Positions 1 to 64,000 of a DNA stretch of 64,000 bases are shown piece after piece. Both the position numbers and the translations under genes were made by a program. The stretch is from Gemmatimonadaceae bacterium. GTDB taxonomy: Bacteria; Gemmatimonadota; Gemmatimonadetes; Gemmatimonadales; Gemmatimonadaceae. Where the stretch lies: the NCBI GenBank assembly GCA_035533015.1, contig DATLUQ010000028.1, positions 1 through 64,000 of the forward strand. The letters run 5' to 3'. How positions within the stretch are numbered: position 1 is the stretch's first letter; the number at the start of each line of letters is the position of its first letter. Under the pieces are notes generated by a model. The model saw nothing but the letters and a program-made list of their open reading frames with translations, had not been told where the DNA came from and searched no databases.

Positions 1-1
1 C

Positions 2-793
2 ATGGCTTCAACCCCGAGGCCGGCAGGGACAGCGCAGGACGGGCTTCTCCGTCCCGTGAGCGGAGGCCGGTCCCAGCCACCAGGCACCACGGTGCGAATC
101 CCCGGCGGTGCGGCTTCTACTCCGGTCGGCCCCGAGGCTCCGGGGACGACGGTTCCCATTGCCGGCGGTGCCGCCTCGACGCCAGTGGCCCCGCAGGCGC
201 CGGGCACGACGGCTCCGATCGCGGGTGGCGCGGCTTCAACGCCGCTCCCGACGCAGCCAGCGGGCACCGGGACGCTCGGGCCACGGCCGGGAGTCCAGAC
301 GCAGCCTCCCGGAACCACGGTCCCGATTCCAGGTGGCGCCGCGTCCACGCCATCGGCCCGGCAGCCACCAGGGAGCGGCGGTCCCATCGCGGGTGGATGG
401 GCCTCAACGCCCGTCGGGCCGCAAGCTCCGGGCACCACCGTCCCGATTGCCGGCGGCGCGGCTTCGACACCCATCGGGTCGTCCGTCCCTGTCTGGACCG
501 CCCCGCTGTCGTCCGGCCCGGAACCGGTGCCAACCGCCACCCCGGCCGGCCCAGTGGCGCCCGGCGTGCTCGATCAGATGCGCGAGTCGATCGGGTTGCC
601 GGCGATGGCGGCCCCGCAGAACTCAGCCGCCGCCGGCCCGACGCTGACCGCCGCGCCCGCAAGCACCGACGTCCTGTCGAGACTTCGGCAGGCGATCGTG
701 CCGCAGTTGCGGCAGCCGCACGGCCGAACGCCGGCACAGCTCGCCCGGGACCTCAAGCGCAGCCGAGAGTTCGGACCGCGATTCGCCACTTGA
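2..793 (+). CDS. Repeat-rich protein, 5' truncated by window edge
   Basis: No function recognised. The frame is open from the window edge to TGA at 791-793. Residues about 27-162 are six units with the pattern PGTTVPIAGGAASTP, each 20 aa, plus one degenerate 16-aa unit. The C-terminal 100 residues are different: Ala/Pro-rich, ending in a basic segment (TPAQLARDLKRSREFGPRF). The apparent first methionine (MASTP) sits exactly where the repeats read AASTP or WASTP, so it is probably an internal residue of another unit and the true start lies upstream. It is followed after 16 nt by two phage-type genes on the same strand, so a phage structural or accessory role is possible, but only by context. 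Confidence 0.55.
   Translation: MASTPRPAGTAQDGLLRPVSGGRSQPPGTTVRIPGGAASTPVGPEAPGTTVPIAGGAASTPVAPQAPGTTAPIAGGAASTPLPTQPAGTGTLGPRPGVQTQPPGTTVPIPGGAASTPSARQPPGSGGPIAGGWASTPVGPQAPGTTVPIAGGAASTPIGSSVPVWTAPLSSGPEPVPTATPAGPVAPGVLDQMRESIGLPAMAAPQNSAAAGPTLTAAPASTDVLSRLRQAIVPQLRQPHGRTPAQLARDLKRSREFGPRFAT
80..487 (+). repeat. In-frame 60-bp tandem repeats
   Basis: Units begin at 80, 140, 200, 260, 308, 368 and 428. All are 60 bp except the fourth, which is 48 bp and the most diverged. They encode PGTT-x-PI-x-GGAASTP followed by a variable five-residue linker. The copies differ mostly at silent or linker positions, so the array is old enough to have drifted but the protein pattern is kept. Confidence 0.85.
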
Positions 794-809
794 TTCTAGG
801 GGGGACACT

Positions 810-1292
810 GTGAATCGCAAAGAGATTTCGGCCCGAAATCGGTTGGGGGGCGAGGGAAGAACCGCGAAGAAAACCGCTAACAAAACCGCTAAGCCGTCTC
901 CGCGTAGCGGCGTGTCTCTCCCGGTGGGAGCCCACCCCGGGAACACCGGTGGCAAGAAGGGCCGCTCGGGGCGCCTGCCGTCGATGATCCGCGACCTGGC
1001 GCGCGAGGGGTTCGCCGACAACCTGGATACCCTGATACAGATGGCCGACGGCCACGTGGTCCGCCGCGTGCGGGTCGGCGATGCAGAAACAGAGAGCGTG
1101 GTCAACGTCGAGGTGTCGGACCGACTGCGCGCGATCGACCTGCTCGGGAAGTATGGACTCGGCACGGTCCGCGAGGTGAGCATCGAGGACGTGCGGGAAC
1201 GGGTGCACCGAACGCTCGACGTCGTTCAGGAGCGCACGTCGCCGGACCAATGTGCAGCGATCATTGAAGCGATCAGGCCCATTTGGCGATGA
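810..1292 (+). CDS. Phage-type hypothetical protein with KTANKTAK/GNTGGKxGRSG module
   Basis: Protein of 160 aa starting at GTG, chosen because a purine-rich AGGGGGGAC lies 6-14 nt upstream. The first 55 residues are basic and hold KKTANKTAK, LPVGAHPGNTGGKKGRSG and a Pro/Ser step. The same module recurs at the start of the next gene, which is fused to a terminase small subunit. The remainder is acidic and helical-looking (RDLAREGFADNLDTLIQMADG) with no recognised domain. The Gly-rich segment recalls the short DNA-packaging-associated N-terminal modules seen in phage genes, but I cannot assign a family. Adjacent to the terminase gene, so packaging-related is the best inference. Confidence 0.6.
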   Translation: MNRKEISARNRLGGEGRTAKKTANKTAKPSPRSGVSLPVGAHPGNTGGKKGRSGRLPSMIRDLAREGFADNLDTLIQMADGHVVRRVRVGDAETESVVNVEVSDRLRAIDLLGKYGLGTVREVSIEDVRERVHRTLDVVQERTSPDQCAAIIEAIRPIWR

Positions 1293-1400
1293 ACCAGCTC
1301 TCGAAAGTCCGAAATGGAAAGCACCGCGAGCAGCTGCATGCAAGACGCAGCGCGCTCCGACCGGACCTCGGATACTCACACTTCGGACGAGGTGACCGAA

Positions 1401-2270
1401 ATGGCTGAGAAGTCGAAATCGTCTGCTGTCGCTGAGAAAACCGCGAACAAAACCGCGAAGCTTGCACCGCCATCAGGTAGGAACGGAAACAGGTTGCCGG
1501 TTGGGGCGCACTCCGGCAACACTGGTGGCAAGCCTGGACGCTCCGGTAGGCCAAGCAGGGCGTTCAAGGCGACGATCGCCGAGCTGCAACGCGACCCCGA
1601 TCTCCACGACGCGCTACGCGAGGCTGCCTCCGACCCGAACCACAAGAACTTCGCCGCGGCCTGGGGTGTCATCACGAAGTTCGGCCCCTTGGACGATGGT
1701 CAGCAACCGGCGATGACGCCGGAGCAGGCGATGCAACTCATCGCGGAGCGCCTGAGTGTGGCCGCTGAGCGTCGGAAGGCGGCTATCATGATGAGAGTGG
1801 ACATGCGAACCGGGGCGCCCGCAGGATGCGGCCTGACCGCCAAGCAGGGGCGCTTCGTCGATGAGTACCTGATCGACCTCAACGCGACGCAGGCGGCGAT
1901 TCGGGCCGGCTACAGCGAGCGAACGGCCCGGTTCATCGGCGCAGAGAACCTAACAAAACCCAACATTGCCGCGGCGATCGCAGCGCGTACGGCCGAGGTG
2001 TGCGAGCGCCTTGGGCTCACGAAGGAGTGGGTGCTGACGCGTCTCAAGGAGAATGTTGAGCGGGCGATGCAGGCGGAGCCGGTGAAGGACAGCAAGGGCA
2101 AGGAAACCGGCGAGTATACGTACCAGGGCGCGGCGGCCAACAAGGCCCTGGAACTGCTGGGCAAGCACGTCGGCCTGTTTACCGACAAGTTGGACGTGGA
2201 CTTCAATGACCTGTCCAGCATTTCGGACGCGGAACTCGAGCGGCGGCGGCGTGAGTTGCGGCTAGTGTGA
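1401..2270 (+). CDS. Phage terminase small subunit (Terminase_2-like), N-terminally extended
   Basis: Small terminases recognise phage DNA and hand it to the large-subunit motor. The C-terminal half (from about residue 130 of 289) has the family hallmark LTAKQGRFVDEYLIDLNATQ followed by AAIRAGYSERTA, then an alpha-helical oligomerisation-type region. The N-terminal 110 residues repeat the KTANKTAK and GNTGGKPGRSGRP module of the preceding gene, making this a two-part protein. The start ATG at 1401 is preferred over 1314 because GAGGTG lies 7 nt upstream; the upstream part is low-quality coding. No large terminase follows: a 54-aa ORF overlaps the stop, then the strand switches. This suggests a decayed or partial prophage. 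Confidence 0.85.
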   Translation: MAEKSKSSAVAEKTANKTAKLAPPSGRNGNRLPVGAHSGNTGGKPGRSGRPSRAFKATIAELQRDPDLHDALREAASDPNHKNFAAAWGVITKFGPLDDGQQPAMTPEQAMQLIAERLSVAAERRKAAIMMRVDMRTGAPAGCGLTAKQGRFVDEYLIDLNATQAAIRAGYSERTARFIGAENLTKPNIAAAIAARTAEVCERLGLTKEWVLTRLKENVERAMQAEPVKDSKGKETGEYTYQGAAANKALELLGKHVGLFTDKLDVDFNDLSSISDAELERRRRELRLV

Positions 2271-2431
2271 CGACGGCGGAGGTGGCGCGCCGGCGCCAGC
2301 ACGTCGTCAAGGACGGCCGCCTCTGGCACGACCCGTCGCCGCGACCCATCCCGGTCGCTCGGTACGCGGAATACCAGATCCTCGTGCCGCTCATGCCACA
2401 GAGTCCGCGTCGGCTCAAACGGGCGGCGTGA
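2267..2431 (+). CDS. Small ORF translationally coupled to terminase small subunit
   Basis: A 54-aa frame opens with GTG at 2267, inside the terminase stop (GTGTGACG), and ends with TGA at 2429-2431. The product is basic and Pro/Arg-rich (RLWHDPSPRPIPVARYAEY near the middle) with no recognised domain. The overlapping start and continuing strand argue for a real coupled gene. It could instead be the surviving 5' end of a larger phage gene, since the sequence after it switches to a leftward gene. Function unknown. Confidence 0.4.
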   Translation: MTTAEVARRRQHVVKDGRLWHDPSPRPIPVARYAEYQILVPLMPQSPRRLKRAA

Positions 2432-2438
2432 GGGGCTA

Positions 2439-2951
2439 CTAATTGACGATGACCGCCACGGTGGCCCCGCGGGCGACGTCTACGTGCTTCCAGACCACCC
2501 CGCCCTGCCTCGTCAGCGTTCCCCACACCGGGTCTGGGGCGTCCCAGGTGACCACGGTGCGCACCAAGTACGCCCCCGGCGGCAGGCTGTCGAACTCGAA
2601 CCGGCCGTCACCGTCGGCGGTGACCATGCGCCGCGCGCGCCGAAACAGCCCGGTCGTGTCCGGGGGGTCCTGCAGGAAGGTGCCGAGGTCTGTGCCGCGC
2701 TGGGTGAACCACTCCATCGAGAACTGCGTAGCCGGATCCAACGTCACCTCCCGGCCGGCCGCGGTGCGCACCTGCCCTCCGCGGGTCGTGAGGAACGCCT
2801 GCCCTTTGAGCGTGGCGGTCCCAGGCGCCAGATAGGCCGCATACGCCGTCGTTGACGGCGGCCCGGAGAACCGCAACGGGGCGAGCGGCGCAGGCGGCGT
2901 GACGCACGCCCCGATCACCAACAGCGGAATGAGTGCCATAAGTCGTTTCAC
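2439..2951 (-). CDS. Predicted lipoprotein with carboxypeptidase-regulatory-like beta domain
   Basis: Protein of 170 aa. GTG at 2949-2951 is chosen because GGAGG lies 8 nt upstream and it gives a classic signal: KR, a hydrophobic run MALIPLLVIG and lipobox LVIGAC with Cys16. A longer frame from 2993 would bury the signal. The rest is beta-rich; residues about 125-155 (GDGRFEFDSLPPGAYLVRT) match the look of transthyretin-like or CarboxypepD regulatory domains, which end in a short strand pair after PPG-x-Y. Probably anchored to a membrane leaflet facing the periplasm or exterior. It is monocistronic and convergent with the terminase block, so likely not a phage gene. Specific role unknown. Confidence 0.65.
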   Translation of the reverse strand: MKRLMALIPLLVIGACVTPPAPLAPLRFSGPPSTTAYAAYLAPGTATLKGQAFLTTRGGQVRTAAGREVTLDPATQFSMEWFTQRGTDLGTFLQDPPDTTGLFRRARRMVTADGDGRFEFDSLPPGAYLVRTVVTWDAPDPVWGTLTRQGGVVWKHVDVARGATVAVIVN

Positions 2952-3256
2952 AATCACACCCTCCAAAAGGTTCCCCGCCGTATAATGGCGCACTTGTGGC
3001 CCCCACCTACAGTGCTAGCGCGTCCCTTACAAACAGTTGACCGTCCCCCCGCTTGAGGAGCAGGGATTATGGGTCGGTTGAAGTAGCGGTAAAGGTGAAT
3101 GCTCTAGCAAAGCTCCCTGGCGTGCGGTCCGCAAGGCTGCTTTACCGTTGCGACATTGAAGGCCGCACGGCTCGCTCTCCGGTTCGGGAGGGCGGCCCGT
3201 TTTGCGTTTGTCCGACCAGCCCAACGAGCACACCGTGCCATGAAGTGAAGGTGAGT
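2952..3256. other. 305-nt gap with two predicted RNA hairpins
   Basis: No credible gene is seen here. It holds an 8-bp perfect inverted repeat (CGGTAAAG at 3087-3094, CTTTACCG at 3140-3147) enclosing a small palindrome TGCGGTCCGCA, then a second hairpin at 3161-3197 followed by TTTTGCGTTT. The order of stem, spacer, hairpin and T-tract resembles a small rightward transcript, but no convincing promoter with a 16-18 nt spacer was found. The region also contains the start side of the leftward lipoprotein gene, with an AT-rich CATTATAC 30 nt upstream of it. Confidence 0.4.
3161..3206 (+). terminator. Possible intrinsic terminator
   Basis: GGCCG at 3161 pairs with CGGCC near 3193. Inside, CTCTCCG pairs with CGGGAG around a GTT loop with one bulge. 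The stem is followed by CGTTTTGCGTTTG on the plus strand. The U-tract is interrupted and no gene on this strand lies immediately upstream, so confidence is low. Confidence 0.3.
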
Positions 3257-3925
3257 TCACCCCCCATGCCGCAGAGCCGAAGCTTTCCATCGTCTGTCGG
3301 CTGCTCTGCGCGCCTTCTTCTCCGCCCGCCTGACCTGGGTGTCCACCGTGGTGCGCTTCTTCCCGAACGCGCGCGCAGTTTCCGCGATCGATGGCCGGCC
3401 GGTGATCGCTTGGCGCCGCAGGTCATCGAGGATCGCTTTCTGACCTGGCGACGCTTCGGCGTAGAGGTCCTCTACTGACGGCTCGCCATACTTGGGGACG
3501 TCGGGATCGTAATCGAAGTACAACTCGTAAATCTCCTCGCCGTCGAGGCCGATTTCGAATTTGGGGTCGCCCGGGGTGGTGAACGGATACGGCTGGTTCA
3601 ACAGGTCCGCGCGCGCCGCTTTTATGGCCTCACGCCTGAGCCACTTGGCGAACGCTGGCCCTACGAAGACTTGTGACGGAATGACCAGACGGCGGCTGTT
3701 GCGCTTGATGCGCTGTGGTTCGTTTCGACTGCCCCACGCGAGGCAGAGGCCGACCTTTACTGCGTACACCTTGACCGAAGCGAGCGAAATTCGTTCTGCT
3801 CGCGCACGCGCGAGGAGCGCGGCGAGAAGCCGGTGCCCGCGGATGATCCACCCGGTGGCGATCGCCCCCGCAAGTCCGAGCACCTCAGGTGGGATCCCGG
3901 CTGATTCCCCGCCCGCGTCAGCCAC
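3257..3925 (-). CDS. Helix-turn-helix (sigma region 4-like) phage/accessory protein
   Basis: Protein of 222 aa, starting at GTG 3923-3925 that overlaps the stop of the upstream zinc-ribbon gene by 8 nt (GTGGCTGA), so translation is probably coupled. A weak hydrophobic stretch lies near residues 12-28 (VLGLAGAIATGWIIRG). The middle is basic, then an acidic linker (DYDPDVPKYGEPSVEDLY). The last 55 residues have the helix-turn-helix look of sigma region 4: SPGQKAILDDLRR, then RPSIAETARAFGKKRTTVDT and a basic tail. It may be a late-gene regulator of a phage or other element. It ends the three-gene leftward cassette. Family assignment is uncertain. Confidence 0.55.
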   Translation of the reverse strand: MADAGGESAGIPPEVLGLAGAIATGWIIRGHRLLAALLARARAERISLASVKVYAVKVGLCLAWGSRNEPQRIKRNSRRLVIPSQVFVGPAFAKWLRREAIKAARADLLNQPYPFTTPGDPKFEIGLDGEEIYELYFDYDPDVPKYGEPSVEDLYAEASPGQKAILDDLRRQAITGRPSIAETARAFGKKRTTVDTQVRRAEKKARRAADRRWKASALRHGG

Positions 3926-4292
3926 GATTCGCGGCCTCGGTCTCGCCGGTAGTCGGGTACTGCGACCGGTACACAAGGCGCAGGCAGGACCGACACGCCC
4001 GCTCCTGCCCGCCGGCCGGGCGGAGTAGGACCCGCCGCCGACTGCCGCACCGCGGACAGACGAGCCACCAACAGCGGCCTCCGAGCGTGCCCGGCGTGCT
4101 CGCTACCTGAAGACGGGCGGTCGTGCCCCGACTCGTTCGGATATGCCACCCGGTAACCTCGGCTCCAGCGGGCGGATGGCCATAGACCCGCTGCAGGTCA
4201 GTGATGCGCAGTGCCCGGCATTCCTCGACCGTCAGGCGCCGTTGCCGTCGCGACGGTGTTTTCGCTAGCCCGCTTTCAGCGGCGTTGGTCAT
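3918..4292 (-). CDS. Zinc-ribbon protein (mobile-element associated type)
   Basis: Protein of 124 aa. ATG at 4290-4292 is preferred over 4313 because AAAGGAGTT lies 6 nt upstream. The C-terminal part carries CPRC (about residue 80) and CRSC about 18 residues later, followed by LRLVYRSQ. This pairing of a short zinc ribbon with a YRSQ-type end is common in small proteins near phage-like elements, whose function is not established. The N-terminus is basic with a helical RLTVEECRALRITDLQRVYG. Starts within the stop region of the upstream zinc-ribbon gene and overlaps the downstream helix-turn-helix gene by 8 nt. Likely nucleic-acid binding by inference only. Confidence 0.6.
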   Translation of the reverse strand: MTNAAESGLAKTPSRRQRRLTVEECRALRITDLQRVYGHPPAGAEVTGWHIRTSRGTTARLQVASTPGTLGGRCWWLVCPRCGSRRRVLLRPAGGQERACRSCLRLVYRSQYPTTGETEAANRG

Positions 4293-4476
4293 TCTGAACT
4301 CCTTTCGGGTCATTGGGTACGGCGGCGCGGCCCCGAGTCCTGGGCTTTGGACGGCGATCGCTGCTTTCAGCGCAGGCTTGGCACACTAGGGCGAACACGG
4401 GGGCGCCGTGGCGCGTGTCCAGATTCGGCACGGCGCGGAGTCGGGCGGCGTCGGCGCCGCACGCGTCGCACCTCAT
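4276..4476 (-). CDS. Small zinc-ribbon-like protein
   Basis: Protein of 66 aa with CDAC at residues 3-6 and CQAC about 30 residues later, a plausible four-cysteine zinc site, then a basic Arg/Pro-rich tail. It overlaps the next gene of the cassette by 17 nt, and the downstream ribosome site AAAGGAGTT lies inside its 3' end, as expected for a coupled phage-like operon. There is no strong ribosome site before its own ATG; an upstream GTG in another frame is also possible. Function unknown; context suggests a regulatory or DNA-binding accessory protein. Confidence 0.5.
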   Translation of the reverse strand: MRCDACGADAARLRAVPNLDTRHGAPVFALVCQACAESSDRRPKPRTRGRAAVPNDPKGVQNDQRR

Positions 4477-4877
4477 GGCGTGGCGCTCACGTCAGACCGC
4501 CCGCGCTTTGGCCTGCATGGGGGCGCTTTGCCGCCCGGCGTCGCGCAGGAGCGCGATCACGGCCGAGGGGAGGGACAGAGACCGCCTCAGTCGGCGGAAC
4601 GGCCAGTGGGGCGCTCAGACGCTCAGCATCTCGACCGTCCCGAGCGCCATACCATGCTGGATCTGGCGCGAGACGCCGGTCTGTGCAGGCATCAGGTGTC
4701 AGATTGGGTGTCGAATTGGAGCGGCAGAGTCCGACATCGCGGCCCCGACAGGACGGCGGATCACGTTGACTGTCAGAGTGTGGGCGCATCAGATGCCGGA
4801 CTTCCGCACCGCGCTACGACGCCAACAAGGCGTTCGCGCACTATCGCTGGTAGGCGGTCGTCCCGCTGCTGGTGGCA
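4477..4877. other. Gap without a convincing gene
   Basis: Frames on both strands are open here, as GC-rich sequence allows. The leftward 100-aa frame at 4487-4789 and the rightward frames are Arg/Pro/Ser-rich with no domain or ribosome site. A rightward frame stopping with TAG at 4851-4853 ends in the plausible peptide YDANKAFAHYRW just before the terminator, but has no clear start after the in-frame TGA at 4767. It may be the 3' end of a decayed gene. The segment presumably carries the promoter of the leftward zinc-ribbon cassette; no clear -35/-10 pair was found. Confidence 0.35.
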
Positions 4878-4912
4878 CGCCCCGTCCGGTCTCACCGGGC
4901 GGGGCGTTTTAT
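4878..4912 (+). terminator. Intrinsic terminator, possibly bidirectional
   Basis: CGCCCCGTCCGG pairs with CCGGGCGGGGCG (12 bp, one G-U) around a TCTCA loop, followed by TTTTATT. The U-tract is on the plus strand, but the A-rich other flank lets it also stop leftward transcription from the gene ending at 4920. It marks the boundary between the accessory segment and the chromosomal backbone. Confidence 0.7.
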
Positions 4913-4919
4913 TAGTTCT

Positions 4920-5483
4920 CTAGAATCCGAACCCGAAATCCAGCGTCCAGAGCCACGGTCGGCTGTTGGTCGGGGCGCTCACGCGCCGGAGGAGTCCGAG
5001 GCGGGGGCCCAGGGCGATGAACGGAAACCACGCGACGTCGGCGCCGACGTAGGTAGCATTGGGCGGCGCCTGCCATGGGTGGACTACGGTGCGCAGGACC
5101 GAGGCGCCGGCGGCGATGCCCCCGCCGAGATGGCCTGTGGAATGGACATAGGTCACGGACGCGCGTTCGGCGCCCAGTCCGGGAGCGAGGGCGAGGAGGA
5201 GTTCGCCCGACGGCTGCGTGGGGTCGGCGCCGGGGTCGAGGTTGAGGCCGATGCCGGCGGAGACGGAGAGGCGCTGCGGCGTGCCGAAGCGGGCGCCGAG
5301 GAAGGGGAAGACCTGCGTGTTGGTGGCCTCGACTGCCCCGGTCTGGATGGCGGTCTGTGCCGTGGCGTGGTTGGGGGCCGCGGCGACCAGGATGAGGGCG
5401 AGCGCGGCGAGGGTGCGCGCGCGTGGGCGGTGCCTGTGGGCGAGGGCTGGGATTGGGAGGCGAGGACGGCGGGGGCGTCGCAT
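4920..5483 (-). CDS. Exported beta-rich protein, probable outer-membrane barrel
   Basis: Protein of 187 aa. It starts with an Arg-rich stretch, then a hydrophobic signal segment ([19 protein letters not shown]) with a likely cleavage after ATAQ near residue 43. The mature part alternates small and hydrophobic residues in strand-like runs ([46 protein letters not shown]) and ends with LDFGFGF; an aromatic last residue is typical of outer-membrane barrels. Small barrel proteins of 8 strands have similar length. No family is recognised. The Arg-rich lead before the signal may mean the true start is an internal codon. Divergent from fusA, with a shared palindromic -35 region at 5561-5571. Confidence 0.6.
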
Positions 5484-5962
5484 GGTGCGCGGTCTCGAGA
5501 AAGGGGTCCGACGTTGGGAATGTACCGGCGGCGTGGGCCGAAAGATTACCGGTGGGCGGGCGTTGACAACGCTCCGAATGCCAATAAATTCAAGGGGCTA
5601 GGGCAATTCGTACCTCTGGTTGTCGTAGCGGATGGTTCGTCGGCGGACTGCGCGCCGACCCTTATGGGCTCGCCGATGGGAGCGAGGGGACTTCAGACCG
5701 GCCGGAGCGCCTGTGGCGCCGAGGCTCCCGAAAAGCAACGCAGGACAATTCAACGTCGAGCGAAGTCGGCTCGGCGCGCCATGGGTCCCGGCTCGCGCTG
5801 CAGTGGCGGGCACACCCGGCGGCAGCGGATGGATACCGGCTCCTCTGGAGCGCCCTGGTCCACCCGCGTTTTTGCTGGTGACGGTTTGTCGTTCCCGATT
5901 CACTTTGAATTTGACGCCGTGCGTAGCTGGGCGCGGCATGCAGGCAAGAGACTCTTCGACTT
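5484..5962. other. Divergent intergenic region and long fusA leader
   Basis: No gene seen. It contains the fusA promoter at 5563-5590, giving an untranslated leader of about 365 nt. The leader can fold: GTCGGCG (5639-5645) pairs with CGCCGAC (5653-5659), and GCGCC-TGT-GGCGC with flanking GGAGC/GCTCC forms a second stem around 5710-5735. Such length is unusual for a housekeeping operon and may host translational or transcriptional control of the EF-G/ribosomal operon. The left end holds the start of the leftward barrel-like gene. Confidence 0.5.
5563..5590 (+). promoter_or_regulatory. Sigma-70-type promoter of the fusA-ribosomal operon
   Basis: TTGACA at 5563-5568, a 16-nt spacer, then TAAATT at 5585-5590 (4 of 6 consensus). 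The -35 lies inside the palindrome CGTTGACAACG, so on the other strand it reads TTGTCA and could serve the leftward gene ending at 4920, although the leftward -10 candidate (TAATCT after 15 nt) is weak. Expected start of transcription is near 5597. Confidence 0.65.
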
Positions 5963-8083
<2,121 letters not shown>

Positions 8084-8164
8084 GTCGGGGAGCGGCAGGC
8101 GGAATCACGGTTCCGACCTTCCATTATCAAGGACGCAGTAGATCAACTCATCGGGAACAGTACC

Positions 8165-9363
<1,199 letters not shown>

Positions 9364-9367
<4 letters not shown>

Positions 9368-9443
9368 GACGGTAGGCGAGTAGGACGGTAGGGCAGCACG
9401 CTGCGGACAACGATTCCGTCCTACCGTCCAACCGTTCTACAGC
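9364..9443. repeat. Intergenic palindromic element, family 1, copy A
   Basis: Contains two direct copies of GTAGGACGGTAGG (9364-9376 and 9380-9392), a small hairpin GCAG-CACG-CTGC, and the inverse CCTACCGTCC at 9420-9429, which pairs with 9383-9392 (10 bp). It shares GGACGGTAGG, CTGCGGA, CGTCCAACCGT and CTACAG in the same order with the element at 16625-16714. No T-tract, so not an ordinary terminator. Confidence 0.75.
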
Positions 9444-9510
9444 ACGCCGAATCGAGCAGTCGGTCAGGTGCAGCACGATTGGTTCGGCAATACTCACTCA
9501 CGGGCAACGC

Positions 9511-9819
9511 ATGACTGGCAGAATTCGCATCCGTCTCAAGGCCTTCGATCACGCGGTGATCGATCAGGCGGCAGCGGATATCGTACGGACGGCGGAGAAG
9601 ACCGGCGCTCAGGTGTCGGGGCCGATCCCGCTGCCCACGAAGTCGCAACTATGGACGGTGCTGCGCTCGCCGCACGTCGACAAGAAGTCACGCGAGCAGT
9701 TCCAGCTGAAGACGCACAAGCGGGTCATCGACATCCTCGATTCCCGCGCCCAGACGGTGGACGCGCTGACCAAGCTCGATCTGCCGGCCGGCGTGGACGT
9801 GGAAATCAAAGTTCAATAA
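9511..9819 (+). CDS. rpsJ: 30S ribosomal protein S10
   Basis: 102 aa, standard length. Binds the 30S head and, as NusE, joins the NusB antitermination complex. The conserved core [24 protein letters not shown] and [13 protein letters not shown] is intact. First gene of the S10 block. It is separated from tuf by 143 nt that hold palindromic element A, so it may have its own transcript start, but I see no clear promoter there. Confidence 0.97.
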
Positions 9820-9909
9820 CGCGGGAAGGGCCGCTGGTGGGCTGATCGCCGACCGCTGCCGTTTCACAGTCCTCCTGGCGATCCGGCCAGTGACTACGCA
9901 GAGGAATTC

Positions 9910-10593
9910 ATGATCGGAATTATTGGGAAGAAGCTGGGGATGACCCAGATCTTCAACGAGCAGGGACAACAGATCCCGGTGACGGTGATCGAGGCCGAGC
10001 CGAATCCGGTCGTCGCCGTGACGGACGCGGCGAAGAAGGGATTCGCGGCGGTGCAGCTCGGGCTCGGGCTGCAGCGTCTGGCGCGCGCCTCGACCAAGGG
10101 CGAGGGCACGCCGCGGGGGCGTCGCGCGCATGCGGCGGCGATCGGCCATGCCAAGAAGGCGGGCCTCGACACCCCGCCGGCCGTGCTGCGCAGTTTCCGG
10201 TTGGACGACGCGCGGGGCAAGGATGTGCCGGTTCCCACGTACGCCGTGGGCGACGTGGTCAAGGTGGACATCTTCCAGTCGGGCGAGACGGTGAAGGTGA
10301 CGGGGACGAGCAAGGGACGCGGGTTCCAGGGCGTGGTCAAGCGCCACGGCTTCCATGGCGGTCCGAACACGCACGGCAATACGAAGCACCGCCGGCCCGG
10401 CTCGATCGGACCCGGCACCGATCCGTCGCGCGTCATCAAGGGGAAGAAGATGCCCGGGCACTACGGCGCGGCGCGGCATACGCAAACGCATCTCCGCGTG
10501 GAGAAGATCGACGCGGATCGCAATCTGATCTACATCCGTGGCTCGGTGGCCGGTCCTCGGAACGGCATCGTGCTCGTGCGGAAGCAGGGGTGA
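9910..10593 (+). CDS. rplC: 50S ribosomal protein L3
   Basis: 227 aa (usual 205-220). Early assembly protein near the peptidyl-transferase centre. Starts MIGIIGKKLGMTQIF with GAGGAA 5 nt upstream, and contains the basic loop region VVKRHGFHGGPNTHG and KKMPGHYGAARHT that reaches the rRNA core. Slightly long because of a Thr/Lys/Arg-rich insert near residues 58-75. 90 nt separate it from rpsJ; rplD follows after 3 nt. Confidence 0.97.
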   Translation: MIGIIGKKLGMTQIFNEQGQQIPVTVIEAEPNPVVAVTDAAKKGFAAVQLGLGLQRLARASTKGEGTPRGRRAHAAAIGHAKKAGLDTPPAVLRSFRLDDARGKDVPVPTYAVGDVVKVDIFQSGETVKVTGTSKGRGFQGVVKRHGFHGGPNTHGNTKHRRPGSIGPGTDPSRVIKGKKMPGHYGAARHTQTHLRVEKIDADRNLIYIRGSVAGPRNGIVLVRKQG

Positions 10594-10596
10594 GTC

Positions 10597-11475
10597 ATGG
10601 CTGACGAGACGACATTACAGGCAGCCGCGTACACGGCGCAGGGGACGGCTCGCGACAAGGTCGCGCTCCCCGAGGCGCTGTTCGACGGCACCGTGAACAT
10701 GCCGGTGATGCACCAGGCGGTGAAGGCGTATCTCGCCAACCAGCGCCAGGGCAACGCCGCGACGAAGATTCGCAAGTACGTGATCGGCGGCAACCAGAAG
10801 CCGTGGCGGCAGAAGGGCACCGGGCGTGCGCGCCAGGGCTCGACGCGCGCGCCGCAGTGGGTGGGCGGTGGAACGGTATTCGGTCCGATTCCGCGCAGCT
10901 ACGCGCAGTACGTGCCGCGCCAGGTGCGTGCGCTGGCCCGCAAGAGCGCGTTCAATGCCCGGGCCCGCGAGGATGCGATCATCGTCATCGACCGGTTCGA
11001 CTATGACGCGCCCAAGACGAGCCGCCTCAAGGCGCTCATCGACCGGCTGGACCTGGCCGACCACAAGGTGCTCATCCTCACCGACGGCGTGAAGCCGAAC
11101 GTGTTCCTGAGCGGACGCAACCTGCCCACAGCGCACGTGATGCCGTACGCGGACGTGTCGACCTACCATCTCCTGTGGTCGGACGTGGTGCTCGTGGAAG
11201 CGGGCGCGCTGGGCCAGATGTTGGCCCCGGTGGCGGAGACGGCGGCGGAACCGCGGGCGAAGAAGGCCAAGCCGGCCTCCAAGGACGAGGCATTAGTGAA
11301 GGCCGAAGCCAAGCGTGCCCGGAAGCAGGCCCCGAAGGCCAAGGCGCCGGCGGCCAAGGCGCCGGCGGCCAAGGCGGTGCCGACCAAGAAGGCGGCACCC
11401 AAGGCGGCCAAGAAGCCGGCGGCAAAGAAGACGGCTACGAAGAAGCCGTCGGCCACCAAGAAGAAGGGGAAGTAA
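10597..11475 (+). CDS. rplD: 50S ribosomal protein L4 with long Lys/Ala/Pro-rich C-terminal tail
   Basis: 292 aa, against about 205 in most bacteria. The core (residues 1-212) has the exit-tunnel loop KPWRQKGTGRARQGSTRAP and ends VVLVEAGALGQML. The extra 80 residues are low complexity: a stretch of AKAPAAK units followed by KKAAPKAAKKPAAKK-type repeats and a final TKKKGK, resembling the tails of histone H1 or bacterial HU-like proteins. The tail is in frame and continuous with no frameshift. It may contact rRNA on the ribosome surface or act elsewhere. In E. coli L4 also represses its own operon through the S10 leader; whether that occurs here is unknown. Confidence 0.96.
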   Translation: MADETTLQAAAYTAQGTARDKVALPEALFDGTVNMPVMHQAVKAYLANQRQGNAATKIRKYVIGGNQKPWRQKGTGRARQGSTRAPQWVGGGTVFGPIPRSYAQYVPRQVRALARKSAFNARAREDAIIVIDRFDYDAPKTSRLKALIDRLDLADHKVLILTDGVKPNVFLSGRNLPTAHVMPYADVSTYHLLWSDVVLVEAGALGQMLAPVAETAAEPRAKKAKPASKDEALVKAEAKRARKQAPKAKAPAAKAPAAKAVPTKKAAPKAAKKPAAKKTATKKPSATKKKGK

Positions 11476-11478
11476 GCG

Positions 11479-11766
11479 ATGCCGACCACGCATCAGACCA
11501 TCGTTCGCCCCGTGATCACGGAGCAGACGTCGACGGCGTTCCAGGAGCGCGGCGAGTACACCTTCGAGGTACACCCGAAGGCGAGCAAGCCGCAGATCCG
11601 AACGGCCGTCGAACAGTTGTTCGGCGTGAAGGTGACCGGCGTGTGGACCTCGAACCAGCGCGGCAAGCTTCGCCGCGTGGGTGCGACGGCCGGACGCCGC
11701 CCGAACTGGAAAAAGGCGATCGTGACGCTCCGCGAGGGCGATACGATCGAGATCTTCGAGGGCTGA
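11479..11766 (+). CDS. rplW: 50S ribosomal protein L23
   Basis: 95 aa, standard. Lies at the polypeptide exit and docks trigger factor and SRP. Conserved RPVITEQTS start segment, and the hairpin tip region [18 protein letters not shown] followed by [11 protein letters not shown]. Starts 3 nt after rplD, with rplB 4 nt downstream, so translation is tightly coupled. Confidence 0.97.
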
Positions 11767-11770
11767 CCCG

Positions 11771-12601
11771 ATGGGAATTCGTCAGTTCAAGCCGGTGACG
11801 AAGGGCACCCGGTTCCGCTCGGTTTCCGATTTCTCGGACATCACGCGGACGACGCCGGAGAAGTCCCTGCTCGAGCCGCTCAAGAAGTCGGGCGGTCGCG
11901 ACAATCACGGGCACATCTCGATGCGGCGCCGTGGCGGTGGCCACAAGCGCATGTATCGCATCATGGATTTCAAGCGCAACAAGACGGGCCAGCCCGCCAC
12001 GGTGCGTGAGATCGAGTACGATCCGAACCGGTCGGCGCGCATCGCGCTGGTCGAATACGCGGACGGCGAGAAGCGCTACATGCTGCACGCGAAAGGGCTC
12101 GCGGTGGGCGACACGGTGGTCGCTGGGCCGGGGTCGGACATTCGGGTGGGCAATGCGATGCCGCTGGCCGAGGTGCCGTTGGGCACCGCGGTGCACAACA
12201 TCGAGCTGAAGATCGGGAAGGGCGGTCAGATCTGTCGTTCGGCGGGGACGTCGGCGCAGGTGCTGGCCAAGGAAGGCGACTACGTGACGCTGCGGCTCCA
12301 GTCGAGCGAGACGCGCCTGGTGCACGCGCGGTGCATGGCGACGATCGGCGAAGTGGGCAATGCTGAGCACGAATTGGTGTCGTGGGGCAAGGCAGGGAAG
12401 ACGCGCTGGAAGGGGCGTCGTCCCAAAGTGCGCGGTGAAGTGATGAACCCGGTGGACCATCCGCACGGTGGCCGCACGCGCGGCGGCCGGAACGTGGTGA
12501 GTCCGTGGGGCAAGCCGGAGGGCGTGAAGACGCGCGACAAGAAGAAGTCGTCGCAGCGGTTGATCGTCCGCGGCCGGAAGCGCGGCAAGGCGACGCAGTA
12601 A
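11771..12601 (+). CDS. rplB: 50S ribosomal protein L2
   Basis: 276 aa, standard (E. coli 273). Needed for subunit joining and near the peptidyl-transferase centre. The N-terminal [14 protein letters not shown] and the C-terminal [16 protein letters not shown] with its conserved histidine are present. The [16 protein letters not shown] segment binds 23S rRNA. No unusual extension. Confidence 0.98.
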
Positions 12602-12617
12602 CCCGGGGCCGAGACTA

Positions 12618-12980
12618 ATGGGAAGAAGCGTAAAGAAGGGACCGTTCGTTCAGGAAGCGCTGGCCAAGAAGGTCGAGGCCCTGAACGCCAAGAGCGAGAA
12701 GCGCGTGATCAAGACCTGGTCGCGGGCGAGCACGGTGCTGCCGGAGTTCGTGGGGCACACGTTCGCCGTGCACAACGGGAACAAGTTCGTCCCCGTGTAC
12801 GTGACCGAGAACATGGTGGGGCACCGGTTGGGCGAATTCTCGCCCACGCGGCTGTTCCGCGGCCACACGGGGGCGAAGGCGGCGGACAAGAAGGCGCCGG
12901 CCGGCGCGCCCAGTGGCCCCGGCGCCGCTCCGGCGGCGGCCGCCCCGGCGCCGGCACCGGCGGCCAAGGGAGGCAGGTAA
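12618..12980 (+). CDS. rpsS: 30S ribosomal protein S19 with Ala/Pro tail
   Basis: 120 aa, against about 92 usually. The core [12 protein letters not shown] to [16 protein letters not shown] is normal; it lies in the 30S head near the A-site tRNA. The last 30 residues are Ala/Pro/Gly/Lys-only ([18 protein letters not shown] at the end). rplV begins one nucleotide after its stop. The tail is continuous with the core and parallels tails on L4 and S5 in the same operon. Confidence 0.97.
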
Positions 12981-12981
12981 C

Positions 12982-13344
12982 ATGGCCACCGAGGCGCGGG
13001 CGATTCAGCGTACGGCGCGACAGTCGCCCTACAAGATGCGGCTGGTGATCGACCAGGTGCGCGGCAAGAGTGTGAACGAGGCGCTGGCGTTGCTGGCGTT
13101 TTCCAAGAAGCACGCGGCGCACCAGATCGAGAAGGTGGTGCGCTCGGCTGTGGCGAACGCGGAGCAGGCGGCGCGCGCGACCGGCGCGTCGTTGGACGTG
13201 GACGCGCTGGTGATCACGCACGCCGTGATCAACGAGGGGCCGAAGCTCAAGCGGTTCACGCCGGCGGCGATGGGGCGGGCCACACCAATTCAGAAGCGCA
13301 CCAGCCACGTGGAAATCGTGGTGGGCGAGAGGAAGGATCGCTAA
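12982..13344 (+). CDS. rplV: 50S ribosomal protein L22
   Basis: 120 aa, near-standard (110-115). Its beta-hairpin lines the exit tunnel. The start ATG at 12982 follows GGAGGCAGG directly; the frame stays open upstream but overlaps rpsS, so the longer form is rejected. Conserved [19 protein letters not shown] and the C-terminal [17 protein letters not shown] are present. The stop TAA shares its last A with the rpsC ATG. Confidence 0.97.
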
Positions 13345-14003
13345 TGGGACAGAAGACACATCCGATCGGCTTCCGCCTCGGCATCTCGAAGCAGTGGCGG
13401 TCGCGGTATTACGCGGGCCGGGAGCTGCCGGCGTTGCTGCGCGAGGACGAGTTGCTGCGCAAGTATCTCAAGGCGCGCCTCGGACACGCGGCGATTGCCG
13501 ACATCGTGATCGAGCGCAAGCCGGGCAAGGTCGTGGTGACGCTGCACACGGGCCGTCCTGGCGTCGTGATCGGCAAGAAGGGCGCGGAGGTCGACAAGTT
13601 GCGCGACGAACTGGCGCACCTGACCGGGAAGGAAGTCGGGATCAACGTGGAAGAGATCAAGCGGCCCGAGCTGGAAGCGCAGTTGGTGGCCGACAACATC
13701 GCCAGTCAGTTGGCGCAGCGCATCTCGTTCCGGCGCGCGATGAAGCGGGCCGTGCAGAGCGCGATGCGGATGGGCGCGCTCGGGATCAAGATCAAGTGCG
13801 GCGGGCGTCTGGGCGGCGCGGAGATCGCGCGCGTCGAGGGCTACCATGAAGGGCGCGTGCCGCTGCACACGCTGCGGGCGGACATCGACTACGCGACGTC
13901 GACGGCGAAGACCACCTTCGGGACCATCGGGGTCAAGGTGTGGATCTTCAAGGGCGAGATCGTGGAAGACCGTCGTGGCACCACCTACTCCTCCGGCATG
14001 TAA
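13344..14003 (+). CDS. rpsC: 30S ribosomal protein S3
   Basis: 219 aa, standard. Lies at the mRNA entry tunnel and contributes to helicase activity. Starts [13 protein letters not shown], the family signature. KH domain with [17 protein letters not shown] (residues about 70-86), then C-terminal [20 protein letters not shown]. One-nucleotide overlap (TAATG) with rplV shows coupling. Confidence 0.98.
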
Positions 14004-14018
14004 GGGAGGCGACGATCA

Positions 14019-14447
14019 ATGCTGAGTCCGAAGCGCGTCAAATTTCGCAAGATGTTCAAGGGCCGCACCAAGGGGCTGGCCCAACGGGGCAGCACGGTGG
14101 CGTTCGGGACCTACGGGCTCCAGGCGCTCGAGCCGGGCTGGATCACCAACCGGCAGATCGAGGCCGCGCGCGTGGCGCTGACGCGTCACATCAAGCGCGG
14201 GGGCAAGGTCTGGATCCGGATCTTCCCGGACAAGCCGATCACGAAGAAGCCCGCCGAGACCCGTATGGGCAAGGGCAAGGGATCACCGGAGTCGTGGGTG
14301 GCGGTGGTGAAGCCCGGCCGGGTGATGTTCGAGTTGGAGGGCATTTCGCGGGAGATCGCGCTGAAGGCGATGGCGCTGGCCGCGGCGAAGATGCCGATCA
14401 AGACGAAGTTCGTGGCCCGCGAGGAGGCGCACACCGATGCTAGCTAA
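14019..14447 (+). CDS. rplP: 50S ribosomal protein L16
   Basis: 142 aa, standard. Organises the A-site tRNA region of the large subunit. Conserved [16 protein letters not shown] start, [18 protein letters not shown] and MGKGKGSPE. The 3' end overlaps rpmC by 11 nt, a tight coupling also seen in many bacteria. Confidence 0.97.
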
Positions 14448-14640
14448 CGAAATTCGCGAGCTGACGTCGGAGGACATCTCGGCGCAGATCGTGGCTCTGG
14501 AAGAGGAGCGTTTCCGTCTCAAGTTCCGGAGCGCGTCCGAATCGCTGGAGGAGCCCCTCCGGCTGCGCGTGATCCGGCGCGATCTCGCCCGGCTCAAGAC
14601 CATTCTGCGCGAACGGCGGCAGCCGCACGCGGCCCGCTAG
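14437..14640 (+). CDS. rpmC: 50S ribosomal protein L29
   Basis: 67 aa, standard. Small helical-hairpin protein near the exit tunnel. The helix pair [20 protein letters not shown] and [20 protein letters not shown] is typical. Begins inside rplP and ends 18 nt before rpsQ. Confidence 0.96.
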
Positions 14641-14658
14641 TGGGGAGCGATCAACGAA

Positions 14659-14949
14659 ATGGCTGACATGACGAATCCCAATACCGCTTCCGCGCCGGCG
14701 CGCACGTCTCGCAAGACGCGCGTGGGCCTCGTGGTGAGCGACAAGATGCAGAAGACGGTCGTGGTCGCGCTCGAACGCCGCGTGGCACATCCGATGTACG
14801 GCAAGATGATGACGCGCACCCGGAACGTGAAGGCGCACGACGAGGAGAACTCGGCGAAGACCGGCGATACGGTGCGCATCATCGAGACCCGCCCGCTGTC
14901 CAAAGACAAGCGGTGGCGTGTGGTCGAGATTCTCGAACGCGCACGCTGA
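14659..14949 (+). CDS. rpsQ: 30S ribosomal protein S17
   Basis: 96 aa; the OB-fold core starts at about residue 15 ([19 protein letters not shown]), so it carries a 14-residue Ala/Thr-rich lead. Primary 16S rRNA binder. [20 protein letters not shown] and [19 protein letters not shown] match the family. The ATG at 14668 (MTNPNT) is an alternative start. Confidence 0.96.
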
Positions 14950-14961
14950 GAGGAACGGCCG

Positions 14962-15330
14962 ATGATTCAACAGGAATCCATAGTCCGGGTGGCGGATAAT
15001 TCGGGGGCCAAGAAGGCGCTCGTGATCCGCGTCCTGGGCGGCACGCGCCGGCGGTACGCCGGCCTGGGCGACGTCGTGATCGTCGCCGTCAAGGATGCGT
15101 TGCCGAACGGTACGGTGAAGAAGGCGGAGGTGGCGCGGGCCGTCGTGGTGCGCACGGTCAAGGAGACGCGGCGCAAGGACGGCAGCTACATCCGCTTCGA
15201 CGAAAACGCGGTCGTGATCATCAACGACCAGGGCGAACCGCGGGCCACGCGCATCTTCGGTCCCGTGGCGCGCGAGCTGCGCGAGAAGCGGTACATGAAG
15301 ATCGTCTCGCTCGCGCCGGAGGTCTTGTAA
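14962..15330 (+). CDS. rplN: 50S ribosomal protein L14
   Basis: 122 aa, standard. Forms an intersubunit bridge and is the docking site of RsfS. Starts [17 protein letters not shown], the family signature, and ends [13 protein letters not shown]-like ([13 protein letters not shown]). rplX begins 1 nt after its stop. Confidence 0.98.
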
Positions 15331-15331
15331 C

Positions 15332-15739
15332 ATGCGCCACAACGAATATCGGAAGACGGATCGCCCGCGGGCCCAGAACCGGCGCCGCCACGCGATCAAC
15401 GCGGCGCGGATGCCCATCCACGTGGTCAAGGGCGACACGGTGCGGGTGGTGCGGGGCGACGACAAGGGCAAGGAGGGGAAGATCCTCCGCGTCTATCCCA
15501 AGACCGGGCGGGTGATGGTCGAGGGCGTGAACATCGTGAAGCGGCATCGGAGGGCACGCAACGCCGACGAGCAGAGCGGGATCGTGGAATTCCCGGCCCC
15601 GGTGCACTCGTCGAACGTGATGCTCATCGATCCAAAGACCGGCGCGGCGACGCGCACGCGCGTCCGCCTGGACGACGACGGCACCAAGGAGCGCATCGGC
15701 GTGAAGAGCGGGGATGCCATTCCGCATCCCAAGCGCTGA
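15332..15739 (+). CDS. rplX: 50S ribosomal protein L24 with N-terminal extension
   Basis: 135 aa, against about 105. Assembly initiator protein. The KOW motif core begins at residue 27 ([20 protein letters not shown]); the preceding 26 residues are Arg/Asn-rich ([19 protein letters not shown]). An internal ATG at 15410 would give the standard protein, so the extension could be a misannotated start. However, the first ATG lies 1 nt after rplN, which fits coupling. Confidence 0.96.
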
Positions 15740-15755
15740 GCGAGGACGATAGACC

Positions 15756-16415
15756 ATGGCAACCAAGGAAAAGAAGGCGAAGAGCGGCAAGGGCAAAGGT
15801 GAGGTGAAGGCGCGCGGGGCCCATGCGGGCGCCGGGCTGCCGGTGCCTCCGCCGCGGCTCCGCATCCAGTACCACGACGAGGTGCGGCCGAAGCTGATGG
15901 CGCAGTTCGGCTTCACGAATCCGCACCAGGTTCCGACGCTCACCAAGATCGTGCTCAACGTGGGGCTGGGTGAGGCGATCAAACAGCCCAAGGCGTTGGA
16001 CGTGGTGGTCGAGGAGCTGGCGACCATCACCGGCCAGCAGCCGGTGCGCAAGCGGGCCAAGAAGTCGATCGCGAATTTCGGGCTCCGCGAGGGGCAGGAG
16101 ATCGGGGCGGCGGTGACCCTGCGCGGGGCGCGGATGTGGGAGTTCCTGGATCGGTTCATCTCGGTGACGATCCCGCGCGTGCGCGATTTCCGCGGGCTGC
16201 CGACGCGGTCGTTCGACGGGCGCGGGAACTACTCGCTCGGCATCAAGGAGCAGATGATCTTCCCGGAGATCAACTACGACGCGGTGGAGCAGATCCACGG
16301 CATGGACATCACGTTCGTCACGACGGCCAAGCGCGATGACCAGGCGCTGGCGTTGCTCAAGGAACTGGGCATGCCCTTCAAGGGCGAAGACAAGAAGGGC
16401 GGGCGCCTCCTGTAG
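15756..16415 (+). CDS. rplE: 50S ribosomal protein L5 with N-terminal extension
   Basis: 219 aa, against about 180. Binds 5S rRNA and contacts the P-site tRNA. The core starts near residue 37 (PRLRIQYHDEVRPKLMAQFG) and has TKIVLNVGLGEAIKQPK and NFGLREGQEIGAAVTLRG. The first 36 residues are Lys/Gly/Ala-rich (KEKKAKSGKGKGEVKARGA). No frameshift is apparent and no better internal start has a ribosome site. Confidence 0.97.
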   Translation: MATKEKKAKSGKGKGEVKARGAHAGAGLPVPPPRLRIQYHDEVRPKLMAQFGFTNPHQVPTLTKIVLNVGLGEAIKQPKALDVVVEELATITGQQPVRKRAKKSIANFGLREGQEIGAAVTLRGARMWEFLDRFISVTIPRVRDFRGLPTRSFDGRGNYSLGIKEQMIFPEINYDAVEQIHGMDITFVTTAKRDDQALALLKELGMPFKGEDKKGGRLL

Positions 16416-16442
16416 GCGCGGTCCAAACCTGGAGAGAATGCT

Positions 16443-16628
16443 ATGGCTCGAAAGGCCATGATCGAGAAGAGCCACCGGAAGCCGAAGTTCGCCGTGCGGC
16501 AGCACAACCGCTGTGGGCGCTGCGGACGGTCGCGTGCCTACCTCCGGCGGTTCGGCCTGTGCCGGATTTGCTTCCGGGAACTCGCCCTGAACGGGATGAT
16601 CCCGGGCGTGCGTAAGGCGAGCTGGTAG
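16443..16628 (+). CDS. rpsN: 30S ribosomal protein S14 type Z (zinc form)
   Basis: 61 aa with two CxxC pairs (CGRC at residues 24-27, CRIC at 40-43), the zinc-binding short form rather than the 100-aa zinc-free form. Essential for 30S head assembly. Ends in the usual IPGVRKASW. Followed by palindromic element B, which separates it from rpsH by 164 nt. Confidence 0.97.
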
Positions 16629-16714
16629 GACTACAGGACGGTAGGACCGTAGGACAGCAGGACGGATGACTGCGGAACGCCGCGTGGCGTCCAACCGTCG
16701 AACAGTCCTACAGT
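16625..16714. repeat. Intergenic palindromic element, family 1, copy B
   Basis: GTAGGACT (16625-16632) and AGTCCTAC (16704-16711) form perfect 8-bp ends. Between them are GGACGGTAGG (16636-16645), CTGCGGA (16670-16676) and CGTCCAACCGT (16688-16698), all shared in the same order with copy A after tuf. Like copy A, it begins inside the stop region of the upstream gene and fills a gap in an otherwise gapless operon. Confidence 0.75.
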
Positions 16715-16792
16715 TGGTTGGAGTAGCAGCGTTCACATTTCATTTCCGCACGTCCGCGCGAGTGGATACGACGGAACGACAGGACGAACACC

Positions 16793-17191
16793 ATGAGCAT
16801 GACCGACCCGATTGCCGACATGTTGACGCGGATCCGCAATGCCTGCGGATCGAAGCATCGCCGCGTGGACATGCCGGTGAGCAAGATCAAGACCGAGATC
16901 GCACGGATCCTGAAGGAGGAGAATTTCATTCAGGATTTCCAGACGATCGAGACCGAGGATGGCCGGAAAGTGTTGCGTGTGCGGCTCAAGTACGCGGGCG
17001 GCACGCCCGTGATCCGCGACCTGCAACGCGTGTCGACGCCGGGACTTCGCCGCTACGTGGGCGTGGGGGAGATCCCGCGCGTGCGCAACGGACTGGGCGT
17101 CGCCATCCTCTCCACTTCGCAGGGGCTGATGTCCGACCGTCAGGCGCGCGCCAAGCGCACCGGCGGCGAGCTTCTGGCCTTCGTCTGGTAA
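16793..17191 (+). CDS. rpsH: 30S ribosomal protein S8
   Basis: 132 aa, standard. Central-domain 16S rRNA binder; in E. coli it represses the spc operon. Starts MTDPIADMLTRIRNA after an extra Met-Ser, and ends with the conserved ARAKRTGGELLAFVW. Lies downstream of palindromic element B, with rplF 9 nt downstream. Confidence 0.98.
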   Translation: MSMTDPIADMLTRIRNACGSKHRRVDMPVSKIKTEIARILKEENFIQDFQTIETEDGRKVLRVRLKYAGGTPVIRDLQRVSTPGLRRYVGVGEIPRVRNGLGVAILSTSQGLMSDRQARAKRTGGELLAFVW

Positions 17192-17200
17192 GGGGGCCCC

Positions 17201-17740
17201 ATGTCGCGTATCGGAAAACTGCCGATCAAAGTGCCCAAGGGCGTCACGGTGACCGTGGACGGCCATGCGGTGCAGGTGAAGGGCCCGAAGGGCGAACTCG
17301 CGCGCACGCTGCACCGCGACGTCGGCGTCGTCGTGGACGGTGACGTGGTGACCGTCACGCGCCCGTCGGACGAGGACCGCCACAAGGCGCTCCACGGTCT
17401 GTCGCGCACGTTGGTGTTCAACATGGTCGAGGGTGTGACCAAGGGATATCAGAAGCAGCTGGAAATCACGGGCGTGGGCTACAAGGCCGAGGTGCGGCCG
17501 TACGGGCTGCAGTTAGCGCTGGGCTTCTCGCATACGATCGAGTACAAGGCGCCCAAGGGCATCAAGCTCACCGCGCCCCAGCCCACGCAGATCGTGATCG
17601 AAGGAGCGGACAAGGAGATGGTGGGCCAGGTGGCGGCCGAGTTGCGCAACCTGCGCCCCCCCGAGCCATACAAGGGCAAGGGCATCAAGTACGCCGGCGA
17701 ACAGATCCGGCGGAAGGCCGGCAAGGCGGGAGGCAAGTAA
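17201..17740 (+). CDS. rplF: 50S ribosomal protein L6
   Basis: 179 aa, standard. Two-domain protein near the factor-binding site. Begins [15 protein letters not shown] and ends with the signature [20 protein letters not shown]. The stop overlaps the rplR ATG by one nucleotide (TAATG). Confidence 0.98.
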
Positions 17741-18093
17741 TGGCGATCATTCCCAAGACCCGCGAGGAGAAGCGCGTTCGGCGGCATCTGCGCGTGCGGA
17801 AGGCGCTCGCCGGCACGCCCGAGCGGCCCCGTCTCGTGGTGTTCCGTTCGCTCAAGCACATCTACGCCCAGCTCGTGGACGACACGTCGGGGCGCACGCT
17901 GCTCGCGGTGTCGAGCCACGGGATCACCGAGGGCAAGAAGGCCGAGCGTTCGGTGCAGGTGGGCAAGGCGATCGCCGAAAAGGCGAAGGCCGCCGGAATC
18001 AGCCGCGTGGTGTTCGACCGTGCGGGATACAAGTACCACGGCCGCGTGAAGGCGGTGGCCGAAGGCGCCCGCGAGGGCGGTCTGGAGTTCTAA
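17740..18093 (+). CDS. rplR: 50S ribosomal protein L18
   Basis: 117 aa, standard. Binds 5S rRNA with L5. Conserved [34 protein letters not shown] and the C-terminal [20 protein letters not shown]. Coupled to rplF by overlap and to rpsE by a 1-nt gap. Confidence 0.97.
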
Positions 18094-18094
18094 C

Positions 18095-18874
18095 ATGGAA
18101 CAGAATGAGAATCCGCAGTCCGAAGTGAGCACGACGTCGGTACCGGCGTCGGCGCCAGCGCCCGCGCCGCGCCGCGGCGGCGGCGGCGGTGGCGGCCGTG
18201 GTCGCGGTGGTGGTGGTGGTGGTGGCGGCGGCCGTGGTCGTGGCGGTCCCGGCGGCGGGGGTGGCCGTGGGCCTGGGCGTGGTGGGCCCGGCGGCGGCCG
18301 CGAGGGAGGCGGTCGCGACGGGCGGTCGCCGCGCAGCGGCGACTCCCGCGGCGAGCGTGGAGATGGCAGTGATCTGATCGAGAACGTGATCGCGATCAAC
18401 CGCGTGGCCAAGGTCGTCAAGGGCGGCCGCCGGTTCTCGTTCAACGCCCTCGTGGCGGTGGGCGACGGCCAGGGCAAGGTTGGCTTCGCATCGGGCAAGG
18501 CCAACGAAGTGTCGGAAGCCGTTCGCAAGGCGGTCGACGCGGCGCGGCGGCGGATGGTGCAGGTGCCTCTCACCGGGGCGACAATCCCGCACTCCATCAC
18601 GGGCCACTTCGGCGCCGGCAAGGTGTTGATGAAGCCCGCGGCACCCGGCGCCGGCGTGATCGCCGGCGGGGCTGTGCGGGCGCTCCTCGAGTGCGCCGGC
18701 ATCTCCGACATTCTCACCAAGAGCCTCGGCTCGACCAATCCGCACAACATGGTGCGCGCGGCGATGCAAGGGTTGCAGGCGCTGACGACCGTGGAGCAGA
18801 TCGCGCGGGAGCGCGGCGTCGAGCCGGACAGCCTCGGCTACCGCTCGCGGGCCAAGGTGAAGGAGGCGGTCTGA
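18095..18874 (+). CDS. rpsE: 30S ribosomal protein S5 with RGG/glycine-rich N-terminal extension
   Basis: 259 aa, against about 166. The core starts near residue 92 ([20 protein letters not shown]) with double-stranded-RNA-binding and fold-2 segments, ending [12 protein letters not shown]. Residues 1-25 are acidic/Pro-Ala; residues 26-88 are almost only Gly and Arg with some Pro, an RGG-box-like tract with GGT and GGC trinucleotide runs. S5 sits at the mRNA entry, so the tract could bind mRNA or rRNA, or drive condensation; this is inference. The ATG one nucleotide after rplR supports the long start. rpmD overlaps the stop (TGATG). Confidence 0.96.
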
Positions 18875-19125
18875 TGGCACGGACGTTCGTGTGGCACCCC
18901 GGCAAGGGGCCGAAGCAGACCGCGAAGAACGAACTGACGGGGGGGAAGGTGCGCGTCCGCCAGGTGCGGAGCGGAATCGGCCACTCCTGGCGCATGCGCC
19001 TGACGCTCGAGGCACTCGGGCTCAAGCACCACCAGGATTCGGTTGTCCACCAGGATTCTCCGTCGCTCCGCGGCCAACTCAAGAAGGTGCGTCATCTCGT
19101 CGAAGTGACGCCGGTAAAGGAGTGA
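18874..19125 (+). CDS. rpmD: 50S ribosomal protein L30, extended
   Basis: 83 aa, against about 60. The core VRVRQVRSGIGHSWRMRLTL and HQDSPSLRGQLKKVRHLV is typical. The first 24 residues ([20 protein letters not shown]) are extra. The start ATG shares nucleotides with the rpsE stop, supporting the long form. Next gene rplO begins 4 nt later. Confidence 0.95.
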   Translation: MARTFVWHPGKGPKQTAKNELTGGKVRVRQVRSGIGHSWRMRLTLEALGLKHHQDSVVHQDSPSLRGQLKKVRHLVEVTPVKE

Positions 19126-19129
19126 CCAG

Positions 19130-19597
19130 GTGACCAATTCTGGAAAGATCGGCCTGCACAATCTGTCTGGCGCGCCCGCCTCTCACCGAGACCGCAAGCG
19201 GCTGGGGCGCGGTCCGGGGTCTGGCAAGGGCAAGACGTCGGGCAAGGGCCACAAGGGCATCAAGGCGCGCGCTGGCCATCACGGTCCGGGGGGCGGCAAG
19301 CCGCAGTTCGAGGGCGGCCAGATGCCGCTCACGCGCCGGCTGCCGAAGCGCGGATTCACCAATCCGTTCCGCGTCGAATCGCAGGTCGTGCGCCTCGCCG
19401 ACCTGGCGACGCTTCCCGGGGGCATCGAGATCACCACCGAGACGCTGGTCGCGGCCGGGCTGATCCGGGCCAACAGGGGACCGGGCAAGGTGTTGGCCAA
19501 CGGCGAGGTCACGCAAGCGATCACGTTGCGCGGTGTGAAGGTGAGCGCCGGCGCACGCGAGAAGATTGTCGCGGCCGGAGGCCGCGTCGAGGAGTAA
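19130..19597 (+). CDS. rplO: 50S ribosomal protein L15
   Basis: 155 aa, standard. Late-assembly large-subunit protein. Starts at GTG with GGAG upstream inside the rpmD stop region. Contains the glycine-rich GRGPGSGKGKTSGKGHKG and GHHGPGGGKPQFEGGQMP. It ends one nucleotide before the secY ATG. Confidence 0.97.
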   Translation: MTNSGKIGLHNLSGAPASHRDRKRLGRGPGSGKGKTSGKGHKGIKARAGHHGPGGGKPQFEGGQMPLTRRLPKRGFTNPFRVESQVVRLADLATLPGGIEITTETLVAAGLIRANRGPGKVLANGEVTQAITLRGVKVSAGAREKIVAAGGRVEE

Positions 19598-19598
19598 C

Positions 19599-20933
19599 AT
19601 GGCGCAAACCAATCCGGTCGAGGCCATCCAGGGGCTGTTCAAGACGCCCGAGCTGAAGGAGAAGATCCTCTTCACGCTGCTGTGTCTGCTGATCTACCGA
19701 ATCGGCGCGCACGTCACGGTGCCTGGGGTGGATCCGGTGGGGCTGGTGAACTTCTTCAACCAGCAGTCGGGTGGGTTGCTCGGCCTGTACGACCTGTTCA
19801 CCGGCGGCGGGTTGTCCAAGGCCACGGTGTTCGCGCTCGGCATCATGCCGTACATCTCGTCGAGCATCTTCTTCCAGATCGCCGCGGCCGTGGTGCCGCA
19901 GGTCGAGAAGATGCAGAAGGACGAGGAAGGCCGGAAAAAGGTGGAACAGTGGACCCGATATGGGACGGTGGCGCTGGCTGCGGTGCAGGGCTGGGGCTTC
20001 GCGTTGTTCGCGGAGGGCCTGACCGGCGTGGTGGCGGCGCCGGGCATGGCGTTCCGGCTGGAGTTCACGTTCTTCCTCACAGCGGGCGCGATCTTCGTGA
20101 TGTGGCTCGGCGAGCAGATCACCGAGAACGGCATCGGCAACGGCGCCAGCCTGATGATCTTCTTCTCGATCGCCCAGCGCATCTGGCCGAGCATCGCGCA
20201 GGCGTACACCTACATCACGACCGGCGCGCTGGGCGCATTCTCGCTGCTCGTGGTGATCGTGCTCCTCGTGGTCGTGGTCGCGGCCACGGTTTACATCACG
20301 GTCGGAGCGCGCAAGGTGCTCATCCAGATCCCGCAGCGTACGATGGCGCGAGGCCGAATGCGCGAAGCGTCGCGCAGCTACATCCCGTTGCGCATCAACG
20401 CGGCCGGTGTGATGCCGATCGTGTTCGCGCAATCGGTGATCGTGGTGCCGGCGGCCATCGCCCAGTTCATGGGCAACCAACGGCTCAAGGACATGGCCGA
20501 CATGTTCAATCCCGGAACGGGGTGGTACTACATCGCGTTCGCCGTGCTGAACATCTTCTTCACCTACTTCTACACGTCCATCATCTTCAACCCGGTGGAC
20601 CTGGCGGAGAACCTGAAGAAGCAGGGCGGGTTCATTCCCGGCGTGAAGCCGGGGTCGAAGACCGCCGAGTACATCGACTCCGTGGTCTCACGCATCACGC
20701 TGCCGGGCGCCATCTTCCTCACGGCGATCGCGCTGTTCCCGATCTGGCTCACGCAACTGGTGAACGTGCCGTTCGTATTCGGTGGGACGTCGCTGTTGAT
20801 CGTGGTCGGCGTGGCGCTCGACACGCTGCAACAGATGCAGCAGCATCTCCTGCTGCGGAAGTACGATGGCTTCATGAAGAAGGGGCGGGTCAAGTTCCGA
20901 GGTGGCGCGTCGAACCTGGGTGGCGGGTTCTAA
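19599..20933 (+). CDS. secY: Preprotein translocase subunit SecY
   Basis: 444 aa, ten predicted membrane spans; the core channel of the Sec translocon in the inner membrane. The ATG at 19599 follows GAGGAG and is preferred over the upstream in-frame codon. Conserved YRIGAHVTVPGVD at the first span, GIMPYISSSIFFQ, the QIPQRTMARGRM and SYIPLRINAAGVMPIVFA region, and a C-terminal VALDTLQQMQQHLLLRKYDG. Last gene of the ribosomal operon, ended by the terminator at 20971. Confidence 0.98.
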   Translation: MAQTNPVEAIQGLFKTPELKEKILFTLLCLLIYRIGAHVTVPGVDPVGLVNFFNQQSGGLLGLYDLFTGGGLSKATVFALGIMPYISSSIFFQIAAAVVPQVEKMQKDEEGRKKVEQWTRYGTVALAAVQGWGFALFAEGLTGVVAAPGMAFRLEFTFFLTAGAIFVMWLGEQITENGIGNGASLMIFFSIAQRIWPSIAQAYTYITTGALGAFSLLVVIVLLVVVVAATVYITVGARKVLIQIPQRTMARGRMREASRSYIPLRINAAGVMPIVFAQSVIVVPAAIAQFMGNQRLKDMADMFNPGTGWYYIAFAVLNIFFTYFYTSIIFNPVDLAENLKKQGGFIPGVKPGSKTAEYIDSVVSRITLPGAIFLTAIALFPIWLTQLVNVPFVFGGTSLLIVVGVALDTLQQMQQHLLLRKYDGFMKKGRVKFRGGASNLGGGF

Positions 20934-20970
20934 CGCCCGCCCGGACGCTCACGCCAATGTGGTGGACCGG

Positions 20971-21006
20971 AACCTCGGTGCGAGCGACCTCGCGCCGAGG
21001 TTTCTC
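20971..21006 (+). terminator. Strong intrinsic terminator after secY
   Basis: AACCTCGGTGCGAG and CTCGCGCCGAGGTT form a 14-bp stem with one G-U pair around a CGAC loop, followed by TTCTCGTTCC. It closes the fusA-to-secY operon and separates adk-map, which in many bacteria are cotranscribed with secY. Confidence 0.8.
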
Positions 21007-21048
21007 GTTCCATTCCCAAGGCGGGCATTCCGTGGCATTCTTCCTATC

Positions 21049-21684
21049 ATGATCATCGTCCTGTTTGGCAAACCCGGCGCCGGCAAGGGCACGCAGGCCC
21101 CACGGCTGGCGGAATTGCTCGGCATCTCCACGCTGGCCACGGGGGATGTTCTGCGCGCGGCGAGCCAAGCGGGTACGGCGCTCGGCCGGGAGGCCAAAGG
21201 CTACATGGACAAGGGCGCGCTCGTGCCCGACGCGGTCATCCTGGGCATCGTGCGCGAGGCCCTGGCCTCACCGGCGTACGCCAACGGTGTGATCCTCGAC
21301 GGCGTGGTGCGCACGGTGCCGCAGGCCGAGGGGCTGCGCGACGCGCTGGCCACCCTCGGGCGCACGGTGGACGCGGTGCTCAACTTCGACGTGTCCAACG
21401 ACGAGATCGTGCGGCGATTGAGCGCCCGCCTGGTGTGCAGCGCGTGCCAGACGCCGTACATGTCCGGTTCGGTGGGTGACGCGTGCGCCAAGTGTGGGGG
21501 CAAGCTCGTGCGCCGTAAGGACGACGAGCCGGCGGCCATCCGGCACCGCCTCGAGGTGTTCGAAGCCCAGACGGCGCCGGTGTTCGAGTGGTACCGCGCG
21601 GCGGGGACCCGGGTGGCCACCGTGGACGCCACCGGCCCGGTAGCCGATGTGACGGTGCGGGCGCTGAAAGCCCTCGGTCGATGA
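21049..21684 (+). CDS. adk: Adenylate kinase
   Basis: Interconverts ATP, AMP and ADP. 211 aa. P-loop GKPGAGKGTQ (usual form GPPGAGKGTQ), and the AMP-site segment LDGVVRTVPQAE, where most family members have LDGFPRT; the key Arg is kept. The LID carries CSAC and CAKC, so it is the zinc-binding type, with a shortened LID. RRKDDEPAAIRHRLEVFEAQT matches the C-terminal core. The ATG at 21049 is preferred because it begins the P-loop strand directly; there is no clear ribosome site. Separated from secY by a terminator, it must have its own promoter or depend on read-through. Overlaps map by 4 nt. Confidence 0.93.
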   Translation: MIIVLFGKPGAGKGTQAPRLAELLGISTLATGDVLRAASQAGTALGREAKGYMDKGALVPDAVILGIVREALASPAYANGVILDGVVRTVPQAEGLRDALATLGRTVDAVLNFDVSNDEIVRRLSARLVCSACQTPYMSGSVGDACAKCGGKLVRRKDDEPAAIRHRLEVFEAQTAPVFEWYRAAGTRVATVDATGPVADVTVRALKALGR

Positions 21685-22433
21685 TCAAGCTCAAGTCGGC
21701 GCGCGAACTCGACGTCATGGCGGCGGGCGGTAAGATCCTCGCTGGCACGTTGGATCTGCTGCGCAAGGCGGTGGAGCCGGGCATCACGACGCAGGATCTG
21801 GATCGGATCGCGGAGACGTTCATCCGCGACCACGAGGGCGCGACGCCGGCATTCAAGGGGCTGTACGGTTTTCCCGGCAGCATCTGCTCGTCGATCAACG
21901 AGGAGATCGTGCACGGCATTCCGTCCAAGAAACGTGTGTTGCACGAGGGCGACCTCGTGTCACTCGACGTCGGGGTGGGTTACAAGGGTTTGTTCACCGA
22001 CGCGGCGATCACGGTGCCGGTGGGCGACATCGATGCCGAGTCGAAGCGACTGCTCGAGGTGACCAAGAAGTCGCTCGACGCGGGGATCGCGGCGGCCAAG
22101 GTGGGCAACCAGGTGGGTGACATCGGGGCTGCCGTGCAGGCGGTGGTCGAGGCGGCCGGGTTCTCGGTCGTGCGCGAGTTAGTGGGGCACGGTGTGGGGG
22201 TGGCCATGCACGAGGAGCCGCAGGTGCCCAATTACGGCAAGCCCCACCGGGGAACCAAGCTCAACGCGGGGCTCACGATCGCCATCGAGCCGATGGTCAA
22301 CGTTGGCGGGCACGCGGTGAAGACGCTCCCCGACCGGTGGACGATCGTGACCGCCGACGCTTCGCGGTCGGCGCATTTCGAGCACACCGTGGCGATCACG
22401 GAGAACGGCCCCTGGGTGCTGACGCGGCGGTAG
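21681..22433 (+). CDS. map: Methionine aminopeptidase type I
   Basis: Removes the N-terminal methionine from nascent proteins; dinuclear metal hydrolase of the M24 family. 250 aa, standard for type I. Metal ligands and motifs are visible: LVSLDVGVGYKGLFTDAA (two Asp), GHGVGVAMHEEP (His), IAIEPMVN (Glu) and the final E in FEHTVAITE. The ATG overlaps the adk stop (ATGA). In many bacteria infA, rpmJ and rpsM follow map; here a peptidase gene follows after 113 nt. Confidence 0.97.
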   Translation: MIKLKSARELDVMAAGGKILAGTLDLLRKAVEPGITTQDLDRIAETFIRDHEGATPAFKGLYGFPGSICSSINEEIVHGIPSKKRVLHEGDLVSLDVGVGYKGLFTDAAITVPVGDIDAESKRLLEVTKKSLDAGIAAAKVGNQVGDIGAAVQAVVEAAGFSVVRELVGHGVGVAMHEEPQVPNYGKPHRGTKLNAGLTIAIEPMVNVGGHAVKTLPDRWTIVTADASRSAHFEHTVAITENGPWVLTRR

Positions 22434-22546
22434 CACGGGGGCCAGCGGTTCCGCCTCACGCCCCGTAGCTTCTGAGGAGTTCCCTTCCCGGGTCCGGCGG
22501 CGCGTACGCGGCGTGCCGGGCCACCGATTTCCACCGGAGATTCGCC

Positions 22547-25336
22547 ATGCGGTCGAACCACTTCCGCACTTCTCTGGTCCTCGTGTTGCCCCTGGTGTTG
22601 GTGGCCGGCGCGGCACGGGCCCAGCGTCACGTCACGTCGCCCAAGGAGCAGTTCGGCCACAATATCGGCGACGACTACTGGCTTCCCAACTACGATCAGT
22701 ACGAAGCGTACGTCCAGACGCTGGCCAGAGAGTCCGACCGCGCCAAGCTCGTGGACATCGGCAAATCGGCGGAGGGGCGTACGCAGTACACGCTCATCGT
22801 GTCGGCGCCCGAGAACATGAAGAACCTCGAGCACTACCGGCAGATCGAGGAACGACTGGCGCGCGCCCAGAACCTCACGGACGAGGAGGCCCACCAGTTG
22901 GCCAACGAAGGGAAGGCCGTGGTGTGGATTGACGGCGGGCTGCACGCCACCGAGGTCCTCGGCCCGTCGCAACTGATCCAGACCGCATACGACCTCCTCT
23001 CGCGCAACGATCCGGAGACGATGCGCCTCCTGCGCGATGACATCGTGCTGCTCACGCTGGTGAATCCCGACGGCATGCAACTCGTCGCCAACTGGTACAT
23101 GCAGGAGCCCGACACGCTCAAGCGGAGCGAGAACATCCCGCGGCTCTACGAGAAGTACGCCGGGCACGACGACAACCGCGACTTCTACATGGCCAACCTG
23201 CCGGAAACGCAGAACGACGAGAAGGTGATGTTCTGGGAGTGGTACCCGATCATCGTCTACAACCACCATCAGACGGGACCGGCGGGCACGGTGATGTTCT
23301 CGCCCCCGTTCCGCGATCCGTTCAACTACAACTTCGATCCGCTGATCGTGACCGATCTGGACATGGTGGGTGCTGCGATCCATACGCGCCTGACCGTGGA
23401 GCACAAGCCGGGATTCACCATGCGGTCGGGTTCGAGCTATTCCACCTGGTGGAACGGCGGGCTCCGCACCGAAGTGTACTTCCACAACATGATCGGGCTG
23501 CTCACCGAGACGATCGGCAACCCGACGCCGGAGCGGATCCCCTTCGTGCCGGCCATGCAGCTTCCGCGAGGCGACCTCCCGTATCCGGTGGATCCGCAGG
23601 CGTGGCATTTCCGTCAGTCGGTGGACTATTCAGTGAGCGCGAACTATGCCGTGCTGGACATCGCATCGCGGCGGCGCGACGAGTTCCTGTACGGGCTCTA
23701 CGAGATGGGTCGGAACTCCATTGAACGCGGAAGCCGGGACAGCTGGACGGTGACGCCGCCCATGATCGCGGCCGTGGACTCGGCGCTGGCCCGCGACCGT
23801 GCCGGCCGCGGTGGAGCTGGCGTGGCCGGTGGGGGTCGCGGCGGGCGCGGCGGCACCGCGGCCCCGGACGCGATGTTCCAGGAGTACCTGCGGAACCCGG
23901 CCGAACGGGACCCGCGCGGCTACATCATGACGGCCGGGCAGCCGGATTTCCCGACGGTCACCAAATTCATCAACACGCTGCGCTACAACGGCGTGGACGT
24001 GCTGCGTGCCACGGCAGCCTTCACCGTGAACGGCAAGTCGTACCCCGAGGGCTCATACGTTATCAAGACGGCACAGGCGTTCCGCCCGCAGATCCTCGAC
24101 ATGTTCGAACCGCAGCACTACCCCAACGATTTTGCGTACCCGGGTGGGCCTCCGGTCCCGCCGTATGACAATGCCGGGTGGACACTGGCCTATCAGATGG
24201 GGGTGCACTTCGACCGCATCCTCGAGGCATTCGACGGTCCATTCGAGAAGATCGGGGGGCTGGCCAGGCCACTGGCGGGCACGGTGGCCAACGCCGCCGG
24301 TGCGGCGGGCTTCGTATTCAGCCACGCCGAGAACGACGCGTTCACCGTGATCAATCGGCTGCTCAGGGCGCACGCCGACGTGTACTGGCTGCGGCAACCG
24401 CTGGCGGCGAACGGCACGACGTATCCGATCGGGACGTTCTACGTGACGTCGTCGAGTACGGCGGCTCCCATCGTGCGGACGGCGGCCGCGACCCTCGGCG
24501 TGAGCTTCACCGGCGTATCCGCCGCCCCCACCGCGGGCGCCATCAAGCTGCACCCGCAGCGCATCGCGTTGCTGGACCAGTACGGTGGATCGATGCCGTC
24601 CGGATGGACACGGTTCGAGCTGGAGCAATTTGAGTTCCCATATACCGTGGTCTATCCGCAGGACCTGGACGCGGGCAACCTCAACGCCAGGTACGACGTC
24701 ATCATCCTCGTGGATACCCGAATCCAGGGGTCGGTAGGGAGTGGCGGGGGACGGGGGTTCGGAGGCGGCCGTGGCACGGCCGAGGTGCCGGCCGCGTACC
24801 AGCACATGCTGGGCAACGTGACGGCCGCCCAGACCGTCCCGCAGCTAAAGACGTTCATGGACCACGGCGGCACGGTGCTGACCGTCGGGGCCGCGACGTC
24901 CATGGCGTACGACCTGGACCTGCCCCTCGAGGACCAGTTGACGGAGCGCACGCCCGCCGGCCAGGTGCGGCCGCTCACCGGTCAGCAGTTCTACATCCCG
25001 GGGTCGATACTCGAGACGGCCGTGGACACGACGAACATGCTGGCGGCGGGCATGCCGGCGCAGCTCGACGTGTTCTTCGACCACTCGCCGGTGTTCCGGC
25101 TCGAGCCAGACGCCGCAATGCGCGGTGTGACGCCGGTAGCATGGTTCGACTCCGCGACGCCGCTGCGTAGCGGGTGGGCGTGGGGGCAGGGCTATCTGGA
25201 GGGCGGCGTTGCCGTGGCGGCTGCCAGGATCGGCCAGGGGCATCTGTTCCTGTTCGCTCCGGAAATCCTGTTCCGCGGGCAGCCGCATTCGAATTTCAAG
25301 TTTCTGTTCAACGGCATTTACGGCGGAGAGCGGTAG
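22547..25336 (+). CDS. Exported M14-family zinc carboxypeptidase, large
   Basis: 929 aa with a signal peptide (LVLVLPLVLVAGAARAQ, cleavage near residue 26); GGAG lies upstream of the ATG. The M14 domain spans about residues 45-380. Zinc ligands are H133 and E136 (GGLHATEV) and a histidine of NHHQTG (H240/241), with NPDG in between. The rest resembles the C-terminal regions of large secreted M14 peptidases, with a GATase-like fold near 700-900 (FMDHGGTVLTVGAAT). Two Gly/Arg-rich linkers (around residues 418-436 and 733-746) interrupt the domains. Probable periplasmic or extracellular peptide scavenger. Monocistronic, convergent with the next gene. Confidence 0.88.
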   Translation: MRSNHFRTSLVLVLPLVLVAGAARAQRHVTSPKEQFGHNIGDDYWLPNYDQYEAYVQTLARESDRAKLVDIGKSAEGRTQYTLIVSAPENMKNLEHYRQIEERLARAQNLTDEEAHQLANEGKAVVWIDGGLHATEVLGPSQLIQTAYDLLSRNDPETMRLLRDDIVLLTLVNPDGMQLVANWYMQEPDTLKRSENIPRLYEKYAGHDDNRDFYMANLPETQNDEKVMFWEWYPIIVYNHHQTGPAGTVMFSPPFRDPFNYNFDPLIVTDLDMVGAAIHTRLTVEHKPGFTMRSGSSYSTWWNGGLRTEVYFHNMIGLLTETIGNPTPERIPFVPAMQLPRGDLPYPVDPQAWHFRQSVDYSVSANYAVLDIASRRRDEFLYGLYEMGRNSIERGSRDSWTVTPPMIAAVDSALARDRAGRGGAGVAGGGRGGRGGTAAPDAMFQEYLRNPAERDPRGYIMTAGQPDFPTVTKFINTLRYNGVDVLRATAAFTVNGKSYPEGSYVIKTAQAFRPQILDMFEPQHYPNDFAYPGGPPVPPYDNAGWTLAYQMGVHFDRILEAFDGPFEKIGGLARPLAGTVANAAGAAGFVFSHAENDAFTVINRLLRAHADVYWLRQPLAANGTTYPIGTFYVTSSSTAAPIVRTAAATLGVSFTGVSAAPTAGAIKLHPQRIALLDQYGGSMPSGWTRFELEQFEFPYTVVYPQDLDAGNLNARYDVIILVDTRIQGSVGSGGGRGFGGGRGTAEVPAAYQHMLGNVTAAQTVPQLKTFMDHGGTVLTVGAATSMAYDLDLPLEDQLTERTPAGQVRPLTGQQFYIPGSILETAVDTTNMLAAGMPAQLDVFFDHSPVFRLEPDAAMRGVTPVAWFDSATPLRSGWAWGQGYLEGGVAVAAARIGQGHLFLFAPEILFRGQPHSNFKFLFNGIYGGER

Positions 25337-25382
25337 GCCGGGACGGGGACTCACGAATGATCCCAGACCCGGCCGGTGTGCT

Positions 25383-26906
25383 TCAGCCGCCGATCGCTCG
25401 TTCCACCATGCCTGTTGCCTGAGCGGCGAAGGCAGCCGCCTGGTGGGCGAGCGCGGCGGCATCGGCCGCCCGAGCCGCGCCGAGCGCCGGATCGTCGAGC
25501 GCGGCGACGTTGACACGGACGTTGTAGCCCGCGCCACGGCACGCCGCTTCGGCGAGCAGCGCCGCGACGGCGGCGTCGGATACCGCGTTCGTGTTCCCCT
25601 TCGCGGCCACGGTGACCGCGAGTTCGCACACCCGGACGCAGGCGCGGGCCGTCTCCAGCGGTACGTCCGCCGCGCCGAGGAGCGCCGCGGTTATCGCTTC
25701 GCTTCGGCGCAGAGCCTGTGGCGCGGTTTCGCGCGGCAGTTTGTAAGCGGCGCTGACGGCGGCGTACGACTGGGCGTCGCGGTCGACGAGGGCCGACAGG
25801 TCGCTGACCAGTGCGGCGGCTTCAAGCGCTACGGCCCGCATCTCGGCATCGACGGCCGCGTACTTCTTGCGCCCCGCGGTGAGCCCGGCCACCATCTGGG
25901 CAAGCGCCGCGCCGAGGGCGCCGGCATGCGCCGCCACGCTTCCACCTCCGGGCACTGGCGCCGACGAGGCCACGGCAGCCACGAAACCACCGAGCGACAC
26001 GCCGCCCTCCACGGCGTCGCGCACCCGGCGTTCGAGCACCACGTCGGGAGAGAAGTCCCGCAGTTGGAGATGCCGCGCCGCCGCGTCGAACAGGGCTCGC
26101 TCGGGCACCAGCCCTACAATTTCGCTCCACGTGGGCGATACGCCCCGCGCTTCGGCCTCCATCTTCACCATGTCGAACGCCTGGTGCAGCGGTGTCTTCT
26201 CGGTATCAACGAGGTTCATCGACACTTGTGCTTGGCCATCCACTGCCAGGCCGAGGCCCTTCACGAAGCGGAGCCCACCCGAGGAGCCACGCACCGCCCT
26301 GGCCACGGCTTTGGCCACGCCGAGGTTGGATTCCGGTCCCAGATACACGTTGTAGGCCACGAGGAAGGGGCGGGCTCCCACCGCAGTGGCGCCGGCGGTG
26401 GGATGCACGCGAGCCGGTCCGAAGTCTGGCGTGCGCGCGGGCGTCGTGCCGATCTCGTCGCGCAGCGCCTCGAACTCGCCGCGCCGGATGTCGGCCAGGT
26501 TCTCGTGGTCCGGACGCGTGGCGGCCCGCTCGTAGAGGAAGATGGGGATCTCCAACTCGCGGCCAGCGCGCTCGCCGAGGCGGCGGGCAAGGGCGACGCA
26601 GTCTTCCATGGTGGTGCCTTCGAGCGGAATGAACGGCACCACGTCGGTCGCGCCCATGCGTGGGTGCTCACCGGTGTGCGTGGTGAGATCGATTCGGTCG
26701 CGGGCTGCGCGCATTCCGGCCAGCGCGGCGTCCACTGCCTGCTGGACCGGCGCGACGAAGGTGATCACACTGCGATTGTGGGATTCGTCCGACGATACAT
26801 CGAGAATCGAGACGCCGTCGACGCCGGCGATCGCATCGCGGATCGCGGCGATGACCTCGGGGCGGCGGCCATCGGAGAAATTGGGAACACATTCGACAAG
26901 ACGCAT
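25383..26906 (-). CDS. ftcD: Glutamate formimidoyltransferase / formimidoyl-THF cyclodeaminase fusion
   Basis: 507 aa. The N-terminal part (residues 1-300) is the formimidoyltransferase: start MRLVECVPNFSDGR, DESHNRSVITF, THTGEHPRMGATDVVPFIP. The C-terminal part (about 310-507) is the cyclodeaminase: SSAPVPGGGSVAAHAGALGA and the helical tail. Together they move the formimino group of N-formimino-glutamate (histidine degradation) to tetrahydrofolate and deaminate it to methenyl-THF. The internal ATG at 26904-26906 is chosen because the family begins with it; the longer frame adds a meaningless lead. No hut genes lie in this window. Confidence 0.93.
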   Translation of the reverse strand: MRLVECVPNFSDGRRPEVIAAIRDAIAGVDGVSILDVSSDESHNRSVITFVAPVQQAVDAALAGMRAARDRIDLTTHTGEHPRMGATDVVPFIPLEGTTMEDCVALARRLGERAGRELEIPIFLYERAATRPDHENLADIRRGEFEALRDEIGTTPARTPDFGPARVHPTAGATAVGARPFLVAYNVYLGPESNLGVAKAVARAVRGSSGGLRFVKGLGLAVDGQAQVSMNLVDTEKTPLHQAFDMVKMEAEARGVSPTWSEIVGLVPERALFDAAARHLQLRDFSPDVVLERRVRDAVEGGVSLGGFVAAVASSAPVPGGGSVAAHAGALGAALAQMVAGLTAGRKKYAAVDAEMRAVALEAAALVSDLSALVDRDAQSYAAVSAAYKLPRETAPQALRRSEAITAALLGAADVPLETARACVRVCELAVTVAAKGNTNAVSDAAVAALLAEAACRGAGYNVRVNVAALDDPALGAARAADAAALAHQAAAFAAQATGMVERAIGG

Positions 26907-27092
26907 GGCGGAGTAGGGGAGAGAGCAGGTTTTGCTGCACCAGGACGCTGACGACAGAACACGCTGAAACCGCGACTGCAATAACAACTGCAATTACGGC
27001 AACCACCACCGGTCTTGGCAACGGCGGCCGGATGTCCGTTGGCGTTCGGGTCCGTCCTTTCCGCCCTGCGGCGAAGATCCGTCGAAGCCGCG
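26907..27092. other. Gap between two leftward genes
   Basis: 186 nt with no gene. It contains the direct-repeat-like CTGCAATAACAACTGCAATTACGGC (in two halves, CTGCAATAA and CTGCAATTA). Read leftward, one frame gives a hydrophobic Val/Ala-rich string ending SAC, but it runs without a stop into ftcD in the wrong frame. It should hold the ftcD promoter; none is clear. Confidence 0.4.
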
Positions 27093-27938
27093 TCAGGCGC
27101 GGCGGAGTTGTCCGAGGAGCCAGGCGTGCATCGCCGGATTGCCGGCCACGAGGGGGCCGTGGGCCACGGCTGCCGGACGCCCGTCCAGATCGGTGGCCAC
27201 TCCCCCAGCTTCGCGGATGATCAGGAGGCCGGCGGCCACGTCCCAGGGAGCGAGGCTCAGCTCCCAGAAACCATCGAATCGCCCGCAGGCGACGTCGGTC
27301 AGGTCGAGGGCGGCGGCGCCGGCACGGCGCACGCCGGCCGTGGTGCGCATGATCTCGGGAAACGACGCCATATACGGTTCGATCAGGTGCCTGTGCTTGA
27401 ACGGGAAGCCCGTGCCGATGAGGCTGCGCAGGGGGTCGGTCTGCGTGGACACCGCGATGGGCTCGCCGGCCCGGCGGGCTCCGCCCCCCGCTGTGGCGGT
27501 GAACAGTTCGCCGGTGGCGGCGTTGAGCACCGCGCCGGCCAGGATCTCCCCATCGCGCAGGGCGGCGATGGACACCGCGTACCACGGGTAGCCGTGCAGG
27601 AAGTTGGTGGTGCCGTCGAGCGGGTCGGCCACGAACACGAGCCCCGACAGGTCGCCGGCCTCGTCGGGTGACAGTTCCTCACCTACCATGCGGGCGTCGG
27701 GGTGGCGCTCACGGACCATGGCGGCGATGGCGTGTTCCGACGCGCGATCGACGTCACTCACGAAGTCGGCCGGCGATTTCACGTCCCAGGTGAGCTGGCC
27801 CAGATTGGCGGCACCGGCGCGCAGTACCTCACCGCCACGAACCGCGGCGGCCACGCAGGTCGTGAGTAGCGCGCGGTGATCCGCGCGCGGCGTGGATGCA
27901 CCGGCTGATTTTGCTTGCGACGGGTCTGGTGCGCTCAT
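27093..27938 (-). CDS. suhB: Inositol monophosphatase family protein
   Basis: 281 aa. Mg-dependent phosphatase of the IMPase/FBPase superfamily. Metal-site motifs GEELSPDE (Glu) and DPLDGTTNFLHGYP, the C-terminal WDVAAGLLIIREAGG, and the substrate-side RRAGAAALDLTDVACGRFDGF are all present. The substrate cannot be fixed: inositol phosphates, histidinol phosphate or PAP are all possible for this family. The ATG at 27936-27938 is chosen over 27956 because the latter would overlap trpS, leaving just 11 nt between divergent start codons. The symbol is given by family resemblance only. Confidence 0.85.
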   Translation of the reverse strand: MSAPDPSQAKSAGASTPRADHRALLTTCVAAAVRGGEVLRAGAANLGQLTWDVKSPADFVSDVDRASEHAIAAMVRERHPDARMVGEELSPDEAGDLSGLVFVADPLDGTTNFLHGYPWYAVSIAALRDGEILAGAVLNAATGELFTATAGGGARRAGEPIAVSTQTDPLRSLIGTGFPFKHRHLIEPYMASFPEIMRTTAGVRRAGAAALDLTDVACGRFDGFWELSLAPWDVAAGLLIIREAGGVATDLDGRPAAVAHGPLVAGNPAMHAWLLGQLRRA

Positions 27939-27949
27939 AGCTTCACGCA

Positions 27950-28933
27950 ATGTCACGAATTTTCAGTGGAATACAGCCCTCCGGCGAGCTGCATCTCGGC
28001 AACTATCTGGGGGCGGTGAAGAACTGGGTCCAACTCCAGGGCGAGCATCCCACGATCATCTGCATCGTGGACTACCACGCCATCATCACGGTGCCGTACG
28101 ACCCCGACGTGCTGCGCGCGCGCCGTCGCGAGATGGCCGTCTCGCTGCTCGCCGCGGGAATCGATCCCGAGGTGGCCACGCTGTTCGTGCAGTCGGCCGT
28201 GCGGGAGCATACGGAGTTGCAGTGGATCTTCAACACCGTCACGCCGCTGGGCGAGCTGGAGCGTCAGACCCAGTTCAAAGATAAGGCCAGCCGTCAGGAA
28301 AGCGTGAATGCGGGGCTGCTCATGTATCCCGTGCTGCAGGCGGCCGACATCCTGCTCTACCGCGCCGACCTCGTGCCGGTGGGGGAGGACCAGCTCCAGC
28401 ACCTGGAGCTGTCGCGCGTGATCGCGCGGCGCTGGAACGCCGCGTTCGGCCGCGGCGAGGACTACTTTCCCGAGCCGCAGCCCCTGCTCGCGCCCACGCG
28501 TCGCATCATGGGGCTGGACGGGCAGGCGAAGATGTCCAAGTCCATGGGCAACACCATCGGGCTTCTCGAAAGCCGCGACGAGATCTGGGCCAAGCTCCGT
28601 CCGGCGGTCACCGATCCGGCGCGCGTGCGCCGCACCGACCCGGGCCACCCAGAAGTCTGCAACATCTACGTGCTGCACAAGGCGTTCAGCTCCCCCGACA
28701 CGGTGGCCCACGTGTACGAACAGTGCACGACGGCCGGGTGGGGGTGCATCGATTGCAAGAAAGTGCTGCTCGAGTCGATGGACCGGGAGTTGGTGCCCAT
28801 TCGACGCCGGGCCGAGGAACTGCGGCAGCATCCGGAGCGGTTGGACGAGGTGCTGGCGGCTGGGGCGAGCACGTGCCGCGCCATCGCCCAGCAAACGATG
28901 GCCGAGGTGCGGGACCGTATGGGACTTGACTAG
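27950..28933 (+). CDS. trpS: Tryptophanyl-tRNA synthetase
   Basis: Class I enzyme charging tRNA-Trp. 327 aa, standard. HIGH-type motif PSGELHLGNYLGA (residues 9-21), DYHAIITV, and KMSKS within AKMSKSMGNTI. The lead SRIFSGIQPSG is the usual start. It begins a seven-gene rightward run; mgtC follows with a GTG that overlaps the trpS stop (TAGTG). Confidence 0.97.
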   Translation: MSRIFSGIQPSGELHLGNYLGAVKNWVQLQGEHPTIICIVDYHAIITVPYDPDVLRARRREMAVSLLAAGIDPEVATLFVQSAVREHTELQWIFNTVTPLGELERQTQFKDKASRQESVNAGLLMYPVLQAADILLYRADLVPVGEDQLQHLELSRVIARRWNAAFGRGEDYFPEPQPLLAPTRRIMGLDGQAKMSKSMGNTIGLLESRDEIWAKLRPAVTDPARVRRTDPGHPEVCNIYVLHKAFSSPDTVAHVYEQCTTAGWGCIDCKKVLLESMDRELVPIRRRAEELRQHPERLDEVLAAGASTCRAIAQQTMAEVRDRMGLD

Positions 28934-29610
28934 TGGCTGAGTTCCTCGCGGTCTTCCACGTTCAGTTGCTGGCCAAACTGGTCGTCGCCGTTCTTCTCGG
29001 TGGGGCGATCGGACTGGAACGTGAGGTCGCCGGCAAGCCGGCTGGATTACGCACGAACATCTTGATCTGCGTGGGCGCAGCGTTGTTCATGCACCTGTCC
29101 ATCGTCGTGGGCGACATCGGGTTCTCGCCCGACGGCCATCCGTACGGCGACGTGACGCGCATCGCGGCGCAGATCGTGACCGGCGTCGGGTTCCTGGGCG
29201 CGGGGACGATCATGCAGGCGCGGGGAACGATCGTCGGGCTGACCTCGGCGGCGACGATCTGGGTGGTGGCGGCCATCGGGGCGACCGTGGGGGCTGGATT
29301 CCTGGTGGAAGCGTTGGGCGCCGGGGCGCTGGTGATGTTGGTGCTCAGCGGCCTGGGGTCGCTGGAGCACCGGTTGCGGCGGGCACGGCGCACGGTGAGC
29401 GCGACGATCCGCGCGCACCCTGGTACGTCGTTCGAAGAGATGTCCGAGGCCCTGTACCGGACCGGGATCAAGGTCGTCGAGCATTCGATCTTCGATCATG
29501 CGGGCGACCGGACGTTCGAGGTGCGGCTCGCCGGGCCGGCGCGCCAGTACACCGAGGCGCACGAGACCTTGATGAAACGGGATGACGTCTACGATTTCCA
29601 CGTCGGATAG
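28933..29610 (+). CDS. MgtC/SapB family membrane protein
   Basis: 225 aa. The N-terminal 140 residues have four to five membrane spans with family signatures AIGLEREVAGKPAGLRTNI, VGFLGAGTIMQ and TSAATIWVVAAIGATVGAG; the C-terminal 80 residues are a soluble ACT-like regulatory region. MgtC proteins inhibit the F-type ATPase or support growth at low Mg2+, but distant members have other, often unknown, roles. GTG start overlapping the trpS stop. The last 29 nt overlap the next gene. Confidence 0.88.
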   Translation: MAEFLAVFHVQLLAKLVVAVLLGGAIGLEREVAGKPAGLRTNILICVGAALFMHLSIVVGDIGFSPDGHPYGDVTRIAAQIVTGVGFLGAGTIMQARGTIVGLTSAATIWVVAAIGATVGAGFLVEALGAGALVMLVLSGLGSLEHRLRRARRTVSATIRAHPGTSFEEMSEALYRTGIKVVEHSIFDHAGDRTFEVRLAGPARQYTEAHETLMKRDDVYDFHVG

Positions 29611-30646
29611 CGCCGGCCGGCTCGTCGTCATCGACCTCACGTCGACGTCGCGGAACTGGGCGCTCAGGGAAGGTGGCGAGGCGCACCTTCGTGCCGCGGC
29701 TCCGCCGGGGTGGCGGACGTATTTCGTGAGCGCGGCGACGATATCTGACGGCGATGGGTCGCCCACGCCCAGCGCCGAGGCACTGGCCGCGATCACCGAG
29801 GCGGAGGTGTACTTCGGGTTCGGCATCTCGCGCCCGCTGTTCGCGGCGGGCCGCCGGCTGCGCTGGGTGCACTCGGCCACGGCCGGCATGGGGAGCCTGC
29901 TCTTTCCCGAAATGGTGGCGAGCGACGTGTTGCTCACCAATTCGGCGGGCGTGCACGGCCCGCCGATCGCCGAATCGGTATTGGCCGGTGTGCTCCACTT
30001 CCTGAGGGGACTGGACGTGGCGGTGGACCAGCAGCGAGCCGGGACGTGGCGCAAGGCGTTCTTCGTGTCGGGCGAATCCCCGCTGCGCGAGGTGGCGGAC
30101 TGTCGCGTGCTGGTGATCGGCGCTGGCGGCATCGGGTCGGAAGTCGCGACGCGGTTCAACGCACTGGGGGCGACGTGCGTCGGCGTGCGGAGGCGGCCAG
30201 CGCGGGGCGTGCCGCCGGGTTTTTCGCGCGTAGCGGGGCCCGATGCGATCGACGCCGAACTGCCGCAGGCGGACGTGGTCGTGGTGGCGGCGCCGTTCAC
30301 GGGGGAGACGAGTGGACTACTCGATGCGCGGCGGCTGGACCTGTTGCCCGCGAACGCGATCGTGGTGAACGTGGCGCGTGGGGCGCTGGTGGATGAGGCT
30401 GCGTTGGCCACGCGGCTGGCCGAGGGACGACTGCGGGGCGCGGTGCTGGACGTGTTCGGCGAGGAGCCCCTGGCGCCGTCGAGCCCGCTGTGGCAGCTTC
30501 GATCGGCGCTGCTCACCCCCCACGTTTCGGCCGTGTCCCCGCTGCGCTTCTGGCCTCGGCAACTGGCGCTGTTCGTGGACAACTGGAACCGCTATGTGCG
30601 GGGAGAGCCGTTGCGTAACCTCGTGGACAAACACGCCGGGTATTGA
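29582..30646 (+). CDS. D-2-hydroxyacid dehydrogenase family protein
   Basis: 354 aa. NAD(P)-dependent oxidoreductase of the D-isomer-specific family. NAD-binding fold with GAGGIGSEVATRF (about residues 181-193), VVVVAAPFTGETSGLL, VNVARGALVDEAAL (catalytic Arg region), DVFGEEPLAPSSPLW (catalytic Glu) and TPHVSAVSP (catalytic His). Substrate not predictable. Overlap of 29 nt with the mgtC-type gene suggests coupling without functional link. Starts MTSTISTSD, with an N-terminal substrate domain about 100 residues long. Confidence 0.9.
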   Translation: MTSTISTSDSAGRLVVIDLTSTSRNWALREGGEAHLRAAAPPGWRTYFVSAATISDGDGSPTPSAEALAAITEAEVYFGFGISRPLFAAGRRLRWVHSATAGMGSLLFPEMVASDVLLTNSAGVHGPPIAESVLAGVLHFLRGLDVAVDQQRAGTWRKAFFVSGESPLREVADCRVLVIGAGGIGSEVATRFNALGATCVGVRRRPARGVPPGFSRVAGPDAIDAELPQADVVVVAAPFTGETSGLLDARRLDLLPANAIVVNVARGALVDEAALATRLAEGRLRGAVLDVFGEEPLAPSSPLWQLRSALLTPHVSAVSPLRFWPRQLALFVDNWNRYVRGEPLRNLVDKHAGY

Positions 30647-31833
30647 GCTTGGAAAAAATCATCAAGGCGGCCGTGGACCGTGGGGCGTCGGACCTCCACA
30701 TCAAGGCGGGCGACGTGTTCCGCGCCCGCATCCACGGCAGACTCGTCGCGCTCACCAAGCAGGCCCTGACGGCGGATCAGACGCGGGCCATCGCGCTGCA
30801 CTTGATCGGGAACGAGGAGGACAAGGCGCGTATCGACCAGCTCACCGACTACGATTGCTCGTGGGAGGTGCCGGAGATGGGGCGCTTTCGCGTGAACATC
30901 ATGAAGCAGCGGGGCACGTTCATGATCGTCATGCGGGCCATCCCATTCGAGGTGCCGACGTTCGACACGCTCAGGCTGCCGCCCGTGCTGGCCAGGGTGG
31001 CGCAGGCCGAGCGCGGCATGGTGCTGGTGACGGGGGTGACGGGCTCGGGCAAGTCGAGCACGATGGCGGCGCTGATCAACTACGTCAATCGGCACGAGAA
31101 CCGCCACATCCTGACGCTCGAGAATCCGATCGAATTCCTGCACAAGGACATCAACTCGTCGGTCACGCAGCGGGAGATCGGTGCGGACACGACGGACTTC
31201 AAGATGGGTCTGCGGGCCGCGCTGCGTCAGGATCCCGACGTGATCATGATCGGCGAGCTGCGCGACGCGGAGACGATCGACACGGCGATGAAAGCCGCCG
31301 AGACGGGGCACCTGCTCATCTCCACGCTGCACACGCCCGACGCGCAGAGCACGATCCTGCGCATCATGGCGATGTTCCCGCCCGAGGAGCAGGAGACGGT
31401 GCGCCTCCGTCTGGCCGAGTCGCTGTACGCGGTGGTGTCGCAGCGGCTGCTCAAGCGCCGCGACGGCAATGGCCGCGTGGTGGCCGCCGAGGTGTTGATC
31501 GTCACACCGGCCGTGCGCGACATGATCGCCGACGGCAAGCGGATCAACGAGATCCGCGACTATATCGAAGCGGGGCACGAGCAGTACGGCATGCAAACCT
31601 TCGATCAGCACCTGGCCGACCTGGTGCGGGCACAGGACGTGACGTTCGAGACGGCGATGGCAGCATCTACAAACCCGTCGGACTTCGAACTCAAGTTGCG
31701 GATGTTCGGACGGCTGTCCCCGTCGGCGCAGACGGGGCCAGGAGAAGAGCCTCGCAGGAAAGGCGAACATCCGACGGAGGGCCCGACGCTCGAAGGCATC
31801 CGGCCGGGCGGGCTCGACTTCATGGGGGCCTAG
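30643..31833 (+). CDS. pilT: Type IV pilus retraction-type ATPase (PilT/PilU family)
   Basis: 396 aa. Hexameric motor that depolymerises pili at the inner-membrane base. SDLHIKAGD near the start, Walker A GVTGSGKSST (about residues 129-138), LTLENPIEFLHK (Asp box), Walker B and signature GELRDAETIDTAMKAAETGH, and HT in LLISTLHTPD. The classical AIRNLIRE motif of PilT is replaced by AVRDMIADGK, so PilU or a divergent PilT is possible. TTG start overlapping the preceding stop (TTGA). No other pilus genes lie in the window. Confidence 0.9.
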   Translation: MSLEKIIKAAVDRGASDLHIKAGDVFRARIHGRLVALTKQALTADQTRAIALHLIGNEEDKARIDQLTDYDCSWEVPEMGRFRVNIMKQRGTFMIVMRAIPFEVPTFDTLRLPPVLARVAQAERGMVLVTGVTGSGKSSTMAALINYVNRHENRHILTLENPIEFLHKDINSSVTQREIGADTTDFKMGLRAALRQDPDVIMIGELRDAETIDTAMKAAETGHLLISTLHTPDAQSTILRIMAMFPPEEQETVRLRLAESLYAVVSQRLLKRRDGNGRVVAAEVLIVTPAVRDMIADGKRINEIRDYIEAGHEQYGMQTFDQHLADLVRAQDVTFETAMAASTNPSDFELKLRMFGRLSPSAQTGPGEEPRRKGEHPTEGPTLEGIRPGGLDFMGA

Positions 31834-31836
31834 GCG

Positions 31837-32733
31837 ATGCATCTGTCGGGAATCCTCGGTCCCGTCGTGACCACGTTCGACGCGGCGACCGGCGAGTTGG
31901 ATCGGGTGGCCTTCGCGGCCAATATCCGGGCGCACCTCGCGGCGGGGCTCCAGGGGGTCGTCGTCGCGGGGTCCACCGGCGAAGCGGTGCTACTCGACGA
32001 AGCCGAGCGCCGCCAGTTGATCGAGACGGCGCGGGAAGCGACGCCAAGGGACCGGCTGCTGGTGGCCGGCGCGGGGGCCGAGTCGACGCGCACCACGGTG
32101 CGCCGCTGCCGGGACGCCGCTGCGGCCGGTGCCGACGCGGTGCTCGTCGTGTCGCCGCACTACTACACGGCGGCGATGACCGCCGACGCCCTGCTCGGGC
32201 ACTTCCGGCGCGTGGCCGACGAGAGTCCCGTTCCCGTCGTACTATATAATATTCCTAAATATGTGGGCTTCACCATCGCGCCGTCGATCGTCAGCGCGCT
32301 GGCCATGCACCGGAACATCGTGGGCATCAAGGACAGTTCGGGCGACCGCGATCTGATCAGCCTGTACGTGAACGCGCAGGGGCGGGATTTCTCAGTGCTC
32401 ACGGGCAACGGATCGGCGTTCCAGGCGTCGCTCGCGGCCGGGGCGCGCGGGGCGATCCTGGCCGTCGCCCTGTTCGCCCCCGAGCTGTCGCGCCTGGTGT
32501 ACCATGCCGCGCTGGCGCACGACGATGCCGCGGCGACCGACGCGCAGGCGCGATTGGCGCCGCTGGCGGGCACGATCGTCGGCACGTACGGCGTGGCCGG
32601 AGTGAAAGCGGCGCTCGACGGGGTGGGACTCCGGGGCGGTCCGGTGCGGCCGCCGCTCCAGCCGCTCGGGAAGGCCGAACTCGCCCGCGTACGCACGCTG
32701 CTCACCCACGGGGCGCTGGCCGCCAGCGCGTGA
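31837..32733 (+). CDS. DapA/N-acetylneuraminate lyase superfamily aldolase
   Basis: 298 aa TIM barrel, standard length. Schiff-base lysine in GIKDSSGD (about residue 167), the catalytic Tyr in LYNIPKYVG, GSTGEAVLLDEAER phosphate-type loop and VSPHYYT. Members include dihydrodipicolinate synthase, KDG aldolase and 4-hydroxy-2-oxoglutarate aldolase; the GSTGE form (not GTTGE) and a VVSPHYY segment fit the latter groups as well as DapA, so no substrate is assigned. It contains a sharply AT-rich patch at 32238-32264 that encodes the Tyr loop. Overlaps the next gene by 4 nt. Confidence 0.88.
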   Translation: MHLSGILGPVVTTFDAATGELDRVAFAANIRAHLAAGLQGVVVAGSTGEAVLLDEAERRQLIETAREATPRDRLLVAGAGAESTRTTVRRCRDAAAAGADAVLVVSPHYYTAAMTADALLGHFRRVADESPVPVVLYNIPKYVGFTIAPSIVSALAMHRNIVGIKDSSGDRDLISLYVNAQGRDFSVLTGNGSAFQASLAAGARGAILAVALFAPELSRLVYHAALAHDDAAATDAQARLAPLAGTIVGTYGVAGVKAALDGVGLRGGPVRPPLQPLGKAELARVRTLLTHGALAASA

Positions 32734-33821
32734 GCGCCTCCGCGGACGCCGACCTGGCGTTCCTGCGCGCGCTGGCGGCGCGCCCGCGGTTCACGGGCAC
32801 CCAACCGCTCGCCCGCGCCCGCGAGGTCTGTGCGGTGCGGCTTCGGGGAATGGGGTTCTCGGTCGTGGAGCGCCCGTTTCGCTATTCGACCCTGCCGGCC
32901 CGGTTCGGGATGCCGTTGGTGGGACTGATGTCGATCGTGCTGGTGGCCGGCGTCGAGCTGGCCGCCGACCGGCTCGACGCGCGGGCCGCGGCCGGGCTGG
33001 CGCTCCTGGGGCTCGGCGTGCTGTTGGCGTTGGTCCGGTGGTTGACCGGTGGTGGGGCCCTGTCACTCGACGCGGCCCGTGCCCATGGCGCCAATCTCGA
33101 AGGGACGCGGGGCGGCGAGCCCCGCGTGTGGCTCGTGGCGCATCTCGACTCGAAGTCGCAGCGCTATCCGTTGGCCGTGCGCGCCGTCGGCGCATCACTC
33201 ACCATGCTCGCCTGGGGCGCGCTGCTCATCGCGTGCGCGGCGGGCGCGGGCGGCGCTTCGTCGCCGTACCGGTGGTGGATCTGGGCGGCGAGCGCGGTCG
33301 GCGGCGGGCTGCTCGCGCTGGCCTCGGCGGGCAACGAGTCGCCGGGCGCGGTGGACAACGCTTCGGGTGTCGCGGCGATGCTCGCGGCCGCGGGGCGGTT
33401 GGGGCCGGCGGTGCCGGTGGGCGTGCTCATCACGGACGCCGAGGAAGTGGGGCTCGCCGGCGCGCACGCGTGGGCGCACGGGCGCGTGCCGGGCATCGCG
33501 GTCAACTGCGACACGATCGACGACCGCGGTGAGTTCGTGCTGCTCATCTCGGGCAGGCGCCCCGGCGCCGTGTGCGATGCGGCGGGCCGCGCGGCGCGCG
33601 GCACGGGCGTGCCGATTCGCGTGCGGCGGCTGCCGCGGGGCGTGCTCACGGACGGGGTGGCGCTCGCCCGCGCCGGTTGGGCGTGTGCCACGCTGAGCCG
33701 GGCCACCGTGGGGACGCTGCTGCGAATCCACACGCCGCAGGATTCCGTAGAGATGCTGGCGGGGACCGGCATCGGGCCGGCGGCCGCGCTGCTCGACGCC
33801 ATGGTGCGGGAGTTGCTCTGA
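32730..33821 (+). CDS. Membrane-associated M28-type aminopeptidase
   Basis: 363 aa. M28 zinc-site pattern: AHLDSKSQ (His, Asp), GAVDNASGVAAML (second Asp), ITDAEEVGLAGAHAW (catalytic and metal Glu), NCDTIDD, and HTPQDSVE (final His). Four hydrophobic spans lie between the N-terminal part and the catalytic half (around residues 60-82, 86-106, 150-173 and 180-200), so the active site probably sits at the membrane. GTG start overlaps the upstream stop (GTGA); the next ATG overlaps its stop (TGATG). Substrate unknown. Confidence 0.85.
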   Translation: MSASADADLAFLRALAARPRFTGTQPLARAREVCAVRLRGMGFSVVERPFRYSTLPARFGMPLVGLMSIVLVAGVELAADRLDARAAAGLALLGLGVLLALVRWLTGGGALSLDAARAHGANLEGTRGGEPRVWLVAHLDSKSQRYPLAVRAVGASLTMLAWGALLIACAAGAGGASSPYRWWIWAASAVGGGLLALASAGNESPGAVDNASGVAAMLAAAGRLGPAVPVGVLITDAEEVGLAGAHAWAHGRVPGIAVNCDTIDDRGEFVLLISGRRPGAVCDAAGRAARGTGVPIRVRRLPRGVLTDGVALARAGWACATLSRATVGTLLRIHTPQDSVEMLAGTGIGPAAALLDAMVRELL

Positions 33822-34312
33822 TGTCGCTGGTCGTTCTGATCGTCGTGCTTGCCGGGTCGCTCGTGTTGGTTCCGCTGGGGTTGCCCGGCACGTGGCTCAT
33901 GGTCGGGGCGGCGCTGGTGTACCACGTGGCCGTCCGCGGCGGTGGGATCGGTGTGTCCACCATCGTGGTGGTGGGCGTGTTGGCACTCGTGGGCGAACTG
34001 GTCGAGTTCTCGCTCGCGGCGCGCTTCACGCGAAAGTATGGCGGCTCACGACGAGCCGCCTGGAGCGCCATCCTGGGCGGCCTCGTGGGCGCGTTGGTGG
34101 GGGTGCCGGTGCCGGTGGTCGGCCCCGTGATCGGGGCGTTCCTCGGTGCCTTCCTCGGCGCGCTGGCGGCCGAGATGACGGTGCACGGCGACCATCGGGC
34201 GGCGACGCGCGTGGCCACGGGCGCACTGCTGGGGCGCGTGGCCGCATCGGCGATCAAGGTGGCGCTGGGCGCGGTGATGGCGGTATGGATCGTGATCGCC
34301 GCGCTCACGTGA
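33821..34312 (+). CDS. DUF456-like small membrane protein
   Basis: 163 aa, three to four hydrophobic spans. It opens with a span ending GLPGTWLM, typical of DUF456 proteins, then a central glycine-rich pair of helices (GGLVGALVGVPVPVVGP and IGAFLGAFLGALAAE) with GxxxG spacing, and a short basic loop before the last span. Function of the family is unknown. ATG overlaps the upstream stop. Last gene of the trpS-to-here run, before the hairpin at 34354. Confidence 0.75.
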   Translation: MSLVVLIVVLAGSLVLVPLGLPGTWLMVGAALVYHVAVRGGGIGVSTIVVVGVLALVGELVEFSLAARFTRKYGGSRRAAWSAILGGLVGALVGVPVPVVGPVIGAFLGAFLGALAAEMTVHGDHRAATRVATGALLGRVAASAIKVALGAVMAVWIVIAALT

Positions 34313-34320
34313 CCGACGCG

Positions 34321-34348
34321 TTGACACCACCCTGCGGCACGGTAGATT
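34321..34348 (+). promoter_or_regulatory. Sigma-70-type promoter upstream of purA
   Basis: TTGACA at 34321-34326, a 16-nt spacer and TAGATT at 34343-34348 (4 of 6), the same spacing as the fusA promoter. The expected transcript start, near 34355, falls at the left arm of the hairpin at 34354-34382, so the purA mRNA would begin with that stem. Confidence 0.6.
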
Positions 34349-34353
34349 GACTC

Positions 34354-34382
34354 AACGCCCTGGGCAACCCGGGGCGTTTTTT
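34354..34382 (+). terminator. Intrinsic terminator between the trpS run and purA
   Basis: AACGCCCTGGG and CCCGGGGCGTT form an 11-bp stem with one U-G pair around CAA, followed by TTTT and CTT. It ends the upstream seven-gene transcript. Because the purA promoter lies just before it, the same hairpin would also stand at the 5' end of the purA message. Confidence 0.8.
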
Positions 34383-34413
34383 CTTGCGGATAGGTTCTAC
34401 CTCCAGGAGCCGC

Positions 34414-35697
34414 ATGTTCGCTGACGACCGGCGCACCATCGTCGTGGTGGGCGCGCAGTGGGGAGACGAGGGGAAGGGGAAGCTCGTGGACGTGCTCGCC
34501 GAGCGTGCGCAGTGGGTGGTGCGGTATCAGGGCGGCGCCAATGCCGGCCACACCGTGGACCTGGGCGACTCGCACTTCGTGCTTCACCAGATCCCGAGCG
34601 GCATCCTGCATCCCGGGGTTCGCTGCGCCATCGGCAACGGCGTGGTGCTCGATCCCGATACGCTATTCACCGAGATCGACGGTCTCGTGCGCGATGGCGT
34701 GGACGTGGAGGGCCGGCTGTACGTGAGCGACCGTGCGCATCTGGTGCTGCCCTACCACAAGCTGGTGGACTCCGAGAGCCATGCGAGCCAGGCGATCGGC
34801 ACCACCGGTCGCGGGATCGGGCCCGCCTACGAGGACAAGATCGCGCGGCGGGGCGTGCGCGTGGTGGATCTACGGCACCGCGACCGGCTCCAAGGACTGG
34901 TGGAGCAGGCGGTGGGCCACGCCAATGCGCAGCTGCAGCGGTTCGGCAGCAGCCAGCGCGTAACGTGCGACGACACGATGGTCCTGCTCGACCGCCTGGC
35001 CGAACGGCTGCTGCCGCTGGCCGAGGACGTGGGGTTGATGATCCACCGCGCGGGCAAGACCGGGGCTGCGGTGCTGCTCGAGGGCGCGCAGGGCTCGCTG
35101 CTCGATGTGGATCACGGCACGTACCCGTTCGTGACGTCGAGCAATACCACGGCGGGCGCCGCCGCGGTGGGTGCCGGCATCGCGCCGATGATGATCGACG
35201 CCGTGCTCGGCGTGGTGAAGGCGTACACGACGCGGGTGGGAAACGGGCCGCTCCCGACGGAGTTGGACGCCGCGCAGAGCGACCGCATGCGGCAACTCGG
35301 GAACGAATTCGGCGCTACCACCGGCCGGCCGCGCCGCTGCGGGTGGTTCGACGCCCTGGTGGTGAAGTACGCGTCCCGCATCAATGGGCTCACCGACCTC
35401 GCGGTCACCAAGCTCGACGTGCTCGACACGTTCGACAAGCTCGCCATCTGCACGGGGTACGAGTTCGAGGGCGAGATGCACACGGAGTTTCCATCGGATC
35501 TTGCCGAGCTGGCGGGGGTGACGCCGCGCTACGAGTGGCTGGACGGCTGGCAGTCGGCCACGTCCGCGGCCCGCCGACTCGAAGACCTGCCCGCGGCGGC
35601 GCGCGGTTATCTCGACCGGCTGGAGGAGACGGTGGGCACGCCGGTGACGTTCGTGAGCGTCGGCACGCGGCGCGATCAAATCATCGGGCTGCAATGA
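34414..35697 (+). CDS. purA: Adenylosuccinate synthetase
   Basis: GTP-dependent first committed step from IMP to AMP. 427 aa, standard. GAQWGDEGKGK (residues 13-23) is the GTP/IMP loop with its Asp; GTTGRGIGPAYEDK, EGAQGSLLDVDHGTYPFVTS and TKLDVLD are family signatures. ATG at 34414 follows AGGAG and is preferred over the TTG at 34384. ypdA starts 18 nt after its stop, so they probably share a transcript. Confidence 0.97.
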   Translation: MFADDRRTIVVVGAQWGDEGKGKLVDVLAERAQWVVRYQGGANAGHTVDLGDSHFVLHQIPSGILHPGVRCAIGNGVVLDPDTLFTEIDGLVRDGVDVEGRLYVSDRAHLVLPYHKLVDSESHASQAIGTTGRGIGPAYEDKIARRGVRVVDLRHRDRLQGLVEQAVGHANAQLQRFGSSQRVTCDDTMVLLDRLAERLLPLAEDVGLMIHRAGKTGAAVLLEGAQGSLLDVDHGTYPFVTSSNTTAGAAAVGAGIAPMMIDAVLGVVKAYTTRVGNGPLPTELDAAQSDRMRQLGNEFGATTGRPRRCGWFDALVVKYASRINGLTDLAVTKLDVLDTFDKLAICTGYEFEGEMHTEFPSDLAELAGVTPRYEWLDGWQSATSAARRLEDLPAAARGYLDRLEETVGTPVTFVSVGTRRDQIIGLQ

Positions 35698-35715
35698 CGG
35701 CCCGGCGGAGCGCCC

Positions 35716-36744
35716 GTGGCCGCTGACCGCGTGGACTGCGATCTGCTGATCGTGGGCGCGGGCCCGTGCGGGCTTGCCGCCGCGATTTCCGCGCAGCGCG
35801 CGGGGCTGCGCGCGCTCGTGGTGGACGCGCACGTCGTGGCGAGCACGATCACGCAGTATCCCACATACGTGCGGTTCTTTTCCACGGCCGAGAAGCTCGC
35901 CCTGGGCGGACTTCCTTTCGTGGTCGCGGCCGAGAAGCCGGGGCGGCGCGACGCGCTGGCCTACTACCGCGCCGTGGTTCAACACTTCGGGCTCGCCGTA
36001 CGGCAATACGAGCGGGTGCAAGCGATCGAGGGACAGGTCGGGGCCTTCGAGGTACGCACGCGCACGCGCGCCGGTGAAGATCGCGTGATCCGCGCCGGAG
36101 CGGTGGTGGTGGCCACCGGCTATTTCGGTTCGCCGAACAAGCTGGGAGTATCGGGCGAGGATCTGCCGCACGTGGTGCACGTCTACCGAGAAGGGCACGA
36201 GGCGTTCCAGCAGGACGCGGTCGTGGTGGGCGGCGGCAACTCGGCCGCCGAAGCGGCGCTCGATCTGTGGCGCTCGGGGGCGCGGGTCACGCTCGTCCAC
36301 TTCGGTCCCACGTTCGACAAGCGCATCAAGCCGTGGGTGCGCCCCGATTTCGAGAATCGGGTCAAAGAGGGAAGCATGGCGGCGCGATGGAATGCCCGGG
36401 TGGGCGCCATCGAGCCCGCGGCGGTCCGCATCACGACGCCGGAGGGCGAGGATCGGATCCCCGCGTCGTTGGTGTACGTGATGACGGGATTCGCACCCAA
36501 TCTGACGCTGCTGCGCGACGCCGGCGTGCCGATCGACGCGGCCACCGGCATTCCGGCCCACGATCCCGCGACCCTCGAGACCACCGTGCCGGGGTTGTTC
36601 ATTGCCGGGGTGGTTGTGGCGGGGTTCGACGCCAACAAGGTGTTCATCGAGAACGGCCGCTACCATGGGGATCGGATCGTGGCCCGGTTGACCGGGCGTC
36701 CGGCGCCCGAGAGCCCGCGGCTGAGCGCGGAACTGGACAGCTGA
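35716..36744 (+). CDS. ypdA: YpdA-family FAD disulfide reductase (bacillithiol-type)
   Basis: 342 aa. FAD fold GAGPCGLAAAISAQRAG at residues 14-30; NADPH fold VVGGGNSAAEAALDLWRSG; the family-specific FFSTAEKLALGGLPF and C-terminal VVAGFDANKVFIENGRYHG. YpdA reduces oxidised bacillithiol in Firmicutes, so its presence hints that this bacterium makes bacillithiol or a related thiol. The thioredoxin-reductase CxxC is absent, as in the family. GTG start. Following purA looks incidental. Confidence 0.88.
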   Translation: MAADRVDCDLLIVGAGPCGLAAAISAQRAGLRALVVDAHVVASTITQYPTYVRFFSTAEKLALGGLPFVVAAEKPGRRDALAYYRAVVQHFGLAVRQYERVQAIEGQVGAFEVRTRTRAGEDRVIRAGAVVVATGYFGSPNKLGVSGEDLPHVVHVYREGHEAFQQDAVVVGGGNSAAEAALDLWRSGARVTLVHFGPTFDKRIKPWVRPDFENRVKEGSMAARWNARVGAIEPAAVRITTPEGEDRIPASLVYVMTGFAPNLTLLRDAGVPIDAATGIPAHDPATLETTVPGLFIAGVVVAGFDANKVFIENGRYHGDRIVARLTGRPAPESPRLSAELDS

Positions 36745-36774
36745 CCTCCAGCCGAGCGCGCGGGGAAGTTTCGG

Positions 36775-36780
36775 TATAAC
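36775..36780 (+). promoter_or_regulatory. Possible -10 element upstream of glyS
   Basis: TATAAC stands in a short AT-rich island (AAGTTTCGGTATAACTTTATG) in a GC-rich gap, 144 nt before the glyS ATG. No good -35 lies 16-18 nt upstream, so it is tentative. Confidence 0.35.
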
Positions 36781-36923
36781 TTTATGCGCTTCTCCGGTCG
36801 CGGTTCGCCGCCGACCCCGAGCGTCCCGGTGCGTCCCCTGTGCAGGTTGTTGCCGAGAGCTCACGTCCGTGAGCCGCCAGTTCGCGGCTTGCTGTTGTCG
36901 TCATCGCCCTTTCCCCCGCTTTT

Positions 36924-38282
36924 ATGTCGCCCAGTCCGAATCCCGACGTGATGGAGAAACTGGTCTCGCTGTGCAAGCGGCGCGGCTTCGTCTTCCAGTC
37001 TTCCGAGATCTACGGTGGCACCGGCTCGGTGTGGGACTACGGTCCACTGGGCGTGGAGCTCAAGCGGAACATCAAGGACCGCTGGTGGAACGCGATGGTG
37101 CGGGCCCGCGATGACATCGAGGGGCTGGACGCGGCGATTCTCATGCATCCGCGGGTATGGGAGGCGAGCGGCCACGTGGCCGGGTTCACGGATCCGCTGA
37201 TCGACTGCCGCAACTGCAAGCGGCGGTTCCGCGCGGACGACCCGAAGATCAAGGGCACGCCTGGCACGCCCGACGCACAGTGCCCGGCGTGCGGCATGAA
37301 GGGCACGCTCTCGGAGCCGCGCATGTTCAACCTCATGTTCAAGACGTTCATGGGGCCGGTGGAGGACAGTGCGGCCGTGGTGTATCTGCGTCCGGAGACG
37401 GCGCAGGGCATTTACGTGAACTTCCTGAACGTGCAGCAGTCCACGCGGCAGAAGGTGCCCTTCGGCATCGCGCAGATCGGCAAGGCGTTCCGCAACGAGA
37501 TCACGCCGGGGAACTTCATCTTCCGTACGCGCGAGTTCGAGCAGATGGAGATGCAGTTCTTTGTGGATCCCGAAGGCGATCACATGCAGTGGTTCGAGTA
37601 CTGGAAGGGCCAGCGCATGGCCTGGCACCGCGCGCTGGGGCTCGAGGAGGGGCGACTGCTGTTTCATCAGCACACGCCAGAGGAGCTGGCGCATTACGCG
37701 CGCGCCGCGTTCGACATCCAGTTCGACTTCGGCGGCACGCTCGGCTTCCAGGAAATCGAGGGGGTGCACCACCGCGGCGACTTCGATCTGAGCCGGCACC
37801 AGGAGTATTCGGGCAAGAAACTCGAGTATTTCGATCAGCCCAGCAACCGGCGGTTCGTGCCGTTCGTGGTGGAGACGTCGGTAGGCGCCGACCGGACGAC
37901 CCTGGCCGTGCTGGTGAATGCGTATCGCGAGGAGACGGTGGAGGGCGAGGCCGAGGGCCGCACGGTGCTGGGGCTCCATCCATCGCTGGCGCCGATCAAG
38001 GCCGGCGTGTTTCCGCTCGTGAAGAAGGACGGGATGCCCGAGTTCGCCGAGAAGCTCGCCCGCGAGTTACGCAAGGCGTTTCCCGTGTTCTATGACGAGT
38101 CGGGGGCGATCGGCCGGCGGTACCGCCGCCAGGACGAGGTGGGGACGCCGTTCTGCATCACCGTGGATGGTCAGACGATGGCCGACGGCACCGTCACGCT
38201 GCGCGATCGCGACACGCTGGCGCAGGAGCGCGTGGCGGCCGAACGCGTGGGCGCGATGATCGCCGAGCGCGCGAGCGCGTGA
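36924..38282 (+). CDS. glyS: Glycyl-tRNA synthetase, homodimeric (alpha2) type
   Basis: Class II enzyme charging tRNA-Gly. 452 aa, standard for the single-chain type, not the two-subunit GlyQ/GlyS. Motifs: [47 protein letters not shown] (motif 2), and the anticodon-binding C-terminal part. A CxxC pair of a zinc insertion is visible (CRNCK, CPACG). No strong ribosome site before the ATG. Overlaps the next gene by 4 nt (GTGA). Confidence 0.96.
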
Positions 38283-39796
38283 GCATCCTGTCGCTCGACC
38301 GCCTGCGCCGCGAGGGCCAGACGTTCATGCAGGCGATCTCGCGGGAGATCTACCTGGCGCACTCGGGGCAGAAGGCCACCGCGGAGCTGCAGCCCATCTA
38401 CGATCGTCACGCCGGAGTGATGGGGGAGGAGTCGCTGGCCCTGGTGCGCGATGCGTTCCAGGCCGCCGATCCGGCGAGCGACGAGTACCGCGGGCTCCGC
38501 CAACTGCTCGACTGGCAGGTGGAGTCGCAGGTGTCGCGCGCCTTGGCGGCGCTCGATGAGCGTGAGATCGCGTGGGAGGGGCAGGCGCTCGTCACCCTGC
38601 CGGACGGCACCAAGGTGCCCTTCCAGCGGGCGGCGATCGACATCGCCAACAGCACCGACCGCTCGGCGCGGCTGGCGCTCGACGCCGCCCGGGCCGATCT
38701 CGTGCGGGCCGAGTTGGCGCCCATGCGGTTGGAGCACTTCCAGAGCGAGCGCGAGATCGTGGAGCGGCTCCAGCTGGCGCCGGGGTACAACGCGACATTC
38801 GACCTGCTGGCCGGGTTCCCGTTGCTCGAGCTGCGCGCCGAATGCGAGCGGTTCCTGCGCGACACGCGGGCCATGTGGGACGACGTGCATCCCGAGTTCG
38901 TGAAGCGCATACTCGGCATCGCGCCGGCCGACGCGATGCGCGCCGACGCGCTGGCCGTCCTGCGGGCGCGCGAATTCGACGCCGGGTTCCCCTGGGGGCC
39001 GATGCAGGAACGCATCCTGGGCCAGGTGCGCGACATGGGGGTCGTGCCCGACGCCGGCGGCCGGATCGTGTTCGACACGGGCGACCGGGAGGGCAAGCGG
39101 TCGCGCGCCTTCTGCGCGCCGGTGCGCGTGCCGGAAGAAGTGTACCTCGTGCTGCGCGCGCACGGGGGCCAGAACGACTGGAGCACCTTCCTCCACGAAC
39201 TCGGGCACGCATTACATTTCGCTTATATGCGACCGGACCTGCCGTTCGAGTACCGGTGGCTGGGCGACAACTCGGTGACCGAAGCGTACGCGATGCTGTT
39301 CGACCATCGCATGCAGGACGCCGGGTGGCTGGCCCGCTACGCGCCGCTGTCCAGGGCCGACGTGCCGCGGTTCCTGCGCAGCGCCGGCTTCGAGGAACTG
39401 CAGTTCCTGCGGCGCTACTGCGCCAAGCTGATCTACGAGACGCACCTGTACGGCGGCGACGTGTCGTGGGGCGCGCTCCCCGACCTGTACGTGCAACTGC
39501 TCACCGACGCCACGTCGTTCCGCTACGATACCTCGGATGCGTTCGTGGACGTGGATCCCCACTATTACTCGGCGCGATACCTGCGGGCCTGGCAGCTCCA
39601 GGCGCTGTTGGGGGAGACGCTCACCGAGCGGTTCGACGAAGACTGGTGGCGCAATCCGAAAGCCGGTCCGTGGATGGTGGGTGAGCTGTTCGGACACGGG
39701 CAACGGGAGTTGGCGCAGGAGCAGGCGGCGCGCGTATCGGGGAAGTCCCTGGGTTTCGCGCCCCTGGTGCGTGGCGTGGAACGGCTGCTGGGGTGA
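38279..39796 (+). CDS. M3-type oligoendopeptidase
   Basis: 505 aa, mostly helical. Zinc motif HELGHALHF (about residues 305-313) with the third ligand Glu in [11 protein letters not shown], and a C-terminal [16 protein letters not shown] substrate region typical of oligopeptidases of the M3/PepF kind. No signal peptide, so cytosolic peptide turnover is expected. GTG start overlapping the glyS stop. A local AT-rich patch with a TTA codon falls right after HELGHA. Shorter than PepF (about 600 aa), so a separate subfamily is likely. Confidence 0.85.
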
Positions 39797-39827
39797 CGCT
39801 ACCCGTTCCATGCAAGGAGAGAGGAAC

Positions 39828-40514
39828 ATGTCGAAGCCCATCGCCCTCATCACCGGTGCCTCGCGCGGCATCGGGCGCGCCATCGCCCTCCGTCTAGCGA
39901 CCGGCCACGACATCGTGGGCGCGGCGCGCTCGGAGGCGGAATTGCAGACGCTGGCCGCCGAGATCGAAAGAGGCGGCGGGCGTTGCAGGCCGGTCATGCT
40001 CGACGTGACCGATGCCGCCGCCGTCGCCTCCGTGCTCGCCGACGTGCAGGCCGACGTGGTGGTCAACAATGCCGGCGTGGGCGTCATCAAGCCGCTGCTC
40101 GACACCACCCCCGAAGAGTGGCACCGACAGGTGGACGTCAACTTCAACGCGGTCTACCACGTGACGCGCGCCGTGCTGCCCGGCATGGTGGCGCGCGGCC
40201 GCGGTCACGTGGTGATCATCGGTTCGATCGCGGGGCGGAGCGCCTTTGCCGGCGGTGCGGCGTACACGGGTACCAAGCACGCCGTGATGGCGTTTGCCGA
40301 GTGCCTGCTGCTCGAAGTACGGGACCGGGGTGTGAAAGTGTCGGTGGTGAGCCCGGGTGGCGTAGCCACGGATTTCGGGGGCGGGGATCCGGGCGCCAAG
40401 TCGTGGGCGCTCCGCCCGGAGGACGTGGCTGAAGCGGTGGCCCACGTGCTCGCCACGCCACCCAACGTGCTGGTGCACCGGGTGGAAGTGCGTGCGCTAT
40501 CGAAGAAGGGGTAG
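39828..40514 (+). CDS. Short-chain dehydrogenase/reductase
   Basis: 228 aa, standard SDR. TGASRGIGRAIAL (residues 10-22) binds NAD(P); NNAGVG; catalytic Ser in IIGSIAGRSAF, and YTGTKHA supplies Tyr and Lys. PGGVATDF follows. Substrate unknown; the closest general look is that of cytosolic ketoreductases. ATG at 39828 follows AAGGAGAGAGG, which decides the start. Confidence 0.9.
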   Translation: MSKPIALITGASRGIGRAIALRLATGHDIVGAARSEAELQTLAAEIERGGGRCRPVMLDVTDAAAVASVLADVQADVVVNNAGVGVIKPLLDTTPEEWHRQVDVNFNAVYHVTRAVLPGMVARGRGHVVIIGSIAGRSAFAGGAAYTGTKHAVMAFAECLLLEVRDRGVKVSVVSPGGVATDFGGGDPGAKSWALRPEDVAEAVAHVLATPPNVLVHRVEVRALSKKG

Positions 40515-40596
40515 TCCCCTCGCCCGCCCGATGGAATAAACAGCCGTATAAACATCCGTCTGGACCGGTCGGGGCGTTGCCCATACATTCGTAGGC

Positions 40597-42015
40597 GTGA
40601 GCCGGGCCTCAGCGATCTCGGGCGAAACCCACCTGCGCACGCCCGCCGAGGGCGTGGACTTCGGACTGCGGGAGTTGATGGCGGTCCGCGAGATCGTTCA
40701 CGCGTTCCTCACCGCCGACCGCCCCGAAGAGGTCTTCCAGTTCGCCCTTGACCGGGTGAGTCCGGTGGTGGGCGCGACCTTTGCGTGCGTTTACCTGATC
40801 GACGGCGCCTCGGAGTTGATGCGGTTGGCGGCGGCGTACAACTGGCCGGAGCGGTTCACGCCGTTTCTGGGCGAGATGCGGGTGCGGCTGGGGTTCGGCC
40901 CGAGCGGCGAAGCGGCCAGCGAACGGCGGGCCATCGAGGTACCCGACATCTTCTCCGACCCGTCGCTCGAAGATTGGCAGGAGGTCGCCAGCGAGTTGGG
41001 GTTCCGGTCCCTGGTTGCGCTCCCGCTACAGACGGGGGCCGGCGTGCTGGGCACGGTCACTTTCTATTTCGGTGCGGCCGGCGGTTTGAGCGTGGAATCG
41101 CGGAGTCTGCTGCGGATGGTGGCCGACCAGATGGCGGCTACGGCGCAGAAGGCCCGGCTGATCGACGACCTGCGTCGCGCCAACTCGGCCCTCAGCGACT
41201 CCAATGCCGAGCTGGAACGGCAGTACGCCGAGCTGCTCGAGGCGCGGCGACTGCAGGACGAGTTTCTGGCCAATCTGTCCACGGACCTGCGCGCGCCTCT
41301 GGCCGAACTCGTCGGTTACATTTCCAAGGTTCAGGCCGGAGAGACGGGTCCCCTCACCGAGGCCGAGGACAAGGCGCTCGCGGAGGTGAAGGTCTCGGGC
41401 GCGGAGTTGCTGGAGCGGATCGCCAATCTGCTGGAGCTCTCGGAGCTCAAGCGTGGCGAAGTGGAGCCGGCGGTGAGTGTGTTCGACGTGCGCGATCCGA
41501 TGCGTGAAGCGCTGACGATCGCGGCGGGGCGGCGCGACGAGGTGGCGGTGCAGAAGGTCGAACCGGACGACGCGGTGACGATGGCGAGTGATCGCCGGCG
41601 GGTGGTGCGGCTGCTGGTCCGACTCATCGCCAATGCCTATGCGTTCACGGCGCGCGGCACGGTGCGCGCAGTGGTCGAGGTGCACGAGGATCGCGTGGTG
41701 TATCGCGTGGAAGACACGGGCATCGGTATTCCGATCGACGCGCAGCGCTACGTATTCGAGGAGTTCCGGCGTGGCTGGGCGCCGGCGCCGGCGCCGGCGC
41801 CGGCGGAGGGCGGGCGGGTGGGGGCGGGTCTGGGGCTCGCGCTGGCGCGCCGGACGGCGCGGTTGCTGGGCGGCGACATCGTGCTGGTGAGCGCGCCGGG
41901 GGAGGGCTCGACGTTCCGCGTCGAGTTGCCGTTGGTGTACGAGGGGCCCGCCGAGCGGGCAACGGGGGCAGCAGGCCGCACGACGCCTCCGGGAACGAGG
42001 ACCAATCCGGAATGA
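40597..42015 (+). CDS. GAF-domain histidine-kinase homologue lacking the phospho-acceptor His
   Basis: 472 aa, no membrane span. GAF domain at about residues 28-180, coiled-coil near 192-220, then the dimerisation helix where kinases read SHELRTPL; here it is LSTDLRAPLAELVGY, with Thr229 in the His position (ACG at 41281-41283). The ATPase domain keeps the N-box Asn (LIANAYAFTA), DTGIGIP and GAGLGLALARR. Its lid holds a run of four Ala-Pro pairs from a GGCGCC-type microsatellite. It can probably bind ATP but cannot use the standard acceptor. Signal-sensing scaffold or atypical kinase by inference. The next gene overlaps the stop by 4 nt. Confidence 0.88.
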   Translation: MSRASAISGETHLRTPAEGVDFGLRELMAVREIVHAFLTADRPEEVFQFALDRVSPVVGATFACVYLIDGASELMRLAAAYNWPERFTPFLGEMRVRLGFGPSGEAASERRAIEVPDIFSDPSLEDWQEVASELGFRSLVALPLQTGAGVLGTVTFYFGAAGGLSVESRSLLRMVADQMAATAQKARLIDDLRRANSALSDSNAELERQYAELLEARRLQDEFLANLSTDLRAPLAELVGYISKVQAGETGPLTEAEDKALAEVKVSGAELLERIANLLELSELKRGEVEPAVSVFDVRDPMREALTIAAGRRDEVAVQKVEPDDAVTMASDRRRVVRLLVRLIANAYAFTARGTVRAVVEVHEDRVVYRVEDTGIGIPIDAQRYVFEEFRRGWAPAPAPAPAEGGRVGAGLGLALARRTARLLGGDIVLVSAPGEGSTFRVELPLVYEGPAERATGAAGRTTPPGTRTNPE

Positions 42016-42317
42016 CTGCCATGACGCCGTCCAAGATGACGCTGCAGGACTACTTCACTCCGCTGTCGCCCGACGACGTGCTCGCGCGGGCCAACCAGTT
42101 CTTCACCACGCGCAGCCCGTTGTACGCTGCGTTTCCGGACCAGCATGGCGCGGGGTGGGCCAGCTTCCGCGGGCAGGGGGGCGAGGAACTGGTCGTCGCG
42201 GCCGCCCCCGTGGCCGGGGGGAGTCGTGTGACCGGCTCCTCGTACCTATTCACGATGCAGGTGGCGCGGTTCTTCACCACGCTGCCCGCGATGGACAAGC
42301 CGGCGGAGGTCGCATGA
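42012..42317 (+). CDS. Unknown small protein between pseudo-kinase and ubiquitin-like gene
   Basis: 101 aa, soluble, no recognised domain. Contains LQDYFTPLSPDDVLARANQF in the first third and alternates short strands (EELVVAAAPVAGG, SRVTGSSYLFTMQ) later; ends PAMDKPAEVA. ATG overlaps the kinase stop (ATGA) and its own stop overlaps the next ATG (ATGA), so it is translated as part of the run. A small alpha+beta partner of one neighbour is plausible; nothing more can be said. Confidence 0.65.
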   Translation: MTAMTPSKMTLQDYFTPLSPDDVLARANQFFTTRSPLYAAFPDQHGAGWASFRGQGGEELVVAAAPVAGGSRVTGSSYLFTMQVARFFTTLPAMDKPAEVA

Positions 42318-42643
42318 GCGCCGCGCCGTTCGTCACTCAGCTGCGCGCCCGCCGCGACACGATCCGGTTAGGCACGCCCGACGAGAAGACGATCACGATT
42401 CGCGTGGAGATGCCTGAGGTATGGGACACCGTACGGATCGCGGTGCCGGGCTCGGCCAAGGTGGACGTGGTCAAGGTGCGCGCCCTCGAGGCGCTCTTTC
42501 CGCAGGCGCAGTATCACGAGGACTTCGTGGTCAAGCTGCGCGGGTGGGAAGTGCTGAATGAGCACGAGACCCTGGCCGATGCCGGTGTGACGGACGGCGC
42601 GATCCTCCTGCTCACGCACCGCCTCCGCCGCGCGCTGCGCTGA
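42314..42643 (+). CDS. Ubiquitin-like (beta-grasp) small protein
   Basis: 109 aa. After a charged N-terminal 24 residues, the pattern of alternating strands (TITIRVEMP, TVRIAVPG), a helix (VDVVKVRALEALFP), a strand (FVVKLRGWEVL), TLADAGVTDGAILLLT and a basic tail HRLRRALR follows the order of ubiquitin and of small YukD/EsaB-type beta-grasp proteins. The last part resembles the TL-x-D...LHLVLRLR end of ubiquitin in layout. It lacks a C-terminal Gly-Gly, so conjugation by the classical route is unlikely as encoded. Coupled to the previous gene and 24 nt upstream of a deacetylase-family gene. Confidence 0.6.
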   Translation: MSAAPFVTQLRARRDTIRLGTPDEKTITIRVEMPEVWDTVRIAVPGSAKVDVVKVRALEALFPQAQYHEDFVVKLRGWEVLNEHETLADAGVTDGAILLLTHRLRRALR

Positions 42644-42667
42644 TCGCCGCGCGGCTGCCAGGCGCTT

Positions 42668-43594
42668 ATGTCGCTGGCCTACATCTCGCATTCCGACTGC
42701 GGCCGCCACGACACGGGGTGGGGGCATCCCGAGCACGTGGGGCGGCTGCGCGCGGTGCCGCGCGCGCTGCGCGACGACGCGGAGCTGTTTCGCGAGATCC
42801 AGCATGTCGAGGGGCGCCACGCGACCGAGGACGAACTGCGTCTCATCCACGACCCGGCGCACGTGGCGCACGTGCGCACCCTCGCCGAACAGGGTGGGGG
42901 GCGGCTGGATCCCGACACGGTGGTGAGCGAAGGTTCGTGGGACGCGGCCCGTGCGGCGGCGGGCTGCGTGCTCGATGGTGTGGACATGGCATTCGACGGC
43001 CGGGCGAGGCGCAACTTCAGCGTGGTGCGGCCTCCGGGGCACCACGCCCTGCGCGACCGCGGCATGGGGTTCTGTCTGTTCGGCAACGTCGCGCTGGCGG
43101 CCCACTACGTGCGACGGGTGCATGGTGCGGAGCGCGTCCTGATCGTGGATTGGGACGTGCACCACGGCAATGGCACGCAGGCGCTCGTCCAGGACACGCC
43201 GGACATCCGGTTCGTGTCGCTTCACCAGTGGCCCTGGTACCCGGGCACGGGAGCGGCTGGCGACCGCGGCCCACACGGATCGGTGTGGAACGTGCCGATG
43301 CAAGCCGGGCTCGCTCCCCAGCGCTACGTGGACACCTTGCTCGGCGCGGTGGATGACGCGACGCGCGGATTCACGCCTGACCTGGTGCTCGTGTCGGCGG
43401 GGTTCGATTCGCTGGCCGGAGATCCGCTGGGTGGATTCACGTTGGAGTTGGAGCATGTGGCGGCGCTCACGCGGGCGGTGGTGGAACGGGCCGACACGTG
43501 GTGCGGGGGCCGGGTCGTGAGCGCACTCGAGGGTGGATATGCGCCCGACCGCCTGGGGGCGGCGTGTGTGGCACACCTGCGGGCGCTTCGCTGA
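42668..43594 (+). CDS. Histone-deacetylase-superfamily hydrolase
   Basis: 308 aa, standard for bacterial class II-like members. Zinc and catalytic motifs: RPPGHHAL (two His), GFCLFGNVALAA, IVDWDVHHGNGTQ (Asp, His), VSAGFDSLAGDPLGG (Asp) and LEGGYA. Bacterial homologues act on acetylated polyamines, acetoin-related substrates or acetyl-lysine; the substrate is not evident. Its position after a ubiquitin-like gene and before a Ser/Thr kinase gene suggests protein-level regulation, but that is inference. Confidence 0.9.
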   Translation: MSLAYISHSDCGRHDTGWGHPEHVGRLRAVPRALRDDAELFREIQHVEGRHATEDELRLIHDPAHVAHVRTLAEQGGGRLDPDTVVSEGSWDAARAAAGCVLDGVDMAFDGRARRNFSVVRPPGHHALRDRGMGFCLFGNVALAAHYVRRVHGAERVLIVDWDVHHGNGTQALVQDTPDIRFVSLHQWPWYPGTGAAGDRGPHGSVWNVPMQAGLAPQRYVDTLLGAVDDATRGFTPDLVLVSAGFDSLAGDPLGGFTLELEHVAALTRAVVERADTWCGGRVVSALEGGYAPDRLGAACVAHLRALR

Positions 43595-43670
43595 TGCAGC
43601 GGGGGCACCGTCATGCTATGTTGTGAGTCCACGCCAAGGCCATGGCGGCCGACCACGCGGAGCGCGTAGC

Positions 43671-44678
43671 ATGTTCTGTCCGGATTGCGGCACCTGGAAT
43701 CGCGCCACAGCCGAGAGTTGCGCGCGCTGCAGCGCGGCACTCCCGGAGTTGGAGCACGCGCCCAAGGAAAAGCCGAGCGAGACGATTTCGGCATTGCGCC
43801 ACGCGACGGGCAGTCGCTATCGCGTGCTGCAGCGGCTGGGCGGCGGCGGCATGGCCGACGTGTTCCTGGCCGACCACGCGCAGTTGGAACGCCGCGTGGT
43901 GATCAAGGTGCTCCACGCGCACCTGGCCAAGGACTCCGAGATGATGGAACGGTTCCGCCGCGAAGCTCAGGCGGCGGCGCGGCTGGTGCACCCGCACATC
44001 TGCCCGGTGATGGATGCCGGGAGCCAGGGAACGACCGTGTACACGGTGATGCCGTATCTGTCGGGGGGCTCGCTTTCCGATCGGATCGCCAAGCGCCGGA
44101 TGGTCGATCCCGTGGAGGTGGCCACGGCCATCGCGCAGGTTGCGACGGCGCTCGACTACGCGCACCGGCGCGGCATCGTGCACCGCGACATCAAGCCCGA
44201 CAACGTCCTGTTCGACGACGACGGCAACGCGATTCTCACCGACTTCGGCATCGCCGAAGCGCGGCACCATGGGCGTCTCACCGCGTCGGGGCGGGCCATG
44301 GGCACGCCGCATTACATGTCGCCCGAGCAGGCGATGGGCAAGTTGGTGGACGGGCGCAGCGACGTGTACGCGTTGGGCATCGTGCTGTACGAGTCGGCGG
44401 TGGGATTCCCTCCCTTTGACGGGCCCGACGCCTTCTCCGTGGGCTACAAGCAGGTGCACGAGCAGCCCGTGGCGCCCGACCAGGTGGACTCGCGCGTGCC
44501 GGCGACGCTGGCCGCGATCATCATGCAGTGTCTGGCCAAGGCACCGAGCCAGCGATATGCGCGGGCCAACGACCTGGCCGACGCGCTCATCGGGTTCGTG
44601 GAAAGCATGCCGAACAACGAGGCGGCGCACCGTGCGGCGTGGAGCGCGCGCCACCCCACGGAGGCGCCCCCCGCGTGA
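43671..44678 (+). CDS. Ser/Thr protein kinase with N-terminal zinc ribbon, cytosolic
   Basis: 335 aa. Starts with a zinc-ribbon MFCPDCGTWN and CARC (Cys 3, 6, 17, 20), then a full Hanks-type kinase domain: LGGGGMADVFLADH, VVIKVL (ATP Lys), IVHRDIKPDN (catalytic loop), TDFGIAEA and TPHYMSPEQA. No membrane span or PASTA repeats. ATG at 43671 is chosen because it begins the zinc ribbon. An upstream TGCTATGTT (43615-43622) could be an extended -10. Overlaps the epimerase by 4 nt. Part of a window rich in phospho-signalling genes. Confidence 0.9.
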   Translation: MFCPDCGTWNRATAESCARCSAALPELEHAPKEKPSETISALRHATGSRYRVLQRLGGGGMADVFLADHAQLERRVVIKVLHAHLAKDSEMMERFRREAQAAARLVHPHICPVMDAGSQGTTVYTVMPYLSGGSLSDRIAKRRMVDPVEVATAIAQVATALDYAHRRGIVHRDIKPDNVLFDDDGNAILTDFGIAEARHHGRLTASGRAMGTPHYMSPEQAMGKLVDGRSDVYALGIVLYESAVGFPPFDGPDAFSVGYKQVHEQPVAPDQVDSRVPATLAAIIMQCLAKAPSQRYARANDLADALIGFVESMPNNEAAHRAAWSARHPTEAPPA

Positions 44679-45706
44679 TCGCGCTCGCGTATTCGCGGGT
44701 GACCGTTCACACCACGAATCCATTCGTCATCGCTCGCGGGAGCATGTCGGAGTACACGCGCGTGCACGTGACGGTGAGCGATGCCGATGGGGCGCAGGGG
44801 ATGGGGGAGGCGGCGCCGAGCGCGTACTACGGCGAGACGGCCGATACGGTGGTGGCGGCGCTGGAGACGCTGCGGCGGATCGTCGAAGCGGCCGACCCGT
44901 GGGCGCTCGAGGACCTCGAGGCCGCGATGGTGCGCACGTTGCCCGGCAACGCCGCGGCCCGCGTCGCGGTGAGCGCCGCGGTGCACGATCTGGTGGGCCG
45001 GCGGCTGGGCGTGCCGCTGTACCGGCTGTGGGGGCTCACGCCGGCCCACGCACCGCCGTCGAGCTTCACCATCGGCATCGCGCCGACCGAGGACGAGCTG
45101 GTACGGCGTGTGGTACAGGCGTCGGCGTATCCCGTGCTCAAGGTGAAGCTCGGGACCGACCGCGACGACGACATCATGCGGACCGTGCGCGGTGCGGCCC
45201 CGCATAAGGTGCTGCGGGTGGACGCCAATGGCGCGTGGACGCCCGCGCACGCCGTGGAGATGATCGAGCGGCTGGCGCGCTACGGCGTGGAGCTCGTGGA
45301 GCAGCCGCTGCCGGCCGACGACCTCGATGGGCTGCGCTTCGTGCGGGAGCGCTCGGCGCTCCCCATCATCGCCGACGAGTCGTGCGTCACGAGCGTTGAC
45401 ATTCCGCGGCTGGCGGGGGCCGTGGACGGCATCAACATCAAGCTCGCCAAGTGCGGCGGCCTGCGGGAAGCGCAGCGCATGATCGCCACGGCGCGGGCGC
45501 ACGGGCTGCGTGTGATGATGGGGTGCATGATCGAGACCAGCCTCGGCATCACGGCGGCCGCGCACCTGGCGCCGCTCCTGGATTACGCCGACCTGGACGG
45601 TGCCGCGCTGCTGGCCGATGATCCGTGGGTGGGGGCCGCGATCGTGGGTGGCCGCATCGACATTCCCGACGCGCCGGGGCTGGGAGTGCGGCGGCGCGGA
45701 CGCTGA
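44675..45706 (+). CDS. Dipeptide epimerase (L-Ala-D/L-Glu type), enolase superfamily
   Basis: 343 aa. Muconate-lactonising subgroup: KVKLG (catalytic Lys in KxK), VDANGAW, VEQPLPAD, IADESC (metal Asp/Glu) and INIKLAKCGG (second Lys). Family enzymes epimerise L-Ala-D-Glu from recycled peptidoglycan; other dipeptides are possible. MurQ, AnmK and an amidase occur later in the window, which suits wall recycling. GTG start overlapping the kinase stop (GTGA). Confidence 0.88.
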   Translation: MIALAYSRVTVHTTNPFVIARGSMSEYTRVHVTVSDADGAQGMGEAAPSAYYGETADTVVAALETLRRIVEAADPWALEDLEAAMVRTLPGNAAARVAVSAAVHDLVGRRLGVPLYRLWGLTPAHAPPSSFTIGIAPTEDELVRRVVQASAYPVLKVKLGTDRDDDIMRTVRGAAPHKVLRVDANGAWTPAHAVEMIERLARYGVELVEQPLPADDLDGLRFVRERSALPIIADESCVTSVDIPRLAGAVDGINIKLAKCGGLREAQRMIATARAHGLRVMMGCMIETSLGITAAAHLAPLLDYADLDGAALLADDPWVGAAIVGGRIDIPDAPGLGVRRRGR

Positions 45707-45731
45707 CGCGTCGCGCGGCCACAGGCGCCGC

Positions 45732-47993
45732 ATGCTGATCTCCGTGGCCCTTCCCCTTCCCTTGTTCCGCGAGTTCACCTACGCGGTGCCGCCCGCGTTG
45801 GCTCCGCGCGCCGGCGTGGGCTCGCGGGTGGTGGTGCCCGTGCGCGGGCGACGCACGATCGGCCTCGTGGTGGGCATCGCCGAGCCGAGCACCGACGTGG
45901 CGCCCAAGGACATCCTCGACGCGCCGGACGCGGCGCCCGTGGTGAGCGCGTCGCTGCTCGACCTCGCACGCTGGATGTCGGACTATTACGTGGCGCCGCT
46001 GGGCGTGGTGCTGCGCACGATGCTGCCCGCCGCGCTGTCGGCGGTGCGCGCGCCCACGCCGGTGCAGAAGGAGCAGCGGTTGGCGGGCATCATCCGCGAA
46101 CTGCCATCGCTGCTGGAGCGGGATGCGGTGTTCAAACGCGCGCCCAAGCAGCGCTCCGCATACGAACTGCTCGAGTCGCTTCGGGGGCAGGCCCCGGTGG
46201 CGCACCTCGTCAAGCAGCTTGGGGCGTCGCCGTCGGCCCTCACGGCGCTGGCCAAGCGGCACCTCATTGCGTTCACGCAACAGGTCGTGGTGCGCGACCC
46301 CTTCCTGTCGCGACCGCCTGGCTCGCCGATGGCGCACCCGCTCACCGAGGCGCAGAGCGCCGCCGTGCACGCCATGGCGCAGGCCGGGGGCGGGGAGTCG
46401 CTCGTGCTCTTCGGCATCACCGGAAGCGGCAAGACGCTCGTGTACGTGGAATTCCTGCGCAAGGTCGTGGACGAATGGGGCAAGACGGCGATCGTGCTCG
46501 TGCCCGAGATCGCGCTCACGCCGCAGACCGTGGATCGCTTCCGCGCCGTGTTCGGCGACCGGATCGCCGTCCTGCACAGCGGGCTGAGCGACGGGGAGCG
46601 GTACGACGCCTGGTTGGCGCTGTCGCGCGGCGAGAAGCGGATCGCCGTGGGGGCGCGTTCGGCGGTGTTCGCGCCGCTCGACAACCTCGGGGCGATCATC
46701 GTGGACGAGGAACACGAATCCACGTACAAGCAGGGCGAAGCGCCGCGCTACCACGCGCGCGAAGTGGCGCTCGTCCGTGCCCGGCGCGAGGGCGCCGTGG
46801 TAGTGCTCGGCAGCGCCACGCCGAGTTTAGAAACCTGGAATAACGCCACGCGTGGGCGGCACCACCTGTTGCGGCTGCCGGAGCGGGTGGGCGGCGGCGT
46901 GCTGCCGGTGGTGGAGATCGTGGACATGCGGCGGCCCGATCCGATGCACGCCGGTCCGCGGGCGACGCCCGAGGAGGCCGCGCTGCGCTACGTGCTCAGC
47001 GAACCGCTGGAACGGAAACTCGTGGAACGGCTGGCGCGCGGCGAGCAGAGCATCCTGCTGCTCAACCGGCGCGGCTACGCCTCGTTCGTGCAGTGCACTG
47101 CCTGTGGTGACGTGGCGAGCTGCCCCAACTGCAACGTGAGCCTCACCTACCACCGGGTGCCCGAGCGGCTGGTGTGCCACCACTGCCAGTACTCCGAGCC
47201 CCTGCGCACCGCCTGCCCGCAGTGCGGCGGCGACCTGCTGCGCGCCAAGGGGCTGGGCACGCAGCAGGTGGAGCGGCTGCTCGGCGAGCGGTTCGGCACG
47301 GCGCGCGTGGCGCGCATGGACATGGACACGACCAGCGGCAAATGGGCGCACGCGAACATTCTCGACCGTGTGGGGCGGGGCGAGGTGGACATCCTGCTCG
47401 GCACCCAGATGATCGCCAAGGGGCTGGACTTTCCCAACGTCACGCTGGTGGGGGTGATCGATGCCGACGTGGGCATCAACATGCCGGATTTCCGCGCGTC
47501 GGAGCGGTGTTTTCAACTGGTGAGTCAGGTGGCGGGGCGCGCCGGCCGCGGCGCCAAGCGCGGTGAGGTGGTGGTGCAGACGCGGGTGCCGACGCACCAC
47601 GCGCTCACGTGCGCGGCGGCGCACGACTACGAAGGGTTCGTGGCCCTCGAACTCGCCGCGCGGGCGAACCCGCCCTATCCGCCGTTCTCCCGGCTGGCCA
47701 ATGTGATCGTGAGCGGGCTGTCCGAAGCGGCGACGATGGAGCAAGCCCAGTCGGCCGGGGCGTGGCTGCACGCGCTGGTGGACCGTCGTGAACCGGGGGC
47801 GCTGTCGATCATCGGACCGGCACCCTGCCCCATCGACCGGGTCAACAAGCGCTGGCGCTGGCATCTGCTGCTCAAGGCCCGGGAGCCGGGACCGCTCACC
47901 CGGGTGGCCGGCTACTTCGCTGCGCGGTATCCCGTGCCGGCGTCGTACGGGCTGCGGATGACCGTCGACCGGGACCCGGTTTCGCTACTCTAG
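45732..47993 (+). CDS. priA: Primosomal replication-restart helicase PriA
   Basis: 753 aa, standard. Restarts stalled forks and loads DnaB. N-terminal 3'-binding domain (ISVALPLPLFREFTYAVP), Walker A GITGSGKT, DEEHE box, and the eight-Cys zinc insert with CTAC, CPNC, CHHC and CPQC. C-terminal helicase motifs GLDFPNVTLVGVIDADV and QVAGRAGRG. ATG at 45732 opens the family start. Contains a small AT-rich patch around 46826 (codons for SLETWNN). Confidence 0.96.
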   Translation: MLISVALPLPLFREFTYAVPPALAPRAGVGSRVVVPVRGRRTIGLVVGIAEPSTDVAPKDILDAPDAAPVVSASLLDLARWMSDYYVAPLGVVLRTMLPAALSAVRAPTPVQKEQRLAGIIRELPSLLERDAVFKRAPKQRSAYELLESLRGQAPVAHLVKQLGASPSALTALAKRHLIAFTQQVVVRDPFLSRPPGSPMAHPLTEAQSAAVHAMAQAGGGESLVLFGITGSGKTLVYVEFLRKVVDEWGKTAIVLVPEIALTPQTVDRFRAVFGDRIAVLHSGLSDGERYDAWLALSRGEKRIAVGARSAVFAPLDNLGAIIVDEEHESTYKQGEAPRYHAREVALVRARREGAVVVLGSATPSLETWNNATRGRHHLLRLPERVGGGVLPVVEIVDMRRPDPMHAGPRATPEEAALRYVLSEPLERKLVERLARGEQSILLLNRRGYASFVQCTACGDVASCPNCNVSLTYHRVPERLVCHHCQYSEPLRTACPQCGGDLLRAKGLGTQQVERLLGERFGTARVARMDMDTTSGKWAHANILDRVGRGEVDILLGTQMIAKGLDFPNVTLVGVIDADVGINMPDFRASERCFQLVSQVAGRAGRGAKRGEVVVQTRVPTHHALTCAAAHDYEGFVALELAARANPPYPPFSRLANVIVSGLSEAATMEQAQSAGAWLHALVDRREPGALSIIGPAPCPIDRVNKRWRWHLLLKAREPGPLTRVAGYFAARYPVPASYGLRMTVDRDPVSLL

Positions 47994-48006
47994 GTCGGGT
48001 TTCGGG

Positions 48007-49191
48007 GTGCTCGTGGGCGCGGCTGCTGTCGCGCGGCTTGTTCGGCTCCCACTCTCCGGTCATCTTTCACGGGTGATCATCATCCCACCCCCGAACCTGG
48101 ACGCGCCGGCGCTCAGCGGTGCTCCCGATGCCCGGTTCGTCCCGGCGCCCGTCGACGGCGTGGTGCCCGACGGCTTCTTCTCCACCACCAACCTGCCGAC
48201 CTACGTCCGCATTGCCGGGACCTGGCGTACGCCGCGCGAACCGCGCATGGACGCGGCGCTGGTGCTCGACGCAGCGGGCGACCTGTGGGCGCGGGAGATG
48301 CGCCGGGTGCGCAAGGGCGAGCTGGTGGCGGTGGGCAAGGCCGAGAACGGCAGCGAAGGGATCTTCGTGTACGACCGCGCGCTCGACGCCGGCGGCGAGG
48401 ACCAGTTCCAGTTCATGGGCAGCGACGTGTCGCGCGAGAAGCCGATCGACTATGCGCTCATGGCGCGGCTGCTGCTCGACGAGCGCGACCGCGGCGGGTA
48501 CCCGGTGTGGGTGCTCGGGCCGGCGCTGGTGCACGCGCGGGCGCGGGCCGATCTCGTCTGGTTCATCGAGCGCGGGTTCGTGCGGGCGCTGCTGGCGGGC
48601 AATGCCGTGGCGGCCCACGACATCGAGGCGTCGATCTACGGCACGACGCTGGGCATGACGGGCAGCGGCATCCCGACGCAGGGCGGGCACGGGCTGCACA
48701 TGCGGGCGATCAACAAGGTGCGCGAGGCAGGGTCGATCGCGGCGGCGGTGAAGCAGGGGATCATCACCGAGGGCATCATGCGGGCCTGCGTGCTGCACGA
48801 CGTGCCGTTCGTGCTCGCCGCGTCGATTCGCGACGACGGTCCGCTACCCGAGGTGATCACCGACATGCTCCAGGCGCAGGACGCCATGCGCCGCCACACC
48901 GTGAAGGCGACGATGGCGATCATGATCGCCTCGGCGCTGCACGGGATCGCCACGGGCAACATGCTGCCGGCGTTCGTGACCGATGCCGACGGCGGGATGC
49001 GCGAGCTGATCACGATCTGCGTGGACTCGTCGGAGTTCGTGGTGAACAAGTTGAAGGACCGAGGGACGCACCAGGCGTTCGGCGTGGTGACCAATGCCCA
49101 GGACTTCATGCACATCATGCGGCTGTACGTGGAGCGGGAACTCGACGCGCGCGGCGCGGCGGCGGCGGCCGAGACGGTGGGCGCGCCATGA
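48007..49191 (+). CDS. Archaeal-type ornithine cyclodeaminase-like (LOR/SDH family) protein
   Basis: 394 aa. The N-terminal PDGFFSTTNLPTYVRIAGTW followed by a P-x-MD and the central GGHGLHMRAINKVREAGSI then LAASIRDDGPLPEVITD match the TIGR00300 family as I recall it. That family includes archaeal ornithine cyclodeaminase (MMP1218) and the C-terminal part of cyanobacterial ArgZ/AgrE. The expected reaction is ornithine to proline and ammonia with bound NAD. Assignment rests on remembered motifs. GTG at 48007 is used; GTG at 48073 (VIIIPPP) is an alternative and starts nearer the conserved region. The next gene overlaps by 4 nt. Confidence 0.6.
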   Translation: MLVGAAAVARLVRLPLSGHLSRVIIIPPPNLDAPALSGAPDARFVPAPVDGVVPDGFFSTTNLPTYVRIAGTWRTPREPRMDAALVLDAAGDLWAREMRRVRKGELVAVGKAENGSEGIFVYDRALDAGGEDQFQFMGSDVSREKPIDYALMARLLLDERDRGGYPVWVLGPALVHARARADLVWFIERGFVRALLAGNAVAAHDIEASIYGTTLGMTGSGIPTQGGHGLHMRAINKVREAGSIAAAVKQGIITEGIMRACVLHDVPFVLAASIRDDGPLPEVITDMLQAQDAMRRHTVKATMAIMIASALHGIATGNMLPAFVTDADGGMRELITICVDSSEFVVNKLKDRGTHQAFGVVTNAQDFMHIMRLYVERELDARGAAAAAETVGAP

Positions 49192-49730
49192 TGACCGACG
49201 AGACGCGTGAGCGGTTCGTGCTGGCCGTGGCGGCGCAGCTGCCCGGGGCGGACATCTTCGAGGTGCACTTCTTCGCGCCGCGGCGGGTGGGCGGGGTGGA
49301 GAGTGGGGTCGCGGTAGTGGCGGCCCACTTGCGGGCGGCACCCGAGCCGATCGTGGATCAGGCGGCGCGCGCCGACGGCGCGGAGTCCGCGCCGCTGGAC
49401 GCGGAGATCGAGATCGTGCCGGCGGTGGACGAGGCGCCCCTCGACGAGTTGCCCTATGCGTCCACGCCGGGCCTGCCCGAGCGGTACACGGTGTTGAGCG
49501 CCGCGTACCGCCACACGCTCAAGGGTCCCGAGCGCGGCAAGTGGGAAGTGGTGGTGAAGGCCGAGGCCGACGCACCGCTGGTGACGGTCGACCGGGTCGT
49601 GCGCGGGGTGCAGCGCCGTGCCGAGGACGCCGAGGAGGTGGACCGGATGACGGGCGACGAGGTCCGCGCGGTGATCGATGCGCACCGGGCGCACGAGGAG
49701 CGCATGGCCGGCGGGCCGGACGTTTCGTGA
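49188..49730 (+). CDS. Hypothetical protein, coupled to cyclodeaminase-like gene
   Basis: 180 aa, acidic (DAEIEIVPAVDEAPLDELPY), no membrane span, no recognised domain. Two consecutive ATG codons (49188, 49191) overlap the previous stop. The C-terminal third has a strand-rich KGPERGKWEVVVKAEADAPL and a helical EEVDRMTGDEVRAVIDAH end. Present between the cyclodeaminase-like and ccdA genes with overlaps on both sides, so it is expressed with them; a link to the cyclodeaminase is possible. Confidence 0.65.
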   Translation: MMTDETRERFVLAVAAQLPGADIFEVHFFAPRRVGGVESGVAVVAAHLRAAPEPIVDQAARADGAESAPLDAEIEIVPAVDEAPLDELPYASTPGLPERYTVLSAAYRHTLKGPERGKWEVVVKAEADAPLVTVDRVVRGVQRRAEDAEEVDRMTGDEVRAVIDAHRAHEERMAGGPDVS

Positions 49731-50455
49731 CGGCGGGAGGCGAGATCGGGCTGTTGGTGGCGTTCGCGGCGGGGCTGGTGAGCTTCGTGTCGCCGTGCGT
49801 GTTGCCGCTGGTGCCGAGCTATCTCACCTTCATCACCGGGATCTCGCTGGAAGACGTGCACGCGTCGCGGCGGTTCGCGCTGCTCCACGCGGTGCTGTTC
49901 GTGATCGGCTTCTCGATCGTGTTCGTGACGATGGGCGTGGCGGCCAGCGCCGTCGGCCGGCTGCTGCTGGTGAATCGTGTCTGGGTAGCGCGCGTGGGCG
50001 GGGTGGTGATCATCCTGTTCGGCCTCTATCTGACCGGCGCGTTCAACCTGCCCATTCTGGGGCGCGACACCCGCGTCCACCTGCGCAACAAACCGCTGGG
50101 CTATTTCGGAACCGTAATCGTCGGGATGGCGTTCGGGGCCGGTTGGTCGCCCTGCCTGGGGCCGATTCTCGGGTCGATCCTCACCTTCGCGGCCACCTCG
50201 GGGGACGCAGCGCGCGGCGCGGTGCTGCTCAGCGCCTACTCGCTGGGGCTGGCCGTGCCGTTCCTGATCTCGGCGGTGGCGCTGGAAGAACTGATCGGGT
50301 TCGCGCAGCGCAATCGCGCCCGCCTTGCGTGGCTCACGAAGGCGTCGGGGGTGCTGCTCATCCTCGTGGGCCTGCTGCTGGTGAGCGGGTATCTCACCGT
50401 GCTCACCGGCATGCTGCAGTCCATGACGCCTGATTTCATCCTCAAGCGGATGTAG
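49727..50455 (+). CDS. ccdA: CcdA/DsbD-type thiol transporter
   Basis: 242 aa, six spans. The conserved Pro-Cys pairs of the family are present: SPCVLPLVPSYL in span 1 and GWSPCLGPILGS in span 4, the two cysteines that carry electrons across the inner membrane to cytochrome c maturation or periplasmic thiol proteins. GTG start overlapping the preceding stop (GTGA). Last gene of the 40.6-50.5 kb run, followed by palindromic element C1. Confidence 0.9.
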   Translation: MTAGGEIGLLVAFAAGLVSFVSPCVLPLVPSYLTFITGISLEDVHASRRFALLHAVLFVIGFSIVFVTMGVAASAVGRLLLVNRVWVARVGGVVIILFGLYLTGAFNLPILGRDTRVHLRNKPLGYFGTVIVGMAFGAGWSPCLGPILGSILTFAATSGDAARGAVLLSAYSLGLAVPFLISAVALEELIGFAQRNRARLAWLTKASGVLLILVGLLLVSGYLTVLTGMLQSMTPDFILKRM

Positions 50456-50495
50456 GTGCGCCAGGCGCGCATCAGGAACGGAGAGGTTCGGCCGG

Positions 50496-50611
50496 GGATG
50501 CTCCGGACTGGACGGATGCTCCGGAACCAAGAGGGCGGCTTTGGCGGGAAGATCTCTGCGCTGGAGCCCCCAAATTCTCTATCGGGCGCATCCGGCAAAT
50601 CCGGAGCATCC
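50496..50611. repeat. Intergenic palindromic element, family 2, copy 1
   Basis: GGATGCTCCGGA (50514-50525) and TCCGGAGCATCC (50600-50611) are a perfect 12-bp inverted repeat; an extra direct copy GGATGCTCCGGA lies at 50496-50507. Between them is GAGGGCGGC...GATCTC...CGCTGG-x-GCCCCC. The same ends and the same inner blocks occur at 55591-55683. Both copies lie between convergent genes. Confidence 0.8.
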
Positions 50612-50640
50612 TCTCGAGAACCCTGCAATCCTGATGCCCG

Positions 50641-52416
50641 CTACGCCGGCTCGATGGATGCTTCGAGCGACTCCTCGAGCTGCTGGCGGTTGAGCAGCGA
50701 CCAGTAGCGCCCGCCGGCCGCGATGAGCACGTCGTGCGTGCCCTGTTCGACGAGGCGGCCCTCGTCGAGTACCACCGTGAACGTCGCGTCGCGGATGGCC
50801 GACACGCGGTGTGAGGCGATGAGGGCCGTGCGCCCGGCCAGCGTGGTGCGCAGCGCGTTGAGGATCTCGGCCTCGGTGTGCGTGTCCACGGCGCTCAGCG
50901 CGTCGTCGAGCAGCACCACCGTCGGCTTGCGGGCCAGGGCACGGGCCAGCGCCGCGCGCTGCTTCTGGCCGCCCGACAGGTTGATGCCGCGCTCGCCGAG
51001 CATCGTGTCGTAGCGCGCGGGCAGGGCGTCGATTGTGCTCGTGAGCTGCGCCACCTCCGCTGCCCAGTCGCGTGACGCGCCGTCGGGGGCGCCGTAGTCG
51101 AGGTTGGCGCCGACGCTCTCGCTGAACAGGAAGCTCTCCTGCGGTACGTAGCCGATCTCCCGCCGCCAGGCGTCGAGATCGAGGTCCGTGAGGGGCGCAC
51201 CGTCGATCAGGATCTGGCCTTCCTGCGGATCGAACACCCGCGGCACGAGGTCGAGCAGCGCGCTCTTGCCGCTGCCCGTGGCGCCGACCACGCCCACGGT
51301 GGCGCCTGCCGGCACGGTGAAGCTCACGCCGCGCAGCACCCATCGCGGCGCGGCGTCCGGTGCCGTGGGGTAGTGGAAGCCCACGTTGCGGAACTCGATC
51401 GAGCGGCCGGCCGCGACGGCGCTGAGGGTGCGCGGCTGGGCCGGGGTCACGATCGTCGGTTTGGCGTCGAGGATATCCAGCAGCCGTTCCATCGACGCCG
51501 CACCCCGCTGGAACAAGTTGATCACGAAGCCCAGCGCGATGAGGGGCCAGGTCAGCATGCCCAGGTACAACCCGAATGCCACGAACGCGCCCACGGAGAT
51601 CGTGCCGCGAATGGCCAGCGCGCCGCCCAGTCCCAGCACCACCACCGCGCCCAATCCCGCCAGCATCCCGAACGACGGGTACATCATGCCGTACAGCATC
51701 GCCAGCCGCATCTGCTTGGCGAGATATTCCTGGCCCAACGTCGCGAACCGCTCCGTCTCGGGCGCCTCCTGGCGATACGCGCGGACCACGCGTACCCCGG
51801 AGATGTTCTCCTGCGCCATCGTCGTCATGCGCCCGAAGTGGTCCTGCACGGCCTCGAACCGCTGGTGGATCGAGCGCCCCATCCAGATCATCGAGATCGG
51901 GAGGAGGGCCATGGGCAGGAGCGCGATGAGCGTGAGCCGCACATCGATGTGCAGCATGAACAGCAGCGCGAAGCTGCCGCCGGCGATCGTGTTGGTCAGA
52001 TACATCACGGCGGGGCCGGCGGCCATGCGCACCGCCGACAGGTCGTTGGTGAGCCGCGCCATCAGGTCGCCGGTCCGCATGCGGGCGAAGTACGCCGCGT
52101 CGAGCGTCTCGAGCTTGGCGAACAGGGCGTTGCGCAGATCGTACTCGATCCAGCGGCTGACCTTGTTGAGCGTCTCCCGCATCATGAACCGGAAGAACCC
52201 GCCCACCAGCGCTACGCCGGTCATCGCGCCGACGAGCAGCCAGATGCGGGACATCGGCGCCTTGCTGATGAAGTCGTCGACCGCCTTCTGCAGGAACCAC
52301 GGGCCGGCGGTGGAGAACGCGTATGAAACGACGGTCATGGAGAGCCCCAGGACCATCTTCGTGCGATACGGGCGGTAGTAGGGAAGGAGCCGCCGGAGCG
52401 GCCGCCGTGTGCTCAT
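50641..52416 (-). CDS. ABC half-exporter with Asp in place of the catalytic Glu
   Basis: 591 aa: N-terminal six-span domain, then ATPase domain. Walker A GATGSGKS, signature LSGGQ, Walker B VVLLDDALSAVD and switch His in IASHR. The residue after the Walker B Asp is Asp, not the usual Glu; this is seen in the degenerate subunit of heterodimeric exporters such as BmrCD. No partner gene is adjacent in this window. Substrate unknown (drug or lipid). Divergent from the lipoprotein gene at 52527 and convergent with ccdA across element C1. Confidence 0.9.
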   Translation of the reverse strand: MSTRRPLRRLLPYYRPYRTKMVLGLSMTVVSYAFSTAGPWFLQKAVDDFISKAPMSRIWLLVGAMTGVALVGGFFRFMMRETLNKVSRWIEYDLRNALFAKLETLDAAYFARMRTGDLMARLTNDLSAVRMAAGPAVMYLTNTIAGGSFALLFMLHIDVRLTLIALLPMALLPISMIWMGRSIHQRFEAVQDHFGRMTTMAQENISGVRVVRAYRQEAPETERFATLGQEYLAKQMRLAMLYGMMYPSFGMLAGLGAVVVLGLGGALAIRGTISVGAFVAFGLYLGMLTWPLIALGFVINLFQRGAASMERLLDILDAKPTIVTPAQPRTLSAVAAGRSIEFRNVGFHYPTAPDAAPRWVLRGVSFTVPAGATVGVVGATGSGKSALLDLVPRVFDPQEGQILIDGAPLTDLDLDAWRREIGYVPQESFLFSESVGANLDYGAPDGASRDWAAEVAQLTSTIDALPARYDTMLGERGINLSGGQKQRAALARALARKPTVVLLDDALSAVDTHTEAEILNALRTTLAGRTALIASHRVSAIRDATFTVVLDEGRLVEQGTHDVLIAAGGRYWSLLNRQQLEESLEASIEPA

Positions 52417-52482
52417 CCGTGCCCTCGTGCGGCGGTGTGCGTGATCGCCGTCCTGCGCCGGGACTCCGCCGTCAAAATCGTG

Positions 52483-52488
52483 TATAAT
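52483..52488 (+). promoter_or_regulatory. -10 element upstream of the glycine-zipper lipoprotein
   Basis: Perfect TATAAT in GTGTATAATTCACG, 39 nt before the ATG, expected transcript start near 52495. No good -35 16-18 nt upstream, so an activator or another sigma factor may be needed. Confidence 0.5.
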
Positions 52489-52526
52489 TCACGATGGGAA
52501 GAAAAACCAACAGGGAGGGAAGACCC

Positions 52527-53327
52527 ATGGTCAAATATATCGGCCGTCTGGGGGCTGCGCTGGCTGTGACGGCCATGCTCGCGGCGTGCGGCGGCAAGGG
52601 CGAATCTGCGAGCGCCGACTCGTCGGCGGCCAAGGATCTACAGATGGCGGGCGACTCGGCGGCCGCACAGCCGTCGCTCGCCGATACGGCGGCGGCGCCC
52701 GCCAGTGCGCCCGCCAGAGTGCGTCCCAGTGCGGCGGCTCCGACACGGCGTGCCGAGGGCGCCAGCCGGCCCGCGGAGGCCCCCAAGTCAGAGCCGGCCC
52801 GGCCCGCCGGCGAGATCGCGGCGGGCGAGACGCTCCTGTTGCACCCGAGTCAGAAGGTGTGCACCAACACCAATAAGGTGGGTGACGTCGTGCAAGCGAC
52901 GGTGGCGGCGGCCGTACCGGGCAGCAACGGCGTGAGCATTCCCGCCGGTGCCGTCGTGAGGTTGACGATCACCGCGCTCAAGCGCAGTGAGAACGTCAAG
53001 GACCCGATCGACATGGGGTTCAGGGTCGAGTCGGTGACGTTCGCGGGTCAGACGTATGCGATGAGCGCGACCGTGACCGCAGAAGCCATCGATCACGTGC
53101 GGAACGAACCCACCAGCAAGGACGTCCAGAAAGTCGTGGGTGGGGCCCTGGTGGGCGCCATCGCCGGCAAACTCATCGGCAAGAGCACGACGGGAGCCGT
53201 GGTCGGCGGCGCTGCCGGCGCCGCGGCGGGCGCTGGCGTGGCCGCCACCACCGCGAACTTCGAGGGCTGCATCGCCGAGGGCAGCGACATGACGGTGAAG
53301 CTCACGGCCCCGGTAGTTATAAAGTAA
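52527..53327 (+). CDS. Lipoprotein with C-terminal glycine-zipper
   Basis: 266 aa. ATG at 52527 is chosen over 52494 because GGGAGGGA precedes it; the signal is VKYIGRLGAALAVTAMLAAC with Cys21 in the lipobox LAAC. An Ala/Pro/Ser-rich linker to about residue 90, then a beta-rich part (GETLLLHPSQKVCTNTNK, GVSIPAGAVVRLTI), and a pair of glycine-zipper helices (VVGGALVGAIAGKLIGK and AVVGGAAGAAAGAGVAA). Such zippers insert into or across membranes. The last three sense codons (GTT ATA AAG) and the following bases are AT-rich. Role unknown. Confidence 0.75.
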   Translation: MVKYIGRLGAALAVTAMLAACGGKGESASADSSAAKDLQMAGDSAAAQPSLADTAAAPASAPARVRPSAAAPTRRAEGASRPAEAPKSEPARPAGEIAAGETLLLHPSQKVCTNTNKVGDVVQATVAAAVPGSNGVSIPAGAVVRLTITALKRSENVKDPIDMGFRVESVTFAGQTYAMSATVTAEAIDHVRNEPTSKDVQKVVGGALVGAIAGKLIGKSTTGAVVGGAAGAAAGAGVAATTANFEGCIAEGSDMTVKLTAPVVIK

Positions 53328-53499
53328 GTATAATACGTCCCGGCGCGGGGCGATCGGCCGTGGCTGCGGTCGTCCCGGCTCCGGGCATCCCCCGCGGCTT
53401 GCCACGCGCGTTCCGCGATCGGTAGACTTACCGCAGCGTCCGGGCGCGCCGATCGCCGGTGGCCCGCGGACGCCGCGTCGAGTTCCCCCACCGGACCCC

Positions 53500-54423
53500 G
53501 TGGCCGCCAGAGCGAACGACCCGCGTATCACCGAGCAGCGCAATCCGCGCACGGCCGACATCGACCTCGCCACGCCGTTGGAGATCGTCGATCTCCTCGC
53601 CGCCGAGGACCGCGCCGTGCCGGCCGTCGTGCACCGGGAGCGGGACCGGATCGCCGCGGCGATCGCCGAAGCCGAGCGCACCTTTCGCCGCCGCGGCCGC
53701 CTGTTCTACGTGGGCGCCGGAACGTCCGGACGGCTGGGCGTGCTCGACGCGTCGGAGTGCCCGCCCACTTTCGGCACCGATCCGGAGATGGTGCAGGGGA
53801 TCATCGCCGGCGGTCCTGACGCGCTCACGCGATCGCAGGAGGGGGCCGAGGACGTGGTGGAGCACGCGGTGCGCGACCTGGACGCGGCCGGCGTGCGGGC
53901 CGGCGACTTCGTGATCGGCATCGCGGCGTCGGGCACCACGCCGTATGTGCGCCGCGCCCTGGAGCACGCCCGGCGGCTGGGCGCGAGCACCGCCTTCGTG
54001 GCCTGCTCCCCACCCCCCGCTGGCGAGGCGCCACCGGCCGATATCGTGATCCTGCCGGTCACCGGCCCCGAGGCGGTTACGGGGTCCACGCGGCTCAAGG
54101 CGGGCACCGCCACCAAGCTGGTGCTCAACATGATCACCACCGGCGCCATGATCCGGCTGGGCAAGACCTACGGCAACCTGATGGTGGATCTACGTGCCAC
54201 CAACGCCAAGCTGGCCGACCGCAGCGAACGCATCGTGATGGAGGTGTGCGACGTGCCACGCGAGGCGGCGCGGGCGCTGCTGGCCGCGGCCGGCGGCGCC
54301 GTGAAGCTGGCGATCGTCATGCACGTGCTCGACACGGACGCCGCGGGTGCCCAAGCAGCCCTCGTCCGCGAGGGGGGCGTGATCCGGCGCGTGATCGGCC
54401 GCACGCCGCCGCCGGTCCCATGA
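53500..54423 (+). CDS. murQ: N-acetylmuramic acid 6-phosphate etherase
   Basis: 307 aa, standard. Cleaves MurNAc-6P to GlcNAc-6P and D-lactate in wall recycling. SIS fold with VGAGTSGRLGVLDASECPP (about residues 71-89) and GIAASGTTPYV; family ends STRLKAGTATKLVLNM and NLMVDLRATNAKLADR are intact. GTG start; overlaps anmK by 4 nt. A 170-nt leader separates it from the lipoprotein gene and contains the hairpin CGGTA-GACT-TACCG at 53419-53432. Confidence 0.95.
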   Translation: MAARANDPRITEQRNPRTADIDLATPLEIVDLLAAEDRAVPAVVHRERDRIAAAIAEAERTFRRRGRLFYVGAGTSGRLGVLDASECPPTFGTDPEMVQGIIAGGPDALTRSQEGAEDVVEHAVRDLDAAGVRAGDFVIGIAASGTTPYVRRALEHARRLGASTAFVACSPPPAGEAPPADIVILPVTGPEAVTGSTRLKAGTATKLVLNMITTGAMIRLGKTYGNLMVDLRATNAKLADRSERIVMEVCDVPREAARALLAAAGGAVKLAIVMHVLDTDAAGAQAALVREGGVIRRVIGRTPPPVP

Positions 54424-55580
54424 CCGACGCCGGGGCGCGCCCGCCCCTCTACGTAGGGCTCATGTCGGGCACGTCGCTCGACGGGATCACCGCCGTGGCG
54501 GTCCGCTTCCACCCGCGCGACACGGGCTTCGACCCCGAGATGTGCGCCTTTAGCGTTATGGAATATACGGCCAACCAACGCGACGCTCTGCACCGGGCGA
54601 TGTCGGTGGGCACGGCGGAGGAGTACTGCGTGCTGCAGTTCGCCCTCGGCGGCTGGCTGGCCGAGGCCGCGGTGGCGGTGATCGCCGAGGCCGGCGTGCC
54701 GCGCGAGGAGATCCGCGCCATCGCCTCGCACGGGCAGACGCTCTGGCATGCGCCGCCCCATGCCACCTGGCAGATCGGCGAATCGGCGGTGATCGCCGAG
54801 CGCACGGGCGTGGACGTGGTGAGCGACTTCCGTGTGCGCGACGTGGCGGCGGGCGGGCAGGGGGCGCCGCTCGTGCCCATCGCCGACGCGCTGCTGTTCG
54901 CCGGCGACTCGTGGCGCGCGCTGCAGAACATCGGCGGCATGGGCAACGTCACCATCGTGCCCCCCGGGGGCGCGCTGGGCGGCGTGCGCGCCTTCGACAC
55001 GGGGCCGGGCGTGGCGGTGCTGGACGGCGTGGTGCGGGCGCTCTATCCCGGCATTCGCTACGACCACGCCGGCGCGTTCGCTCGGCAGGGCGTCCCGATC
55101 GACGCCGTGGTGGACGCGCTGCTCACCGACGAGTACTTCGCCGCCGAGCCGCCCAAGTCCACGGGCCGCGAACGGTTCGGCGCCGCCTACGTGGAGCGGG
55201 TGATCGCGCTGTGCCGTGAGGCCGCGCCCGGCGCCGTGCCCGCCGACCTCGCGGCCACCGCCACGGCACTCACGGCGCGCAGCATCGGCGACGCGTACCG
55301 GCGGTTCATGCCCGAGCCGGTGACGGAGGTCCTCGTGTCGGGGGGCGGCGCCCGCAACGAGACGCTCATGGCGATGGTCGCCGCCGAACTGGCGCCGCGC
55401 GCCGTGCGGGCGTTCAGCGATGCCTACTTCGACGACGAGGCCAAGGAGGCGGTGGCGTTCGCGCTGCTCGCGCACCTGTTCCTGGAACGCCTGCCCGGCA
55501 ACGTGCCCCGTGCTACCGGCGCCGCCGGGCCCCGCGTGCTCGGCAAGCTCACGCCCGGTGGGCATCCAGAACGAGGTTGA
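54420..55580 (+). CDS. anmK: Anhydro-N-acetylmuramic acid kinase
   Basis: 386 aa, standard. Phosphorylates 1,6-anhydro-MurNAc to MurNAc-6P, the substrate of MurQ. ATP-site GLMSGTSLDGI (residues 12-22), SHGQTLWH, GGMGNVT, DTGPG and VSGGGARNETLM. ATG overlaps the murQ stop (ATGA), a functional pair. A local AT-rich patch (TTTAGCGTTATGGAATATACG) lies at 54549-54569. Followed by palindromic element C2. Confidence 0.96.
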   Translation: MTDAGARPPLYVGLMSGTSLDGITAVAVRFHPRDTGFDPEMCAFSVMEYTANQRDALHRAMSVGTAEEYCVLQFALGGWLAEAAVAVIAEAGVPREEIRAIASHGQTLWHAPPHATWQIGESAVIAERTGVDVVSDFRVRDVAAGGQGAPLVPIADALLFAGDSWRALQNIGGMGNVTIVPPGGALGGVRAFDTGPGVAVLDGVVRALYPGIRYDHAGAFARQGVPIDAVVDALLTDEYFAAEPPKSTGRERFGAAYVERVIALCREAAPGAVPADLAATATALTARSIGDAYRRFMPEPVTEVLVSGGGARNETLMAMVAAELAPRAVRAFSDAYFDDEAKEAVAFALLAHLFLERLPGNVPRATGAAGPRVLGKLTPGGHPERG

Positions 55581-55590
55581 ACAGGGTGAA

Positions 55591-55683
55591 CCGGATGTTA
55601 CGGATGCTCCGGACCAGACTTCTGGGGAGGGCGGCGGCGAGATCTCCCCGCTGGCGCCCCCTCTTGTTTGATCCGGAGCATGC
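55591..55683. repeat. Intergenic palindromic element, family 2, copy 2
   Basis: GGATGCTCCGGA at 55602-55613 pairs with TCCGGAGCAT at 55672-55681 (10 of 12). The inside GGGCGGCGGCGAGATCTCCC...CGCTGGCGCCCCC matches copy 1. A TTTTT run follows at 55701. It sits between the convergent anmK and FHA-protease genes, like copy 1 between ccdA and the exporter. Confidence 0.8.
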
Positions 55684-55736
55684 GGTCGATCCGTCTCATC
55701 TTTTTCGTAGAGTCCGTTCTGGATGCCTGGGCCGCG

Positions 55737-57119
55737 CTACTTGATGATGGCGCGGGCCTCGGGCGGCAGGAACGCCGCCAGCTTGTCGGCCGGGACCGCG
55801 TAGACGATGCGTCCGCCCGCTTCAGCGGGGCCACCGTACACCACGCCCACCACGTCGCCGTCGGCATTGAATACGGGACTGCCGCTGGATCCGTGGGTAG
55901 CGTACGAATCGATCTGGAGCACCGTCGTGACGCGCTTGCTCACCGTGCCGGGATCGAGCGTCGTCTTGGCGACCATGTCGCGTCCCGTCCCCTCCATGGG
56001 GAGGTCGGTGGCGAGCGGGAATCCGATCGTGACCACGGCCGCGCCTTCAGGCGCCGCGGTGGCCGAAGGGCTGATCCCGGCGACCACGGGGTAGGGCCCC
56101 GGCCGGTCCACCTGCACGAGCGCCAGATCCACCGCCGGATCGTCGCTCACCGTCACGATGTGAGCGGGCAGCAAGTCCTTGGAGTCGCGGAAGGTGACGG
56201 CGATCCGCGTGGCCGGTGTGCCGCCGGCGCTCTGCACGTTGTGCCGGCTGGTGACGAGCAGGCCGCCGCCGGTGACCGCGAATGCGGTGCCGGCGTACGC
56301 TTGGTTGTTCATCTCCGAATAGAGAATGGCCACGGCCGGCGCGTTGCGCGCGTTGATGGCCGGCACGTCCATCGTCACCAGGGCGCGCTGCGACCGGAGG
56401 TCGGTCCGGATGGAATCGATCGTGCCGGCCGCGTGGGCCGGCGCGCGGGCGATCCGTGCGCGCAAGGAGTCGCTGTTACGCGCGAGCGCCCGGATGAAGT
56501 TCGTGTCGGCCATCGCGGTCAGTCTGGCGTCGAGGGCTGCCGAGGCCGATTCGTTCTGGGCCAGCATCTCGCGGAGCTGCTGCATCTGTGCCGCCGCGGC
56601 GCGGTTGCCCAGCCAGAACGCGATTCCGATGCCCGCGCCGAGCAAGATCACGGCGGCGATCAGTAATCGAATCAGGTGCGCCGACTGGGCCCGCACGGCG
56701 ATGGCGATACGCTCGGTGGTCGGCCGGCGGGGCGTCTCGTTGACCGGTGCCGCCGGCGTGGCCCGCGGTCTCCGCCGGCCGGCTCCGCGCGTGGCGGTGG
56801 GGGCGTCGGCGGCCACGAAGCGGACCTCCACCTGGGGACCGTGCACGCCGAACGCGATGCGGTCGCCGTCCGCGAGTTCCCGGTCGGGGAGTACGCGCTC
56901 GCCGTTCACGAACGTGCCGTTGGTGCTCGTATTGTCGTGGATGACGTAGCGGCCGTCGTGGCCGCGGATCTCGGCGTGCCGGGCGGATACGTCGAGGTCG
57001 CGCTCGGGATCGAAGCGCAGGTCGCTGAGAGGATGGCGTCCGACCGCGATCACGGACTTGTCGAACACCGCCCGCTGGCCGGCGCGCGCGCCGCCCAGGA
57101 TGCGGATCTCGAGCGGCAC
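55737..57119 (-). CDS. FHA domain - membrane span - trypsin-like serine protease fusion
   Basis: 460 aa. FHA domain at residues 5-100 with GRHPLSDLRF, SARHAEI and the phospho-Thr loop TSTNGTFVNG. A linker of Pro/Arg, a single span near 150-170 (LIRLLIAAVILLGAGIGIAF), then a short coiled-coil. The trypsin-like domain begins near 255, with H293 (TSRHN), D331 (VDLALVQ) and S412 (HGSSGSP). So phospho-binding is cytosolic and proteolysis periplasmic. Last gene of the leftward signalling operon, 1 nt after the phosphatase. A phospho-signal across the membrane could control the protease (inference). Confidence 0.88.
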   Translation of the reverse strand: MPLEIRILGGARAGQRAVFDKSVIAVGRHPLSDLRFDPERDLDVSARHAEIRGHDGRYVIHDNTSTNGTFVNGERVLPDRELADGDRIAFGVHGPQVEVRFVAADAPTATRGAGRRRPRATPAAPVNETPRRPTTERIAIAVRAQSAHLIRLLIAAVILLGAGIGIAFWLGNRAAAAQMQQLREMLAQNESASAALDARLTAMADTNFIRALARNSDSLRARIARAPAHAAGTIDSIRTDLRSQRALVTMDVPAINARNAPAVAILYSEMNNQAYAGTAFAVTGGGLLVTSRHNVQSAGGTPATRIAVTFRDSKDLLPAHIVTVSDDPAVDLALVQVDRPGPYPVVAGISPSATAAPEGAAVVTIGFPLATDLPMEGTGRDMVAKTTLDPGTVSKRVTTVLQIDSYATHGSSGSPVFNADGDVVGVVYGGPAEAGGRIVYAVPADKLAAFLPPEARAIIK

Positions 57120-57120
57120 G

Positions 57121-58266
57121 TCAGTTCCGGGCCTTGCCCAGCCACCACGCGGCGGCGGCGACCACGGCGATCACCAGCGCGCCCAGGAGCAGGCGCTGCA
57201 TCATCCGGCCGCGGGCGCGCCGCTCCTCGGTTACCAGCGGTTGCTCCTCCGCCGCGCGTACCGGCACCGTCTCGCGGGTCACGGCATGCACGGGCGTGGT
57301 CGCGTGCCCGCTCTGATCGTCGAGCAGGCGGTCCACGCCCCGGGACGGTGTGTTCCCGGAGTCCGCGAGCGGGTAGACACGATGGCGCACTTCGTCGCTG
57401 TGGGCCGGGGCGCTCAACCCCTCGCCGTCGAAGCGCACCGCGATCACGGTGATGTTGTCGGGGCCGCCCGCGCTGTTGGCGAGGTCGATGAGCTGCTTGC
57501 ACGCCGCCACGAGGTCCGGCTGGTCGCGGATCACCTCGGCAATCTGGTCGCGCGAAACCTGGCCCGACAGGCCGTCGCTGCAGAGCACGAGTACGTCGTC
57601 GCGGCGGAGCTTCTGGTGCGTGAGGTCGATCTTGACCGTGGCTTCGGGGCCCAGCGCCTGAAGGATGATATTGCGGCGCTCGCTGCGTTCGGCCTCCTCC
57701 TCGGTGAGCTCGCCCGCCTCGACCAGTTTCTGCATGAGCGACTGGTCTTTGGTGATCTGGCGGGCCACGCCATCGCGCACGAGGTAGGCGCGGCTGTCGC
57801 CGACCTGGGCGAGGTAGAGGGTGTCGCCCAGGAGGCCGGCGATCGTCGCCGTGGTGCCCATGCCACGGTATTCGGGGTGGTGGGCGGCGAACGCGTTGAT
57901 CTCGGCATTGGCCACCACGGCGGCGCGCCTGAGCGCGGCGGCGAACGCGTCGGCCGTTGGGTCGGCGTGGGCCAGCCAGTCGCGGCGCAACTCGCGCAGC
58001 ACGATGGCGGTGGCCATCTCGCTGGCGATCTCGCCGGCGGCAGCGCCGCCCATGCCGTCGGCCACCATGAACAGGGACCCGCGTTCCCCGGCCTCGTGGG
58101 TGCGGACCGTGGGCAGGAGCGACGCGTCGTCCGTCGTGAGGTCGGCCACGACGAACGCGTCCTCGTTGTGCTCGCGCGTGCGTCCCACGTCGGTCTTGGC
58201 GAAGACGTGAACGATCACGGGTCCGCGGGCAGCGCCGCCGGAGGATGGCATGGACTGAGGATTCAC
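57121..58266 (-). CDS. PP2C-type Ser/Thr phosphatase, C-terminal membrane anchor
   Basis: 381 aa. Metal-dependent phosphatase that opposes the kinase upstream. Motifs: TREHNEDAF, VADGMGGAAAGEIAS, GMGTTATIAGL, QVGDSRAYL, CSDGLSG and GPDNITVIAV. After about residue 270 a linker leads to a single C-terminal span (LLLGALVIAVVAAAAWWLG), so the enzyme is tethered to the inner membrane on its cytosolic side. Begins 10 nt after the kinase gene stop and ends 1 nt before the FHA-protease. Confidence 0.93.
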   Translation of the reverse strand: MNPQSMPSSGGAARGPVIVHVFAKTDVGRTREHNEDAFVVADLTTDDASLLPTVRTHEAGERGSLFMVADGMGGAAAGEIASEMATAIVLRELRRDWLAHADPTADAFAAALRRAAVVANAEINAFAAHHPEYRGMGTTATIAGLLGDTLYLAQVGDSRAYLVRDGVARQITKDQSLMQKLVEAGELTEEEAERSERRNIILQALGPEATVKIDLTHQKLRRDDVLVLCSDGLSGQVSRDQIAEVIRDQPDLVAACKQLIDLANSAGGPDNITVIAVRFDGEGLSAPAHSDEVRHRVYPLADSGNTPSRGVDRLLDDQSGHATTPVHAVTRETVPVRAAEEQPLVTEERRARGRMMQRLLLGALVIAVVAAAAWWLGKARN

Positions 58267-58276
58267 GAGGTTGCGG

Positions 58277-59932
58277 CTAGTTGCAGGAGATGTGCAACAT
58301 GATGGATCTTACGGTGCTGTCCTGCGACGCCGTCGACGCCTTGTCCTTGATGCCCCGGAGAATCGCACACCCACTGTCGTTGAGGCCGACGGACCCCAGA
58401 GCTGCTGCGCGAATGATGGCGGCCGACACGTTCTGCACGGGCGTGGCGAGCCTTCCGGAGAGCGTGTCCAACGCCTGGAGGACGCGTTGGGCTGCGGGTT
58501 TGTCAAAGTTGCTGTCGGTGACCAGGGAGTCGAGCCGCGTGAGCTCGGCGTCCACGTCCGCCGCTGAAGCGGCGGGTGGTCCCGCCTGATTCGCCCCCGG
58601 CTTCAACGCCGGCGGCCCGATCGGCTTGTTGGCGGCGCGTCCCGCCGCGTCACGTTCGGCGTTCGCGTTCTGCGGCGAAGCCCCGTTGCCATGCTCGGTG
58701 GAATCTGCCGCCGCCCCGCTCGCTTGGCGGGGGGCCGGTGCCGCGTTCGCCGGCTTGCGCATCTGCAGCATCACCGTCATGACCCCGCCGAGCGCCACCA
58801 CCGTGGCGATGGCGGCGATGAGCGGCGTCTTGCTCTTGCCGGCTGGTGTGGCCGCGGGGGCCGGCCTGGCCGGCGCGATACTGGCCGCCGCTGTGACGCG
58901 CGTGGCCGGCACGGCCGCCGTACGGGTCGTGGCCGCTCCGATCACCTGCGTACTCGCCTCGGCGGCCAGGCTCAGCGGCATGGCGCTCACCGCCCGATAG
59001 AGGTCACGCCCGAACTCCGGCGCCGTCTGGTACCGTCGGTTGGCGTCGCGTTCCAGCGCCTTGTCCAGCACCGCCTGCACGTCGGCGGGCCACGCCACGT
59101 CGGGCTTCATCTCCGGCAGTCGACTGGGCCTGTCGGTGAGGCGCACGAGCATTGCCTGCTGCGCCGATTCACCACGAAAGGGCAACGCGCCGGTGAGCAT
59201 GTGAAAGGCCACCAGGCCCAGCGAATAGATGTCGCTCCGCCCGTCGAGCGGGTCGCCCGCCAGCTGCTCGGGGCTCATGTACTCGGGGGTGCCGATCACG
59301 AAGCCCGTCCTCGTGACCTTCTGCGCGTCGTTGCCGGCGGCCTTGGCGATGCCGAAGTCCACGACCTTCACCAGGTCCGACCCGTCGGGCGTCTTGGCGA
59401 CCAGGATGTTGTCGGGCTTGAGATCGCGGTGCACGATGCCCATGTCGTGGGCGGCGGCCAGCGCGTCGGCGGCCTGGCGCACGATGGCGGCGGCGCGGAG
59501 CGGGGGCAGCGCCCCGTGCCGCGCGATGAGCGTGGTGAGCGACGGGCCGTCCACGAACTCCATCGCCAGGTAGATCAGGCCGTCGCTGGTTTCACCAAAG
59601 TCGTATACCGCGGCCACGTGGGGATGGCTGATGCGGCTGGCGTTCGACGCTTCGCGGTTGAACCGGGTGATCGCGTCGGCGTCGTGCCCCAAGCCGGGAT
59701 TCATCACCTTCACGGCGCTCTTGCGCCCCATCCTGACGTGCTCGGCCAGGTAGACCCGGCCCATGCCGCCCTCGCCGAGCTTTCGCAGGACGCGGTAGCG
59801 GTCGGCGATGACCGACCCGACGAGATCATGGTCGCCTCCCGGCGTGCGCAGCGTGGCGCCGTCCTTGGGGCAGAACCGCTGGTCGAGCTCGTACTCGGCT
59901 CCGCACTGGGGGCAGGTCTTCAGATGGCTCAC
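58277..59932 (-). CDS. Membrane Ser/Thr protein kinase with N-terminal zinc ribbon
   Basis: 551 aa. Zinc ribbon CPQC...CPKDG (residues 8-24), then kinase domain: LGEGGMGRVYLAEH, SAVKVM, IVHRDLKPDNIL, VDFGIAKA and TPEYMSPEQL. One span near 372-392 (LIAAIATVVALGGVMTVML), then a low-complexity linker and an external helical domain without PASTA repeats, ending HISCN. The external part may sense a periplasmic ligand. The start overlaps the stop of the upstream FHA gene by 4 nt (59929-59932). Confidence 0.92.
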   Translation of the reverse strand: MSHLKTCPQCGAEYELDQRFCPKDGATLRTPGGDHDLVGSVIADRYRVLRKLGEGGMGRVYLAEHVRMGRKSAVKVMNPGLGHDADAITRFNREASNASRISHPHVAAVYDFGETSDGLIYLAMEFVDGPSLTTLIARHGALPPLRAAAIVRQAADALAAAHDMGIVHRDLKPDNILVAKTPDGSDLVKVVDFGIAKAAGNDAQKVTRTGFVIGTPEYMSPEQLAGDPLDGRSDIYSLGLVAFHMLTGALPFRGESAQQAMLVRLTDRPSRLPEMKPDVAWPADVQAVLDKALERDANRRYQTAPEFGRDLYRAVSAMPLSLAAEASTQVIGAATTRTAAVPATRVTAAASIAPARPAPAATPAGKSKTPLIAAIATVVALGGVMTVMLQMRKPANAAPAPRQASGAAADSTEHGNGASPQNANAERDAAGRAANKPIGPPALKPGANQAGPPAASAADVDAELTRLDSLVTDSNFDKPAAQRVLQALDTLSGRLATPVQNVSAAIIRAAALGSVGLNDSGCAILRGIKDKASTASQDSTVRSIMLHISCN

Positions 59933-60837
59933 ACGCTCTCCACCCGCAGGACCTGATCACCCAGCAGCAGCCGCTGTCCCTTCTTGAGTGCCTGCTCGCC
60001 GCGCACGGCGAGCGCGACGCCGTTGCGGCTGCCGGCGTCGTGGACGGAGAAATCGGAGTTGGCCGATCGGATCTCGGCGTGGCGCCCGCTCATCGTCTGA
60101 TCGTACGGAAAGGTCCAGTCTCCCGTTTCGCGGCCGATGAGAATGCTGCGTCCCGGGGAGAGGTGGAAGGTGTCGCGTACGCTGCCGTCGGCGCGGAGTT
60201 GTTCCAGCACTGCCACGTCCACCGACGGCACGAGCGAACCCATGCGACGCGTGGAGTCGGCCTCGGGGGCGTGGGGACCCGGATATCCCAGCCGCCGGAA
60301 GCGCAGCACCTGCGATCCCACGAGCACACGGTCGCCGTCGATCAGCCTGACGCCACCCTCGATGAAAGCCCAGCTCGCGTTGCGCGAGCCGAGGTCGCGC
60401 ACCCAGAGCACGCCCTCGCGCAGGTCGAACCGCGCGTGCAGCGGCGACATGTACACGTCGTCGGAGAACTTGATGTCGGCTTCGCTCCGACCCACCACGG
60501 CCTCGCCCCGGTCGAGGTTGAACGTCCTCGCCACGTCGCCGGCGTCGTTGAGAAGCGCGAGCCGTGGGCCCACCTCGCGCCGGCCGCCGCCCAGCCCCAG
60601 AGTGCCCGGTGCCAGCGGTTGGTCCCCCACCGACACGCGCTTGCCCACCCGCGATCCGCATCGAGCGCAGAACATGTCCGCTCCCTGCTGGAACGGCGCC
60701 CCGCAGTTGGCGCAACTGCCTTCCGCCGGGGCCACCGACATGCGGTTGCCGCAGTGCGGGCAGAACGGCAGCGAGGCTTCGACGGTCTTGGCGCACCGGG
60801 AGCAGGTGGCGCTGGAGGCGGGTTGAGAATCGGCCAT
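59929..60837 (-). CDS. Double zinc-ribbon, double FHA domain protein
   Basis: 302 aa. Two zinc ribbons: CSRC/CPHC (residues 9-30) and CANC/CARC (about 41-60). FHA 1 near 95-180 (VVGRSEADIKF, SPLHARF, GSRNASWAFIE) and FHA 2 near 220-302 (LIGRETGDWTF, SGRHAEI, GSRNGVALAVRG). Binds phospho-Thr proteins; presumably an adaptor for the downstream kinase and phosphatase. First gene of the operon, behind the promoter at 60984-61012. No membrane span. Confidence 0.9.
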   Translation of the reverse strand: MADSQPASSATCSRCAKTVEASLPFCPHCGNRMSVAPAEGSCANCGAPFQQGADMFCARCGSRVGKRVSVGDQPLAPGTLGLGGGRREVGPRLALLNDAGDVARTFNLDRGEAVVGRSEADIKFSDDVYMSPLHARFDLREGVLWVRDLGSRNASWAFIEGGVRLIDGDRVLVGSQVLRFRRLGYPGPHAPEADSTRRMGSLVPSVDVAVLEQLRADGSVRDTFHLSPGRSILIGRETGDWTFPYDQTMSGRHAEIRSANSDFSVHDAGSRNGVALAVRGEQALKKGQRLLLGDQVLRVESV

Positions 60838-60983
60838 GGGCGTATCAGGGACGCCTGAAGTATGGAAGGGGAACGATCAGCAGCACGGGCGGCGACCTGT
60901 GGTCGTGGATTGCCCGGCGGATCGGGCAGGTACGCCGGTGCCACGCGAGCGTTGGACGGCGCGGGAAACCGCCATGAAGCGCG

Positions 60984-61012
60984 AATATAGGACGCATGGA
61001 ATAGAGGGTCAA
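60984..61012 (-). promoter_or_regulatory. Promoter of the FHA-kinase-phosphatase-protease operon
   Basis: On the minus strand TTGACC (61012-61007), exactly 17 nt, TATATT (60989-60984): 5 of 6 matches in both boxes, the best promoter match in the window. Leaves about 140 nt of leader before the ATG at 60837. Confidence 0.7.
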
Positions 61013-61087
61013 TGAACCGCCGATAGCGCGCAAGTGCCGGATCCGCCGTCGCTTCCCTCCTCCGCACTGGAGTCATAGGTTCATGCG

Positions 61088-62719
61088 ATGCCGCGATCTG
61101 CCGCACGCTCCGCGCTGGCCGCTGCCGCCTTGGTCGCGGCGTGCGTTCCATCCACCGTCCCCGTTTCGCCACCGACGCCCGCCGCTGCCGACTCGGGCCG
61201 TGGCGCCGGCGCCCCGTCCACGCGGCCGGTGGCGCGCCGCGCGCCCGGGCCCGGCGGTGGGCCCCCGGCTTCCCTCCCGCCGATTCCCTTCGTGGCGGGC
61301 GCGCTCAGCCTCCACGTGGTCTATCCCGCGATCGGCCAGCTGATCACGTCGCGCGACTCCACCTACGTGCTGGGCTCGGTGGGAAACGGCGATGCCAAGC
61401 TCACCGTGGACGGGGAGCCCGTGCGTGTGTATCCCAACGGGGCATTCATGGGATTCGTGGCCAATCCGCCTGCGGGGGCGCCGCAATACGATCTCACTGC
61501 GGTGCTCGGCGCCGACACCGTGCGCGCCACGCATCAGGTACGGGTGCGTAGTCCCGAGACGGAGCGCTGGCCATCCGAGCCGCCCGCGTTCGATTCCACC
61601 GCCGAGTGGGTGCGCCTGGACGATCCGACCTCCCTGCTGCCGGACACCGACCAGACGATCGTGGCGCGTCCCACGCCGGGCGAGACGTACCACTGGTTCT
61701 TGTTGCCCGGCACGGTGGTGTGGCGCAGCGGCCGCGTGGGCGGGTACACGCGGATCCAGCTGGACAGTGGGCTTGCCGTGTGGGTTCCCGATTCGCTCAC
61801 GCACGCGGTTGACGCCACTGCTGCGCCGCATCGCGTGGCCCAGGACGCCGAAGTGGTTTCGGCGCCCGGATGGGCCGACTTCGTGCTTCCCGTGGGGCAG
61901 CGGCCACCGTACGTCGTGGAGGAGCGCAACCATGCGATCGACCTCACGCTCTACGGCACGCGCGGCAACACCGACATCATCAAGTATCCGACGGACGATT
62001 CGCTGATTCGCCGCGTCGACTGGGCGCAGGTGCGCGGCGATCGCGTGCGCTACACGCTGCATCTGAGCCGCCGGCCGTTCGGCTACCTCGTACTCTGGCG
62101 CGACGGGCGGTTCGTGCTCCGCGTGCGCCGGCCGCCGGTGGTGAACGCGGCGCATCCGCTCCGCGGCCAGGTGATCGCGGTGGACGCGGGGCATCCGCCA
62201 GGCGGCGCCACCGGGCCCACGGGTCTCCCGGAATCCGACGCCACGCTGGCGGTGGCCCGGCGGCTCCAGACGTTGCTCGAGGCCGAGGGCGCGACGGTGG
62301 TGATGACGCGCGACACGCCCGACGCCGTCGCGCTCGACGACCGTCCCGTGATCGCCCGGCGTGCCGATGCCGACGCGTTCGTGTCCATCCACCTCAACGC
62401 TTTTCCCGACGGTGTGAACCCGTTCACGGCCACCGAGGGGAGTGCGACGTACTACTACTACGGGGAGGCCGAGCCGCTGGCCCGCGCGGTGCAACAGGGT
62501 GTCGTGCGCCACCTCGGGCTTCCCGACCAGGGCATCGTGTTCCGCAGCCTGGCCGTGGCGCGACAGACGTGGGTGCCGTCGATTCTCTGTGAGGGTGCGT
62601 TCGTCATCATTCCCCAGCAGGAGGCTGCGCTCCGCACGCCGGCATTCCAGGACGCGTATGCGCGGGGCCTGGCCGCCGGGCTGGTGGCCTACTTCCGCGG
62701 CCTGGGAGCGTCGTCGTGA
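61088..62719 (+). CDS. Lipoprotein N-acetylmuramoyl-L-alanine amidase (Amidase_3)
   Basis: 543 aa. Signal with lipobox LVAAC (Cys19). A Pro/Ala linker, an N-terminal beta-rich part with repeated strand patterns (about 70-350) that may bind wall, then the amidase domain at about 358-540: VDAGHPPGGATGP (first zinc His), SDATLAVARRL (Glu-type segment changed to PESD), VSIHLNAFPD (second His) and LCEGAF with catalytic Glu. Cuts the bond between MurNAc and the stem peptide; anchored in a membrane. The next gene starts at the TGATG overlap. Confidence 0.85.
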   Translation: MPRSAARSALAAAALVAACVPSTVPVSPPTPAAADSGRGAGAPSTRPVARRAPGPGGGPPASLPPIPFVAGALSLHVVYPAIGQLITSRDSTYVLGSVGNGDAKLTVDGEPVRVYPNGAFMGFVANPPAGAPQYDLTAVLGADTVRATHQVRVRSPETERWPSEPPAFDSTAEWVRLDDPTSLLPDTDQTIVARPTPGETYHWFLLPGTVVWRSGRVGGYTRIQLDSGLAVWVPDSLTHAVDATAAPHRVAQDAEVVSAPGWADFVLPVGQRPPYVVEERNHAIDLTLYGTRGNTDIIKYPTDDSLIRRVDWAQVRGDRVRYTLHLSRRPFGYLVLWRDGRFVLRVRRPPVVNAAHPLRGQVIAVDAGHPPGGATGPTGLPESDATLAVARRLQTLLEAEGATVVMTRDTPDAVALDDRPVIARRADADAFVSIHLNAFPDGVNPFTATEGSATYYYYGEAEPLARAVQQGVVRHLGLPDQGIVFRSLAVARQTWVPSILCEGAFVIIPQQEAALRTPAFQDAYARGLAAGLVAYFRGLGASS

Positions 62720-64000
62720 TGCGGCGTCTGTTGCTGGCCCTGGCGCTCCTCGGCGGGCGGTCCGTCGCGGTGCAGGCGCAGGTCGTGCCCAACGCCGATT
62801 GGCACACCATCACCACCACGCACTTTCGCGTGCACTTCACGCCGGCGCTCGAGTCGTTGGCCCGCCGCGCCGCCGCCTCTGCCGAGACCGCGTACGTGCA
62901 GCTGTCGGCCGAACTGCACCCACCGCGCGGCATGATCGATCTCATCGTCGCCGACAACATCGATGCCACCAACGGCTACGCCACGCCCTTTCCCACCAAC
63001 CGCATCGTCATCTATGCCAACCCGCCGGTGAACGAGACCGCGCTGCGGTTCACCGACGATCCCGACGCGATGGTGGTGACGCACGAACTCACGCACATCT
63101 TCCAGCTCGACCGAACGCGTGGCATCTGGACGCTGGCCCAGCACGTGTTCGGGCGCGCGCCGTACCTGTTCCCCGAGGAGTACATCCCGGCCTGGCTCCG
63201 CGAGGGGTTGGCCGTCTATTACGAGTCGAAGCTCACTGGCGCCGGCCGCGTCCTCGGATCCGACCACCCGATGATCGCCCGCGCCTTCGCCAGCGAGCAC
63301 CGGTTTCCGTCCATCGATCGCATCAGCTTGGGCGACGTCCGGTTTCCGTACGGGAACACGCCCTACGTATTCGGTTCGCTTTTCATGGACTATCTGGCGC
63401 GGACGCGCGGCGATCACATCCGGACGTTCGTCGAGTCCGAGGCCGACCAGCTCGTGCCGCTCTGGATCGACCGGCCGGCCAAGCAGGCGTTCGGCATCTC
63501 GTTCAGCCACGCCTGGCGGCAGTGGAGCGACTCGATGACCGCGGCGGCGCCCGATCCGTCGCTGCCGGCACCCGGCTGGCGCTACCTGACCGCGGCCGGC
63601 GGGTTCGCGAGCTTTCCGCGTTGGGCCGACGACACCGCCATCGTCTATTCGGGTACGACGGGGCGCGACAGTTGGGGGGCGTACAGCGTGACGCTCGACG
63701 GCACCGTGGATCGCATCGACCGGCGGAACAGCGACTCGCCCACGCTGCTCGCGCCCGGCAACGAGCAGCTGTACACGCAACTCGAATACGTGGATCCGTA
63801 TACCGTGCGTTCTGACCTGTTCGAGCGGCGTGGGGGCGAGACGCTGCGGCTCACCCGGGGCGAGCGGATCAGCGTGCCCGACCGGCGCGCGGACGGGCGC
63901 ATCGTGGCGGTGCAGACGTTGCCCGGCGCCACCCGCCTGGTCACCCTCCAGTGGGACGGCACCGGTCTGCGGCCGCTCACGGTGGGGAGCCCCGACGAGC
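62719..64000 (+). CDS. Exported HExxH metallopeptidase with beta-propeller, truncated by window edge
   Basis: Open from ATG at 62719 to the window end, 427 codons with no stop. Signal peptide at residues 1-20 (LLALALLGG ... VQAQ). Gluzincin-type zinc site: HELTH at 122-126 and WLREGLAVYYE with Glu162. After about residue 290 the pattern TAAGGFASFPRWADDTAIVY and YSVTLDGTVDRI recalls TolB/WD-like propeller blades. Similar to peptidase MA-like proteins with propellers common in some environmental bacteria. The ATG overlaps the amidase stop, so the two are one unit. Confidence 0.8.
   Translation, partial: MRRLLLALALLGGRSVAVQAQVVPNADWHTITTTHFRVHFTPALESLARRAAASAETAYVQLSAELHPPRGMIDLIVADNIDATNGYATPFPTNRIVIYANPPVNETALRFTDDPDAMVVTHELTHIFQLDRTRGIWTLAQHVFGRAPYLFPEEYIPAWLREGLAVYYESKLTGAGRVLGSDHPMIARAFASEHRFPSIDRISLGDVRFPYGNTPYVFGSLFMDYLARTRGDHIRTFVESEADQLVPLWIDRPAKQAFGISFSHAWRQWSDSMTAAAPDPSLPAPGWRYLTAAGGFASFPRWADDTAIVYSGTTGRDSWGAYSVTLDGTVDRIDRRNSDSPTLLAPGNEQLYTQLEYVDPYTVRSDLFERRGGETLRLTRGERISVPDRRADGRIVAVQTLPGATRLVTLQWDGTGLRPLTVGSPDE

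Follow-up and report, generated by a model that had tools for sequence, protein, structure and literature searches.

In Actinobacteria, the fhaA-fhaB-pstP-rodA-pbpA-pknA-pknB locus encodes a PP2C phosphatase, a membrane Ser/Thr protein kinase (STPK) and FHA proteins together with peptidoglycan genes (PMC6554272). PknB is phosphorylated on its activation loop and juxtamembrane region (PMC6428115), and in M. ulcerans the FHA protein MupFHA docks on the activation loop of PknQ, its syntenic membrane STPK; that pair belongs to a different organism and setting, and the accessible part of the report describes no protease domain (PMC4238996). In mycobacteria, the membrane-anchored periplasmic chymotrypsin-like serine protease MarP cleaves the wall hydrolase RipA, its known substrate (PMC6628586). 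Here, we analyzed a 64,000-nucleotide stretch of a Gemmatimonadaceae genome (the window) and found an operon that is a variant of the PstP/PknB/Fha kind of wall signalling. It shares with the actinobacterial locus a conserved gene order and a phosphatase of the same broad family, but it comes from a different phylum and contains a protease, which the actinobacterial locus lacks; the associated wall genes serve synthesis in Actinobacteria, whereas they serve turnover and recycling in Gemmatimonadota (PMC6554272). A literature search on FHA-protease fusions or on this Gemmatimonadota locus found nothing relevant.

The operon consists of four tightly packed genes, all on the minus strand, encoding an adaptor, a kinase, a PP2C phosphatase and an FHA-protease. 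The adaptor and kinase ORFs overlap by 4 bases, and a 1-base gap separates the PP2C and FHA-protease ORFs. Pfam, NCBIfam and hydropathy analyses bore out the domain make-up given by a first-pass annotation, although its term "phospho-relay" was wrong, as these genes do not hand a phosphate along a chain. The 302-amino acid adaptor (59929–60837, minus strand) carries a double zinc ribbon at residues 12–61 (DZR 28.3 bits, cut-off 27.3) followed by two FHA stretches at about 105–180 and 222–298 (62.2 bits, cut-off 20.7), both with GR / S-x-x-H / S-R-N cores conserved across 21 sequences. Scores against the FhaB/FipA (Rv0019c) model NF049868 placed both the adaptor (54.8) and the protease (46.3) outside that family (cut-off 125). 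A promoter-like site, TTGACC-17-TATATT (60984–61012, minus strand), precedes the adaptor start codon (ATG) by about 147 bases and matches the consensus at 10 of 12 positions. It had been called the best promoter in the window; it does have the best spacer, but two other sites in the 60 kb scanned after bases 1–4000 tie with it at 10/12, one at 34321 and one at 5563, each with a 16-base spacer. We did not count this site as evidence, given the ties and given that a consensus match says nothing on function.

The kinase (551 amino acids; 58277–59932, minus strand) comprises a zinc ribbon at residues 7–23, a kinase domain at 46–302 (Pkinase, 167.7 bits), a juxtamembrane region with T-[RQ]-hydrophobic motifs, a transmembrane (TM) segment at 371–389 and a helical extracytoplasmic domain at about 457–547. 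The TM segment (58766–58822, minus strand; hydropathy 2.42) is present in nearly all orthologues. The kinase falls outside the Stk1/PknB PASTA kinase family (NF033483, 324.8 bits vs. 450, with the match limited to residues 39–396), and Pfam matched no PASTA repeats in it. In place of the PASTA repeats of PknB, the ectodomain of the Gemmatimonadota kinase is helical, and the protein carries a zinc ribbon at its N-terminus. This ribbon and the peptidoglycan-recycling setting were both absent from the first-pass annotation. The activation loop, VTKTGLVVGTPEY, is almost invariant among orthologues. T-[RQ]-[VILM] occurred 27 times in the juxtamembrane region vs. 1.9 expected, an enrichment that we treat only as a lead because common descent confounds the test. 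The extracytoplasmic domain is poorly conserved and has a long low-complexity stalk. An AlphaFold2 model of the full kinase was poor overall (mean pLDDT 54.5) with the ectodomain predicted as a confident helical bundle, for which a search of solved structures returned no match. The phosphatase (381 amino acids; 57121–58266, minus strand), with a C-terminal TM segment at 359–377 by hydropathy, belongs to the Stp1/IreP, PstP-type family (NF033484, 237.5 bits vs. cut-off 230), and its catalytic motifs are present and conserved.

The FHA-protease (460 amino acids; 55737–57119, minus strand) combines an FHA domain (66.2 bits) with a Trypsin_2 domain (69.0 bits), and its AlphaFold2 model shows the FHA domain, a long TM/stalk helix (136–202) and the protease domain. 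The predicted cytosolic FHA domain spans residues 25–91 (56847–57047, minus strand) and contains the core GR, S-x-x-H and S/T-x-N-G motifs, with R28, S45, H48, N67 and G68 invariant; these core residues are kept in kinase-bearing loci with readable ORFs. A single TM segment at 142–160 (56640–56696, minus strand), found by hydropathy in nearly all orthologues, precedes the predicted periplasmic domain at 277–426 (55842–56291, minus strand), whose catalytic triad H293/D331/S412 is intact. Foldseek identified HtrA1, DegS and DegP as the closest solved folds (E down to 1.7e-13), indicating an HtrA-type fold, and a PDB sequence search with the protease also matched HtrA. DegS, too, is anchored by a single TM helix at its N-terminus. 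However, the FHA-protease scored far below the Do/HtrA family cut-off (TIGR02037, 41.7 vs. 416.2), Pfam detected no PDZ domain in it, and its regulatory domain is the cytosolic FHA instead. It is also distinct from MarP (NF033740, 35.6 vs. cut-off 250), which has four TM helices and no FHA domain (PMC6628586).

Gene order, a check that the first-pass annotation had proposed, proved strongly conserved, with all four genes together in 64 sampled loci and only the adaptor missing in 7 more. Within the order, the block is flanked by a divergent peptidoglycan amidase in 81 of 88 loci and by convergent anmK in 91 of 94, accompanied by murQ. In the window, a peptidoglycan recycling cluster adjoins the operon: an N-acetylmuramoyl-L-alanine amidase (Amidase_3, 127.2 bits; 61088–62719), the anhydro-MurNAc kinase AnmK (NF007148, 428.8 bits; 54417–55580) and the MurNAc-6-phosphate etherase MurQ (TIGR00274, 363.2 bits; 53500–54423), all on the plus strand and the latter two above their cut-offs. 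The listed anmK ORF starts at 54246, with 54417 the likely start. Relatives carry AmpG- or NagZ-like genes in the same place. We considered NamZ for the gene to the right of the amidase and rejected it, as the protein encoded by this frame looks secreted and contains a HELTH motif. In other orders of the class, the kinase-PP2C-FHA-protease core is retained without the wall genes.

We then compared the states of kinase and protease across the sampled genomes, mostly draft metagenome assemblies, setting aside 5 loci with disrupted ORFs. Wherever the locus kinase was present, the triad and FHA were intact (74 scored loci, none damaged). Of the 34 loci without it, 32 had either no FHA-protease or a damaged one. 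Six kinase-less loci retained a full-length FHA-protease ORF that had lost the catalytic His and Ser, and substitution decay within full-length ORFs was seen in genus g62 (3 genomes), G055, G133 and G333. A single deletion does not account for such decay. One joint deletion behind the co-loss was also rejected because the PP2C gene between the lost kinase and protease remains, catalytically intact; in 23 of 28 genomes without the FHA-protease, PP2C persists next to the wall genes with no kinase there, and three retained the adaptor. Kinase state changed at least nine times on a tree built with a "quick" method (LG+G4), with many open forks and many rows of PP2C only; independent pairs changed the same way in 5 cases, the opposite way in 0 and showed no difference in 2 (sign test p = 0.0625). 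Two loci have an intact protease without a functional kinase, L137 (a kinase pseudogene) and L257 (kinase catalytic domain missing), and both look like recent kinase losses. Kinase relocation was rejected as a general cause of absence, since the best zinc-ribbon kinases found in the reduced genomes mostly group in a clade of their own; the exception, G034, keeps a cluster-type kinase elsewhere in the genome, without an FHA-protease. In g64 (G227) the triad has survived loss of the FHA Asn, so the protease can persist once phospho-binding is gone, and the open pseudoprotease ORFs indicate some other role for the protein too. Overall, these results support an evolutionary dependence of FHA-protease integrity on the presence of the locus kinase.

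Since the protease or its FHA domain has nearly always decayed after kinase loss, these data suggest control of a protease outside the cell by a kinase within it. The phospho-control proposed by the first-pass annotation thus gains independent support, as the triad and the phospho-binding residues of FHA decay along with the kinase, while its kinase-to-protease direction is one that we infer. On balance, sequence comparisons slightly favor a transmembrane signalling unit that is conserved in Gemmatimonadota, linked to the turnover of peptidoglycan and running from kinase through FHA to protease. More tentatively, the Ser/Thr kinase may control the periplasmic HtrA-type protease across the membrane via the protease's own FHA domain, a reading to which we give rather less than even weight. 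In the favored working model, the kinase would sense an envelope input via its helical extracytoplasmic domain and autophosphorylate on activation-loop and juxtamembrane threonines. The protease's FHA domain would dock on these phosphothreonines, as residue conservation and the FHA-STPK precedent suggest, and docking may recruit or switch the protease domain across the membrane. The protease might then cleave a protein of the envelope; a wall hydrolase is a plausible target, for example the amidase to which the neighborhood points. PP2C would reset the system, and the adaptor may be an optional second reader or scaffold.

Signal flow could also run the other way, with the periplasmic protease acting as a sensor or trimmer that cleaves the kinase extracytoplasmic domain or a ligand-bearing protein and so sets kinase activity, while FHA holds the complex together. 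HtrA/DegS-type proteases are known stress sensors, the poorly conserved ectodomain and its stalk are what a protease-accessible target might look like, and mutual dependence and FHA residue retention are predicted equally well. However, HtrA sensors normally use the PDZ domain that is missing here, the two discordant loci lost the kinase while retaining an intact protease, and the reverse combination, a damaged protease with the kinase intact, was seen at no scored locus; we regard this flow as unlikely. It is similarly improbable that FHA, commonly a docking module, only brings a constitutively active protease to the kinase site, such as a division or growth zone, with catalysis unswitched. 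A single TM helix with a long helical stalk offers no obvious path for conformational signalling, and the triad of g64 outlived its FHA Asn, but anchoring by itself does not account for why the triads of g62, g46 and g133 decayed once the kinase was gone. That the genes act separately within a conserved operon and were co-lost by ordinary deletions is already disfavored and very improbable: many Gemmatimonadaceae-level relatives do lack whole segments, but the flanked PP2C survives intact, decay proceeds by substitution in full-length ORFs, and the core persists in other orders without wall genes.

Control of the protease by the kinase through FHA, if true, would couple cytosolic phosphorylation to wall-hydrolase cleavage at a locus dedicated to peptidoglycan turnover. 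It would bear on the largely open question of how bacterial Ser/Thr kinases exert effects beyond the cytoplasm: here the envelope output would be built into one protein, joining an FHA reader inside to a protease outside. Natural loss-of-function lineages, in which the kinase and the triad or FHA are gone, make it possible to test as a dependency what domain content alone could only suggest. In a diderm phylum whose signalling has seen little experimental work, the operon would represent a Ser/Thr signalling locus linked to the wall, and it would parallel, yet differ from, the PASTA-kinase systems of Gram-positives.

The four genes run on the minus strand from 60837 to 55737; the first two overlap by 4 bases, 10 bases separate the second from the third, and a single base lies between the third and the fourth. 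The first encodes a soluble adaptor (302 aa) that combines a double zinc ribbon with two FHA domains. The second encodes a kinase (551 aa) in which an N-terminal zinc ribbon and a kinase domain with complete HRD/DFG motifs are linked by a single TM helix to a helical domain outside the cytoplasm. These are followed by a Stp1-type PP2C (381 aa) carrying a TM helix at its C-terminus, and by an FHA-protease (460 aa) in which a single TM helix and a helical stalk separate the FHA domain from a trypsin-like domain. The protease fold is HtrA-like without PDZ, and its triad (H293, D331, S412) is retained. The domains and gene layout thus bear out the operon described in the first-pass annotation. Its promoter, which that annotation ranked best in the window, is among the top sites but in a three-way tie. 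The same genome encodes a further kinase with a zinc ribbon (G000:C3:23705-25120, locus L104), which shares 52% identity with the operon kinase.

We searched for the protease in 60 relatives, 298 genomes of the phylum and one family, and then retrieved the neighbourhoods. The closest named relatives were Gemmatimonadetes MAGs, among them one that carries the label Gemmatimonas phototrophica and another from the Longimicrobiales. Within the order, all four genes occurred together in 64 loci and the adaptor alone was missing in 7 more, showing that the gene order is conserved, as the annotation had proposed to check. The kinase-PP2C-FHA-protease core was kept in other orders of the class without the wall genes, with two loci there carrying only kinase and FHA-protease. 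A second, longer FHA-protease type, some members of which have more than one FHA domain, lies away from the wall cluster without an adjoining PP2C of the operon's family (L061, L062, L064, L131, L132, L267).

In the order, the block is bordered by a divergent Amidase_3 gene at 81 of the 88 loci where this could be tested, and by convergent anmK at 91 of 94; murQ adjoins anmK. Relatives carry an AmpG-family permease (296 bits, cut-off 350) or a NagZ-like GH3 gene (best model 177.8 bits, cut-off 207) between the signalling operon and anmK (L074:10045-11322; L038:7500-8999; L043:10539-12002), both named by best match only since they score below cut-off. These genes complete a wall-recycling island. 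Behind the amidase, a conserved neighbour (62602-64000, plus strand) encodes a secreted-looking protein with a HELTH motif, with a weak PD40 beta-propeller match in relative L036. A glycine-zipper secreted protein (52494-53327, plus strand), whose gene diverges from that of an ABC exporter, holds its position beyond murQ in many relatives.

The integrity of the FHA-protease depends in evolution on the kinase at its locus. No full-length FHA-protease was found in 28 genomes, 23 of which retain a PP2C of the operon's family beside the wall genes (the amidase, plus anmK on contigs that extend far enough) with neither kinase nor protease at the locus; in 3 of these 23 the adaptor directly precedes the PP2C. 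The PP2C is the sole survivor between amidase and anmK-murQ in many genomes of the same family and in some of sister families (L073-L095). Its catalytic motifs are intact in kinase-less loci, so the decay of the FHA-protease is specific, and the lone PP2C probably serves other kinases.

More telling are FHA-protease reading frames at loci without the kinase. In genus g62, the triad His and Ser and the FHA Asn are gone from all three genomes (G211, G250, G294; motifs GSMQG, GSLHG and GSIHG). In G055 and G133 (genus g46) and in G333 (g133), His and Ser have been lost and the FHA core is retained; G338 and G273 no longer have the protease domain, and G227 retains the triad with an FHA motif of GSAAG. 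Its sister G309 shares these features and was left uncounted, since the contig stops short of where the kinase would lie. Among kinase-bearing g46 genomes, G054 keeps the whole triad and G308 keeps His and Asp, on a contig that breaks off ahead of Ser. Full-length FHA-pseudoproteases lacking His and Ser (L138, L140 and L141 in g62; L063; L136; L245) have open reading frames, which suggests a retained non-catalytic role.

Across 108 loci scored from locus maps, with kinase absence meaning absence from the locus, kinase and intact FHA-protease were both present in 74, the kinase was absent and the FHA-protease absent or damaged in 32, the kinase was absent beside an intact FHA-protease in 2, and a damaged FHA-protease never accompanied a kinase. 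The two exceptions, G156 with a kinase pseudogene and G321 lacking the kinase catalytic domain between adaptor and PP2C, can be read as recent losses. Five loci, L192, L195 and L196 among them, pair an intact kinase with a disrupted or truncated protease frame and were set aside as probable assembly errors or contig ends. This choice favours the result; if all five were scored as damaged, the figure would be 5/79. Kinase state changes at least nine times on the PP2C+AnmK+MurQ tree, and seven independent pairs gave five in the same direction, none opposite and two without difference (sign test, p = 0.0625). In G034, which has no FHA-protease, a cluster-type kinase is retained outside the locus.

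The nearest known arrangement, the actinobacterial pstP/pknB/fha locus (PMC6554272), is alike in principle. However, the Gemmatimonadota kinase lacks PASTA and falls below the kinase model cut-off, the operon has a protease output, and its wall genes serve recycling rather than synthesis; it is therefore not a member of that arrangement. We found no description of the operon in the literature searched, and its novelty is provisional because most subscription journals lay outside that search.

The dependence of protease on kinase strengthens and partly supports the earlier proposal of phospho-control of an external protease, in which direction, docking and switching are inferred. The protease FHA domain would dock on phosphothreonines of the kinase, with the nearly invariant activation loop QKVTKTGLVVGTPEYMSPEQ as one candidate site; PMC4238996 describes a precedent for FHA docking on the activation loop of a syntenic kinase. 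T-[RQ]-hydrophobic motifs in the kinase juxtamembrane segment are further candidates (27 observed against 1.9 expected by shuffling, in 21 of 24 sequences), and also occur at the adaptor N-terminus (9 against 0.3); this enrichment is a lead only, since the sequences are related. PknB is phosphorylated in both its activation loop and its juxtamembrane region (PMC6428115). The co-decay could also reflect a protease that sets kinase activity, a reverse flow that we consider less likely; about as likely as this is that the FHA domain simply positions a constitutively active protease without switching catalysis. In phospho-control, FHA docking would recruit or switch the protease domain outside, whose target may be a wall hydrolase; the nearest analogue is MarP, which cleaves RipA (PMC6628586).
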